From an uncultured Lachnospiraceae bacterium (GTDB lineage: Bacteria > Bacillota > Clostridia > Lachnospirales > Lachnospiraceae): a stretch of 45,322 nucleotides of DNA. Below the pieces are notes generated by a model that worked only from the letters and a program-made list of their open reading frames with translations, had not been told where the DNA came from and searched no databases. The position numbers and the translations under genes were made by a program. Shown here one piece after another: positions 1 to 45,322 of this stretch. The stretch covers positions 1 through 45,322 of the forward strand of contig CALWLN010000008.1 of the NCBI GenBank assembly GCA_944381535.1, given 5' to 3'. How positions within the stretch are numbered: the stretch's first letter is position 1; each line of letters opens with the position of its first letter.

Positions 1-50
1 GAAGAAAGACCGTTACAATAACATTTTTGTGATTGACAGGAGCGTAAGAC

Positions 51-848
51 ATGAGATTATGCAGCATTGCCAGCGGCAGCAGCGGAAACTGTATTTACGT
101 TGGCTCGGATAAGACCCATCTGATGATAGACGCAGGCATCAGCGGCAAGCGCATTGAGGAGGGCTTAAACGAAATTGGCTTAAAGACCAAGGAGATGGAC
201 GGGATTCTCATCACCCACGAGCACAGTGACCATATCTGCGGGTTGGGGGTGGTGGCGAGAAAATGCGGGATTCCCATTTACGCCACCCGTGGCACCATCG
301 ACGCCATTTTACAGACAAAGAGCCTGGGCAATATTGACAAGGAGCTTTTTGTGGAGGTGGAGCCGGATCAGGATTTTGAAATCGGGGATGTGGTAGTATC
401 CCCGGTGGCTATCTCCCACGATGCGGCCCAGCCTGCTGCTTACATTGTGCGAAAAGAAAATAAATCCATCGGCGTCATCACCGACCTGGGAAAATATGAC
501 CAATATATCATTGAACGGCTCCAGGGACTTGATGTGATTCTTCTTGAGGCCAATCATGACATACATATGCTAGAGGTGGGAAATTACCCCTACTATTTGA
601 AGCAGCGTATCCTGGGAGATAAGGGGCATTTGTCCAATGAGCTTTCGGGAAGGCTTTTAGGACACATTTTACATGACAAGTTCAAGACGGTCCTTCTGGG
701 CCATCTGAGCAAGGAAAATAATTATGAGAAGCTGGCTTATGAAACGGTGCGGCTGGAGGTAGCTTTGGGAGATAATCCCTATAAGGGGGATGATTTTCCC
801 ATTTATGTGGCCCGCCGGGACACCATTTCACAGATCATAGAAGCGTAG
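51..848 (+). CDS. yycJ: MBL-fold metallo-hydrolase, YycJ/WalJ type
   Basis: A 265-residue metallo-beta-lactamase-fold protein. It opens with the CSIASGSSGN segment typical of YycJ/WalJ and carries the metal-binding motif THEHSDH near residue 57. Further metal ligands are likely at SHDA, near residue 124, and GHLS, near residue 219. Known YycJ proteins are cytosolic exonuclease-like enzymes, often encoded beside the walRK cell-wall regulator and linked to DNA replication and repair; walRK is not visible here. The length is normal. The ATG has an AGGAG site 8 bases upstream. The next gene follows after 11 bases, so it heads a co-oriented group. The family call is strong, while the exact substrate is unknown. 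Confidence 0.9.
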   Translation: MRLCSIASGSSGNCIYVGSDKTHLMIDAGISGKRIEEGLNEIGLKTKEMDGILITHEHSDHICGLGVVARKCGIPIYATRGTIDAILQTKSLGNIDKELFVEVEPDQDFEIGDVVVSPVAISHDAAQPAAYIVRKENKSIGVITDLGKYDQYIIERLQGLDVILLEANHDIHMLEVGNYPYYLKQRILGDKGHLSNELSGRLLGHILHDKFKTVLLGHLSKENNYEKLAYETVRLEVALGDNPYKGDDFPIYVARRDTISQIIEA

Positions 849-859
849 GAGGAAAAGAC

Positions 860-1144
860 ATGGAAAAGAAAACAGACAGAGTTATTATCACCGTGGTGGG
901 AAAGGATACCGTGGGCATTATCGCCAAGGTGTGTACTTATCTTGCCAACAACCGGATCAACGTGCTGGACATCAGCCAGACCATCGTGCAGGGATTTTTC
1001 AATATGATGATGATCGCGGACATTGCGGATTCCAGCAAACCCTTTGACGAGTGTTCCCGGGAGCTTACCCAGATTGGCGAGGAAATCGGTGTTTCCATAA
1101 AGTGCCAGCGGGAAGAGATTTTCAATAAAATGCACAGAATTTAA
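860..1144 (+). CDS. ACT domain protein (UPF0237 type)
   Basis: A 94-residue protein made of a single ACT domain ([19 protein letters not shown] at the start) with no catalytic domain attached. ACT domains bind amino acids or other small ligands and usually act as allosteric sensors. This small stand-alone type is commonly encoded directly upstream of a DUF711/UPF0210 protein, as it is here (11-base gap), so the two probably act together and are translated together. An AGGAGG-like site precedes the ATG. The ligand cannot be read from the sequence. Confidence 0.9.
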
Positions 1145-1155
1145 GGAGAGATACC

Positions 1156-2520
1156 ATGACCAATTTCTGGGAAGTACACGAGACAAATAAAATGATAGAG
1201 CAGGAAAATCTGGATGTGCGGACCATCACCCTGGGAATCAGCCTGATGGACTGTATCGATTCCGATCTGGATGCTCTGAACCGAAAAATTTATGAAAAAA
1301 TCACTACCGTGGCCAGGGATCTTGTGGCCGTGGGAAAGGAGATTGAGCGGAATTACTGTATCCCCATTGTAAATAAGCGGATTTCCGTAACCCCCATTGC
1401 CCTGGTGGGCAGCGCAGCCTGCAAATGTCCGGCTGATTTTGTGACCATCGCAAAGACCCTGGACGAGGCGGCGAAAAAAGTGGGCGTGAACTTTATCGGC
1501 GGCTACTCGGCTCTGGTATCCAAGGGCATGACCACGGGGGATGAGAATCTCATCCGTTCCATTCCTGAGGCGTTAAGATCCACGGAGGTGGTCTGCAGCT
1601 CGGTAAATCTTGGCTCCACCAAGACCGGTATCAACATGGACGCGGTGAAGCTGATGGGGGAGATGATCAAGGAAACGGCACAGCTTACCAAAGAGCGGGA
1701 TTCCATGGGCTGCTCCAAGCTGGTGGTGTTCTGCAACGCCCCCGACGACAATCCCTTTATGGCCGGGGCCTTTCACGGCGTCACCGAGGCGGACGCCATC
1801 ATTAATGTGGGCGTCAGCGGACCCGGAGTGGTAAAGACCGCTCTTGCCAAGGTGCGTGGGGAGAACTTTGAGGTGCTCTGTGAGACCATTAAAAAGACGG
1901 CCTTTAAGATTACCAGAGTGGGCCAGCTTGTGGCCCAGGAGGCCAGCAGACGCTTAGGGATTCCCTTTGGGATCATCGACCTGTCCCTGGCGCCCACACC
2001 GGCCATCGGCGACAGCGTGGCGGATATTTTGACGGAAATCGGCCTGGAATATGCCGGCGCTCCGGGAACCACCGCAGCCCTGGCCCTTTTAAATGACCAG
2101 GTGAAGAAGGGCGGCGTCATGGCTTCCTCCTATGTGGGCGGCTTAAGCGGCGCGTTTATCCCGGTCAGTGAGGACCAGGGGATGATTGACGCCGTCAAGG
2201 CGGGGGCTTTGACACTGGAAAAGCTGGAGGCCATGACCTGTGTCTGCTCCGTGGGGCTTGACATGATCGCCATTCCCGGGGATACCAGCCCGGCCACCAT
2301 TTCGGGTATCATTGCCGACGAGATGGCCATCGGCATGGTGAACCAGAAGACCACGGCGGTGCGCATCATTCCGGTGATCGGAAAGGGCGTTGGTGAGACG
2401 GCGCAGTTCGGAGGACTTCTTGGCTATGCGCCGATAATGCCTGTGAACCCTTACTCCTGCGAGGCCTTTGTCAACCGCGGAGGGCGGATTCCGGCTCCCA
2501 TACACAGCTTTAAAAACTAG
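1156..2520 (+). CDS. PFL-like family protein, DUF711/UPF0210
   Basis: A 454-residue protein of the DUF711 (UPF0210) family, distantly related in fold to pyruvate formate-lyase. The conserved stretches are glycine- and alanine-rich: [11 protein letters not shown] near residue 26, GGYSAL near residue 116, and the end segment around [13 protein letters not shown]. Length and both ends agree with the family, so the gene appears complete. No biochemical role is firmly established for the family. Its steady pairing with an ACT protein suggests an enzyme or binding protein controlled by a small ligand. It has a GGAGAG ribosome site and lies 11 bases after the ACT gene. Family assignment is certain, function open. 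Confidence 0.9.
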
Positions 2521-2565
2521 AGGCCGGAGCTTGCTTCTGGCCGGCTGCAAATCAGGTGATGGAAA

Positions 2566-3891
2566 GTGTTTACAAACAGCGCGCTGCGCAGATTGATCTG
2601 GCCCCTGTTGCTGGAGCAGATGCTGGTCATGGGCGTGGGGCTGGTGGATACGGTGATGGTGTCTACCGTGGGAGAGGCGGCGGTGTCCGGCGTATCCCTG
2701 GTGGATATGATAAATAATTTGATGATTAATGTGTTTGCGGCCCTGGCTACCGGAGGAGCGGTGGTGGCGGCCCAGTATATCGGCCATAAGGAGGAAAGGC
2801 GGGCCTGTGAGTCCGCAAACCAGCTTCTGGTGGTGGCGTTGACGGCCTCTCTGCTGCTGGCCGGTCTCTGTCTTCTTTTCAACCGGGGGCTTCTCCGGCT
2901 GTTTTTCGGCTCCATAGAACCGGCGGTGATGGAGAGTGCTATGACCTACTTTGCGCTGTCCGCTTTGTCCTATCCCTTCCTGGCTGTCTATAACAGCGGG
3001 GCGGCTCTGTTCCGCTCCATGGGTAACTCCGGGATTTCCTTAAAAATTTCACTGCTTATGAATGTGATCAACGTCTGCTTTAATAGTCTGTTCATGTTCG
3101 GGCTGTCCCTGGGTGTGGCCGGAGCGGCTTTAGGCTCTCTGGTGGCCCGGGCAGCGGCGGCGGTGATTATCTGTCTGATGCTGAAAAATCCCGGCCTGCC
3201 GGTTCATTTTGTGGGGGTTCAGAAACGGCTGGTGGAGTGGAAGATGGCAAAGCGGATTCTCTATGTGGGAATTCCAAACGGTCTGGAGAACGGGATGTTC
3301 CAGTTGGGGCGGATCCTGGTGGTCTCCATTATTTCCGGGTTTGGCACGGTACAGATTGCGGCCAACGCAGTGGCCAATAATCTGGACGGCGTGGGCGTGA
3401 TCCCGGGACAGGCTCTGGGGCTTGCCATGATCACCGTGGTGGGCCAGTGCGCGGGGGCCGGCGATTACAGGCAGGCGGAGCATTACGCGAAGAAGCTGAT
3501 GAAGCTTTCCTATCTGGCCTTTGCGGCGGTGGACGGCGTGATTCTTCTGACGCTTCCTTATATCCTGCGCATTTACAGTCTGTCGCCGGAAACCATTGAG
3601 CTGGCCTGGATTCTGGTGATGATTCATGATGGCCTTGCTATTTTTCTATGGACGCCCTCTTTTGTGCTGCCAAATGCGCTGCGGGCGTCCGGAGACGTAA
3701 AGTTTACCATGGTGATGTCCGTATTTTCCATGTGGCTGTTCCGCATCCTGTTCAGCCTGATTCTGGGACAGTGGATGGGACTGGGGGCCGTGGGCATCTG
3801 GCTTGCCATGTGCCTGGACTGGGTATTTCGGGCCATTGTTTTCTGCTGGCGGTTCCACAGCAGAAAATGGCAGACGAAGCGGGTAATCTGA
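2566..3891 (+). CDS. MATE family efflux transporter
   Basis: A 441-residue inner-membrane protein with about twelve hydrophobic segments in two similar halves. The MATE signature appears near the N-terminus (LLEQMLVMGVGLVDTVMVS) and again in the second half (GIPNGLENGMFQLGRI). MATE proteins export cationic drugs, flavins or metabolites using Na+ or H+ gradients. The start is a GTG with AGGTG 7 bases upstream; an ATG at 2559 is out of frame. It is 45 bases after the DUF711 gene and 83 before hisH, so it may belong to the same transcript. The substrate cannot be predicted. Confidence 0.92.
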   Translation: MFTNSALRRLIWPLLLEQMLVMGVGLVDTVMVSTVGEAAVSGVSLVDMINNLMINVFAALATGGAVVAAQYIGHKEERRACESANQLLVVALTASLLLAGLCLLFNRGLLRLFFGSIEPAVMESAMTYFALSALSYPFLAVYNSGAALFRSMGNSGISLKISLLMNVINVCFNSLFMFGLSLGVAGAALGSLVARAAAAVIICLMLKNPGLPVHFVGVQKRLVEWKMAKRILYVGIPNGLENGMFQLGRILVVSIISGFGTVQIAANAVANNLDGVGVIPGQALGLAMITVVGQCAGAGDYRQAEHYAKKLMKLSYLAFAAVDGVILLTLPYILRIYSLSPETIELAWILVMIHDGLAIFLWTPSFVLPNALRASGDVKFTMVMSVFSMWLFRILFSLILGQWMGLGAVGIWLAMCLDWVFRAIVFCWRFHSRKWQTKRVI

Positions 3892-3974
3892 TGGTGGATT
3901 TGACAAGTATATAACGAATAAATTGGAAGCGGAATACGGCTGAGAGATGTTTATTGATTATAGGAGGTGACGCA

Positions 3975-4592
3975 GTGATCGCGATTATTGATTACGACGC
4001 CGGAAACTTAAAAAGCGTGCAGAAGGCCCTTGCCTACATCGGGCAGGAAAGTCTGATCACCAGGGACAGAAAGGAGCTTCTGGGCGCGGACAAGGTGATT
4101 CTGCCGGGGGTGGGAGCCTTCGGAGACGCCATGGAAAATTTAAAAAAATACGACCTCATCCCGGTGATCGGGGAGCTTGTGAAGCGGCAGACCCCTTTCC
4201 TTGGAATCTGCCTGGGGCTGCAGCTTCTGTTTGAAGGCAGCCAGGAGAACTCCGGGGTGGAGGGCCTGGGGCTTTTGAAGGGAGAAATTTTGCGGATTCC
4301 CGATACCCCCGGCCTTAAAATTCCCCATATCGGATGGAATTCCTTAAGACTTAAGGGGGAGGGCCGCCTGTTTGCGGGAATGGAACAGGAGCCCTACGTG
4401 TATTTTGTGCATTCCTATTATCTGAAGGCCAAGGACCCCTCCATCGTGAAGGCTGTCACGGACTACGGCGTGGAGATTCACGCCTCCGTGGAGCAGGGAA
4501 ATCTTTTTGCCTGTCAGTTCCATCCGGAGAAAAGCAGTCATGTGGGACTTGAGATTCTGAAGAATTTTGCGGCGCTGGGAGGTGAGGCCTGA
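3975..4592 (+). CDS. hisH: Imidazole glycerol phosphate synthase, glutaminase subunit HisH
   Basis: Class I glutamine amidotransferase of histidine synthesis. It hydrolyses glutamine and passes ammonia to HisF. The nucleophile Cys79 lies in GICLGLQ, and the His183-Glu185 pair lies in QFHPEKSS. I place the start at GTG 3975 because AGGAGG (3962-3967) sits 7 bases upstream and the protein then begins [11 protein letters not shown], as in the family. This gives 205 residues, a normal length. The stop overlaps the hisF start (TGATG), which indicates translational coupling. No other his genes lie in the window, so the rest of the pathway must be elsewhere. Confidence 0.95.
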
Positions 4593-5353
4593 TGTTTACC
4601 AAGCGGATCATTCCCTGTCTGGACGTCCATGAAGGGCGTGTGGTGAAGGGCGTGAATTTTGTGAATTTAAGAGATGCCGGGGACCCGGTGGAGATTGCGG
4701 CGGCCTACGACAAAGCCGGCGCGGACGAGGTGGTATTTCTGGATATCACAGCCTCCTCGGACGCCAGGGCCACTGTGGTGGACATGGTGCGCCGGGTAGC
4801 GGAAAAAGTGTTTATCCCCTTTACGGTGGGGGGAGGCATCCGCACCGTGGAGGACTTTAAGGCCCTGCTGCGGGAGGGGGCGGATAAGATTTCCATCAAT
4901 TCCTCCGCCATCAACACTCCGGAGCTTATCAGCCAGGCAGCGGACAAGTTCGGCAGCCAGTGCGTGGTGGTGGCCATTGACGCCAGGCGGCGGGCGGACG
5001 GCAGCGGCTGGAACGTATATAAGAACGGCGGCAGGATCGATACGGGCCTGGACGCCGTAGAGTGGGCCATGCGGGCCAATGAGCTGGGAGCAGGAGAAAT
5101 CCTTTTAACCAGCATGGACTGCGACGGCACCAAGGCGGGCTATGATCTTAATCTGACCCGGCAGATTGCGGACTGCGTGTCCATTCCGGTGATCGCCTCC
5201 GGCGGCGCCGGTACTAAGGAGCACTTCTATGAGGCCCTGACCGAGGGCGGCGCGGACGCGGTTCTGGCGGCCTCCCTGTTCCACTATAAGGAGCTGGAGA
5301 TCATGGATCTGAAGAACTATCTGGCGAACCGGGGCGTGTCGGTGCGGCGGTAG
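4592..5353 (+). CDS. hisF: Imidazole glycerol phosphate synthase, cyclase subunit HisF
   Basis: A 253-residue TIM barrel that uses ammonia from HisH to turn PRFAR into imidazole glycerol phosphate and AICAR. Both catalytic aspartates are at their usual positions: Asp11 in PCLDVHEG and Asp130 in VVAIDARR. The phosphate-binding loops are GGGIR near residue 81 and ASGGAG near residue 203. Start overlap with hisH supports a one-to-one complex. It is full length with no anomalies. AICAR produced here feeds purine synthesis; no linked purine gene follows directly. Confidence 0.97.
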
Positions 5354-5377
5354 AATTACGAGAGAGGGAAACGAATT

Positions 5378-6052
5378 ATGGCAATGATTACCAATGACTG
5401 GCTTCCTGCCATCGGCGGGGAATTTAAGAAGCCTTACTATGCACAGTTATATAAGTTTGTCCTGGAGGAGTACAATACCCGGAAAATCTTTCCCCCGGCG
5501 GACGATATTTTCAATGCCTTTCATCTGACACCCTTAAGCCAGGTGAAGGTGCTGATCCTGGGACAGGACCCCTATCACAATGACGGGCAGGCCCATGGCC
5601 TGTGTTTTTCCGTGAAGCCGGAGGTGGAGATTCCGCCCTCCCTGGAAAATATTTACAAGGAACTGCAAGACGATCTGGGCTGCTATATCCCCAACAACGG
5701 CTATCTGGTGAAGTGGGCGAAGCAGGGCGTGCTGATGCTGAACACGGTGCTGACGGTGCGTGCCCACCAGGCCAATTCTCACCAGGGCCACGGCTGGGAG
5801 CAGTTTACGGACGCAGTCATCCATGCGGTCAACGCCCAGGATCGGCCCATTGTCTATCTACTCTGGGGGAAGCCGGCCCAGTCCAAGATCCCTATGCTGA
5901 CCAACCCAAAGCATTTAATCTTGAAGGCGCCCCATCCCAGCCCGCTTTCAGCTTACCGGGGATTCTTCGGGTGTAAACATTTCAGTAAGACCAATGAATT
6001 TTTGAAGGCCCATGGGGTGGAGCCCATTGACTGGCAGATTGAGAATATTTAG
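5378..6052 (+). CDS. ung: Uracil-DNA glycosylase, family 1
   Basis: A 224-residue enzyme that removes uracil from DNA at the start of base-excision repair. The water-activating Asp64 sits in GQDPYH, and the DNA-intercalating loop HPSPLSAYRG begins at His186. Both match the family-1 signature, and the length is typical. The ATG has a GAGAGGG ribosome site upstream and lies 25 bases after hisF, on the same strand. The stop is followed by a probable promoter for the next gene. Identification is secure. Confidence 0.97.
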   Translation: MAMITNDWLPAIGGEFKKPYYAQLYKFVLEEYNTRKIFPPADDIFNAFHLTPLSQVKVLILGQDPYHNDGQAHGLCFSVKPEVEIPPSLENIYKELQDDLGCYIPNNGYLVKWAKQGVLMLNTVLTVRAHQANSHQGHGWEQFTDAVIHAVNAQDRPIVYLLWGKPAQSKIPMLTNPKHLILKAPHPSPLSAYRGFFGCKHFSKTNEFLKAHGVEPIDWQIENI

Positions 6053-6055
6053 GGA

Positions 6056-6084
6056 TTGTGAAAATATGGACAAAATGCTACAAT
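6056..6084 (+). promoter_or_regulatory. Probable sigma-A promoter for the coiled-coil gene
   Basis: TTGTGA (6056-6061), 17 bases, then TACAAT (6079-6084), starting 4 bases after the ung stop. The -10 lies at the edge of a duplicated segment that creates a second -10-like TATAAT at 6120-6125, without a good -35. Seen by inspection only. Confidence 0.5.
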
Positions 6085-6149
6085 AGTGTTTATGATTATA
6101 GGGTTCGCAAAGCGGTTCTTATAATAGTGTTTATGATTATAGGGTTCGC
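6082..6149 (+). repeat. Two direct copies of a 27-base unit, 41-base period
   Basis: Copies at 6082-6108 and 6123-6149 are identical (AATAGTG at the start, GGGTTCGC at the end) and separated by 14 bases. They lie in the leader of the coiled-coil gene and carry a -10-like hexamer at the front of each copy. They could be a simple slippage duplication or tandem regulator sites. No longer array is present. Confidence 0.85.
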
Positions 6150-6196
6150 GAGAACAATTACCGACCGGAGGCCAAAGTGTTGGCGGGGAGAAGCTT

Positions 6197-6931
6197 ATGA
6201 CGGATGTATTTGGAAAAATACGGGGATTTTGGGAAACAGAGAGAAAGCAGCCAGACAAGAGAGAAAGGATTTTTACCACCGTGAACAAAGAAGATTTCTT
6301 AATGAAGCAGATTGATGAATTCAAGGAGAAGGCCTTAAAGCTCCAGCAGCAGCTGGAAATGAAGGAGAGCCGGGTCCAGGAGCTTGCCCACATCCTGGAC
6401 GAGCGGGAAACGAAGGCCCAGAAATGGCAGGAGGTACTGAATAAGCGCCAGCAGGAGGCAGATAAGATTACCAGGGACGTGGAGGAGTGTGTGGTACAGA
6501 TTTCCCGAAATATGGAGAAACAGCTGGAGCAGATTTCCATGGGAAATGACGCGAAGATGGCCCAGATTTCCCTACAGTTTGATGATGGTGTGGCGGCTCT
6601 GAAAAAAGAAATCGTGGAACAGATTGAGAAATTGGAGAGTATCAGGCAGGAACTTTCCGATAAGCTGGGAGAGAATCTCGGGGAGCAGCTTGATACCATG
6701 AAGACCGAGCTTTCGGAAAAGGTACATACGGAAAATGTGAAGAGTTACCGCAATATGCAGTCGCTGATTGAGGAATTGGAAGGAAAGCTGGACACTGCGG
6801 AGCAGGGGGAGAAGAGAAGCAGATCGGTGAAGGGCTATCTTAGGGCGGCGATTGTTCTGGGAGTTTTAAATCTTCTTGCCATGGCGGGATTATTTCTGTA
6901 TGAACTGGGGATATTAGATTATCTGATGTGA
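6197..6931 (+). CDS. Coiled-coil protein with one C-terminal membrane anchor
   Basis: No named family is recognised. The 244-residue protein has a charged N-terminus, then a long Lys/Glu/Gln-rich heptad region from about residue 30 to 210 that should form a coiled coil. A single hydrophobic segment follows at about 218-238 (AIVLGVLNLLAMAGLFLYEL), then a short tail. There is no signal peptide, so it should be tail-anchored with the coiled coil in the cytosol. The ATG has GGGGAG 6 bases upstream. It has its own promoter and duplicated leader, which suggests separate control from ung. It could be a scaffold or a cell-division or chromosome-associated factor; this is only a guess. Confidence 0.75.
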   Translation: MTDVFGKIRGFWETERKQPDKRERIFTTVNKEDFLMKQIDEFKEKALKLQQQLEMKESRVQELAHILDERETKAQKWQEVLNKRQQEADKITRDVEECVVQISRNMEKQLEQISMGNDAKMAQISLQFDDGVAALKKEIVEQIEKLESIRQELSDKLGENLGEQLDTMKTELSEKVHTENVKSYRNMQSLIEELEGKLDTAEQGEKRSRSVKGYLRAAIVLGVLNLLAMAGLFLYELGILDYLM

Positions 6932-7016
6932 GGCGGTATACAGATTGATTTCGCGCAGCGTAGGAGCGTTGTTTCCGGCTTTTTACGGATAAATGAGAAA
7001 AAGGGAGCATAACAAA

Positions 7017-8672
7017 TTGAAGGGAAAAAAGAAAATTTGGATTTTAGGACATAAGAATCCCGATACGGATTCCATCTGCGCGGCCATTGCCTATGCCGAT
7101 TTAAAAAATAAGACCGGAGACGGGATTTACGAGAGCAAGCGTGCAGGAGACCTGAACGAAGAGACCAAGTATGTGCTAGACCATTTTAAGGTAGCTGCGC
7201 CCGGCTACGTGGCTGATGTGGGGGCACAGGTCAAGGATATTGAAATACGCAAAACTCCCGGTGTGGACAGCCACATTTCCATGAAAAAAGCCTGGGAACT
7301 GATGAAGGCCCAGGGTGTGGTGACCTTGCCGGTGACCGGTAAGGCGGGGGAACTTCAGGGCGTTATCATCACCGGGGATATTGCCACCTCCTATATGGAT
7401 GTGTACGACAACGAGATTTTGGCCCGAGCCAGAACACAGTATAAGAATATTATCGAGACTCTGAACGCCACCCTTCTGGTGGGCAATGAGCACGCCTATT
7501 TTACCAGGGGTAAGGTGGTGGTGGCCACTTCCAGCCCGGAGATGATGGAGGAGTATATCGAGGACGACGATCTGGTGATTCTGGGCAATCGCTATGAGGT
7601 ACAGCTCTGTGCCCTGGAATTGAACGCAAGCTGTATCATTGTCTGCTCCGGAGCCAAGGTCTCCCAGACCATTCAGAAGCTGGCCAGGGACAGGGGGTGC
7701 GTGCTGATGACTACGCCCTTTGACACTTTTACGGTATCCCGTCTGATCAATCAGAGTATGCCCATCAAATATTTTATGCGCAAGGAAAATCTGGTGACCT
7801 TTGAGACCGAGGAATACATGGATGACGTGAAGGAGATCATGTCCAAGGAGCGGCACCGGGATTTCCCCGTCCTGGATGAGAAGGGAAAATATGTGGGCAT
7901 GATGTCCAGAAGAAACCTGTTGAACATGAAGAAAAAGCAGGTGATCCTGGTGGACCATAACGAGAAATCCCAGGCCGTGGACGGAATTGCCGGAGCGGAG
8001 ATTTTAGAGATCATCGATCATCACCGACTGGGAAGTCTGGAGACCATGTCGCCGGTATTTTTCCGGAACCAGCCCCTGGGTTGTACATCCACCATCATTT
8101 ATCAGATGTACCAGGAGAAGGGAATTGAAATTCCGAAGAAAATCGCCGGCCTGCTCTGCGCAGCCATCGTCTCCGATACCCTGATGTTCCGTTCACCCAC
8201 CTGTACGTCCGTGGACCGGGAAGCTGCCCAGGCGCTGGCGGTCATTGCCGGGGTGAATATTGAGGAGCTTGCCAAAAACATGTTCCAGGCGGGCAGTGAC
8301 TTTAAGAGCAAATCGCCGGAGGAAATATTTTACCAGGATTTCAAGACCTTTTTTGCCACGAATAAGGATTTCGGTGTGGGGCAGATCAGCGCCATGAGCT
8401 GGGAGGAGCTCTCCGATGTAAAGGAGAAGCTGCTGCCCTATCTTGGCACCGTACTGAATGAACGGAAGCTTCACATGGTCTATGTCCTGCTCACCAATAT
8501 CCTGGAGGAGAGCACGGAGTTGATTTATATGGGAGACGAGGCCAGAAGCTTTGCGGAGAGGGCCTTCCACATCCACCAGCCCGAGGGTGGGAACAGCCTG
8601 TTCCTGCGGGGCGTGGTTTCCAGAAAGAAGCAGTTTATTCCGGCGCTGATGTCGGCGATGCAGGAAGAATAG
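7017..8672 (+). CDS. Manganese-dependent inorganic pyrophosphatase (family II) with CBS-DRTGG insert
   Basis: A DHH-family pyrophosphatase that splits PPi to phosphate. The catalytic N-terminal motif GHKNPDTDSI lies near residue 11. A regulatory insert follows: a CBS repeat (about 70-130), a DRTGG domain (about 150-250) and a second CBS repeat (about 255-305). Catalysis resumes at DHHRLG near residue 335, and the DHHA2 domain ends with SRKKQ. In known homologues the CBS pair binds adenine nucleotides and tunes activity. I chose TTG 7017 because AAGGGAG lies 9 bases upstream; the in-frame ATG at 6993 has no ribosome site. The product is then 551 residues. Confidence 0.9.
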   Translation: MKGKKKIWILGHKNPDTDSICAAIAYADLKNKTGDGIYESKRAGDLNEETKYVLDHFKVAAPGYVADVGAQVKDIEIRKTPGVDSHISMKKAWELMKAQGVVTLPVTGKAGELQGVIITGDIATSYMDVYDNEILARARTQYKNIIETLNATLLVGNEHAYFTRGKVVVATSSPEMMEEYIEDDDLVILGNRYEVQLCALELNASCIIVCSGAKVSQTIQKLARDRGCVLMTTPFDTFTVSRLINQSMPIKYFMRKENLVTFETEEYMDDVKEIMSKERHRDFPVLDEKGKYVGMMSRRNLLNMKKKQVILVDHNEKSQAVDGIAGAEILEIIDHHRLGSLETMSPVFFRNQPLGCTSTIIYQMYQEKGIEIPKKIAGLLCAAIVSDTLMFRSPTCTSVDREAAQALAVIAGVNIEELAKNMFQAGSDFKSKSPEEIFYQDFKTFFATNKDFGVGQISAMSWEELSDVKEKLLPYLGTVLNERKLHMVYVLLTNILEESTELIYMGDEARSFAERAFHIHQPEGGNSLFLRGVVSRKKQFIPALMSAMQEE

Positions 8673-8740
8673 TCATAAATGTTTTTTTATGACTTTTCCT
8701 GCGCCGGTTTTTGCAGTATGTAAACGCAGAATTTTCCTTG

Positions 8741-8776
8741 CAAAAATCCTCCCCTGGGTATGAGGGAGGATTTTTG
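8741..8776. terminator. Bidirectional terminator
   Basis: A perfect 13-base-pair stem (8741-8753 with 8764-8776) and a 10-base loop. Its arms end in A5/T5 runs, so it can work on both strands. It sits between the convergent pyrophosphatase and kdgK genes. Confidence 0.85.
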
Positions 8777-8822
8777 CCGTTATCGTATACACCAAAATAT
8801 AGAGAAAATATAGGTCAGATCA

Positions 8823-9848
8823 TTACCGCTGTACCCGCCCGGAACCGTCGCCGCCAGAAAGCTTCGTCACCTCGTCTACGGAAACCATATTGAAGTCTCC
8901 TTCCACCGAGTGCTTCAGACAGGAAGCCGCCACGGCAAATTCGATGGCTCCCTGGGAATCGTAGCCGTTTAAGAGGGCGTAGATCAGACCGCCGCCGAAG
9001 CTGTCGCCGCCGCCCACCCGGTCTACGATATGCATGCTGTATTTCTTGCTGAAATAGTAGCCGGAGCCGTCATAGAGCATGGCGGACCAGTTGTTGTCAT
9101 TGGCGGAAATCGACTCCCGCAGAGTGATGGCGACCTTGGAGAAACCGAACCGGTCGGCCAGCTGCGCAGCCACATCCTTGTACCCTTCATGGTTCACGGC
9201 GCCTTTGGTCACATCGGTGTTGGCGGCCTTGATACCGAATACGTCTGCGGCGTCCTCCTCATTGGCGATGCAGACGTCCACATATTCGCAAAGTTCAGCC
9301 ATCACCTGTCCGGCCTTTTCCTTGGACCAGAGCTTGTTACGGTAGTTAAGGTCGCAGGAGATGGTGGCTCCGGCCTCTTTGGCCGCCTTGCAGGCCTCAA
9401 GACAGATGGCTGCCACGGTGTCGTTCAGGGCAGGGGTGATTCCTGTAAAATGGAACCAGTCCACACCCTCAAAAATGGTTTTCCAGTCAAAATCTTCGGG
9501 CTTTGCGGTGGCGATGGCGGAGCCTGCACGGTCATAGATGACCTTGGAGGGCCGCTGGGAGGCGCCTTTTTCAAGAAAATAGATGCCCACACGGTCGCCG
9601 CCCCGGGTAATATAGGAGGTATCCACCCCGTATCTCCGCAGGGAATTGACGGCGGCCTGGCCGATTTCGTGGGTGGGAAGCTTGGTCACAAACCGGGCGT
9701 CCATGCCGAAATTTGCCAGGGATACGGCCACGTTGGCCTCACCGCCTCCGTAGGTGGCGCCAAGGGTATCCGCCTGTACGAAGCGGTAGTAGCCCTCCGG
9801 AGCCAGCCGAAGCATGATTTCTCCGAATGTAACGATTTTCTTTGCCAT
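8823..9848 (-). CDS. kdgK: 2-keto-3-deoxygluconate kinase, PfkB family
   Basis: A 341-residue ribokinase-family sugar kinase. The N-terminal substrate motif GGGEANVAVSLA begins near residue 34, and the C-terminal PfkB signature VGGGDSFGGG contains the catalytic base Asp282. It phosphorylates 2-keto-3-deoxygluconate to KDPG, the substrate of the aldolase encoded 1 base upstream, which supports the specificity. Together they finish uronate (pectin or glucuronate) breakdown. The product is full length, and the ATG is preceded by a GAGGG-type site inside the end of eda. Another 2-keto sugar is possible. Confidence 0.9.
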   Translation of the reverse strand: MAKKIVTFGEIMLRLAPEGYYRFVQADTLGATYGGGEANVAVSLANFGMDARFVTKLPTHEIGQAAVNSLRRYGVDTSYITRGGDRVGIYFLEKGASQRPSKVIYDRAGSAIATAKPEDFDWKTIFEGVDWFHFTGITPALNDTVAAICLEACKAAKEAGATISCDLNYRNKLWSKEKAGQVMAELCEYVDVCIANEEDAADVFGIKAANTDVTKGAVNHEGYKDVAAQLADRFGFSKVAITLRESISANDNNWSAMLYDGSGYYFSKKYSMHIVDRVGGGDSFGGGLIYALLNGYDSQGAIEFAVAASCLKHSVEGDFNMVSVDEVTKLSGGDGSGRVQR

Positions 9849-9849
9849 A

Positions 9850-10491
9850 TTATTTCCCTCTGCTTTCTTTTACAATCTGAACTGCTTCTCTGGTCAGTTC
9901 TTTAATTTTATCAAATTCTCCATTTTTCACCAGATCCTTGGGGACCATCCAGCTGCCGCCGCAGGCAAGTATGCGGTCATAGGCCAGATATTCCCGGACG
10001 TTTGAGGGGTTGATGCCGCCGGTGGGCATGAACTGTACGTTCACATAGGGCGCGGCGACGGCTTTGATCATCTTAAGGCCGCCGGCTGCCTCCGCCGGGA
10101 AGAATTTCACCACGTCAAGTCCCTGCTCCAGAGCCTGCTCAATGTCGCTGGGAGTGGAGCAGCCGGGGGTGATGGGGATGCCTTTTTCCACACAGTACGC
10201 AACGGTGCGGGGATTCAGTCCCGGGCTTACGATGAATTTGGCACCCGCCGCTACCGCTGCGTCCACTTGCTGGGTGGTCAGCACGGTGCCGGCACCGATC
10301 AACATATCCGGAAATTGCTCCGTCATGATTTTGATAGCCTCTGCCGCAGCCGCCGTGCGGAAGGTTACTTCGGCGCAGGGAAGGCCTCCTTCACAGAGGG
10401 CCCGGGCCAGGGGCGCGGCGTCCTTGGCGTCGTCTAAGACCACCACCGGCACAATGCCCAGCTCGCCGATTTTTTTCAGTACGTCATTCAT
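9850..10491 (-). CDS. eda: KDPG/KHG aldolase
   Basis: A 213-residue class I aldolase that cleaves 2-keto-3-deoxy-6-phosphogluconate to pyruvate and glyceraldehyde 3-phosphate. The Schiff-base Lys129 is in VVKFFPAEAAGG, and the catalytic Glu41 is in PCAEVTFRT. It is the first gene of a two-gene operon with kdgK. AGGAGG lies 7 bases before the ATG on the minus strand. Its leader contains a promoter and an inverted repeat. An IclR regulator 2 kb away on the plus strand is the obvious candidate controller. The oxidative uronate genes (kduI, kduD, uxaC) are not in the window. Confidence 0.93.
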   Translation of the reverse strand: MNDVLKKIGELGIVPVVVLDDAKDAAPLARALCEGGLPCAEVTFRTAAAAEAIKIMTEQFPDMLIGAGTVLTTQQVDAAVAAGAKFIVSPGLNPRTVAYCVEKGIPITPGCSTPSDIEQALEQGLDVVKFFPAEAAGGLKMIKAVAAPYVNVQFMPTGGINPSNVREYLAYDRILACGGSWMVPKDLVKNGEFDKIKELTREAVQIVKESRGK

Positions 10492-10511
10492 GGGTTCGCC
10501 TCCTAAAGTTT

Positions 10512-10584
10512 CATAATGTGGAACTACATTTTGTATTATGGTACTTCTTACCCACTATTATATACGGTTTTTTGGAAAAGTAAA
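10512..10584 (-). promoter_or_regulatory. Promoter and candidate operator of eda-kdgK
   Basis: On the minus strand TTTACT (10584-10579), 16 bases, TATAAT (10562-10557). Downstream of it, in the leader, an inverted repeat CATAAT/ATTATG (10512-10517 and 10535-10540) encloses a smaller palindrome TACA-TTT-TGTA (10525-10535). This is a fitting place for an IclR/KdgR-type repressor, but the match to a known operator is not established. Confidence 0.5.
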
Positions 10585-10620
10585 GAAGAAAAATGAAAAA
10601 TTTCCGGAAAATCCTTTGGC

Positions 10621-10650
10621 TTGTCAGAGGTGCGCAGGATATGATACAAT
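10621..10650 (+). promoter_or_regulatory. Promoter of the AlbA/HATPase gene
   Basis: TTGTCA (10621-10626), 18 bases, TACAAT (10645-10650), with the ATG 35 bases further on. It diverges from the eda promoter in the same 193-base gap. Confidence 0.6.
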
Positions 10651-10684
10651 GAATGAAGATATTTAAACCGCTAGGAGAAAAGTG

Positions 10685-12166
10685 ATGATCGACTTTAACA
10701 GGATAGAACAGTATCGGGAAAATAACCGCATTGAAGCGAAGAAGGCTCTCGGCGGCCTTCCTAAGAGCATATGGGAAACTTACTCCGCCTTTGCCAACAC
10801 GTATGGCGGAATTATACTGCTGGGCGTGGCGGAAGCGGACGATGGCTCTCTCTATACAGTTGATCTTCCGGATCCGGACAGGTTGATCAGGGAGTTCTGG
10901 GATATCGTGAATGATCCCAATAAAGTCAGTGTAAATATCTTGTCTTCCCGGGATGTGTTCGAACAGGAAGTTGGTGGCAATCATATCGTGGTCATCAATG
11001 TTCCGCGAGCCGAGCGCGCATATAAACCAGTATATGTAGACGGGAATCCTCTATGCACCTACCGTCGGAATGGTGAGGGCGACTATCGCTGCACCAGGGA
11101 GGAGTATCAGGCCATGGTTCGTGACGCTTCCGTGAAAACCCAGGACATGTTGGTGCTGAACGAAATGTCCATGGAGGTATTTAGTAAAGAGAGTGTCTTT
11201 AGCTACCGGCAGAGGATGCGCCTGTCCCGTCCCGGGCATGTATGGGAGTCTTTGGAGGATGAGGATTTTCTTTTGAAGCTGGGCGCTGTTGGGATTGGAG
11301 CAGATGGAAAGAAGCACCCTACGTCTGCGGGACTGCTCATGTTCGGCAATGAATATGACATTATCCGGGAATACAATGCATACTTCCTGGACTACCAGGA
11401 GCAGTATGATGCCAATACACGCTGGACCGACAGGATCATCTCATCCTCCGGGGATTGGAGCGGTAATGTATACGATTTCTATTTTCGTGTCTACAACAAG
11501 CTGGTTCAGGATATTAAGGTGCCTTTTAAAATAGAAGGCGGGTCCAGGGTAGATGATACCACGGTGCATCAGGCGCTCCGGGAAGCTTTGGCAAATTGTC
11601 TGGTCAATGCGGATTATTATGGCAGGCAGGGATTAGTGATAATAAAAAAACCGGGTGTCATTACTATGGCTAATCCAGGCGCCTTTCGCATTGAGATTGA
11701 CGCGGCAAGAAGCGGCGGCATCTCTGATCCCCGCAACGGAACCATGCTGAAGATGTTCAACCTCATTGATATCGGTGAGCGCGCAGGAAGTGGGATTCCC
11801 AATATTTTCCGCATCTGGCGTGAACAGGGCTGGGATATGCCGGTGATCAAAGAACAGCTGGAGCCTGAGAGAACTATATTGGAGCTCACAATGGAAAAAA
11901 AGAAAGATGTAAGCACGACGACAAAAATCGGCGATAAAAAATCGGTGACAAAAACCGGCGATAAAAAATCGGCGATAAGCCACAAAATAAAGGATAGCAT
12001 ACTACATTATCTGACGGACCATTCAACGGCAAAAGCTTCAGAAATTGCGGAATATATCGGCCTTAAATCTTCACGCACCAGAGATTACCTGAAGGAACTG
12101 ATATCAGAGGGAGCAGTTGTGGCCGAAGGTGCTAACCGAAACAGGGTATATCGATTAAAGAAATGA
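10685..12166 (+). CDS. AlbA-domain / HATPase protein (RecG-like regulator family)
   Basis: A 493-residue cytosolic protein. It has an N-terminal AlbA_2 (Schlafen AAA_4) domain with the IEAKKALG and SAFANTYGGIILLGV segments. A central HATPase_c_4 region follows (HQALREALANCLVNADYYG near residue 298), and a C-terminal winged helix may bind DNA (about 430-493). Between the last two lies a lysine-rich linker with the unit IGDKKS/TGDKKS repeated. Such proteins are widespread in gut bacteria, often called transcriptional regulator or ATP-dependent helicase-like; the role is undefined. ATG 10685 is chosen because AGGAGA is 6 bases upstream; GTG 10682 directly precedes it. It may be cotranscribed with the IclR gene. 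Confidence 0.85.
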   Translation: MIDFNRIEQYRENNRIEAKKALGGLPKSIWETYSAFANTYGGIILLGVAEADDGSLYTVDLPDPDRLIREFWDIVNDPNKVSVNILSSRDVFEQEVGGNHIVVINVPRAERAYKPVYVDGNPLCTYRRNGEGDYRCTREEYQAMVRDASVKTQDMLVLNEMSMEVFSKESVFSYRQRMRLSRPGHVWESLEDEDFLLKLGAVGIGADGKKHPTSAGLLMFGNEYDIIREYNAYFLDYQEQYDANTRWTDRIISSSGDWSGNVYDFYFRVYNKLVQDIKVPFKIEGGSRVDDTTVHQALREALANCLVNADYYGRQGLVIIKKPGVITMANPGAFRIEIDAARSGGISDPRNGTMLKMFNLIDIGERAGSGIPNIFRIWREQGWDMPVIKEQLEPERTILELTMEKKKDVSTTTKIGDKKSVTKTGDKKSAISHKIKDSILHYLTDHSTAKASEIAEYIGLKSSRTRDYLKELISEGAVVAEGANRNRVYRLKK

Positions 12167-12218
12167 AGAGACGTTCCCCTTGACCAAGCCGCGATCCGGC
12201 GGCGGAATGGAGTATAAT

Positions 12219-12980
12219 ATGGAAGAAAAGAATCCGATACAGGTTGCGGACCGACTGTTTGGCGCGCTGGAATTGTTGGCGGAGCATGGAACCATGGGGC
12301 TGACGGAAATCAGTGAGCGATTAGAGCTCAACAAGAGTACGACCCGCCGTATTCTTACCTCCCTGATGTATCTGGGCTACGTGCGGCAGAGCAATCGGAA
12401 TGAAAAATATGAGCTTACCATGAAACTGGTGAAGCTGTCCAACCAGGTAATTGAGAAGCAGGATCTGCTGCAGACGGTGCGGCCTTATCTGCGGAAGCTG
12501 ATGGAACTGACGGGAGAGACGGTGCACTTTGTGGAGCGGAACGACACCGAGGTGGTGTACATTGATAAGGTGGAGTCCTACGCCAACTCCATGCAGATGG
12601 TTTCCCGGATTGGCAGTCGCCTGCCCATCTATTGTTCCGGCGTGGGTAAGGCCATAGCGGCGGAACTACCCGGACAGGAAGTGGAGAGAATCTGGCAGAA
12701 CAGTCATATCGTCAAGCGGACGGAGGGGACGATCACGGATTACGGAGTTTTCCTGGAAACCTTAAAGGAAGTACGGCGGGTGGGCTATGCCATGGACCGG
12801 GAAGAAAATGAGACCGGCGTGGTGTGTATTGCGGCAAGCCTTAAGGATTACAGGGGAAAAGCGGAGTATGCCTTCAGCATATCGGCACCGGTGGGCAGAA
12901 TGCCAAAGGAGCGGGTGGAAGAACTGGCGGGGTATGTGTTAATGACACGGAGAGAAATGCAGGAAGCGATCAGCCGGTGA
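12219..12980 (+). CDS. IclR family transcriptional regulator (possible KdgR)
   Basis: A 253-residue regulator with an N-terminal winged helix-turn-helix (about 8-65, GLTEISERLELNKSTTRRIL) and a C-terminal ligand-binding IclR domain (about 80-250, with GSRLPIYCSGVGKA and the MDREENETGVVCIAA segment). IclR proteins commonly repress sugar-acid catabolism, and KdgR binds 2-keto-3-deoxygluconate. The eda-kdgK operon 1.7 kb away makes that role likely, but it is inferred. I choose ATG 12219, with GGAG 6 bases upstream; a longer reading frame begins at TTG 12180. It lies 52 bases after the AlbA gene. Confidence 0.9.
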   Translation: MEEKNPIQVADRLFGALELLAEHGTMGLTEISERLELNKSTTRRILTSLMYLGYVRQSNRNEKYELTMKLVKLSNQVIEKQDLLQTVRPYLRKLMELTGETVHFVERNDTEVVYIDKVESYANSMQMVSRIGSRLPIYCSGVGKAIAAELPGQEVERIWQNSHIVKRTEGTITDYGVFLETLKEVRRVGYAMDREENETGVVCIAASLKDYRGKAEYAFSISAPVGRMPKERVEELAGYVLMTRREMQEAISR

Positions 12981-13049
12981 TTTATTTGTTGGATTGCTTG
13001 AGCATTTCATTCCCCCTACTCGATTCAAGAGTCTGATAGCGGTATATTT

Positions 13050-13817
13050 TTAAGTCTGGTATTTTTTTCTGAAATCACCAGGAGTCAAGTTTAAATTTTT
13101 CTGGAAGGCATGGTACAATCTGCGATCATTGTTGTAACCAACAAGGTAGCTGATTTCTGAAATAGTCATTTTTGGTTCTGCGAGTAGTAATTCACATGCT
13201 TTTTTCAGACGGATATAGTCAATTATAGCGTACAGAGACAAGTGAGTATGCTGGTTTATCAATGTGGACAGATAATTGGGGTGGAGCATTAATTCATCGC
13301 TCAGGGACTGAAGAGAAATGTCGCACATATATTTTTCCTGAATATACTCTATGACTTTTAAGACAGAAGAAGGGTAAGTCTCATCTTGAAGGTTCAAGGA
13401 AAAATATGGTATTTCAGGCAATTGAAAGTGAGAGAGTGCATAATTCTCTGGAAGTTCTTCCCAGACCTGTTGTACAATATGGAGCAATTGTTGTTTATCA
13501 ATGGGCTTTAGGAGATAATCCAGTACATGATGGCGCAGAGCAGTCTGGGCATATTCAAATTTATTATATCCGGAAATGATAATAAATTTATCGCAAATAT
13601 TTTCTTCCTGTAATTTTTTTATCAAATCCAGGCCATGCATATAGTGCATTTTTATATCGGTTATAACCAGATTAGGTAGAAAAGTTTTTGCTATTATAAG
13701 AGCTTCTCTTCCGTTTTCGGCAGATTGTATCTCACATTTCATATTTTCTTGTGCAGACAAAATAGATTTTATTCCCATGGTGATGTTATCTTCATCATCT
13801 ACAATTAATATTCTCAT
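13050..13817 (-). CDS. Response regulator with AraC-type DNA-binding domain (YesN-like, short)
   Basis: A 255-residue response regulator. The receiver domain (1-120) has phospho-acceptor Asp54 in VITDIKM and the conserved Lys in LLKPID near residue 105. The AraC helix-turn-helix pair fills about 155-255 and ends GDFRKKYQT. YesN proteins are often about 500 residues; this one lacks the middle region. The start is ATG 13817 with GAGGA 7 bases upstream, inside the end of the kinase gene (23-base overlap), so translation is coupled. It should control the divergent sugar genes; a shared box upstream of two of them supports this. Confidence 0.92.
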   Translation of the reverse strand: MRILIVDDEDNITMGIKSILSAQENMKCEIQSAENGREALIIAKTFLPNLVITDIKMHYMHGLDLIKKLQEENICDKFIIISGYNKFEYAQTALRHHVLDYLLKPIDKQQLLHIVQQVWEELPENYALSHFQLPEIPYFSLNLQDETYPSSVLKVIEYIQEKYMCDISLQSLSDELMLHPNYLSTLINQHTHLSLYAIIDYIRLKKACELLLAEPKMTISEISYLVGYNNDRRLYHAFQKNLNLTPGDFRKKYQT

Positions 13818-15534
13818 ATTGATTTTCCTCAACGTTGATGGTGCAGGTATATAATGAAAAACTGATGCGTGTGCCACGGCCTTCGGTGCTTTCCAGGCAG
13901 ATACCAGTGTGCGGCTTGTCCGAGAAGACTATGAGACGACTATTAACATTTAATAATCCCACGTGATTTGTTGTGCTTATGGCTGCGGAACTCAATTTTT
14001 CCTGTAAATCCACAAGAATATGATGTGGTATTCCGTTGCCATTGTCCTCCAGCACGACTTCAACTTCTTCGGATGAAAGTTCCGTGATGGAAATCCTTAT
14101 GAACAGCGGAGATGATGGATTGTACCCGTGGCGTAAGGAATTTTCCAAAAGAGGTTGAAGCAAAAAACGGGGACAATAGATTCGGTTAATCTCACAGGAA
14201 ATTAAAATTTCAAAGTTCAATTTTTCTTTCATTCGAATTTTGTAGAGTTTTAGGTAGTTTCTGGCAAATAAGAGTTCTTTTTCCAATGAAATTGGCTGAC
14301 GACTACTATTCATAGTATAACGCATATGTTGTCCTAAAGCCATCAGCATATCACCTGTTTCTGAATCATTGTGCATTTCAGCATTCATGCGAATATTTTC
14401 AAGGGTATTGTAGAGAAAGTGAGGTTTGATTTGTGCCTGTAAGGCATAATAATCCGCTTCTCTTTTTTGAAACTGAATCACTAAGTTTTCGTGAATCAGA
14501 TGATTTAGCCGGCCAACAAGTTCATTGTAAGCGGTAATCGTATAGCCTACTTCATCGGCATATGTTCTGGCTGGGAATATCTTCAGAGCCTGAACATCTA
14601 AAGTTTTCAGATATGAGGTAAAGGTATTCAGGCGATTTAGCAATACCACTCGTATCAGATAGTAAAAGGACGTGAAGAACAGCAGGCATATTGCGATAAT
14701 TGCCAAACTCATTTTCACGGGGAAAGAACTCCATTCCATGGGGTTATATTGGCAGAAGAGAGCAAAATTACTGTCTGGGAGGAGAATCTGGAAATCTGCC
14801 ATAACAGATAAAGTATTTGAGTCCGAGGGAAGAGTGTTGCTAGATAGCTGTTGACCATTATATACGAGAAGTTGTTCGTTTTCAAGGTTTATATATATAG
14901 GGGTATTCACTTGACTGTGAAAAGAATCAAGGATGGATAAAAAATCTATTTCAAAATTGATAATACCAATAAAATAGGGATAGGAATTCCTAGTGATTGC
15001 CTGATAAAAGTGAAGTACAGATGTTCCTTCCTCATAAGATAGATGCCATACATGGCTATTGGTTTGTATCTGCTCAACAAGTTCAGTGGGTAATTCCATA
15101 GCTTCTACGGAAGAAAATTCGTTTGGGACGTTAAAAGGATATTTGCCCAAGCCGATAATACGCACTGTCTGAATATTTGGGTTAATTTTACAGGTTGCGA
15201 TAACGGGTTTGATATCTTTAAACAGGTGAAAAATAAAGGATGAAGTAATTGAATGTTCTTCAAGCAGCATTTCCGACAGAATATCCTGCGCTTGAAAATA
15301 AATGGAATTTGAGGCTGCTTGATTCAACTGAATCAAAAACGTCTCTTTGGCAGAGAGCATGGTATTGTTTTGGTTTTCATAATAGATGTCTTCTATATTG
15401 TCAATATTCACTTTCATCAAGACAGAGAACAAGATGAAAGTGGGAAGGATTATTGTGAGTAAATAGATGGTGATAATTTTGGGGGTGAGAGAAAGATTCA
15501 TAAATTTGGATATCAAACAGCGGAACATATACAT
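13795..15534 (-). CDS. Sensor histidine kinase, YesM type
   Basis: A 579-residue membrane kinase. It has an N-terminal membrane segment (about 16-36), an extracellular sensor domain (about 40-275), a second membrane segment (about 277-298) and a HAMP-like stretch. The His_kinase domain (PF06580) contains the phospho-accepting His in IKPHFLYNTLENIRM, and the HATPase domain has NSLRHGYN and EDNGNGIP. YesM kinases sense extracellular oligosaccharides or the loaded binding protein and phosphorylate a YesN partner, here the overlapping downstream gene. The ATG at 15534 has GAGGGGG 9 bases upstream. Codons are AT-rich like the rest of the island. Confidence 0.92.
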   Translation of the reverse strand: MYMFRCLISKFMNLSLTPKIITIYLLTIILPTFILFSVLMKVNIDNIEDIYYENQNNTMLSAKETFLIQLNQAASNSIYFQAQDILSEMLLEEHSITSSFIFHLFKDIKPVIATCKINPNIQTVRIIGLGKYPFNVPNEFSSVEAMELPTELVEQIQTNSHVWHLSYEEGTSVLHFYQAITRNSYPYFIGIINFEIDFLSILDSFHSQVNTPIYINLENEQLLVYNGQQLSSNTLPSDSNTLSVMADFQILLPDSNFALFCQYNPMEWSSFPVKMSLAIIAICLLFFTSFYYLIRVVLLNRLNTFTSYLKTLDVQALKIFPARTYADEVGYTITAYNELVGRLNHLIHENLVIQFQKREADYYALQAQIKPHFLYNTLENIRMNAEMHNDSETGDMLMALGQHMRYTMNSSRQPISLEKELLFARNYLKLYKIRMKEKLNFEILISCEINRIYCPRFLLQPLLENSLRHGYNPSSPLFIRISITELSSEEVEVVLEDNGNGIPHHILVDLQEKLSSAAISTTNHVGLLNVNSRLIVFSDKPHTGICLESTEGRGTRISFSLYTCTINVEENQYENINCR

Positions 15535-15572
15535 AAAAATATACCCCCTCTTTCGACTTTTTAATAATTAGT

Positions 15573-15601
15573 AGTATAAGAAAAAATATACATGTTGTCA
15601 A
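15573..15601 (-). promoter_or_regulatory. Promoter of the two-component system
   Basis: On the minus strand a consensus TTGACA (15601-15596), 17 bases, TATACT (15578-15573), 39 bases before the kinase start. This near-perfect sigma-A site suggests constitutive basal expression of the sensor pair. Confidence 0.75.
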
Positions 15602-15657
15602 GGTGATTTCAAGAAAAAGTTAAGGAGAAAAAGAGGTATTTTTGAAGTTGAATCAGA

Positions 15658-15711
15658 CGCATAAAATGTGAATGGATGTCAGTGTCATGGTCTGCTCAAA
15701 CATGGTAAAAT
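15658..15711 (+). promoter_or_regulatory. Activator box and -10 upstream of the GH95 gene
   Basis: The box starts CGCATAAAAT, then TGAA, and ends CAGT (15658-15683). It matches a box at 18047-18072 without gaps. The -10 TAAAAT at 15706-15711 starts 48 bases from the box start, the same spacing as in the second copy. There is no good -35 (TGTCAT), as expected for an activated promoter. The YesN-like regulator is the likely ligand. Confidence 0.6.
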
Positions 15712-15772
15712 AAAATACAATGTTTATTTGCCGGTGGAAGCAGGCATTGGAAAGAAAGGCATGGTGGTTGAG

Positions 15773-18028
15773 ATGAAATATGAGATAAAGAGCAAAAAGA
15801 TTCCGGAAGTATGGGAAGATGGATATTTTATGGGAAATGGGACTCTGGGTGGGATTGTGATGTGTAATCCTGGCAGAGAGAGAATAATTTTCAGCCATGA
15901 AAAGTTGTTTCTTCACACAACAGAATGTGAGAATTTTCCCTATATGGGTGATGTTTTCAAGGAAGTAAGGGGGCATTGTACACGAGAGATGGGACGATAT
16001 TTTTATGAGGTATCCAGACAGAGAGGATTGAAAAATACTGTTATTGCAGATGATGCAATCCTTTATCCAGACAGCTTTTTTCCGGCTTTTGAACTTGGAA
16101 TATGGTGTAATACAGAAAATTGTCTGGAATACGAGAGACGACTTGATACATCAAACGGAGAGATTGTCGTTACTAGAGAAGAAAAGGGCAATCATCTCAC
16201 AGAAAGAATGTTTGTGTCCCATGTACATAAGGCTGCGTATGTTTACGTGAAATCGGAAGAGAAAAAGAATTTTGTGCTTAAACTTTCAATGGTAAAACCG
16301 CAAAATCAATGGGAGAGAAAGCTTATCGACATATGTATTAAGAAAAGCGATATTGTAGTGAAGGAAGAAGGGATACACTTAAGGACAGATATGAATCAAG
16401 GATTTTACTGTGGAGAGGTCCGTGTGGTGACAGATGGAAAAGTTACTGTGAAAAATGATTTCCTGGAAACAGAACATGCAGAATATGTTTTGGCAATAAT
16501 TACTGTGGGTATTAATGAAGATATGATTGGAACTGCTGTCAGAAGTAATAAAGAGGAATGGATACCTGGGATTGCAGTAAGAAGCTATGAAAAAGAGTTG
16601 ACTGCCAATATCCAATTTTATCAAAAGCGTTTCTTTAGGAGTAGTATTGAATTTACAGAGAACAGATTTTTTGAAGACTATTGTGAAAACTTATTTGCAG
16701 ACAGGGAACACCCGGAGAAGTTGGTAGCACTGACGCAAAAACTGTATTATATGGGCAGATACTTGGCAATCAGCAGCTTCGGTGAGTTTCCGCCACATGC
16801 ACAGGGACTTTGGAATGGAAATATAAACGGAAGGCTATTCTGTGACTACATCAGTAATATAGAATTGGAAATGGCATTGTGGTCGGTTTTCAGCGGAAAT
16901 TTCAAGGAATATGCACTGGGTTTTTTTGATTTTATCGAAAGGTTCCTTTCAGATTTTGAAAGGAATGCCAGAAATTTTTTTGACGCAGATGGAATTATGG
17001 TCACTTCAAGATTTACAAACTCAGGATTGTTGTTTCATTATTCCCCAGAATATACTCATCAATTCTGGATTGCTGGAGGTGCGTGGTTTGCTCATATTTA
17101 TTATGAGTATTATATGTATACGCATGACAGGGAGTTTCTGGAACACAGAGCACTGCCTTTTATGAGGAAGGCTGCGGATTTCTATGTAGGGTACCTTGCA
17201 GACGGAACGATTGTTCCGTCTGTGTCGCCCGAGAATTCGCCGTATGAGAATGCTTTCTGCATGATTGGGAAAAATGCAACTATGGATATTTCAGTTGTGA
17301 AGGAATTATTTGAAAATATTAAGCGGAGTTGTGAAATTTTAGGCCTGTCGTATGAGTATCAGATACAGATTCCGACTTATATGTATGAAGCAGATGGAAC
17401 GCTTAAGGAATGGGCAGATGGAGAGGCAGTTCCTGCATATTCTCACAGACATTTATCTCACTGCTATGCCCTAATGCCTGGCTATGAGGCAAAGAAAGAT
17501 AAAAGGCTCTTTACCGGAATCAAAAAGGCAATTGACAGACGGGTAGAGAATGGATTTTATACGGAGGGGAATGGTACTTGTGGATGGAGTGTCATGCATT
17601 TGCTTAATTTGTATGCAAGGATGGAAAATAGTTCAGGTTTTATGGAGACACTACAGTTTTTGCTAGAGCATTATGTGAGGGAGAATTTTTTGACCTGTCT
17701 GAATTATGACGGCACTAGATTTCAAATAGATGCAAATCTGGGGGCTATCAGCGCTTTGTATGAGATGCTTCTGTATTCTGATGAGGATTCGGTTGTTATT
17801 TTGCCTGCGCTCCCCAAACTGTTTATATCCGGGAAAGCAGAAAATCTTCTAATAAAAGGAAACAGGCTTGTGAAAGCACTGGTATGGGATGAGCAGAAGG
17901 TGACAGTTAGGCTAAAGGCCTTTGAACAAAGCCAGTTTACAGTCAGCTTTTATGGTGAGACCTACCTTGTGAGAATGGTGGCGGGGGAAATGAAGGAGAT
18001 GGAGTTTTTGTTTCCGAAGGTGAGATGA
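15773..18028 (+). CDS. Glycoside hydrolase family 95-like protein (alpha-L-fucosidase family)
   Basis: A GH95-type enzyme of 751 residues, normal family length, with no signal peptide, so cytosolic. Family landmarks are PEVWEDGYFMGNGTLGG at the N-terminus, QGLWNGNINGRLF near 344, SPENS with likely acid Glu487, AYSHRHLSHCYALMPG near 555, and FQIDANLG with Asp653. At the usual Asn-X-Asn pair the sequence reads Asn362-Ile-Glu364, so one expected catalytic asparagine is replaced. GH95 members remove alpha-1,2-L-fucose or L-galactose by inversion. I chose ATG 15773 because family similarity starts there; an in-frame ATG (15761) and an upstream start at 15668 exist, and the ribosome site is weak. 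Confidence 0.85.
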   Translation: MKYEIKSKKIPEVWEDGYFMGNGTLGGIVMCNPGRERIIFSHEKLFLHTTECENFPYMGDVFKEVRGHCTREMGRYFYEVSRQRGLKNTVIADDAILYPDSFFPAFELGIWCNTENCLEYERRLDTSNGEIVVTREEKGNHLTERMFVSHVHKAAYVYVKSEEKKNFVLKLSMVKPQNQWERKLIDICIKKSDIVVKEEGIHLRTDMNQGFYCGEVRVVTDGKVTVKNDFLETEHAEYVLAIITVGINEDMIGTAVRSNKEEWIPGIAVRSYEKELTANIQFYQKRFFRSSIEFTENRFFEDYCENLFADREHPEKLVALTQKLYYMGRYLAISSFGEFPPHAQGLWNGNINGRLFCDYISNIELEMALWSVFSGNFKEYALGFFDFIERFLSDFERNARNFFDADGIMVTSRFTNSGLLFHYSPEYTHQFWIAGGAWFAHIYYEYYMYTHDREFLEHRALPFMRKAADFYVGYLADGTIVPSVSPENSPYENAFCMIGKNATMDISVVKELFENIKRSCEILGLSYEYQIQIPTYMYEADGTLKEWADGEAVPAYSHRHLSHCYALMPGYEAKKDKRLFTGIKKAIDRRVENGFYTEGNGTCGWSVMHLLNLYARMENSSGFMETLQFLLEHYVRENFLTCLNYDGTRFQIDANLGAISALYEMLLYSDEDSVVILPALPKLFISGKAENLLIKGNRLVKALVWDEQKVTVRLKAFEQSQFTVSFYGETYLVRMVAGEMKEMEFLFPKVR

Positions 18029-18046
18029 TAGGTTATATGAAATATG

Positions 18047-18100
18047 CGCATAAAATATGAAAAGGTGACAGTTTTCCACAGTGTAATTAGAAATTAAAAT
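18047..18100 (+). promoter_or_regulatory. Activator box and -10 upstream of the binding-protein gene
   Basis: Second copy of the island box: CGCATAAAAT (18047-18056), TGAA (18058-18061), CAGT (18069-18072). The -10 TAAAAT is at 18095-18100, 48 bases from the box start as in the GH95 promoter. The start codons lie at similar distances (115 and 127 bases from the box start). Confidence 0.6.
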
Positions 18101-18173
18101 ATGATTGTAGCCATATTATTTTTAGGTTCTTGGAATGAGGAGCCTGTTTTTTAGGAATGGAGGGTAAAATACA

Positions 18174-19748
18174 ATGAAAAAACGAATCTTGGCGACATTT
18201 TTGAGTATTATCATGGTTGTGACGATGGGGTTAACTGCATGCTCAGATGCTAAAGGAGAAAGCAGTAGAACAGAGGACGATGGGAAAGAGAACACAGAAG
18301 GGTCGGAGACAAAAATGGATACTCTGGAAGTATTCATAAATATGTCGTGGTATCCGACAGACAAATTTGAGGGGATTATTCCGAATCTGATTAAGGAGGC
18401 TACAGGCGTTGACCTGAATGTGACGATTGCCACAAGCAACGAACAACTGGGAGTTATGATTAGTTCAGGAGAACTTCCTGATTTGATTTATACTGATTCG
18501 GAAATTGACAGACTTTCTAACAGTAAGTTTTGCTATTCATATTCGGAACTGGAGGAATTATACGGAGCTTCCTTTGAAGATTTAGGAGACGAGGCAATTG
18601 CGATTGCGAAATCTTACTCGGAGGATGGAGATTATTACACAGTGCTGAATGCTACTGCAACATCAGACGACTGGGAGAATATGAAGTTGGGCGCAGTGGG
18701 ACAGCCAACCATTATGTATAGATCAGATTTGATGGATGAACTTGGTAATCCGAAAATTAATACACTGGAAGATTTTGTGGAGGTGCTGGAACTTTGTAAG
18801 ACGACTTTTCCAGACATGGTACCTTTTGGCCTGGGCGGTGTCTATAAATCTCAGTATATTAAAAATGTGATGGGTGTTACAAATAATATCTACGATGGAG
18901 CGACAGGTGAATATTATTATGAAGCATCGGCGCCGGGATACAAAGAATGCATGCAACTAATGAATGAATTTGCGCTGAAAGGATATATTGAGGCGGAGTA
19001 TTATGCAAATGAAAATGATGGAGACGGGAAGCAATATTTCTATAACGGAGACTGTGTCTTTTTTGCGGATTATTTAGGATATAATGATTATACTGTGATT
19101 CGGAATAATGTGCAGAGTGTCAATCCGGCTGCAGATGTGGCAATCCTTCCATGGATTGGTGAAGGTGGAGTTCCCATGGGCTCAAACGCTGGTTGGGCAG
19201 GATGTTTTGTATCCAGAAACTGCTCTAACCCGGAAGCAGCGGCCAGATTACTTACTTATCAACTTTCAAATGAGGGTAGACAGGCTGGAATGTGGGGGCG
19301 GGAAGGTATTGATTATACCTTAGGAGATGACGGTGTTCCGATATTTTCGGAAGAATTCAAGGAAGTTCGAGATAATGGAGAATTGGTAGAGGTTTACAAT
19401 TACAGATTCAGTTTTTATTTTACCGCAATTGATGAGATTTATATGAATTTGTCTGGTGGAAATCAGGAAATACTTGATATTTTTGCAACTTATAGGAAAG
19501 GATATCAGAATTATCCGGAACTAGCTATGGCGCGACCGGCGGCTTCTACTGATGAAGGTGTTATATATACCAAGCTGGAAGAATTGAAGAAGAGTTATGA
19601 GGCAAAGCTGATTTTTGCGGCGTCGGAAACTGAGTTTGAGAGCACCTATGCAGAATATATGGAGGCCTTGGAGCAGACAGGATTACAACAGTATAACGAT
19701 TATATGACGACATCCATTGTTGAAGCAAGGAAACTGCTAGGGAAGTAA
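18174..19748 (+). CDS. Extracellular solute-binding lipoprotein of a sugar ABC transporter
   Basis: A 524-residue substrate-binding protein of the LplA-like type. The N-terminus is a lipoprotein signal: positive MKKR, a hydrophobic core and the lipobox LTAC with Cys23, followed by a Ser/Glu/Asp-rich linker. It should be anchored on the outer face of the membrane and deliver an oligosaccharide to the two permeases that follow. The size matches the large oligosaccharide-binding class. GGAGGG lies 9 bases before the ATG. It has its own box-linked promoter, and a stem-loop separates it from the permeases. The neighbouring fucosidases suggest a fucosylated ligand, which is inferred. Confidence 0.92.
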   Translation: MKKRILATFLSIIMVVTMGLTACSDAKGESSRTEDDGKENTEGSETKMDTLEVFINMSWYPTDKFEGIIPNLIKEATGVDLNVTIATSNEQLGVMISSGELPDLIYTDSEIDRLSNSKFCYSYSELEELYGASFEDLGDEAIAIAKSYSEDGDYYTVLNATATSDDWENMKLGAVGQPTIMYRSDLMDELGNPKINTLEDFVEVLELCKTTFPDMVPFGLGGVYKSQYIKNVMGVTNNIYDGATGEYYYEASAPGYKECMQLMNEFALKGYIEAEYYANENDGDGKQYFYNGDCVFFADYLGYNDYTVIRNNVQSVNPAADVAILPWIGEGGVPMGSNAGWAGCFVSRNCSNPEAAARLLTYQLSNEGRQAGMWGREGIDYTLGDDGVPIFSEEFKEVRDNGELVEVYNYRFSFYFTAIDEIYMNLSGGNQEILDIFATYRKGYQNYPELAMARPAASTDEGVIYTKLEELKKSYEAKLIFAASETEFESTYAEYMEALEQTGLQQYNDYMTTSIVEARKLLGK

Positions 19749-19774
19749 TATTTTAAGTAAAGCTAAATGTGTTT

Positions 19775-19803
19775 ACCATCTGCAGCCCAAGGGTGCAGAT
19801 GGT
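19775..19803 (+). promoter_or_regulatory. Stem-loop between binding-protein and permease genes
   Basis: A perfect 10-base-pair stem (ACCATCTGCA at 19775-19784 with 19794-19803) and a 9-base loop. No T-run follows, so it is unlikely to be a full terminator. In ABC operons such a structure often protects the binding-protein mRNA and lowers permease expression. That role is inferred from position. Confidence 0.6.
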
Positions 19804-19853
19804 GGACGCTTTGCTGAAAGAGCGTAGAAAAACGCTGGAAAGGAGAGTGCAAT

Positions 19854-20807
19854 ATGAGCAAAGGGAAAGTAACAGGGTGTAAATATTTCCATGCGCTGAA
19901 AAAGCAGTTTTCACTACAAATATTTGTATGGGTGGGGCTGATTTATCTGTTTGTTTTTAGTTATCTTCCTATGGTAGGTCTGGTTATGGGCTTTAAGGAT
20001 TATGACATTGTGGATGGCGTTTGGGGAATTTTCACAAGTGAATGGGTAGGCTTAAAGTATTTTAAGGAATTTGTGAATGATGTTATGTTTGAACGTCTGG
20101 TGAGAAATACGATAGCAATCAGTGTGTTGAAAATGATATTCACTTTTCCGATGCCAATTATCTTTGCCGTTATGCTAAGTGAGATGCGCTCGCTGAAATA
20201 CAAGAAGCTGGTACAGACTTGCAGCTATCTGCCTCATTTTATTTCCTGGGTAGTGGTTGCGGGAATTTCTTTTCATTTTTTTTCTTTAAAAGGGATTATA
20301 AATACGTTGTTGGTAAATACGAGATTACTTCAAGAGCCGATTTCTTATTTAAGTGATAAGGATTTGTATTGGGCAATGGCAGTATTTCTGGATGTCTGGA
20401 AGGAGATGGGATGGTGGACCATAGTGTTTCTGGCAGCTATCGCCGGTGTCAATCATGAACTTCATGAGGCTGCAGCCATAGATGGAGCCGGGCGCTTGAA
20501 AAGGATTTGGCATATTACGCTGCCAAGTATTAAACCTACTGTAGTAATAGTATTAATCTTGGCGATTGGAAATCTTTTTGGTGGCGGATTATCGGGGTCT
20601 AATTTTGAACAAAGCTATCTGTTAGGTAATTCGATGAACAGTGAAACCTCTGACATTATACAGACATATGTATATGAAGTGGGTCTGTCTCAGGGCAGAT
20701 ATGCATATGCAACAGCAGTGGGTTTGATTCAGTCCGTCATTTCCCTTATTCTGATTTTGAACTGTAATTTTATTTCAAAAAAAATATCTGGAAGTAGCTT
20801 GTTTTAA
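19854..20807 (+). CDS. Sugar ABC transporter permease, LplB-like
   Basis: A 317-residue integral membrane permease with six predicted membrane spans. The cytosolic EAA loop reads EAAAIDGAGRLKRIWHITLPS near residue 203 and contacts the ATPase. It matches the LplB branch that pairs with YtcP-type permeases. AGGAG lies upstream of the ATG, 50 bases after the stem-loop. No ATP-binding subunit is encoded nearby, so a shared MsmK/MsmX-type ATPase from elsewhere is expected. The product is full length. Confidence 0.93.
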   Translation: MSKGKVTGCKYFHALKKQFSLQIFVWVGLIYLFVFSYLPMVGLVMGFKDYDIVDGVWGIFTSEWVGLKYFKEFVNDVMFERLVRNTIAISVLKMIFTFPMPIIFAVMLSEMRSLKYKKLVQTCSYLPHFISWVVVAGISFHFFSLKGIINTLLVNTRLLQEPISYLSDKDLYWAMAVFLDVWKEMGWWTIVFLAAIAGVNHELHEAAAIDGAGRLKRIWHITLPSIKPTVVIVLILAIGNLFGGGLSGSNFEQSYLLGNSMNSETSDIIQTYVYEVGLSQGRYAYATAVGLIQSVISLILILNCNFISKKISGSSLF

Positions 20808-20872
20808 TAATATGATGCAGTCTCATAAAAAATATTGTTTGACAAAGTAGACTTTATATCAGGGAGGAAAAC

Positions 20873-21763
20873 ATGCTAGAAAAATGGAAAAAGAAGAATA
20901 CAGAAGATAAGATAATTGATGTAGTAATATACCTTTTCTGCACACTCGTTTTATTTATCACAATCTATCCTTTTTATTACATATTGATAATCTCTTTCAA
21001 TGAGGGAATAGATGCATCGCTAGGTGGAATATATTGGCTTCCAAGAAAATTCACACTGGATAATTATAGCGACTTTTTTACGGACACAAAATGGCTTAAT
21101 GGGTTGTGGGTTTCTGTTTTGCGGACGGTGATAGGAACGGGGCTGAGTGTGATGTTGACTACTTTGGTAGCCTATGGCTTGTCGTTCAGACATTTAAAAG
21201 GAAGAAAGATTTATATGGTTCTCATCATTATCAGCATGTACTTTGGCGGAGGAATCATACCATATTACACACTGCTGAGAACACTGGGGCTTATTAATAC
21301 ATTTGCAGTCTATGTTATTCCGGGTGCTCTCAACACTTTTTTCGTTTTGGTTGGAATAGCATTTTTTGAAGATATTCCGCCATCCCTGCGGGAGTCGGCT
21401 AAAATTGACGGAGCCACTGAGATAAACGCGTTTAGAAAAATTATTTTACCACTCTCTAAGCCTTATGTGGCGACTTGTGTGTTGTTTGTTGGAGTAAATC
21501 AATGGAATAACTGGTTTGACACAGCAATTTTTGTCAGGGACAAAACTTTGTCAACATTGTCTTTTCTTATGATGCAGGTAATTAATTCTACACAAGTGTC
21601 AGCCACTGCCCCAGAACATGGAATAAGTATTGCTTCGACCACAACCACGCTTTCTATTCAGGCAGCGGCAATGATGGTAGCAACTCTACCAATCATATGT
21701 ATTTATCCATTTTTGCAAAAATATTTTGTATCAGGAATTATGATAGGATCCGTCAAGGAGTAA
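20873..21763 (+). CDS. Sugar ABC transporter permease, YtcP-like
   Basis: A 296-residue permease, the second half of the importer. It has six hydrophobic spans and the EAA loop LRESAKIDGATEINAFRKII near residue 176, and ends with the typical FVSGIMIGSVKE. A strong GGGAGGA precedes the ATG. It is separated from the first permease by 65 bases with no terminator. The tail motif is characteristic of the YtcP/AraQ class that transports oligosaccharides or uronate-containing glycans. Confidence 0.93.
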   Translation: MLEKWKKKNTEDKIIDVVIYLFCTLVLFITIYPFYYILIISFNEGIDASLGGIYWLPRKFTLDNYSDFFTDTKWLNGLWVSVLRTVIGTGLSVMLTTLVAYGLSFRHLKGRKIYMVLIIISMYFGGGIIPYYTLLRTLGLINTFAVYVIPGALNTFFVLVGIAFFEDIPPSLRESAKIDGATEINAFRKIILPLSKPYVATCVLFVGVNQWNNWFDTAIFVRDKTLSTLSFLMMQVINSTQVSATAPEHGISIASTTTTLSIQAAAMMVATLPIICIYPFLQKYFVSGIMIGSVKE

Positions 21764-21820
21764 GTGCGCTTCCCAAGATTACAATGAACACCTAAAGACT
21801 AATTAAAGAGGATAACATCG

Positions 21821-22230
21821 GTGTCGAAAATTTTTCAGACGCCTTTTTGGGGTGGCAGGAGAATTCAGTTGTTCTCAGCCGTTTATACGTGCCAAAAAGG
21901 AAAAGCTTGTGGACTCCCCTTTAGTCTGTCTTTGGCTGAGCGCTGTATACTTAGGCAAAGGAAAGCATTCAGAAAGAGAGGATACGAGATACCATGCAGA
22001 CGCATGACCACAAAAATGTTAAGACGAACAGTGGGAAAAAATTATATAGAGTACATCACAGAGCTACGCATGAGGGAAACCTATAGACTTCTGGAAGACA
22101 CGGATTTAAACATCCAGGACATTACTTTGGAAGTAGGATAAACGATAGTGTCTCTTTTAGTAAAAAGTTTAAAACTTTCATGGGAATTACCATGGTGAGT
22201 ACAGAAGAGAGTATAATAAGGGCAATATAA
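21821..22230 (+). pseudogene. AraC-type regulator remnant with frameshifts
   Basis: The readable part VGKNYIEYITELRMRETYRL (ending near 22090) is a normal AraC first helix-turn-helix. It continues to ITLEVG and then hits a stop at 22139-22141. If one missing base is allowed in the Gly-Tyr codon, the frame continues NDSVSFSKKFKTFMGIT, the conserved second helix. A second one-base loss then restores GEYRREYNK, the usual AraC end. The N-terminal 65 residues make no family sense, so the front is lost or scrambled. It was probably once the local regulator of the permease and GH29 genes. The ruin is clear; the exact borders are approximate. Confidence 0.75.
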
Positions 22231-22267
22231 AGGACGAAGATTTGATGATAGGAAGAGGTCTGGATTT

Positions 22268-23494
22268 ATGGTGCAAATAAAACAACAACAGTTAGATTTT
22301 CTTGACTGGGAATTTGGCGTATTTTTTCATTTTGGAATAAGGAGCTTTTATGAGGGACATAAGGACTGGGATATGAAGGAAATGCCTCTTTCCGGCTTCT
22401 GTCCTGAGCAGCTTGACTGCAATCAATGGATAAAAACAATCAAAGAAGCCGGCGCCACGTATGCAATTCTAGTGTGTAAACACCATGACGGATTTGCAAA
22501 CTGGCCGTCAAAATATACAGAATATTCTGTAGCAAATACGCCGTGGAAAGATGGAAAAGGAGATGTGGTCCAGGAATATGTTGACGCATGTCGCCGGTAT
22601 GGAATTAAGATTGGATTGTATTATTCGCCGGCGGAATTTGGCTCAAAGGACAAGGAAGCCAAAGATTATGATGAATATTTTATAAACCAGATTAGCGAAC
22701 TTCTCACTAATTATGGGAAAATTGACTATCTGTGGTTTGACGGCAATGGCTCTGAGAACCATGAGTATGATACTGTGCGGATTGTCGGCGTGATACGTTC
22801 TCTGCAGCCTGAGATTATGATATTCAATATGTGGAATCCGGATACAAGATGGGTAGGAAATGAGTCGGGGTACGCCCATACACCCAACCCATTGGTGGTA
22901 AATTCCCTGTCTTTTTCCGTGTTTACGGAGGTGAAAGAAGAACTTGACCATGACAGATTCCTACCGGCAGAGTGTGACTGCAGAATGCGGCGCTATAACT
23001 GGTTTTACAGTGACAGTGATGAGAAAACGGTGAAATCCATGGAAGAGCTTAAGGGAATGTATTATTATTCCGTGGGCAGAGGAGCAAATCTACTTCTTAA
23101 TATCGGACCGGACAGACGCGGCTTGCTTCCAGAAGCCGATAGCCGGCGTCTGATTGAGTTTGGAAGCTTTATAAAGAAAGCCTTTTCCAATCCGATTGCC
23201 ACTGATTTTGTAAAGGACGGAGATTCCTACATCTGTGAATTGGAGGAACCGGTTTTATTTAATCATGTCGTGTTGAAGGAAAACTGGAGTAAGATAACGT
23301 CTGTAAAAAGCTTTGAAGTTAAAGCGCATCCATATGAATTCGGAGAACCCGTCACTATTTATATAGGCAGGACAATTGGTCATAAGGCAATATGCTGTTT
23401 CCCTGCTTTTTATTCAAAGAAGGTGGAAATTTGCATAACAGAGAAAGAGTGCGAGGAAAAGCTGGATGGGATTGCGTTGTATTTTATAAAATAA
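22268..23494 (+). CDS. GH29 alpha-L-fucosidase
   Basis: A 408-residue retaining alpha-L-fucosidase. The N-terminal barrel has WEFGVFFHFGIRSFYEG near residue 14 and VCKHHDGFANWPS near 69, both substrate-binding landmarks. The nucleophile Asp158 is in YLWFDGNGS. A small beta domain follows from about residue 310. There is no signal peptide, so it acts in the cytosol on imported sugar. It is shorter than secreted host-type GH29 enzymes and groups by eye with the Clostridia intracellular type. An AGAGG site precedes the ATG. It ends the island operon, after the AraC remnant. Confidence 0.92.
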   Translation: MVQIKQQQLDFLDWEFGVFFHFGIRSFYEGHKDWDMKEMPLSGFCPEQLDCNQWIKTIKEAGATYAILVCKHHDGFANWPSKYTEYSVANTPWKDGKGDVVQEYVDACRRYGIKIGLYYSPAEFGSKDKEAKDYDEYFINQISELLTNYGKIDYLWFDGNGSENHEYDTVRIVGVIRSLQPEIMIFNMWNPDTRWVGNESGYAHTPNPLVVNSLSFSVFTEVKEELDHDRFLPAECDCRMRRYNWFYSDSDEKTVKSMEELKGMYYYSVGRGANLLLNIGPDRRGLLPEADSRRLIEFGSFIKKAFSNPIATDFVKDGDSYICELEEPVLFNHVVLKENWSKITSVKSFEVKAHPYEFGEPVTIYIGRTIGHKAICCFPAFYSKKVEICITEKECEEKLDGIALYFIK

Positions 23495-23538
23495 GCATGG
23501 CCCTTGAATGAATATAATCAAAGGTGGAAGAAAGCGGG

Positions 23539-23676
23539 ATGACAAAGATAGAATTGTACGACTTGTTGGAAAAGATAAAGTGTACTAATGAGGCAGAAGC
23601 CGCAAAGCTAACAGATACGGTTTGTGTGGAAGTGTATTGTGACTATGTCAGAACGGTGGAAAGAAAGGAAATATAG
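23539..23676 (+). CDS. Possible small protein, 45 residues
   Basis: An open frame of 45 residues starting MTKIELYDLLEKIKC and ending VRTVERKEI, with GGAAG/GCGGG-type purine-rich sequence upstream of the ATG. It is acidic, helical-looking and has three cysteines. I do not recognise it. It lies 44 bases after the GH29 stop in an otherwise gene-poor 650-base stretch, so it may be a real small gene or a fragment of something lost at the island edge. Confidence 0.35.
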   Translation: MTKIELYDLLEKIKCTNEAEAAKLTDTVCVEVYCDYVRTVERKEI

Positions 23677-23703
23677 ACCAGGGCCATTTAACATGCATTA
23701 AAC

Positions 23704-23880
23704 ATGAAACTGGGGATATTTGCCCCAGATATGGTCAGCCGTGTGAAAAACCTGAATCTGGAAAATGTAATCTGCATTGGTCAGAAGACAGAACAGATTC
23801 ATTCCGGAAATGCAGAAACCAACATTCGCACAATTGTGTTTCAAAACGGGAAGAGGCAGTATAGAGAAAAATCATTTTGA
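23704..23880 (+). pseudogene. Possible fragment of a beta-helix protein
   Basis: An open frame of 58 residues. Its segment VKNLNLENVICIG resembles one rung of a right-handed beta-helix, as in GH28 polygalacturonases and related glycan enzymes. No ribosome site is evident, and an in-frame stop lies just upstream. It reads best as the C-terminal scrap of a larger enzyme gene. The assignment rests on one short pattern. Confidence 0.3.
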
Positions 23881-23937
23881 TGAAAGATGAAAATTATGAA
23901 ATCCGATACATCTTTCTGTAATTGAAAATACGAAAGA

Positions 23938-23972
23938 GGGCTGTCGCATAAGTTAGTGTGATAGCCCCTTTT
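23938..23972 (+). terminator. Terminator at the right edge of the island
   Basis: An 11-base-pair stem with two G-U pairs (GGGCTGTCGCA at 23938-23948 with 23957-23967), an 8-base loop, then CTTTT. It closes the AT-rich sugar island. Beyond it 23973-24151 holds only the promoter of the molybdenum-cofactor genes. Confidence 0.75.
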
Positions 23973-24031
23973 AAATGACTACTTTGAAATTAACTTTTCC
24001 GGAATTTTGGCGCATACAGGGATTTTTTGGT

Positions 24032-24060
24032 TAGACAGGGGACTTTTTTTGGGGTATAAT
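24032..24060 (+). promoter_or_regulatory. Promoter of the molybdenum-cofactor genes
   Basis: TAGACA (24032-24037), 17 bases including a T-run, TATAAT (24055-24060). The leader to ATG 24152 is about 85 bases. I could not fold it into a recognisable molybdenum-cofactor riboswitch by eye. Confidence 0.65.
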
Positions 24061-24151
24061 GGGGAAAACTGGAATAAAAAATGTAAGAAAATAAAACAGC
24101 AGGTACAAGCCGGGAGATTTTAATAATAGTATGGATACGGAGGGGATAAGG

Positions 24152-25180
24152 ATGAGACTGATTCGGACACAGGACGCGGTAGGGCATGTCATCTGCCATG
24201 ATATCACAAGAATTGTCAAGGACAAGGAGAAAGGCGTGGCCTTCAAAAAGGGCCATGTGGTCAAAGAGGAGGATATTCCGGTGCTTCTCTCCATCGGCAA
24301 GGAGAATCTCTATGTATGGGAGAAAAGGTCAGGTCTGCTCCACGAGGACGAGGCGGCCCGGATTCTGGCCGCTGCCTGTAAAAATGAGCATATGCGGCTG
24401 ACAGAGCCCCGGGAAGGGAAAATTGAGGTTTTTTCCGAGGCGGAAGGTCTGTTTGTGGTGGATCTGGAGCGCCTTTTGGCCATCAACAGCATTGACAATA
24501 TGATGATTGCCACCAGGAATACCCTGCAGCCTGTGAAATGCGGGGACAAGCTGGCGGGGACCAGAATCATCCCTCTGGTGATTGAAGAAGAGAAAATGAA
24601 GGCAGTGACGGCCATTGCCGATGAGAGAAATCCGATTCTTGCGGTAAAGCCCTTTGCGCGGAAGCGAGCCGGGGTGGTGACCACCGGAAGTGAGGTGTAC
24701 AAGGGCAGAATTAAGGACACGTTTACCCCGGTGATTGCGGAAAAACTAAAGGCCTTTGGGGTAGAGATAGAGCTGCACCGGATGGTGCCCGATGAAAAAG
24801 AGCAGATTGAGGAGGCCATACGGGAACTTAAAGAGGCCGGCCTGGATCTGATCGTCTGCACCGGGGGCATGAGTGTGGACCCGGACGATCTGACACCCGC
24901 CGCCATCAAAGGCAGTGGGGCCAAGATTATCACCTACGGAGCGCCAGTGCTGCCGGGAGCCATGTTTCTCCTGGGATATTTCGGGGACGGGACACCTATT
25001 ATGGGCCTGCCGGGGTGTGTCATGTACGCCAAGGCCACCATTTTTGATATGATACTGCCAAGGGTATTGGCAAACGTACCGGTGACAAAGACGGATATTG
25101 TAAAGCTGGGAAACGGCGGGCTGTGCTTAAGCTGTCCGGTGTGTCATTATCCAAACTGCGGATACGGAAAAGGTGTGTGA
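24152..25180 (+). CDS. Molybdopterin-binding protein, MoeA-like, with cysteine tail
   Basis: A 342-residue protein with a MoCF/MoeA-type molybdopterin-binding fold in its second half: VVTTGSEVY near residue 183, VCTGGMSVDPDD near 237, and a PGAMFLLGYF/GLPGCVMY pair near 275-300. The N-terminal part replaces the usual MoeA domains. The C-terminus carries CLSCPVCHYPNCGYGKG, four cysteines that look like a metal knuckle. It probably handles molybdenum insertion or cofactor maturation, but no activity is proven for this branch. ATG 24152 is chosen because GGAGGGG lies 6 bases upstream; an ATG at 24131 is in frame. The mogA start follows within 2 bases. Confidence 0.85.
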   Translation: MRLIRTQDAVGHVICHDITRIVKDKEKGVAFKKGHVVKEEDIPVLLSIGKENLYVWEKRSGLLHEDEAARILAAACKNEHMRLTEPREGKIEVFSEAEGLFVVDLERLLAINSIDNMMIATRNTLQPVKCGDKLAGTRIIPLVIEEEKMKAVTAIADERNPILAVKPFARKRAGVVTTGSEVYKGRIKDTFTPVIAEKLKAFGVEIELHRMVPDEKEQIEEAIRELKEAGLDLIVCTGGMSVDPDDLTPAAIKGSGAKIITYGAPVLPGAMFLLGYFGDGTPIMGLPGCVMYAKATIFDMILPRVLANVPVTKTDIVKLGNGGLCLSCPVCHYPNCGYGKGV

Positions 25181-25181
25181 G

Positions 25182-25691
25182 ATGAGAGTAGCGATCATTA
25201 CTTCCAGTGATTCTGGGGCAAAGGGCCTTCGGGAGGATGTCAGCGGCCCGCTGATTCAGAGGATTGTAGAGGGCCTGGGAGCCACGGTGGTTTCCTATGA
25301 ACTTTTGCCCGACGAGCGGGAACAGCTGGCGGAAGCCATGAGAAAAATTGCGGATGAGGGAAAGGCAGATTTGATTCTGACTACCGGAGGAACGGGATTT
25401 TCCATGCGGGATTGTATGCCGGAGGCCACACTGGATGTGGTGGAGCGCCAGGCGCCGGGAATTCCGGAGGCCATGCGCTTTTATAGTATGCAGTTTACCG
25501 GACGTGCCATGCTGAGCCGTGCCATGGCAGGAATCCGTAAGGAAACCTTGATCGTGAATCTGCCGGGCAGCCCCAAGGCGGTAGGGGAAACATTGGAATA
25601 CATTTTTCCGCAGCTGGTACACGGCGTAGAGATTCTCACCGGAGCGGCTTCGGATTGCGGCAGAGCGGACGCAAGGGGAGAAAAGCAGTAG
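25182..25691 (+). CDS. mogA: Molybdopterin adenylyltransferase family, MogA/MoaB
   Basis: A 169-residue MogA/MoaB-type protein that adenylates molybdopterin before metal insertion. The family motifs are ILTTGGTGFSMRD near residue 67 and VNLPGSPKAV near 126. AGGTG lies 6 bases before ATG 25182; a GTG three codons earlier is in frame but overlaps the previous stop. It is tightly packed behind the MoeA-like gene, so the two are surely one transcript. MogA and MoaB cannot be told apart without a tree. Confidence 0.88.
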   Translation: MRVAIITSSDSGAKGLREDVSGPLIQRIVEGLGATVVSYELLPDEREQLAEAMRKIADEGKADLILTTGGTGFSMRDCMPEATLDVVERQAPGIPEAMRFYSMQFTGRAMLSRAMAGIRKETLIVNLPGSPKAVGETLEYIFPQLVHGVEILTGAASDCGRADARGEKQ

Positions 25692-25750
25692 ACGGGGCTT
25701 CAAAGTGTATCGGGAGACAAAAGCGAAGCCATAAGAAAGGGGAACACCGT

Positions 25751-26212
25751 ATGGGAAAAGTAATTGCGGTCTGCACAAGCCCGAAGAAGGGGACGCAGAA
25801 GGAAAATGTACATTGCGCGGAGTTTATAGAGGATTTTGGAATCAAAGGGGACGCCCATGCGGGAAAATGGCACCGGCAGATCAGTCTGCTGAGTCTGGAG
25901 CGCATTGAAGAGTTCCGGGCCAGGGGAGCAAAAGTGGAGTACGGGGCCTTCGGAGAGAATCTCGTGGTGTCCGGGTATGATTTTAAGACGCTGCCCATAG
26001 GCACTCTCTTTCACTGCGGGGAGGTGGTACTGGAATTGACTCAGATCGGCAAGGAATGCCACCACGGCTGCGCGATTTTTCAGACCATGGGAGACTGTAT
26101 CATGCCAAGGGAGGGCGTGTTCTGCCGGGTGCTGCATGGCGGACAGATCAAAGAGGGGGATGAATTTGTGATGGAGGAAAATGCGCAGGCCGGCGAAGGT
26201 ACTGCCCTATGA
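25751..26212 (+). CDS. MOSC domain protein
   Basis: A 153-residue protein that is nearly all MOSC domain. It has the GIKGDAHAGKWHRQISLL start and the conserved cysteine in GKECHHGCAIF. MOSC domains bind the molybdenum cofactor or carry sulfur, and stand-alone ones may sulfurate or shuttle the cofactor. An AAGGGGA site sits about 7 bases before ATG 25751; the open frame extends further upstream but without family similarity. Its end overlaps moaA by 4 bases, a coupled pair. Confidence 0.88.
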   Translation: MGKVIAVCTSPKKGTQKENVHCAEFIEDFGIKGDAHAGKWHRQISLLSLERIEEFRARGAKVEYGAFGENLVVSGYDFKTLPIGTLFHCGEVVLELTQIGKECHHGCAIFQTMGDCIMPREGVFCRVLHGGQIKEGDEFVMEENAQAGEGTAL

Positions 26213-27159
26213 AAGATAAATTTTCAAGAGAAATTTCTTATCTGAGAATCTCCATCACAGAAAAGTGTAATCTTTGTTGTACTTACTGCATGGGGGATGA
26301 CCTGCCCCCGGAACGGGAAGGCAGAGAAGAGGAACTTACCCCGGAGGAGATTGCAGAAATTACGGAAGCCGCAGTTTCCTTGGGGATACGCAAGGTCCGA
26401 ATCACCGGGGGAGAACCGTTGGCGCGGCCGGATGTGGTGGAGATCTGTGAAAAAATCCACGCCATTCCCGGTGTGGAGGAGCTGACCCTGACCACCAACG
26501 GTATTTTGTTAAAGGAATACGCAAAAAAGCTGAAAAATGCCGGGGTGAGCCGCCTGAATATCAGTCTGGATACCCTGGATGCGGAAAAATACAGACAGAT
26601 TACCCGCCGGGGCAGCTTAAGAGATGTCCTTGACGGGATTGCGGCTGCCAGGAACGCGGAACTGCTGCCGATCAAAATCAATGTGGTGCTTCTTGCGGAT
26701 TTTAACGAGGATGAGATTGTTTCCTTTGTGGAACTGACCCGGAAGGAGCCCATTGAGGTGCGGTTTATCGAGCTTATGCCCATCGGGGCGGGCATTGGCA
26801 GGACAGAGCAGTACCTGCCGGGAGAGACGGTGCTTCAGAAGGTGCCGGAGCTTACGCGCCAGGAGGACAGCGGCGTGGCTTGTCTGTACCGTCTTGTGGA
26901 CGGTGCCGGGCGGGTGGGACTGATCCGGCCGGTGAGCCGGCATTTTTGTCCTGCCTGCAACCGTATCCGGCTGACCAGCGACGGGCACTTAAGGCCCTGT
27001 CTGCATTGTTCGGAGGAAATAGACATCCGCCATTTGCACGGCGAAGCATTAAAAGAAGCAATCAGACAGGCAATTTTATGTAAGCCCATGGAACATGAGG
27101 ATTTTTCCGGTGGAAAGGTCTCGGGGTCCAGGCGGGGTATGAATCAGATTGGAGGATAA
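26209..27159 (+). CDS. moaA: GTP 3',8-cyclase MoaA
   Basis: A 316-residue radical SAM enzyme for the first step of molybdopterin synthesis. The radical SAM cluster cysteines are Cys20, Cys24 and Cys27 in CNLCCTYC. The second cluster lies in FCPACNRIR and LRPCLHC, and the catalytic C-terminal Gly-Gly tail is intact (NQIGG). The start overlaps the MOSC stop (ATGA). MoaC, MoaD and MoaE are not in the window and must be supplied from elsewhere. Confidence 0.95.
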   Translation: MKDKFSREISYLRISITEKCNLCCTYCMGDDLPPEREGREEELTPEEIAEITEAAVSLGIRKVRITGGEPLARPDVVEICEKIHAIPGVEELTLTTNGILLKEYAKKLKNAGVSRLNISLDTLDAEKYRQITRRGSLRDVLDGIAAARNAELLPIKINVVLLADFNEDEIVSFVELTRKEPIEVRFIELMPIGAGIGRTEQYLPGETVLQKVPELTRQEDSGVACLYRLVDGAGRVGLIRPVSRHFCPACNRIRLTSDGHLRPCLHCSEEIDIRHLHGEALKEAIRQAILCKPMEHEDFSGGKVSGSRRGMNQIGG

Positions 27160-27161
27160 AG

Positions 27162-27743
27162 ATGGGAAAAGAATTTTGGAAGCCGGGCAATATGCTTTAC
27201 CCGGTGCCGGCGGTGATGGTTTCCAGTAAACGGGAGGGGGAGAAGCCCAATATCATTACCCTGGCCTGGGCGGGAACCGTCTGCTCGGACCCGGCCATGG
27301 TATCCATCTCCATAAGGCCGGAGCGGTATTCCTATGATATAATCAGGGAGACCGGAGAATTTGTGATAAATCTGGTGACGAAAGATCTGGCCTATGCCAC
27401 CGACTACTGTGGCGTGAAATCGGGCCGGAATGTGGACAAGTTTCAGGAGATGAAGCTGACGCCCCTTGCCTCGCGGCATATCAAGGCCCCGGGAATTGCC
27501 GAGAGCCCGGTGAATCTGGAATGTCAGGTGACAGAGGTTCTTCCGCTTGGAAGTCATCACATGTTTCTGGCCCGGGTAGCGGGCGTGACGGTGGAGGACG
27601 CATATATGAACGAGAGCGGGAAGTTTTGCCTGAATGATACGAAGCTGGTGGCCTACTCTCACGGCGAATATTTTGTCCTGGGAGAAAAATTAGGAAAATT
27701 CGGCTTTTCCGTGGAGAAGCGGAGACGGAAAAATAAGCGTTAG
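27162..27743 (+). CDS. Flavin reductase-like FMN-binding protein
   Basis: A 193-residue flavin-binding split-barrel protein of the flavin reductase-like family. The motifs are LYPVPAVMVSS near residue 10, NIITLAWAGTVCSDP near 30, and ISIRPERYSYDII near 50, the usual FMN phosphate site. The substrate is unknown. GGAGG precedes the ATG only 2 bases after the moaA stop, so it is cotranscribed. The partner may be a redox protein of the molybdenum system, or the link may be coincidental. The C-terminus is strongly basic (KRRRKNKR). Confidence 0.85.
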   Translation: MGKEFWKPGNMLYPVPAVMVSSKREGEKPNIITLAWAGTVCSDPAMVSISIRPERYSYDIIRETGEFVINLVTKDLAYATDYCGVKSGRNVDKFQEMKLTPLASRHIKAPGIAESPVNLECQVTEVLPLGSHHMFLARVAGVTVEDAYMNESGKFCLNDTKLVAYSHGEYFVLGEKLGKFGFSVEKRRRKNKR

Positions 27744-27746
27744 AGA

Positions 27747-27775
27747 TTGCAACACAAGGAGAATTATGATACAAT
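27747..27775 (+). promoter_or_regulatory. Promoter of the DegV gene
   Basis: TTGCAA (27747-27752), 17 bases, TACAAT (27770-27775), between the flavin-reductase stop and the DegV start. It makes the upstream reading frame from 27747 unlikely as coding. Confidence 0.65.
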
Positions 27776-27827
27776 CTCTCTATCTGTGAAAAAATGGATG
27801 CAAATCAGGCGACAGGAGGAAATAAGA

Positions 27828-28694
27828 TTGAAGAAAACAGCAGTGGTGACCGACAGCAACAGTGGGATTACCCAGCAGCAGGCGAAAGAAGAAGGTGTAT
27901 ACGTTCTGCCCATGCCCTTTTTTGTAAACGGCAAAGCGTATTTTGAAGATATTGATCTGACTCAGGAGCAATTTTACAAGATGCTGGAGGAAGGAGCGGA
28001 TATCTCCACCTCCATGCCGGCCATCGGTGATGTGACGGATCTGTGGGACAGACTTTTAAAGGAGTATGATGAAATCGTGCATATCCCTATGTCCAGCGGT
28101 CTTTCCGCTTCCTGTGAGACAGCCATGATGTTGTCCCAGGAGTATGAGGGCCGGGTGCAGGTGGTGAATAATCAGCGAATTTCCGTGACCCAGCGCCAGT
28201 CCGTGTTGGATGCCAGAGAGATGGTGGAGCAGGGTATGAGCGCTCTGGAGATTAAGAACTATCTGGAGGAGACAAAATTTGAGTCCAACATTTATATTAT
28301 GCTGGATACGCTTTATTATCTTAAGAAGGGCGGAAGAATCACCCCTGCGGCCGCGGCGTTGGGCACGCTTCTGAAATTAAAGCCCGTGCTGCAGATTCAG
28401 GGAGAGAAGTTGGACGCCTTTGCCAAGGCCAGAACGCCAAAGCAGGGCAAGAGCATTATGCTGGAGGCCATGAAGACGGATTTTGCCCAGCGTTATCACG
28501 ACCCGGAGGGGAAGGATATGTGGGTACAAGCAGCCTATACCAAGGATCTGGAGACTGCCAACCAGTGGAAGCAGGAGATTCAGGAGGTATTCCCGCACCA
28601 CGAGATTGTGATGAATCCGCTGTCTCTGAGTGTTTCCTGTCATATCGGACCGGGAGCGCTGGCCATTGCCTGCTGTAAGAAACTTCACAACTAA
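27828..28694 (+). CDS. DegV family fatty-acid-binding protein
   Basis: A 288-residue DegV-fold protein. It opens KKTAVVTDSNSGIT with the fatty-acid-binding TDS motif. MSSGLSASCETA near 90 and the basic end region are also typical. DegV/FakB proteins bind fatty acids and present them to a fatty acid kinase; FakA is not nearby. The start is TTG 27828 with AGGAGG 7 bases upstream; an in-frame ATG at 27747 is inside the promoter. It is followed by strong terminators. Confidence 0.88.
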   Translation: MKKTAVVTDSNSGITQQQAKEEGVYVLPMPFFVNGKAYFEDIDLTQEQFYKMLEEGADISTSMPAIGDVTDLWDRLLKEYDEIVHIPMSSGLSASCETAMMLSQEYEGRVQVVNNQRISVTQRQSVLDAREMVEQGMSALEIKNYLEETKFESNIYIMLDTLYYLKKGGRITPAAAALGTLLKLKPVLQIQGEKLDAFAKARTPKQGKSIMLEAMKTDFAQRYHDPEGKDMWVQAAYTKDLETANQWKQEIQEVFPHHEIVMNPLSLSVSCHIGPGALAIACCKKLHN

Positions 28695-28699
28695 TATAG

Positions 28700-28733
28700 A
28701 TAGGAAACGGCAAATTTATTTGTCGTTTCCTAT
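28700..28733 (+). terminator. Strong stem-loop after DegV
   Basis: A 15-base-pair hairpin with one G-U pair (28700-28714 with 28719-28733) and a 4-base loop. No T-run follows directly. It may stabilise the DegV mRNA end ahead of the real terminator. Confidence 0.6.
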
Positions 28734-28737
28734 AGCA

Positions 28738-28788
28738 GCGAGACCCTGATTGCAGTAAGAAAGCATGCAATAAAGGTCTCGCTTTTTT
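28738..28788 (+). terminator. Rho-independent terminator of DegV
   Basis: An 8-base-pair outer stem GCGAGACC (28738-28745) with 28775-28782, an inner ATTGCA/TGCAAT stem, and six T (28783-28788). Confidence 0.85.
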
Positions 28789-28831
28789 ATTCTATAGGAA
28801 AGTTCTCCGAACTTCCCTATAGAATAAAAAA
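28783..28831. terminator. Near-perfect bidirectional terminator palindrome
   Basis: A 23-base-pair stem with one mismatch (28783-28805 with 28809-28831) and a 3-base loop. It is flanked by T6 and A6, so it can end transcripts from both sides. It shares its T-run with the previous terminator. Confidence 0.85.
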
Positions 28832-28920
28832 GCCCTCCGGGCAGGATCGCACTGCGGCGGAAAGGAATATTGTCGCTTATGCAACCCGCCGCAGGCGGAG
28901 AATCCTGCAAAGCAGGATTC
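28832..28920. repeat. Structured palindromic intergenic element
   Basis: Nested inverted repeats fill this GC-rich stretch: GCCC/GGGC at 28832-28842; GCAGGAT (28841-28847) with 28902-28908; CTGCGGCGG (28852-28860) with 28886-28894; and GAATCCTGC (28900-28908) with 28912-28920. It ends exactly at the neighbouring minus-strand stop. It may be a dispersed REP-like element or a transcript-end structure. Confidence 0.7.
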
Positions 28921-29565
28921 TTATCTGCGGATTCTGGGCAGATTCCAGCGGTAGTGGGCGGCCAGCAGGCGGATGATGATGACGACGGCAGAACTTATGA
29001 TCACGGCGGCCGCGTCGCCGATACGTGCCTGTAAAAATATGTAGCACACCGCACCCGCCAGGGAAGCGCAGGCATACACATGCTTGACGAACACAAAGGG
29101 GGTGGAGCCGGACATGATGTCCCGAAGCATTCCGCCGCCGATTCCGGTGACCACACCCACGAAGATCAATAAGAACAGGTTGGAGTCGCCGGAAACGCTG
29201 ATGGCGGTGCGGATGCCGATAACGGTAAAGATACCAAGGCCGATGGCGTCGAAGGCGTTCATCACCTGCTCGTAGGTCTCCAAGAAGCGGCTTTCCAGCA
29301 GCTCTTTTTTTAAGTAGATCACGAAAAAGAGCAGGCAGGAGGTGGCGATGGCAGCGCCTACATAGGAGAAATTGTGGAACATTTTCGGCGGGTGGATACC
29401 TAAGATCAAATCCCGGATACAGCCCCCGCCCACCGCAGTGGTGATACCGAGAACCAGAACGCCGAAAATATCCATATTTTTGCGGATGCCGGCCATAGCT
29501 CCCGAGGAGGCGAAGGCGACGGTTCCTATGAGTTCCAGCAGGAATATGATTGTGGTGTATTCCAT
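28921..29565 (-). CDS. TRIC/YadS-type membrane protein (UPF0126)
   Basis: A 214-residue integral membrane protein with two repeated halves of three spans. Each half holds a glycine-rich motif: GGGCIRDLILG near residue 50 and GIGGGMLRDIMSG near 135. Homologues form trimeric cation channels of the TRIC family or glycine-related transporters; the role in bacteria is unsettled. The start is ATG 29565, with GGGGGG 7 bases upstream. An upstream in-frame ATG at 29643 adds a basic stretch unlike the family. It is divergent from the thioesterase gene. Confidence 0.88.
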   Translation of the reverse strand: MEYTTIIFLLELIGTVAFASSGAMAGIRKNMDIFGVLVLGITTAVGGGCIRDLILGIHPPKMFHNFSYVGAAIATSCLLFFVIYLKKELLESRFLETYEQVMNAFDAIGLGIFTVIGIRTAISVSGDSNLFLLIFVGVVTGIGGGMLRDIMSGSTPFVFVKHVYACASLAGAVCYIFLQARIGDAAAVIISSAVVIIIRLLAAHYRWNLPRIRR

Positions 29566-29651
29566 AAATAGACCCCCCGTTTTGGAAAACTGCCGCAGGG
29601 CAGCCTGTGTCCGGCGGCGTGAAAGTTTGCTATCCTGTTTCATGTGGATAT

Positions 29652-29680
29652 AGTATAACGGATTGGCGCCGGAAAAACAA
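29652..29680 (-). promoter_or_regulatory. Promoter of the TRIC-type gene
   Basis: On the minus strand TTGTTT (29680-29675), 17 bases, TATACT (29657-29652). It is divergent from the next promoter with only 10 bases between the two -35 boxes. Confidence 0.6.
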
Positions 29681-29690
29681 TCCTGTTTAG

Positions 29691-29719
29691 TTGTCTTATG
29701 GGAAAAGATGTGCTACACT
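29691..29719 (+). promoter_or_regulatory. Promoter of the PaaI thioesterase gene
   Basis: TTGTCT (29691-29696), 17 bases, TACACT (29714-29719), with the ATG 33 bases further on and GAGGA in between. Confidence 0.6.
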
Positions 29720-29751
29720 AAAACGGACAAATTCGGAAAAGAGGAAATAAA

Positions 29752-30189
29752 ATGGATAAAAGAGAGAAAGTACGCGCAGAGGATTTTCATAAAATGATGG
29801 ATTTTCGCAATAACCATCCGGGGTTTACCCGAGAGATGGGGATGAAGGTGACGGAAGTCTCCGACGGTTATGCAAGGGTGGAGATGGACGTTGACAAGCG
29901 AAGCTGCAATCCCATCAGCTCTGTCCACGGTGGGGTGATTTTTGCCCTGGCGGATACGGCGGGAGGCGTGGCGGCCACCACCAAGGGTAGCCTGGTCACC
30001 ACGGTGACCGGGAATATCAATTATCTGAATCCGGCCTTGGAAGCGAAGAAGCTGATTGCCACAACCCGGGAGGTGAAGGTGGGGAAAAATATTCTGGTCT
30101 ACGATGTGTCTGTGACGGATGAAAATGAGAAGATCATTGCGGAGGCCAGGATGACCTTCTACAGTTTGCATAAGGACGTTATCTTTTAG
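29752..30189 (+). CDS. PaaI family hotdog-fold thioesterase
   Basis: A 145-residue hotdog-fold protein. The active-site segment NPISSVHGGVIFALADTAGG (residues 51-70) is the PaaI signature, where the Asn and Asp near the helix start act in hydrolysis of acyl- or aryl-CoA. It is probably a cytosolic tetramer. The ribosome site GAGGA precedes the ATG. The next gene is a LysR regulator on the same strand 106 bases later; a functional link is possible but not shown. Confidence 0.9.
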   Translation: MDKREKVRAEDFHKMMDFRNNHPGFTREMGMKVTEVSDGYARVEMDVDKRSCNPISSVHGGVIFALADTAGGVAATTKGSLVTTVTGNINYLNPALEAKKLIATTREVKVGKNILVYDVSVTDENEKIIAEARMTFYSLHKDVIF

Positions 30190-30295
30190 GGATTACATCG
30201 GCGAACGGAGATGGCACATGCCGCAGACGAGAAGCCTGGCTCAGCCTGGAGGGCAGGCGGGCCGGATCGGCGGCGTCAAAAAGGAGGAAAATCCT

Positions 30296-31204
30296 TTGGA
30301 AAAAGCAGATATCAATCTGGAATACTACAAAATATTTTATTATGTAGCAAAATCCGGCAGTATCACCCTGGCGGCCGAGGAATTATCCCTCTCCCAGCCT
30401 GCGGTGAGCCAGAGTATCCGCAATCTGGAGCGCCAGCTGAACCTGACACTGTTTGTCCGCATGAAAAAAGGCGTCCGTCTGACACGGGAGGGGGAGCTGC
30501 TTTTTTCCTATGTGGCACGGGGATACGAGACTATCCGTCAGGGAGAGCAGAAGGTGCGGGAACTTCTGGACCTGAATTTGGGGCAGATTCATATTGGAGC
30601 CAGCGATATGACGCTGCAGTTTTATCTGCTTCCCTGGTTGGAGCGGTTTCACCGCAAATATCCCAATATCAAGGTGACGGTGACCAATGCCCCTACTCCC
30701 GAGACCATCCGCCATTTGCAGGATGGAAGGATTGATTTCGGGGTGGTGAGTGAGCCGGTAAACAGCCGTCATCCATGGAATCTGGTACCGGTAAAGGAGA
30801 TTGAGGATGTGTTCGTGGCGGGAAATCTGTTCTGGCAGCTGAAGGGGAAGTTGCTGTCTTACAGGGATTTGGAAGAACTGCCCATTCTATGTCTGGAGGG
30901 AAGTACCTCCACCAGAAGCTATGTGGAAGATTTTTTACAAAAGCAGGGGGTGACCCTGCACCCGGAATTTGAACTGGCTACCAGCAATATGCTGATTCAG
31001 TTTGCCATCCGGGGTCTGGGAATTGCAAGCGTGGTGCGGGAATTTGCGGAGGAGCACATTGCCGGCGGAGAATTGTTTGAGCTGACCTTTGACAGGAAGA
31101 TTCCAAGGCGGAACTTTTGTATCATCACCGATGACAGGCTGCCCCAGACGGCGGCTTCCCGGAAACTCCTGGATATGATGACGGGAGAACGGGAATTTTC
31201 ATAA
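30296..31204 (+). CDS. LysR family transcriptional regulator
   Basis: A 302-residue LysR regulator. The helix-turn-helix is at 12-55 (GSITLAAEELSLSQPAVSQS), followed by a linker helix and a periplasmic-binding-protein-like effector domain (about 90-295). The start is TTG 30296 with AAGGAGG 8 bases upstream; the open frame continues to 30218, but that part has no family similarity. It could control the thioesterase before it or the HAD gene 23 bases after it. The effector is unknown. Confidence 0.92.
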   Translation: MEKADINLEYYKIFYYVAKSGSITLAAEELSLSQPAVSQSIRNLERQLNLTLFVRMKKGVRLTREGELLFSYVARGYETIRQGEQKVRELLDLNLGQIHIGASDMTLQFYLLPWLERFHRKYPNIKVTVTNAPTPETIRHLQDGRIDFGVVSEPVNSRHPWNLVPVKEIEDVFVAGNLFWQLKGKLLSYRDLEELPILCLEGSTSTRSYVEDFLQKQGVTLHPEFELATSNMLIQFAIRGLGIASVVREFAEEHIAGGELFELTFDRKIPRRNFCIITDDRLPQTAASRKLLDMMTGEREFS

Positions 31205-31227
31205 AAACAGAAGGCTGAGGAAAGAGA

Positions 31228-31830
31228 ATGATTAAAAATATTATTTTTGATGTGGGCATGGTGCTGGTGGATTTCTGCTGGCAAAAGGTGCTGGAGAATT
31301 TAGGCTTTGAGGGCGACCTGCTGAAACGGGTGGCGGCAGCCACCGTGGGCTCCCCGGCCTGGGGAGAGTACGACAGAAGCAAAAAGAGCGATGAGGAGAT
31401 TCTGGCGGGGCTGATTGCCAACGACCCGGAATTGGAACCGGAAATCCGTCTGTTCTGGGACCACAACAGGGAAACCATCCGTCTGTATCCTTATGCGGAG
31501 AGCTGGGTGCGGGAATTTAAGGAGAAGGGGTATCGCTGCTACATTTTGTCCAACTACTCCAGAAGGACCTATGAACTGACGCGGGAAGAACGGCCCTTTG
31601 AGGAGCTGATGGACGGAGTCCTGTTCTCCTTTCAGGTGCAGCAGGTGAAGCCGGAGCGGGCCATTTACGAGACGTTTTTGAAGCGGTTTGGGCTGGTGCC
31701 GGAGGAGTGCGTATTTCTGGATGACAGCCCCAAGAATATTGCGGCGGCTCGGGAACTTGGGATTTACGGGGTGCAGTTTACCACCAGGGAGGCGGCTGTA
31801 GAGGAGTTGCGGAAGCTGGGTGTGGAATAG
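31228..31830 (+). CDS. HAD family hydrolase, YihX-like
   Basis: A 200-residue haloacid dehalogenase-type phosphatase. Motif I is IIFDVGMVLVD with nucleophile Asp8; the second aspartate usual at position 10 is Gly. Motif II is ILSNYS near 106, the motif III Lys is in QQVKPERAIYE, and motif IV is VFLDDSPKN near 164. The DxGxV form is seen in the YihX sugar-phosphatase branch, so an unusual active site is a family trait rather than damage. It sits 23 bases after the LysR gene, probably in the same transcript. Confidence 0.9.
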   Translation: MIKNIIFDVGMVLVDFCWQKVLENLGFEGDLLKRVAAATVGSPAWGEYDRSKKSDEEILAGLIANDPELEPEIRLFWDHNRETIRLYPYAESWVREFKEKGYRCYILSNYSRRTYELTREERPFEELMDGVLFSFQVQQVKPERAIYETFLKRFGLVPEECVFLDDSPKNIAAARELGIYGVQFTTREAAVEELRKLGVE

Positions 31831-31910
31831 ACAGTAGACGGAAGCCGGACTCCTGGCCACTGCTTACAAAATCTATTCAAAATGAAATAAATTATTGTGC
31901 AAAAATAAAA

Positions 31911-31940
31911 TTGCAAAAAAAACCGTCCATATGGTATCAT
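31911..31940 (+). promoter_or_regulatory. Promoter of the PurF-like gene
   Basis: TTGCAA (31911-31916), 18 bases, TATCAT (31935-31940). It is A-rich upstream, like an UP element. Confidence 0.55.
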
Positions 31941-31986
31941 GTAACAGTTAGATTAGAAATCACACAGATAGAAAAGGAGATACCAC

Positions 31987-33399
31987 ATGGGCGGCTTTTT
32001 TGGCGTAGCATCTAAGAAAGAATGCGTACTAGAACTTTTTTACGGAGTAGATTATCATTCCCATCTGGGAACCCGCCGGGGCGGTATGGCCACCTACGGC
32101 AAGGACGGTTTCAACCGTGCCATTCACAACATCGAGAATTCCCCCTTTCGAACAAAATTTGATCGTGATGTCAGCGAGATGAAGGGCAATCTGGGCATTG
32201 GATGTATTTCTGATTTTGAACCTCAGCCGTTGCTGATCCAATCCAGGCTTGGAAGCTTCGCCATTACGACAGTGGGAAAAATCAATAATTATGACGCGCT
32301 GCTGGAGCAGTTATACACCCGGGAGCATTCTCATTTTCAGGAAATGACCAACGGCCAGATTAACGCTACGGAGCTGGTGGCGGCGTTGATCTGTGAGAAG
32401 GACTCTATTTTAGAGGGAATCCAGTATGTGCAGGAAATTGTGGACGGCTCTATGAATCTGCTACTGATGACAAAGGACGGAATTTATGCCGCCAGAGACC
32501 GCTACGGAAGAATGCCCATTGTACTTGGCTGTAAGGAGGGCGCTTACTGTGTGTCCTTTGAGAGCCATGCCTATATTAACCTGGGATACGTGGACTACAG
32601 GGAGCTGGGCCCCTCGGAGGTGGTCTTTATCACACCGGAGAACGTGACGACTTTGGTAGAGCCCCGGGAGGAGATGCGGATCTGTTCCTTCCTATGGGTT
32701 TATTACGGATATCCGACTTCTTCCTACGAGGGAGTGAACGTGGAGGAGATGCGCTACAAATGCGGCAGTATGCTGGCCAAGCGGGACGGCGATTCGGTAC
32801 ATCCCGATATCGTGGCCGGTGTGCCGGATTCCGGAACTGCCCATGCCATCGGCTATGCCAACGAATCCGGTATCCCCTATGCCCGGCCTTTTATTAAATA
32901 TACCCCCACCTGGCCCCGCTCCTTTATGCCCACGGACCAGAGCCAGCGGAATCTGATCGCCAGAATGAAGCTGATACCGGTCCATGCGCTGATTGAAAAT
33001 AAGAAGCTTCTGCTGATCGATGATTCCATTGTCCGGGGGACACAGCTGAGGGAGACCACGGAATTTTTGTATCAGAGCGGCGCTAAGGAGGTTCATGTGC
33101 GCCCGGCCTGCCCGCCCATTATTTACGGCTGCAAATTTTTGAACTTTTCCAGGTCCAAATCGGAGATGGATCTGATCACCAGACAGATCATAAGAAGGCG
33201 CGAGGGCGATGACTGCCCGGATGAGGTGCTGAAGGAGTATGCCAACCCCTGCAGCTGCCGGTACGCTCAGATGATTGAGGACCTTCGGAAGGAGCAGAAT
33301 TTTACTTCGCTGCGCTATCACCGGCTGGATGATCTGCTGGAATCCATCGGAATTGAGCCCTGTAAGGTGTGTACCTATTGTTTTAACGGGGAAGAGTAA
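31987..33399 (+). CDS. Amidophosphoribosyltransferase-like protein lacking the glutaminase cysteine
   Basis: A 470-residue PurF-type protein. The phosphoribosyltransferase half has the PRPP loop LLLIDDSIVRGTQ near residue 338, and cysteine-rich motifs near the end (CSCRYAQ, CKVCTYC) fit the iron-sulfur form. The N-terminus reads MGGFFGVAS where active PurF has Cys-Gly after the start, so the nucleophile is missing. The usual asparagine-glycine of the oxyanion loop also reads Val-Gly in ITTVGKINN. The protein is otherwise full length. It may use free ammonia, act on another amine or serve as a regulator. No other pur genes are nearby. AAGGAGA precedes the ATG. Confidence 0.88.
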   Translation: MGGFFGVASKKECVLELFYGVDYHSHLGTRRGGMATYGKDGFNRAIHNIENSPFRTKFDRDVSEMKGNLGIGCISDFEPQPLLIQSRLGSFAITTVGKINNYDALLEQLYTREHSHFQEMTNGQINATELVAALICEKDSILEGIQYVQEIVDGSMNLLLMTKDGIYAARDRYGRMPIVLGCKEGAYCVSFESHAYINLGYVDYRELGPSEVVFITPENVTTLVEPREEMRICSFLWVYYGYPTSSYEGVNVEEMRYKCGSMLAKRDGDSVHPDIVAGVPDSGTAHAIGYANESGIPYARPFIKYTPTWPRSFMPTDQSQRNLIARMKLIPVHALIENKKLLLIDDSIVRGTQLRETTEFLYQSGAKEVHVRPACPPIIYGCKFLNFSRSKSEMDLITRQIIRRREGDDCPDEVLKEYANPCSCRYAQMIEDLRKEQNFTSLRYHRLDDLLESIGIEPCKVCTYCFNGEE

Positions 33400-33419
33400 T
33401 GACATTGACATTCCATACA

Positions 33420-33477
33420 TTTCCTGTAGAAATACCAGGAAAATCATGTTATCCTTGCAATGTAACAAATTTGTAAC
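33420..33477 (+). promoter_or_regulatory. WalR-like direct repeat and inverted repeat before the CAP gene
   Basis: TGTAAC (33461-33466), 5 bases, TGTAAC (33472-33477) fits the WalR box of two TGTWAH half-sites. Upstream is an inverted repeat TTTCCTG/CAGGAAA (33420-33426, 33436-33442) and an extended -10-like TGTTATCCT (33447-33455). The exact promoter is not settled. Confidence 0.5.
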
Positions 33478-33505
33478 AAATAAAGAATGGCAAGGAGAAA
33501 GAGAC

Positions 33506-34447
33506 ATGAAGAAAGCAATAACATTTGTGGCCGCGGCTCTTGCAACGGTTTCTTTAGGGAATCCTCTCACAGCTTACGCCGCAGGAACAACACAGGGAAA
33601 GGTTGTATATAAAGGGACTATTGGGAACAGCCAGGAGCTGACAGATGGTTCCGTCAACTGGGAATCTTTTGGAAACGGTCTGGTGGGAGGCGTTGTCATC
33701 TGGAAGGAAGGCTGTACGGTATTGCCGGATTTCCCCGGAAATTCTCAGAAACCGGACAATCCAGGTACACCCAATCAGCCGGAGGAAAAACCGGAGAGTC
33801 CCGGCACACCGGAGCAGCCGGAGGAGATGCCGGACAGCAACGGAAGCCAGGACAGCCCAGATACGCCGGAAAACCCCGGCACGCCGAATCAGCCGGGAGA
33901 GGCGCCGGACAGTGACGGAAGCCAGGAAAACCCCGGCACGCCGAATCAGCCGGAAGAGACACCGGACAGTGACGGAAGCCCGGAAAACCCCGGCACGCCG
34001 AATCAGCCGGAAGAGATGCCGGACAGCGAGGGAAGCCAGGACAGCTCCGATACGCCGGAGACATCCCCCGAGGGTAAGACATACGCCCAGCAGGTGGTGG
34101 ACCTGGTAAATGCGGAGCGGGCCAAAGAGGGGCTGGCGCCCTTGACGGTGGATGAGAAGATTGCGGAGGCAGCGGCCATTCGGGCCAGAGAGATTACCGG
34201 GAATTTTTCCCATACACGTCCCAATGGGACCAGCTTTTCCACCGCTTTGAAGGAGGCGGGGGCAACCTACCGCCGGGCCGGAGAGAACATTGCCTGGGGG
34301 CAGAAAACGCCTGCCGAGGTGGTGAATGCCTGGATGAACAGTACCGGCCACCGGGCCAATATTATGAGTGAGAATTACAGCCGGATTGGTGTGGCTTACT
34401 ACCAAGAGGGCGGGAAGGCTTACTGGGCCCAGCTGTTTGCGGATTAG
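33506..34447 (+). CDS. Secreted CAP (SCP/PR1) domain protein with proline-rich repeats
   Basis: A 313-residue secreted protein. The signal peptide spans 1-25, with cleavage expected after AYA. A short N-terminal region follows, then a Pro/Asp/Glu/Ser repeat stalk (about 85-185) and a CAP domain (about 192-313) with NFSHTRPNGTSF, AGENIAWG and NAWMNSTGHRANIMSENY. CAP proteins of Clostridia are extracellular, and most have no known enzymatic role. There is no sortase or cell-wall anchor motif. ATG 33506 is chosen because AAGGAGA is 7 bases upstream; the open frame extends into purF-like sequence before it. A WalR-like box suggests envelope control. Confidence 0.9.
   Translation: MKKAITFVAAALATVSLGNPLTAYAAGTTQGKVVYKGTIGNSQELTDGSVNWESFGNGLVGGVVIWKEGCTVLPDFPGNSQKPDNPGTPNQPEEKPESPGTPEQPEEMPDSNGSQDSPDTPENPGTPNQPGEAPDSDGSQENPGTPNQPEETPDSDGSPENPGTPNQPEEMPDSEGSQDSSDTPETSPEGKTYAQQVVDLVNAERAKEGLAPLTVDEKIAEAAAIRAREITGNFSHTRPNGTSFSTALKEAGATYRRAGENIAWGQKTPAEVVNAWMNSTGHRANIMSENYSRIGVAYYQEGGKAYWAQLFAD
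33758..34060 (+). repeat. In-frame tandem repeats encoding the acidic proline stalk
   Basis: Units of about 57 bases encode NPGTPNQPEE then PDSDGS with small changes, repeated about five times. Two central copies are nearly identical at the DNA level, so length is likely to vary between strains. Confidence 0.85.
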
Positions 34448-34497
34448 TTTAGGATGTGGTCAGCGGAAGGAAAAAAGAAAATTGGATGTTTAGGATA

Positions 34498-34530
34498 AAC
34501 GGTGCAGTCTGCTTTTGAGGCTGCACCGTT
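34498..34530 (+). terminator. Terminator of the CAP gene
   Basis: A 10-base-pair stem AACGGTGCAG (34498-34507) with 34521-34530 and a 13-base loop. The run after it is short (TTTTG). From here to 34781 I see no gene. Confidence 0.6.
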
Positions 34531-34781
34531 TTGCGGTGGGGATCCATGGAAGATTACCTATATTTTACGAACACTTGACGGTTATAGGTTATCCTGCGGC
34601 TCAGAAATTAAAAATCGGTATTAACCGATAGCCCCTAAGTTCGCTTATGCTTCACCGGAAGCAGACAAGTCCCCCTTCCGGCAAATAAAATAAACGCAGG
34701 GTGTCAAGAGGGCGATATGGTTTCATCTGTGCATAGCGCGACCAGGGCCGGAAGGTCTGTCACGGTCAGCTTCCCGCGTGT

Positions 34782-34994
34782 TGTACCAGGGCCGTGAAAA
34801 CTGATGATTTTACGTTTTCCGCTTTCATGCTCCGCAAAATGAACTGCCGCCCCGGAGACAAAATAGTGGATGCGGTCATACGGCTGGCCGGGCCTCCACA
34901 GGTAATCGCCCTTGCAAAATACCTTTTCCGTGTGGGGCTGGGACAAGAAGTAATTGTAAAATCCGCGGAAGTCATCCGCAAAATAATATCTTGG
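34782..34994 (-). pseudogene. Crp/Fnr-type cNMP-binding domain fragment
   Basis: Reading leftward from 34994 the segment PRYYFADDFRGFYNYFLSQP begins, followed by KGDYLWRPGQPYDRIHYFVS and ending HGPGT. This is the typical N-terminal beta-roll of a Clostridia Crp/Fnr regulator. It has no start codon with a ribosome site. The right end is cut by unrelated DNA at about 34990, and the reading loses family sense after 34782, so the DNA-binding part is gone. It is a fragment, not a working regulator. Confidence 0.65.
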
Positions 34995-35234
34995 CGTCAG
35001 TATGGAAACCATTGTTACAATGTGGGCGACGAATTCATCTTTGAGCGGGAGGGGGACCGGGATGATTTCTGGCATATGGGTCTGAACACGCTGGTGAAAA
35101 CAAACGCTGACCCCGACACCGTGGCGGGCGGTCCGAAAATGCCCCATTGCTCCGAGGCCTGGGATGCCATCGCCCGGTATATCTACACCGGTCTGCAGGG
35201 AGGCTCCATCTTGACAGCGAGGAATAAAATTTAA
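34989..35234 (+). pseudogene. TIGR04076-family protein fragment
   Basis: The frame read from about 34989 gives CYNVGDEFIFERE and then CSEAWDAIARYIYTGLQGGS, which resembles the small Clostridia family TIGR04076. The start is missing because the Crp/Fnr fragment abuts it in opposite orientation. The end is lost where the duplicated cysK-locus piece begins at 35235. The family name is from memory of the pattern. Confidence 0.55.
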
Positions 35235-35361
35235 CCGTAAAGAACCCGCCAAGAGAAAATTTTCTAGCAAAAATCTATCCGACGGGGAGCGTGAAGGACC
35301 GGGTGGCAAAATATATGATTGAGGAAGCGGAAAAGAGAGGTTTTCTGAAGGAAGGCTCTAA
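35235..35361 (+). repeat. Internally deleted duplicate of the cysK locus
   Basis: 35235-35276 matches the cysK leader at 36608-36649 almost exactly at first (the CCGTAAAGAACCCGCC start). From about 35275 it switches to cysK coding sequence (36842-36928, with GGGGAGCGTGAAGGACCGGG) and decays by 35361. About 200 bases equivalent to the cysK promoter and start are missing. It cannot make a protein. Confidence 0.85.
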
Positions 35362-35397
35362 AGTCACATACAGTTTTTTCTGTTGATGTCAATATGA

Positions 35398-36447
35398 TTA
35401 TTTATTGCTTTTACTCAACCTGTCAATTTCTGCCTGGAGAGCAGCGATGGTGTCATCTTTCTGCGCAATAATATCATCCTTCTGGGCAGAGAGCTCCTTC
35501 AATTGCTCAATTGTCGTCTGCATATCCTCTATCATCAGCTGAGTGGTATTCCGGTCCATAATAAGTAATGCTTCTGAATACATTAATATCAACTCCTTGG
35601 GATTGGTGCGGAATTTTACAATATCCTGGTAACAGTCCAGAAATTCCGGGAAAGCATTGACCAGCCGTACAATCTGCTCCGGGTCATCCGAGCTAAGAAA
35701 AGTCAGCCAGGCCTCCAACGGGTTACTTATATTGTGAACCACTGCATGAAATATGTCAAGAGATACATAGATGGTTTTGAACAGAGAAGTTACTTTGGCC
35801 CCGCTGTCATAGGTAATCTGCTGGCGGTGAATATAGTTTGGGAAAGCGTCCAGAAAGACCCGGGCGCTGTGCTCCATGATGATAATCATGCAGACAGGTT
35901 TTAAGTCTCGGAAGGAGAAATGCTTCCCCCGTTCGGCCTTGACCTGGTTGTACTGGCGCATAATCAGATCCGACTCATAGCAGCAGCTTCGCTCCCCGGA
36001 GAAATAGTAGCCCAGCTTCTGGATCTCCACATTGATAATAGAGCTGTCCGCAAGTTCTACCAGTAAATCCATGATGACCAGGGTGCCGGCCTCGGCGAGT
36101 TTGTTCCCTGTTTGCGGAAGTACCTGGCGGATTTTTACCTTCTGTGAGAGGAGAGCGGAGAGAAACCTTTCCAGACGCTCCGGATTCTTATCGGGATTCA
36201 TGACATGTTTGAAAAAGGTATCGTAGGTGATGGCCAGTCCTCGTTTTCCCATAAGAAGGGCTAGAAGTTTTTCCTGGTGCTCCGGTTCGAACCCCAGATA
36301 GGCCTGGTAGCTGTCGTTGTCCCTTTGCAGAAGTGCCAGGGCTTTTTCTTCTGTGTAAGCTACACCTAAAATATCAGAGCATGTGTAGAGAGGTGTGGAA
36401 TTGGATACCGAAGAGGTATCGAGAGATGCTTGGTTGTGTTTTGCCAT
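35398..36447 (-). CDS. Rpn-type PD-(D/E)XK nuclease / putative transposase
   Basis: A 349-residue protein of the Rpn recombination-promoting nuclease group. The core TYDTFFKHVM is near 75, the likely nuclease strands are IMDLLVELADSSIINVEIQ near 128, and SCCYESDLIMRQY near 155 is conserved. A C-terminal coiled coil carries the short repeat AQKDDII/AQKDDTI. Rpn proteins are mobile-like nucleases that promote RecA-independent recombination. The start is ATG 36447 with AAAGGA 7 bases upstream; a TTG two codons earlier is also in frame. The gene lies between two copies of the cysK leader. No terminal inverted repeats are seen. Confidence 0.85.
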   Translation of the reverse strand: MAKHNQASLDTSSVSNSTPLYTCSDILGVAYTEEKALALLQRDNDSYQAYLGFEPEHQEKLLALLMGKRGLAITYDTFFKHVMNPDKNPERLERFLSALLSQKVKIRQVLPQTGNKLAEAGTLVIMDLLVELADSSIINVEIQKLGYYFSGERSCCYESDLIMRQYNQVKAERGKHFSFRDLKPVCMIIIMEHSARVFLDAFPNYIHRQQITYDSGAKVTSLFKTIYVSLDIFHAVVHNISNPLEAWLTFLSSDDPEQIVRLVNAFPEFLDCYQDIVKFRTNPKELILMYSEALLIMDRNTTQLMIEDMQTTIEQLKELSAQKDDIIAQKDDTIAALQAEIDRLSKSNK

Positions 36448-36650
36448 AGACAAATCCTTTCTTTAAAATATGAAAATAAAAATTACGAGTAACAGTGTAC
36501 TTGGAACGTCTGGCGAAGCGCCAAAGATATAAGACCAAGTAGAAAGTCGATATCGATAAAAGCAGGATAGCATGTTTTACGAAAAAATGCAATAAAAATT
36601 TAGCATTCCGTAAAGAACCCGCCAAGAGAAAATTTTCTATCAAAAACCTA

Positions 36651-36702
36651 TTGACAGGCCACCACATAAATCATATAATTCCTATATAAACAGTAGGAAA
36701 TT
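36651..36702 (+). promoter_or_regulatory. Consensus promoter and CymR-like operator of cysK-metY
   Basis: TTGACA (36651-36656), 17 bases, TATAAT (36674-36679), a perfect sigma-A promoter. An inverted repeat TTCCTA (36679-36684) and TAGGAA (36694-36699) overlaps the -10 and start point. TAGGAA is the half-site of CymR operators, and the operon ends with an Rrf2 (CymR-family) gene. Confidence 0.75.
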
Positions 36703-36721
36703 GAAAGCGAGGAATAATGTG

Positions 36722-37654
36722 ATGTCAAATATTTATCAAACAGCCAATGAACTTATCGGGAATACGCCCCTTCTTCGGATGACGGCTTTAGAGCGGGAGC
36801 ATCAGTTGAAGGCCACCGTACTGGCAAAGCTTGAGTACTTTAATCCGGCGGGGAGCGTGAAGGACCGGGCGGCAAAATATATGATTGAGGAAGCGGAAAA
36901 GAGAGGTCTCCTAAAGGACGGCTCCGTGATAATCGAGCCCACCTCCGGGAACACGGGAATCGGGCTGGCCTCCATCGCGGCGGTCAAGGGCTACCGCATG
37001 ATCCTCACCATGCCGGAGACCATGAGTGTGGAGCGGCGGAACATTTTGAAGGCCTACGGGGCTGAGATCGTGCTAACGGAAGGAGCAAAAGGGATGAGAG
37101 GGGCCATTGCCAAAGCCCGGGAGCTGGCGGCTGAGATTCCCGGAAGCTTTATCCCCGGTCAGTTTGAAAATCCGGCCAACGCCAAGGCCCATTATGAGAC
37201 CACCGGACCGGAGATCTGGAAGGACACGGACGGGAAGGTGGACATCTTTGTGGCAGGTGTAGGTACCGGAGGAACTATCACCGGAGTGGGGACTTATCTG
37301 AAGGAGAGGAATCCCGGCGTGAAGATTGTGGCGGTGGAACCTTCCGATTCCCCGGTACTGTCCGGCGGAGCCGGCGGACCCCACAAGATTCAGGGAATCG
37401 GGGCGGGATTCGTTCCGGAGCTTTTGAACACAGCCATTTATGATGAGATTATAACGGTGGAGGGAGAGGCTTCCTTCCGGACAGGAAAAGAAATTGCCAG
37501 AAGGGAAGGCATTCTGGTGGGAATTTCCTCGGGAGCCGCCATGTGGGCCGCTCTGGAGCTGGCAAAACGCCCTGAGAACCAGGGGAAGACGATCGTGGCC
37601 CTGCTTCCCGACAGCGGCGACCGCTATTATTCCACGCCTCTTTTTCAAGAGTAA
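36722..37654 (+). CDS. cysK: Cysteine synthase A (O-acetylserine sulfhydrylase)
   Basis: A 310-residue PLP enzyme that makes cysteine from O-acetylserine and sulfide. The PLP Lys47 is in [14 protein letters not shown] and the substrate loop TSGNTG is at 74-79. GTGGT binds the phosphate near residue 182. The start is ATG 36722 ([20 protein letters not shown]); a TTG at 36701 is in frame but lies in the operator. It heads an operon with metY and rrf2, controlled by sulfur supply through the operator upstream. A decayed copy of this region lies at 35235. Confidence 0.95.
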
Positions 37655-37723
37655 AAGTCGGTGAGAGCGAACGGAAGTATACACAGGATAGTGACAGAAA
37701 CACACATAAAAGGAGACCGGAGA

Positions 37724-39037
37724 ATGACAGAGAAGAAAATCACCAGAGCAGAGAGAGACTTAAAATTTGAGACCAGACAGCTTCACGCAGGGCAGGAGAG
37801 GCCGGACCCGGTGACGGACGCGAGAGCCGTTCCTATCTATCAGACCTCCTCCTATGTGTTTCGGGGCAGCGCCCATGCGGCGGCCCGCTTTGACTTGTCT
37901 GACGCCGGAAATATTTACGGGCGGCTGACTAACCCCACCCAGGAGGTGTTCGAGCGGCGGATGGCGGACCTGGAAGGCGGCGTGGCCGCACTGGCCGTGG
38001 CTTCCGGGGCGGCTGCCCTTGCTTATACCTTCCAGAATCTGGCCCATGCCGGGGACCATATCGTGTCCGCAAAAAATATTTACGGCGGCACCTACAATTT
38101 CCTGGCCCACACCTTTCGGGACTATGGCGTGACCACCACCTTTGTGGATATTTTTAAGGAGGGGGAGCTGGAACATTCCATCCGGGAGAATACGAAAGCC
38201 ATTTTTGTTGAAACACTGGGAAATCCCAGGTCGGAGGTAAGCGATATCGAGGGGGTGGCCAAGATCGCTCACGCTCACGGAATCCCCCTGGTGGTGGACA
38301 ATACCTTCGGCACGCCCTATCTGATTCGTCCCATAGAATACGGGGCCGACATCGTAGTGCATTCCGCCACCAAATTCATCGGCGGCCATGGCACCACCAT
38401 TGGCGGCGTGATCGTGGACAGCGGCCGCTTTGACTGGGAGAAGAGCGGCCATTTCCCCTCGCTGACAGAGCCGGACAAGAGCTATCACGGCGTCAGCTTC
38501 ACCAAAGCTGTGGGTCCGGCAGCCTTTGTCACCAAAATCCGCGCAACGCTCCTGCGGGACACCGGCGCAACCCTGTCCCCCTTCCATGCGTTTTTCTTCC
38601 TCCAGGGGCTGGAGACCTTGTCTCTGCGGGTAGAGCGCCATGTGGAAAACGCTATGAAGGTTGTGGAGTATCTCAAAGGCCATCCCCAGGTGGAGGCCGT
38701 ACATCACCCCTCAGTAACCACGGACCCGAAACAGCGGGAACTGTATCAAAAATATTTCCCCAGGGGCGGCGGTTCCATTTTCACCTTTGAGATCAAGGGC
38801 GACGCCAAACGGGCCATGGATTTTATCGACAATTTGGAGCTGTTCTCCCTCCTGGCAAATGTAGCGGATGTGAAATCCCTGGTGATTCATCCCGCCTCCA
38901 CCACCCACTCTCAGCTGAGCGAGGAGGAACTGATTCAGCAGGGAATCGCTCCCAACACCATCCGCCTGTCCATCGGAACGGAGCACATTGACGACATCAT
39001 TCAAGATTTGGAGGAGGCTTTCAAAGCCGTAGAATAA
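37724..39037 (+). CDS. metY: O-acetylhomoserine sulfhydrylase (MetY-type)
   Basis: A 437-residue Cys/Met metabolism PLP enzyme. PLP Lys217 lies in [21 protein letters not shown] near 39 and [17 protein letters not shown] near 70 are family landmarks. It converts O-acetylhomoserine and sulfide to homocysteine, or handles related acetyl substrates. AGGAGA lies 7 bases before ATG 37724, 69 bases after cysK. The rrf2 gene starts one base after the stop, so translation is coupled. Confidence 0.93.
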
Positions 39038-39038
39038 G

Positions 39039-39473
39039 ATGAAAATTTCTACCAAAGGAAGATATGCCCTGCGCCTGATGCTGGACCTGGCCCTCCATGA
39101 AAACCAGGACCCGGTACCCTTAAAGGATGTGGCAGCCCGGCAGGACATATCCCTAAAATACCTGGAGCAAATCATATCCATCCTGCAGAAGGCCGGCTTT
39201 GTCAGAAGTCTCAGGGGGCCCCAGGGCGGCTATTATCTGGCCAAGGCCCCGGCAGATTACACCGTGGGCAGCATTCTCCGCCTCATCGAGGGAGATTTAT
39301 GTCCCGTGGCCTGTCTGGAGGATACTCCCAACAAATGTCCGCGGAAAGAAACCTGCGTGACCCTGCGCTTGTGGACGGAGCTTGACGAAGCCATAAAGGG
39401 CGTGATCGATAAATACACCCTGGCGGACCTTTCGAACTGGGCCCGGGAGGGCGTGGGAGATTACATCATATAA
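39039..39473 (+). CDS. Rrf2 family regulator, CymR/IscR-like, with four cysteines
   Basis: A 144-residue Rrf2 regulator. The winged helix reads KGRYALRLMLDLALHE and then LKYLEQIISILQKAGFV. Cysteines 88, 92, 100 and 106 lie in the loop where IscR binds an iron-sulfur cluster (Cys92, 98, 104 in E. coli). CymR proteins lack that set. It is the last gene of the cysteine operon, so it most likely represses it at the TTCCTA/TAGGAA operator. It could sense cluster status as well as cysteine synthase. No separate ribosome site is obvious; it depends on the preceding stop. Confidence 0.9.
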   Translation: MKISTKGRYALRLMLDLALHENQDPVPLKDVAARQDISLKYLEQIISILQKAGFVRSLRGPQGGYYLAKAPADYTVGSILRLIEGDLCPVACLEDTPNKCPRKETCVTLRLWTELDEAIKGVIDKYTLADLSNWAREGVGDYII

Positions 39474-39529
39474 AATTGCGGCGAAACGCTCTCAAACCCG
39501 TACCCGGGGGGACGAAAGGCGCCGGATAT

Positions 39530-40336
39530 TTAGAAAAGAATGGATTTCCGGTAATGGGAGGGCGGCATGCCGTAATATTCACAGAACCGGCGGGAAAAGT
39601 GAAACTGGTCGCAGAATCCAAGGGCGTCGCTGATCTCCTTTATGGATGTATCGGGGGAGCGCAGCAGATTTACCGCGGCAAACATGACCTGTTCATTCAC
39701 ATACTGCCCAAGGGAGACCTTCATTTCCTGCCGGAACTTCTTTTGCAGCTGGCTGGGAGAAACAAAGAGCAGTTCCGCCAGTCTCTGTGCGGTCAGAGAC
39801 AGGTGAGGACTGTTCTTTATGATTTGTATGGTGCGCTTTACCAGATCGCTGTATTCCTCAATGTCGCCCAGGGAAATGTTTTCCTGTAAAAGCGATTCCA
39901 AAACCGTTTGATAGAGGGAGGTCTTGATGGAAATGGAACTCAGGAGGTCTCCCCTGTGCCATTGGTCAATGATGGCGTCAATTTCCTTCTGCTTATCCGC
40001 AAGAGTAATACATTCGTTATAGCTGGAAAATAAATCGTAATTATTGTAGCCCAACAGATTGATGTGGGCGTATAATTTGCGCATGGAGCTGTCGCACCAG
40101 TAGGAAAATTCCAGATTGGACGGAATCAGATAAATGTTTCCGCCGGTCATTTTTATTGTTTTCTCGCAATATTTGATGTATGCCTCGCCGGTCTGTACAT
40201 AGTAGACCCGTATAAAGGGCGAGATGACATTTCCCATTTTCCAGGCACTGTCCAGTATGGCGAAGGATACTTCTAATATGTTCATGTTGATTCTGTTCAA
40301 TTCCTTCTTTAACAAAGGGTTTTCCAATACTTCCAT
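39530..40336 (-). CDS. AraC family transcriptional regulator
   Basis: A 268-residue AraC-type activator with an N-terminal cupin-like sugar-binding part (about 25-130, IRVYYVQTGEAYIKYCEKTIK). A C-terminal helix-turn-helix pair follows (about 170-266, SLTAQRLAELLFVSPSQLQKKF and ISDALGFCDQFHFSRRF, ending PSHYRKSILF). It is divergent from the GH29 gene, and their 115-base gap contains one copy of a box repeated upstream of the SGNH gene. It is therefore the likely activator of both. GGAGA precedes the ATG at 40336. The inducer is probably a fucosylated sugar, by inference. Confidence 0.92.
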   Translation of the reverse strand: MEVLENPLLKKELNRINMNILEVSFAILDSAWKMGNVISPFIRVYYVQTGEAYIKYCEKTIKMTGGNIYLIPSNLEFSYWCDSSMRKLYAHINLLGYNNYDLFSSYNECITLADKQKEIDAIIDQWHRGDLLSSISIKTSLYQTVLESLLQENISLGDIEEYSDLVKRTIQIIKNSPHLSLTAQRLAELLFVSPSQLQKKFRQEMKVSLGQYVNEQVMFAAVNLLRSPDTSIKEISDALGFCDQFHFSRRFCEYYGMPPSHYRKSILF

Positions 40337-40345
40337 CCTGAAATC

Positions 40346-40399
40346 TCCATATTTTATGTCAAATAATACATTCCTGTCCGAATGATTATATGCTAGATT
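40346..40399 (+). promoter_or_regulatory. AraC-type promoter, copy 1 (before GH29)
   Basis: A 54-base stretch from TCCATATTTT to the extended -10 TGC-TAGATT (TAGATT 40394-40399), with a weak -35 TTCCTG (40371-40376). It matches 44459-44512 at 45 of 54 positions with no gap. The weak -35 with a good extended -10 is typical of activator-dependent promoters. The left end overlaps the leader of the araC-type gene, so autoregulation is possible. Confidence 0.75.
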
Positions 40400-40451
40400 T
40401 ATGGAAAAGTCAAATGAGAACTGTTTATCAGGACAAAGGAGGAGGTAACAT

Positions 40452-41768
40452 ATGTTTGACAGAGAAGCTTATAACAAGAGAGTAGCCTGGTTCCAGGAAG
40501 CCCGCTTCGGCATGTTCATCCATTGGGGACTTTATGCCATTCCCGCAAGGGGTGAGTGGGTACGCTGCACCGAGCAAATGCCGGAGGAAGAGTATATGCC
40601 GTTTTTTGAAGAGTTCAATCCGGTGGATTACGACCCGAAGAAATGGGCAAGGGCGGCCAGAGAGGCTGGCATGAAATACGCGGTGCTGACGGCCAAGCAT
40701 CATGATGGGTTCTGTCTGTTTGACAGCAAGCTGACGGATTATAAAGCTACGAACACCAAGGCGAAACGTGATCTGGTGGCGGAGTATCTGGAGGCCTTTC
40801 GGGCGGAGGGACTCAAGGTGGGGCTTTACTATTCTCTTATTGACTGGCATCATCCGGATTACCCCCACTACGGTCACCCGAACCATCCCCGGCGAGATTG
40901 TGAGGCGGAGAAAGAAGCGGAGGAAAAACGCGACTTTAACCGTTATCTTGACTATATGCATGGCCAGGTGAAGGAGTTGTGCGCTGGGTATGGGAAACTG
41001 GACGTGATGTGGTTTGATTTTTCTTATGGCAATATGACGGGTGAGACCTGGCGGGCCACGGAGCTTGTGAATATGATACGCGCTTATCAGCCGGATGTGA
41101 TTATCGACAACAGGCTGGAGGTCAGCGGGGAGGGGTTCGGTTCCCTGGCTACGGACAACCCAAGTCCCTATTCGGGAGATTTTGTAAGTCCGGAGCAGAT
41201 TATTCCGCCCCAGGGATTGAAGACCGAGTCAGGCAGGGACCTGGTATGGGAAGCCTGCATCACCATGAATGACCACTGGGGATACTGCGCAAAGGATAAG
41301 AATTTTAAGCCAGCCTCCATGATTATCAAAAAGCTGGTGGAATGCGTCAGCAAAAACGGAAATATGTTGCTCAATGTGGGACCGGACGCAAAAGGAAATA
41401 TTCCCGAGGAATCTTTGGGGATATTAAAGGAAATCGGCAGATGGATGAACAAAAACGGAAATTCTATCTATGGCTGCAAGGGAAGCAGCCTGCCAAAACC
41501 GGAGAACGGCCGCGTCACCCAGAATGGAGATAAACTGTATTACCATATTATGGAAAATTCCATCGGCGGTGTTCCGTTGTATGGGATTTCCAGGGACCAG
41601 GTGAAGGCTGTCCGGCTTCTGTGCGACGGAAGTGAGCTTAAGGTATCCAATAGCTGGACGGTGAACAATTATCCTGACGTTGTGTTTGTGGATATCTCTG
41701 CCACCCCCTATCTGCCGGATGAGACGGATACGGTTGTGGAAGTTACATTGAAGGAGACGGAGGCATAA
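40452..41768 (+). CDS. GH29 alpha-L-fucosidase
   Basis: A 438-residue retaining alpha-L-fucosidase. RFGMFIHWGLYAIPARGEW is near 18, LTAKHHDGFCLF near 79, and the nucleophile Asp189 is in VMWFDFSYG. The GDFVSPEQ segment near 240 and the LLNVGPDAKGNIP end of the barrel near 305 are typical of Clostridia cytosolic GH29, and a small C-terminal domain follows. There is no signal peptide. A strong AGGAGG precedes the ATG. The family covers alpha-1,3/1,4- and other fucosides; linkage preference is not readable here. It shares its promoter type with the SGNH gene. Confidence 0.94.
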   Translation: MFDREAYNKRVAWFQEARFGMFIHWGLYAIPARGEWVRCTEQMPEEEYMPFFEEFNPVDYDPKKWARAAREAGMKYAVLTAKHHDGFCLFDSKLTDYKATNTKAKRDLVAEYLEAFRAEGLKVGLYYSLIDWHHPDYPHYGHPNHPRRDCEAEKEAEEKRDFNRYLDYMHGQVKELCAGYGKLDVMWFDFSYGNMTGETWRATELVNMIRAYQPDVIIDNRLEVSGEGFGSLATDNPSPYSGDFVSPEQIIPPQGLKTESGRDLVWEACITMNDHWGYCAKDKNFKPASMIIKKLVECVSKNGNMLLNVGPDAKGNIPEESLGILKEIGRWMNKNGNSIYGCKGSSLPKPENGRVTQNGDKLYYHIMENSIGGVPLYGISRDQVKAVRLLCDGSELKVSNSWTVNNYPDVVFVDISATPYLPDETDTVVEVTLKETEA

Positions 41769-41779
41769 TTTTTTCGTTT

Positions 41780-41900
41780 TTAGTTTGCAAGCAAAACATC
41801 CTTACGAATCTCGTCCCCATCTGAGTCCAATGCGGCGATATCAATCTCGGTCTGGCTGTCCCAATAACGTCTGATTTTGGAGAATTGGATCGGCCAGGCA
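41780..41900 (-). pseudogene. C-terminal fragment of a DUF234 ATPase
   Basis: The minus strand reads IRRYWDSQTEIDIAALDSDG, then a stop at 41780-41782. This matches the end of AAA ATPases with a DUF234 nuclease-like tail (R-x-W-D...EIDI pattern). No front part exists. The 570-base gap 41769-42339 otherwise holds a stem-loop and a promoter; short frames such as 42119-42301 look non-coding. Confidence 0.5.
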
Positions 41901-42074
41901 TTGCCGGTTATTGTTTTTTTTCGGATTTTCCTCAGTAACAAGTACTCTTTCAAACAAAGAGATAGTAGGTTATGGATGGCAACGTAGATGAACGCGCTAA
42001 TTCGTTAAAACTGAACCTGTCGCTCTGGGACAAAAAGAGAAAAGGATTGTACCTATTATAGCTTAAGTGATAAA

Positions 42075-42118
42075 GAAGCCGACGCCTCTTCTTGTAAAGG
42101 GAGAGGATCGTCGGCTTC
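42075..42118. terminator. Stem-loop in the GH29-esterase gap
   Basis: A 10-base-pair stem GAAGCCGACG (42075-42084) with 42109-42118, plus an inner CCTCT/AGAGG stem. T-rich sequence follows on the minus strand only (TTTATC), so it could end minus-strand transcripts. Confidence 0.55.
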
Positions 42119-42237
42119 GTGCTGTTTGTGAATGAGTTGTGTGGAAGAACAAATTTATATAAAGTTTGGTGCCAAAGTAACATCTCAGTATGGGATACCA
42201 TCATGGAAATCAAGGAACCGCAGATAAAGGCCCTGCC

Positions 42238-42266
42238 TTGTATTTTTTGCAAAGATTCGATATACT
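42238..42266 (+). promoter_or_regulatory. Promoter of the two-domain esterase gene
   Basis: TTGTAT (42238-42243), 17 bases, TATACT (42261-42266). It is unlike the two AraC-type promoters of the locus, so this gene may be expressed independently. Confidence 0.55.
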
Positions 42267-42339
42267 ATGGGAAGAAAGTTATTGCAAATAGCGTAGATTA
42301 GCATAAAAAATGGGGCGAAAAAGACCAGGAGGAAAGAGC

Positions 42340-44415
42340 ATGTACGAAGAATTTGAGCAGCATCATTTTATCGTGGATGGACACGAGGGGATATTGATCT
42401 GTCCCAAGGTACCAAGAGAGGACAGAAAATATATCTGGCGGACAGAGTTTTTGGGCGCTTTTGATTCTGTTGACAGAGAAATGCTAAAACGCGGGTGGTA
42501 TCTGACCTATTATAAGATCAGCGACCAGTTTGGCGCGCCCTGCGCCATTGAAAAAATGCGCGGATTCCAGGCATATCTGGAAGAAGAATTTGCGCTGGCA
42601 GCCCGGGCGGTGTTGTTGGGCTTCAGCCGGGGCGGGCTGTATGCGGTGAATTATGCGGCGGCGTACCCGGAGAAAACAGCCAAGCTGTATCTGGACGCGC
42701 CGGTCCTGGATGTCTTCAGCTGGCCGGGAGGCTTCGGACGGGGCGAGGGGAGTGAGAAGGACTGGAACATCTGTCAGAAACTCTACGGAGTGAAAGAGGG
42801 GGAGATGGACGCGCCCGAAAACCCGCTGAACAAGATAAAAACGCTGATCCAAAACAGGATCCCGGTGCTGCTGGTTGCGGGAGACGCGGATACGGTGGTT
42901 CCCTTCCGGGAAAACTGCCAGCTTTTGTATGCGGAATATACCTATGCCGGCGTTCCCATAAAAATGATAGTCAAACCGGGGGTGGGGCATCATCCCCACA
43001 GTCTGGAGGAGCCTACGGAACTTGCCGACTGGATTGAGTTTGACGAAGAATATGGCTGTATCATCGAAGAAGGCGCCATGGACTGGCAGATATTCCAGCA
43101 GAAGGAAGACGGATTTGCGGAAATATCCCTGCGGGGACGGTGCGTGAACCTGTTTGATGAGAAACCGTATCACGCCTTTGCCCGGGTGGTAAACGAGGCG
43201 AACGGAATGCCCGTGGTGGACTGGATGAGATGTGAAACGAAAGACAACTGCTGGGAGATTACCATGCAGGTGCCAAGAGGCGGCTTGTACCGGATAGACA
43301 CCTGCATGGATCTGGCGGAGAACTGCGGCGACTGGTCGGTCCGCGGGGACTGTGTACACCATGTGGGTGTGGGCGATGTTTTCGTGATCGCGGGGCAGAG
43401 TAACTCCGCCGGGTATGGCAAGGATTTTATCAGCGACATACCGGAAGAGGGCGTACATCTGCTGAAAAACAGCGGCCGTTGGGATCTTGCCGCACATCCC
43501 ATGAACGATTCCACCCATACGATTCACCCGCAAAACCGGGATGGGGCCAATACAGGCCATGGGCCCTATTTAAGCTTTGCAAAATATCTGAAGCGTGAGT
43601 TGGGTTACCCCATTGGCCTGGTGCAGACGTCCCTGGGCGGAAGTCCTTTGAACGCATGGAGTGGGGAGGACGGAAGCTTATACCGCAATATGATAAAGGT
43701 TGCTGAGAAATTAAAGGGAGTAAAAGGGATTCTCTGGTATCAGGGCTGTTCCGATGTAGATGGGGAAGCCTGCAAAACTTATGGGGAAAGATTTGAAAAA
43801 ATGGTGCGGGACATGCGCCGGGCTCTGAACTGTCCGGGACTGCCTTTCCTGACTTGCCAGCTGAACAAGGTGATGAACAGATGCGGGGAGGAAACCGACC
43901 GGGGCTGGGGCATGGTAAGGGAAGCCCAGCGGCGCGCGGGACAGAGGATACCCAATGTGTTTGTGATATCCACCGTGGGAGGCGGGATGTCGGATGGCAT
44001 ACACAACGCTGCGCCGTCTAATCTGATGATAGGGGAACGACTGGCCAGGTGCGCGCTGAGACATCTTTACGGCAGAAATGTGATGAGCGATTCCCCGGAT
44101 CTGGTCCGGGCGGCGCAAGAGGCCGAGACAAGGGTGAGACTGGAATTCGCGAATGTTTACCGTAATCTGGAATGGGTGAGCGAGTGGGCGGAAGATAAAA
44201 TCTTCTGTCTGGAGGGAGCGGGAAAGTGGTTTGTTCCGACTACTGCCAAAATCACCGGTGCCAATGTGGTAGAACTGGAATTTCAGGAAGAACTTCCCAA
44301 TGGGTGTGTGGCGCACGGGGCATACCAGGCGGATTTGCCGTATCTGCCGGTGATTGACAGCGCCTCCAAGCTTCCCATGCTGTCCTTCTATGGCGTGCCG
44401 GTAGAGGAAGAATAA
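42340..44415 (+). CDS. Two-domain esterase: alpha/beta hydrolase fused to SGNH/sialate O-acetylesterase
   Basis: A 691-residue protein with two hydrolase domains and no signal peptide. Residues 1-240 form an alpha/beta hydrolase with Ser96 in GFSRGG, Asp184 in AGDADTVVP and a His in GVGHHPH (217-218). A linker of about 100 residues follows. Residues 345-640 form an SGNH domain of the sialate O-acetylesterase (SASA) type, with Ser354 in AGQSNSAG, SLGGSPLNAW, the GxxN-like ILWYQGCSDV and Asp552-His555 in SDGIHN. Both triads look intact. It probably removes acetyl or other acyl groups from imported sugars. AGGAGGA precedes ATG 42340. It stands between the GH29 and SGNH genes. Confidence 0.88.
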   Translation: MYEEFEQHHFIVDGHEGILICPKVPREDRKYIWRTEFLGAFDSVDREMLKRGWYLTYYKISDQFGAPCAIEKMRGFQAYLEEEFALAARAVLLGFSRGGLYAVNYAAAYPEKTAKLYLDAPVLDVFSWPGGFGRGEGSEKDWNICQKLYGVKEGEMDAPENPLNKIKTLIQNRIPVLLVAGDADTVVPFRENCQLLYAEYTYAGVPIKMIVKPGVGHHPHSLEEPTELADWIEFDEEYGCIIEEGAMDWQIFQQKEDGFAEISLRGRCVNLFDEKPYHAFARVVNEANGMPVVDWMRCETKDNCWEITMQVPRGGLYRIDTCMDLAENCGDWSVRGDCVHHVGVGDVFVIAGQSNSAGYGKDFISDIPEEGVHLLKNSGRWDLAAHPMNDSTHTIHPQNRDGANTGHGPYLSFAKYLKRELGYPIGLVQTSLGGSPLNAWSGEDGSLYRNMIKVAEKLKGVKGILWYQGCSDVDGEACKTYGERFEKMVRDMRRALNCPGLPFLTCQLNKVMNRCGEETDRGWGMVREAQRRAGQRIPNVFVISTVGGGMSDGIHNAAPSNLMIGERLARCALRHLYGRNVMSDSPDLVRAAQEAETRVRLEFANVYRNLEWVSEWAEDKIFCLEGAGKWFVPTTAKITGANVVELEFQEELPNGCVAHGAYQADLPYLPVIDSASKLPMLSFYGVPVEEE

Positions 44416-44458
44416 TAGGAATATGCAATTAAAAATACAGTCCTTCTGTCCTAAAATA

Positions 44459-44512
44459 TCCATATTTTGAGCAAAATAATACATTCCGGTCGGAAGGATT
44501 CTGTGCTAGATT
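44459..44512 (+). promoter_or_regulatory. AraC-type promoter, copy 2 (before SGNH-GH29)
   Basis: Second 54-base copy: TCCATATTTT at 44459, weak -35 TTCCGG (44484-44489), extended -10 TGC-TAGATT (TAGATT 44507-44512). It has the same internal spacing as 40346-40399, and the ATG is 44 bases beyond the -10. Confidence 0.75.
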
Positions 44513-44555
44513 AGCTTTGAGTGGACATGGTTAAAAAACAGGAGGAAAGGTTCAA

Positions 44556-45179
44556 ATGGAACAGTTTACTTATGAAACGGAAGACAGAGCACTGGAACTG
44601 GAAACCTATGAATGGGACAATGTATGGTGGGAGCAGGCTCCGGATAATACGAAGCCCAGGGTTCTCTATATCGGCGATTCCATCTCATGTGGAATCCGCC
44701 GTATAGCTACGGACAAGGCCTGCGGAAAAATCCTTTTTGACGGGTTTGGGACTTCAAAGGCGGTGGATAATCCATATTTTGCAGAGTCCCTGCGATTGTT
44801 CGGAAAACAACAGCAAAAGCGGGAAATTATAATTTTCAACAATGGTCTCCATGGGTTTCACCTAAGTGATACCCAGCAGTACAAATTTCATTATAAGAAG
44901 CTGGTAAACTTTCTGATGGAAGAGTTCCAGGGAACACCCCTTGCCCTGGTGCTGACAACCAGTGTTGCCGGTCCACGTAATGAGCGGGTGATTGCCAGAA
45001 ACGGCGTTGCGAAGCAGATAGCGGAAATTTATGGGCTTCCGGTCATTGATTTATATTCTGCTTCCGTAGAGTATGCCGGACTGCGCACCGATGACGGTGT
45101 CCATTATACCCAGGAGGGATATGAGAAATTGGCGGAAAAGCTTCTGGAATCCGTATACAAAATCCTTCCGAGGTTATAA
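44556..45179 (+). CDS. SGNH/GDSL-family esterase
   Basis: A 207-residue cytosolic SGNH hydrolase. Block I is LYIGDSISCG with Ser42, the Asn of the oxyanion hole is in FNNGLHGFH near 95, and the catalytic pair Asp180-His183 is in DDGVHYT. The family includes carbohydrate acetyl- and acylesterases. AGGAGGA precedes the ATG. It is followed 28 bases later by a GH29 gene, so the pair is an operon behind AraC-type promoter copy 2. Deacylation ahead of fucose removal is the natural reading, by inference. Confidence 0.9.
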   Translation: MEQFTYETEDRALELETYEWDNVWWEQAPDNTKPRVLYIGDSISCGIRRIATDKACGKILFDGFGTSKAVDNPYFAESLRLFGKQQQKREIIIFNNGLHGFHLSDTQQYKFHYKKLVNFLMEEFQGTPLALVLTTSVAGPRNERVIARNGVAKQIAEIYGLPVIDLYSASVEYAGLRTDDGVHYTQEGYEKLAEKLLESVYKILPRL

Positions 45180-45207
45180 AACAGGAACATAGAAAAGGAG
45201 AAAAAAT

Positions 45208-45322
45208 ATGAGTATACCTACACCAAAAAAGTACATTTCTGATTTTGAACAGTTAGGCTTTGGAATGTTTGTACACTGGGGCCTGTATTCCCAGCTTGGC
45301 AAAGGGGAGTGGATATGGAATA
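45208..45322 (+). CDS. GH29 alpha-L-fucosidase, N-terminal part (cut by window end)
   Basis: The first 38 codons only. [20 protein letters not shown] is the N-terminal GH29 signature, as in the enzyme at 40452. AAAGGAG lies 7 bases before the ATG. The rest of the gene lies outside the window, so completeness and active site are unknown. It would be the third GH29 in this window. Confidence 0.85.

Follow-up and report, generated by a model that had tools for sequence, protein, structure and literature searches.

Half-sites of the arabinose system follow the consensus TAGC-N7-TCCATA, and in a second AraC-type system the regulator BgaR adjoins and activates a glycosidase gene. As measured in Escherichia coli MG1655, the araBAD half-sites lie 21 bp apart and the -10 follows TCCATA at 47 nt. 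At PBAD, binding at I2 recruits polymerase, and the ara region holds further operators and a CRP site (available part of PMC4760080). In Ruminococcus gnavus, GH29 and GH95 genes were induced on 2'FL and 3FL (available part of PMC3808388). No description of an AraC-fucosidase regulon, or of the operator layout reported below, was found in open-licence papers.

The DNA analysed here (45,322 nt, the complete contig C8 of an uncultured Lachnospiraceae bacterium, henceforth the window) carries two copies of one repeat, copy a and copy b. Judged from sequence, these are very probably control switches for fucosidase genes operated by the adjacent regulator; more specifically, they are predicted to be activator-dependent promoters of a two-site regulon run by an AraC-type protein (probability roughly 0.8). 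For uncultured relatives of the Lachnospiraceae, this amounts to a prediction of how a fucoside-degrading regulon is composed, with its regulator, its operator, and its targets.

Gene content of the locus

The AraC-family regulator (268 aa, 39530-40336, reverse strand) has a C-terminal double helix-turn-helix with two Pfam matches exceeding their cut-offs (HTH_18, 5.3e-20; HTH_AraC, 1.2e-14), and this part of the protein matched seven PDB sequences. Its AlphaFold model (pLDDT 79, pTM 0.53) is beta-rich in the N-terminal half, and Foldseek aligned it along its full length to AraC-family structures (TM scores of about 0.37-0.49); a Pfam AraC_binding match was not obtained. All further genes lie on the forward strand. 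GH29-a (40452-41768, 438 aa, alpha-L-fucosidase family, PF01120 at 3.8e-94) is the presumed target of copy a. It is followed by the remnant of a G005-type gene region (41780-42227; blastn gave four collinear matches, each 33-93 nt long, at 85-90%), which agrees in order and orientation with the region to the left of araC in genome G005, and by a gene for an alpha/beta hydrolase and SASA carbohydrate esterase (42310-44415, 701 aa, PF03629 at 5.6e-46), before which the window scan found no comparable motif copy. Behind copy b lie an SGNH/GDSL hydrolase gene (44556-45179, 207 aa; PF13472 at 8.8e-7, below cut-off, and PF00657 at 5.6e-6; 82% identical to its G005 orthologue), present in two of eight genomes searched (G000 and G005), and the first 38 aa of GH29-b (45208-45322, PF01120 at 3.3e-7), truncated at 45322 because the window is the whole contig. 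The remainder of GH29-b is probably located at positions 2-1138 of contig C4 of the same genome, followed by GH95 and GH2 genes; an AraC-type response regulator is encoded behind these. Another duplicated gene fragment was observed elsewhere in the window (35235-35358 versus 36608-36924).

A sequence-only reading of this DNA had placed one copy beside the araC-type gene and the other before the SGNH-GH29 pair. Both placements stand, with the correction that copy a also faces a GH29 gene of its own; since copy a forms the divergent promoter region of araC and GH29-a, both copies precede GH29-containing units. That reading had also described the surrounding coding regions as unduplicated, which is accurate for the genes as such; the match itself, however, enters the first codons of araC, because half-site 1 (see below) extends to the araC start codon.

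Extent and exclusiveness of the repeat

Copy a (40346-40399) and copy b (44459-44512) were identical at 45 of 54 positions in an ungapped alignment, so that the match claimed before was reproduced by realignment as well as in scans of the own genome. A repeat tool extended it leftward to 40325 and 44438, respectively, i.e., to 75 nt at 80%. Against copy a, the best of the other 54-mers in the window matched at 30 positions, and against copy b at 28. The own genome (93% complete; 4,300,806 bases in 241 contigs) was searched in three ways, a genome-wide scan being the check that the sequence-only reading had proposed, and each search gave two sites. With copy b as blastn query, the self match had an E-value of 2.5e-37, copy a followed at 6.5e-13, and the next match at 0.17. 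When up to 3 mismatches were allowed, a 39-base pattern hit exactly copies a and b (backwards control, 0). In a sequence-only model built from both copies and three orthologues, which the two copies hence match by construction, they scored 81.7 and 74.2 bits and the next site 16.2 bits (150 of 1225 first-look candidates scored); this next site (C35:2290) is inside a long ORF.

Chance similarity of the two copies was rejected based on these scans. The end of a mobile element was likewise rejected, given two genomic sites only and no plasmid or phage match of copy a (copy a plus flank, 96 nt, no match at E 1e-5 among 72,556 plasmid and 50,697 phage records). An RNA element was also considered and rejected, as the block common to both copies does not extend past the -10 and ends before the point where the transcript is expected to start.

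Architecture of the two predicted promoters

The 75-nt copy a (40325-40399), which has a counterpart in three further genomes, lies between the divergent araC-type and GH29-a genes, which are 115 bp apart, and is predicted to comprise the promoter-operator of GH29-a and, on the opposite strand, the araC promoter, the two being interleaved. Putative half-site 1 (40335-40351) ends in TCCATA and lies across both the start codon of araC and the GGAG at 40345-40348 that is the likely ribosome-binding site of this gene; putative half-site 2 (40356-40372), recognized as a lag-21 repeat, follows 21 bp downstream with its last two bases in the -35 position. An extended -10 (TGC-TAGATT) had been claimed for both copies and was found in each, at 40391-40399 for GH29-a, where a good -35 is missing, and at 44504-44512 for the SGNH-GH29 unit. 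The araC promoter (40385-40413, reverse strand, TTGACT-17-TATAAT) has 11 of 12 consensus bases and contains the GH29-a -10 within its spacer, the -10 hexamers of both promoters being neighbours; both half-sites are situated just downstream of the predicted araC transcription start.

Copy b (44438-44512, forward strand) is predicted to be a one-way promoter-operator of the SGNH-GH29 unit. Its putative half-sites (44448-44464 and 44469-44485, again at lag 21) equal those of copy a at 14 and 13 of 17 bases, respectively, and its -10 is positioned 43 bases ahead of the SGNH start codon, which is preceded by an AGGAGGA ribosome-binding site. The araC promoter keeps 11 of the 12 consensus bases in each of the four orthologous regions and is broken in copy b (TATAAT to CAGAAT), although GCTAGATT, a part of its spacer, persists; elements of the araC direction are gone and those of the forward direction are kept. 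Counting both hexamers, the forward promoters of the five close sites reach 5-7 of the 12 consensus bases, and their -35 is weak.

The match had been attributed to selection or recent copying, of which recency did not hold up: the copying appears old, with nine differences between copies a and b, a number within the range seen when copy a is compared with the corresponding sites of three other genomes (5, 5, and 11), and a downstream flank of copy b that resembles that of copy a at chance level (13/45). Bases kept in copy b were biased toward conserved columns over 54 nt (Fisher P 0.019) and less so over 75 nt (P 0.10). Four-way conservation of the promoter region, profiled in 54-column windows sampled every 6 positions, did not stand out: for the most part, 38-42 of 54 columns were invariant, compared to a coding mean of 32.8 (sd 5.3, maximum 44). 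No second motif copy was found in G005, G417, or G424 (one site each), and copy b is known from one genome only.

In the proposed mechanism, the AraC protein, probably as a dimer, would sense a sugar from fucosylated glycans and bind the pair of direct half-sites spaced by 21 bp, of which the downstream one extends to the -35 position; it would then recruit RNA polymerase to an extended -10 without a good -35. At copy a, this would activate GH29-a and repress araC itself, repression being suggested by the position of the half-sites, which cover the leader of araC together with its ribosome-binding site and start codon, and by the GH29-a -10 inside the araC promoter. Copy b would be an old duplicate in which the forward elements survived while the promoter, ribosome-binding site, and start codon of araC were lost; through it, the same regulator may also control SGNH-GH29-b and, past the contig break, probably GH95-GH2. 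One contig would hold a two-way regulator-enzyme promoter that was copied and turned one-way for a second operon.

Co-occurrence of repeat and regulator

Among 397 genomes of the family, the motif (up to 3 mismatches; backwards control 0) was present in three, and the same three hold an AraC match at least 82% identical. An additional genome, G424, has the motif together with AraC at 75% identity, so that the motif was present in all four genomes with an orthologue of this AraC protein. Together with the two sites in the own genome, this supports the small AraC regulon proposed earlier. At the level of the order (392 genomes, E 1e-26), the search returned the own genome and G312 only. Weak DNA matches of 21-30 nt were obtained in seven genomes; the one in G189 is the araC-GH29 region, and in G046, G048, G055, G128, G142, and G326 nothing resembling this region was seen within the 160 bases viewed.

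Distant homologues

Eight AraC homologues at 29-34% identity were compared, of which seven are divergent from a GH29 gene (G242, no GH29 within the 3.8 kb read). Taken together, their promoters show a TCCAT box, a repeat at 21 bp, and, at about 48 nt, a -10; the repeat and the nearly constant -10 distance go beyond what the sequence-only reading had noted. The 17-nt box CTAAAATNTCCATATTTT was found upstream of araC with no mismatch in G312, where it is not part of the araC reading frame, and with one in G189, and in neither case did any of 2000 resamplings do as well; taken singly, the box was weak in G308 (P 0.035) and G242 (P 0.08) and not significant in G275, G001, and G003 (P 0.23-0.25), and for G004 (P 0.026) the best match was at another place than the anchored box. 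A scripted anchor picked the same box in 8/8 distant promoters. Over 13 promoters, the -10-like hexamer 48 nt after TCCAT was the best of offsets 40-57 in six and tied best in five, the remaining two having distances of 47 and 46. Half-site identity at lag 21 was 0.53 for seven distant and 0.58 for the five close promoters (other lags, at most 0.41). In resampling tests, whose P values are optimistic as the genomes are related, the 29 of 42 consensus bases of the seven distant promoters at offset 48 were equalled at any offset of 30-74 in 1 of 5000 runs, and their lag-21 repeat in 0 of 3000 (with a reduced set of five promoters, once in 3000). G001 was omitted from these tests because it is a near copy of G003; the reduced set also omits G003 and G004. 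The full model scored 20.7 bits at the araC-GH29 site of G189 and 13.3 bits at that of G312, and did not match this site in G275 or G308; in whole-genome scans of G312 and G275, the matches listed were at other places. Thirteen AraC relatives of other groups or phyla (L030-L042; L043, HTH only, was excluded) showed no such promoter: in seven, no TCCAT was within reach, and in the remaining six a good -10 at 48 nt never coincided with a 21-bp repeat.

These data might be taken to outline an undescribed AraC clade paired with GH29, its geometry (TCCAT, 21 bp, -10 at about 48 nt) rigid down to about 30% identity, its agreement with araBAD within one base reflecting a common class II AraC constraint, and its new targets acquired through duplication of the two-way promoter with loss of the regulator's half. 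This wider reading is tentative and, on balance, doubtful, being weakened by the 13 other-group relatives that do not show the geometry. The anchored rule of box, 21 bp, and about 48 nt is usable for finding targets of related AraC proteins.

Alternative explanations

Copy b could be the leftover of a local duplication without retained function. An old tandem duplication would fit the 41780-42227 remnant, collinear with the region left of araC in G005. Further points in favour are that the window contains another duplicated gene fragment, that G005 has two GH29 copies sharing 95.6% identity over 564 nt, and that no second motif copy was seen in other genomes. Yet copy b kept 45 of 54 bases despite its chance-level downstream flank, lost the elements of one direction only, and has its -10 before the SGNH start codon and ribosome-binding site, which makes a functionless leftover improbable. 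The same directional loss bears on the idea that the conserved DNA is nothing but the 5' end of araC, i.e., its first codons, ribosome-binding site, and promoter. Half-site 1 does overlap the araC start region and the GH29 -10 does lie within the araC promoter, but copy b keeps the forward elements without those of araC and the G312 box is outside the araC frame, and this explanation is strongly disfavoured.

AraC-family proteins can repress, and the sites abut the promoter, so the AraC protein might repress both units rather than activate them. This is unlikely, as the five close forward promoters have no good -35 and the half-sites are placed as araI1-I2 of E. coli, where I2 binding recruits polymerase (available part of PMC4760080). 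Binding by a regulator other than the adjacent one would be conceivable given 98 first-look candidates for the AraC protein in the genome, of which one passed E 1e-20, and the AraC-type response regulator behind GH95-GH2; it is quite improbable, since motif and AraC orthologue coincide in 4/4 genomes and a similar box precedes distant AraC homologues adjoining GH29. Activation by the adjacent AraC-type protein is hence the preferred reading.

Comparison with known systems

With R. gnavus, the locus has in common the setting of a gut bacterium with GH29 and GH95 genes, there fucosyllactose-induced; the available part of that report names no regulator for the fucosidase genes, and its AraC-family gene belongs to the sialic-acid (nan) cluster (PMC3808388). 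BgaR (PDB 6nwo, 6nwh, 6nwj), an AraC-type lactose sensor, was matched to the regulator by Foldseek; its sugar differs from the one presumed here. The closest likeness is to E. coli araC-araBAD: an AraC-family protein, divergent regulator and enzyme genes, and, as in araI1-araI2, direct half-sites 21 bp apart with a TCCATA core and the -10 at 48 nt versus 47 nt. Direct half-sites at this distance, a proximal half-site at the -35, and a fixed -10 distance are features of an araBAD-type class II promoter and were observed here. Promoters of this type also have a weak -35, likewise observed here, and depend on their activator, and by analogy the promoter would work like this type. It is not classed as a member of the ara system because the half-sites depart from the ara consensus: half-site 1 begins with ATCC or GTCC and ends in TCCATA, half-site 2 ends in TACATT, and the A-box TAGC of araBAD, kept in G242, is not kept here. 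The genes are separated by 115 bp with interleaved opposite promoters, compared to 338 bp between araB and araC in E. coli. Unlike E. coli ara, the regulator has a second genomic site, and its presumed targets are GH29, SGNH, and probably GH95 genes.

Duplicated probable promoter block and genome-wide search

The 54-nt block at 40346-40399 (copy a), situated between the AraC-type gene (39530-40336, minus strand) and the first of two neighbouring GH29 genes (GH29-a, 40452-41768), recurs at 44459-44512 (copy b), between an alpha/beta hydrolase-SASA esterase gene (42310-44415) and an SGNH gene (44556-45179). The duplication noticed in the sequence-only reading was borne out: 45 of 54 positions are identical in the block comparison, and the repeat reaches further left, to 75 nt at 80% identity (40325-40399 and 44438-44512). 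The own genome (4.30 Mb in 241 contigs, 93% complete; the window is the whole of its contig C8) was searched with blastn, with the pattern at 3 mismatches, and with a sequence-only model. Copies a and b were the sole comparable sites, and the pattern did not turn up at many unrelated genes. The model, which itself includes the two sites and was applied to 150 of 1225 first-look candidates, scored them at 81.7 and 74.2 bits, with the next best at 16.2 bits. The proposal that both copies belong to a small AraC regulon appears well supported (probability roughly 0.8), tempered by the absence of a counterpart to copy b from other genomes; no description of such a regulon was found in the open-licence literature.

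A second GH29 locus in the window (13050-23494) holds an AraC-type HTH region, a third GH29 gene, a distant GH95-like ORF (26% identity), a solute-binding protein, and two ORFs resembling permeases (41% and 34% against their counterparts in the relative G005); the window scan found no comparable motif copy there. Elsewhere, a short chimeric fragment repeats, farther upstream, the region before a cysK-like gene along with 82 nt of the gene (35235-35358 and 36608-36924; 95% and 93% identical), an ORF contains five overlapping copies of an 89-nt repeat spaced 39-75 nt apart (33743-34059), and an AT-rich 25-nt inverted repeat has arms 3 nt apart and 96% complementary (28781-28833).

Distribution of motif and regulator

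The related-locus search yielded 17 AraC relatives, 14 at ≤31% identity and three at 75-84% (loci L027, L028, and L029, the last from genome G424), each of these three with one motif copy between araC and GH29. Among 397 family genomes, the motif occurred in three (the own genome, G005, and G417; backwards control 0); the pattern was built from these sites and fits them exactly by construction, the result being its absence elsewhere. An AraC match at E 1e-30 was present in eight of the 397, namely these three (82-100%) and five at 29-34%. Across the close orthologue regions and the 397 genomes, a second motif copy was found in the own genome only.

Gene neighbourhood and origin of copy b

Downstream of SGNH, a second GH29 gene (45208-45322) is cut by the contig end. 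Contig C4 of the same genome opens partway through a GH29 gene, with GH95 and GH2 behind it. Read by eye, its first codons take up the reading frame of the cut gene, the two ends sharing 5 bases; no identical stretch of 15 or more bases joins the contigs. In G005, too, GH95 (79% identical to the C4 one) and GH2 (only 47%) come after the SGNH orthologue, but a GH29 copy stands directly before it. Because of the C4 GH29 start and the G005 gene order, copy b probably heads SGNH-GH29-GH95-GH2 across the contig break. SGNH was found in two of eight genomes searched, which weighs against the regulon reading. The two GH29 copies of G005 (L023 3038-4273, L059 13061-13702) share 95.6% identity across 564 nt. 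The copy adjoining araC stops early (394 aa), the other runs straight into SGNH-GH95-GH2-transporter genes, and the pair may reflect a tandem duplication or a mixture of strains.

The two copies disagree at 9 positions, as against 5, 5, and 11 between copy a and its counterparts, and the downstream flank of b matches that of a at chance (13/45). A gene remnant at 41780-42227 consists of four collinear pieces that match the genic region to the left of araC in G005 (C205, about 917-1890). Given this divergence and the collinear remnant, an old tandem duplication with later loss of the second araC would be a fair scenario, not a proven one. Some results point in the opposite direction. The four orthologues do not stand out in conservation when set against coding sequence: the promoter has mostly 38-42 invariant columns per 54, whereas the coding sequence averages 32.8 (sd 5.3) and reaches at most 44. 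Retention of conserved columns by b gave a Fisher P of 0.019 over the 54-nt block and 0.10 over the full 75 nt.

Probable two-way and one-way promoters and proposed regulation

On its minus strand, copy a carries araC's own promoter (TTGACT-17-TATAAT), with 11/12 consensus bases in all four orthologous regions. This promoter is gone from copy b (TATAAT to CAGAAT, no -35 left), changes also affect araC's ribosome-binding site and start codon, and two of the four ortholog-conserved columns broken by b within 54 nt lie in the araC -10. Since GCTAGATT, part of the araC promoter spacer in copy a, is retained, copy b sets the forward elements apart from those of the araC direction, and the copies form an instructive pair, two-way and one-way versions of one promoter. 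The five close forward promoters combine an extended -10 with a poor -35 (5-7/12 consensus bases in total), which would be as expected for an activated promoter.

The regulator (268 aa) has its AraC HTH at the C-terminal end. Its AlphaFold model (pLDDT 79) has a beta-rich N-terminal half and a pTM of 0.53, too low for a reliable domain arrangement; Foldseek matches include AraC-family proteins such as the lactose sensor BgaR. Most likely, the protein is a class II activator of the araBAD kind that acts at two sites in the genome. At copy a, autorepression of araC would be expected because the occupancy predicted for activation would also cover the start codon, ribosome-binding site, and leader of araC, and because the araC promoter encloses the -10 of GH29-a; at copy b, activation alone would be expected. 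With the GH29, GH95, and GH2 genes as the sole guide, a sugar derived from fucosylated glycans is the probable inducer.

Distant homologues and promoter geometry

AraC homologues at 29-34% identity were found in eight genomes (G001, G003, and G004, plus the five from the family search, G189, G242, G275, G308, and G312), divergent from a GH29 gene in all except G242. The box CTAAAATNTCCATATTTT, derived from the close set, was tested by resampling in their promoters. It matched perfectly in G312 and with a single mismatch in G189 (each 0/2000 resamplings), was weak in G308 (0.035) and G242 (0.08), and was not significant in G275, G003, and G001 (0.23-0.25); the G004 match (0.026) lies in a different place from the anchored box. 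In G312 it lies upstream of the araC reading frame and is therefore not a coding effect. As counter-evidence, the full model matched the araC-GH29 site in G189 and G312 but not in G275 or G308, and the whole-genome model lists for G312 and G275 gave other places in its stead. G312 has a further TAAAATATCCATA box close to where GH29 begins (L070 9815-9836), ~170 nt from the first.

Offsets were measured from the core box TCCAT, anchored by eye at first and then by a script taking the best match near the araC start, which chose the same box in all eight distant promoters. Among 13 promoters compared over offsets 40-57, a -10-like hexamer starting at 48 came out best in 6 and shared first place in 5; the value is 47 in G242 and 46 in G004. 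In seven distant promoters (G001 left out as a near copy of G003), 29/42 consensus bases match at offset 48, a score equalled by 1/5000 resamplings at any offset from 30 to 74. The two half-sites, direct repeats upstream of the forward -10, recur at a lag of 21 bp, with an identity of 0.53 in the seven distant promoters and 0.58 in the five close ones; no other lag between 12 and 33 exceeded 0.41 (0/3000 resamplings for the seven, 1/3000 for a set of five). These P values are optimistic, as some of the genomes are related. Among 13 AraC relatives of other groups, seven lack a TCCAT within reach, and in none of the other six does a 21-bp repeat accompany a good -10 at offset 48. The 21/48 rule does not extend to these 13, and the geometry is near-constant within this regulator group.

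Half-site 1 of G242 (TAGC-N7-TCCATT, L067 around 1468), where the AraC homologue has no GH29 neighbour, is the nearest in the set to the E. coli half-site. The same measurement on E. coli K-12 araBAD, with TACTGT as its -10, gave 21 bp and 47 nt, compared with 21 bp and 48 nt here.
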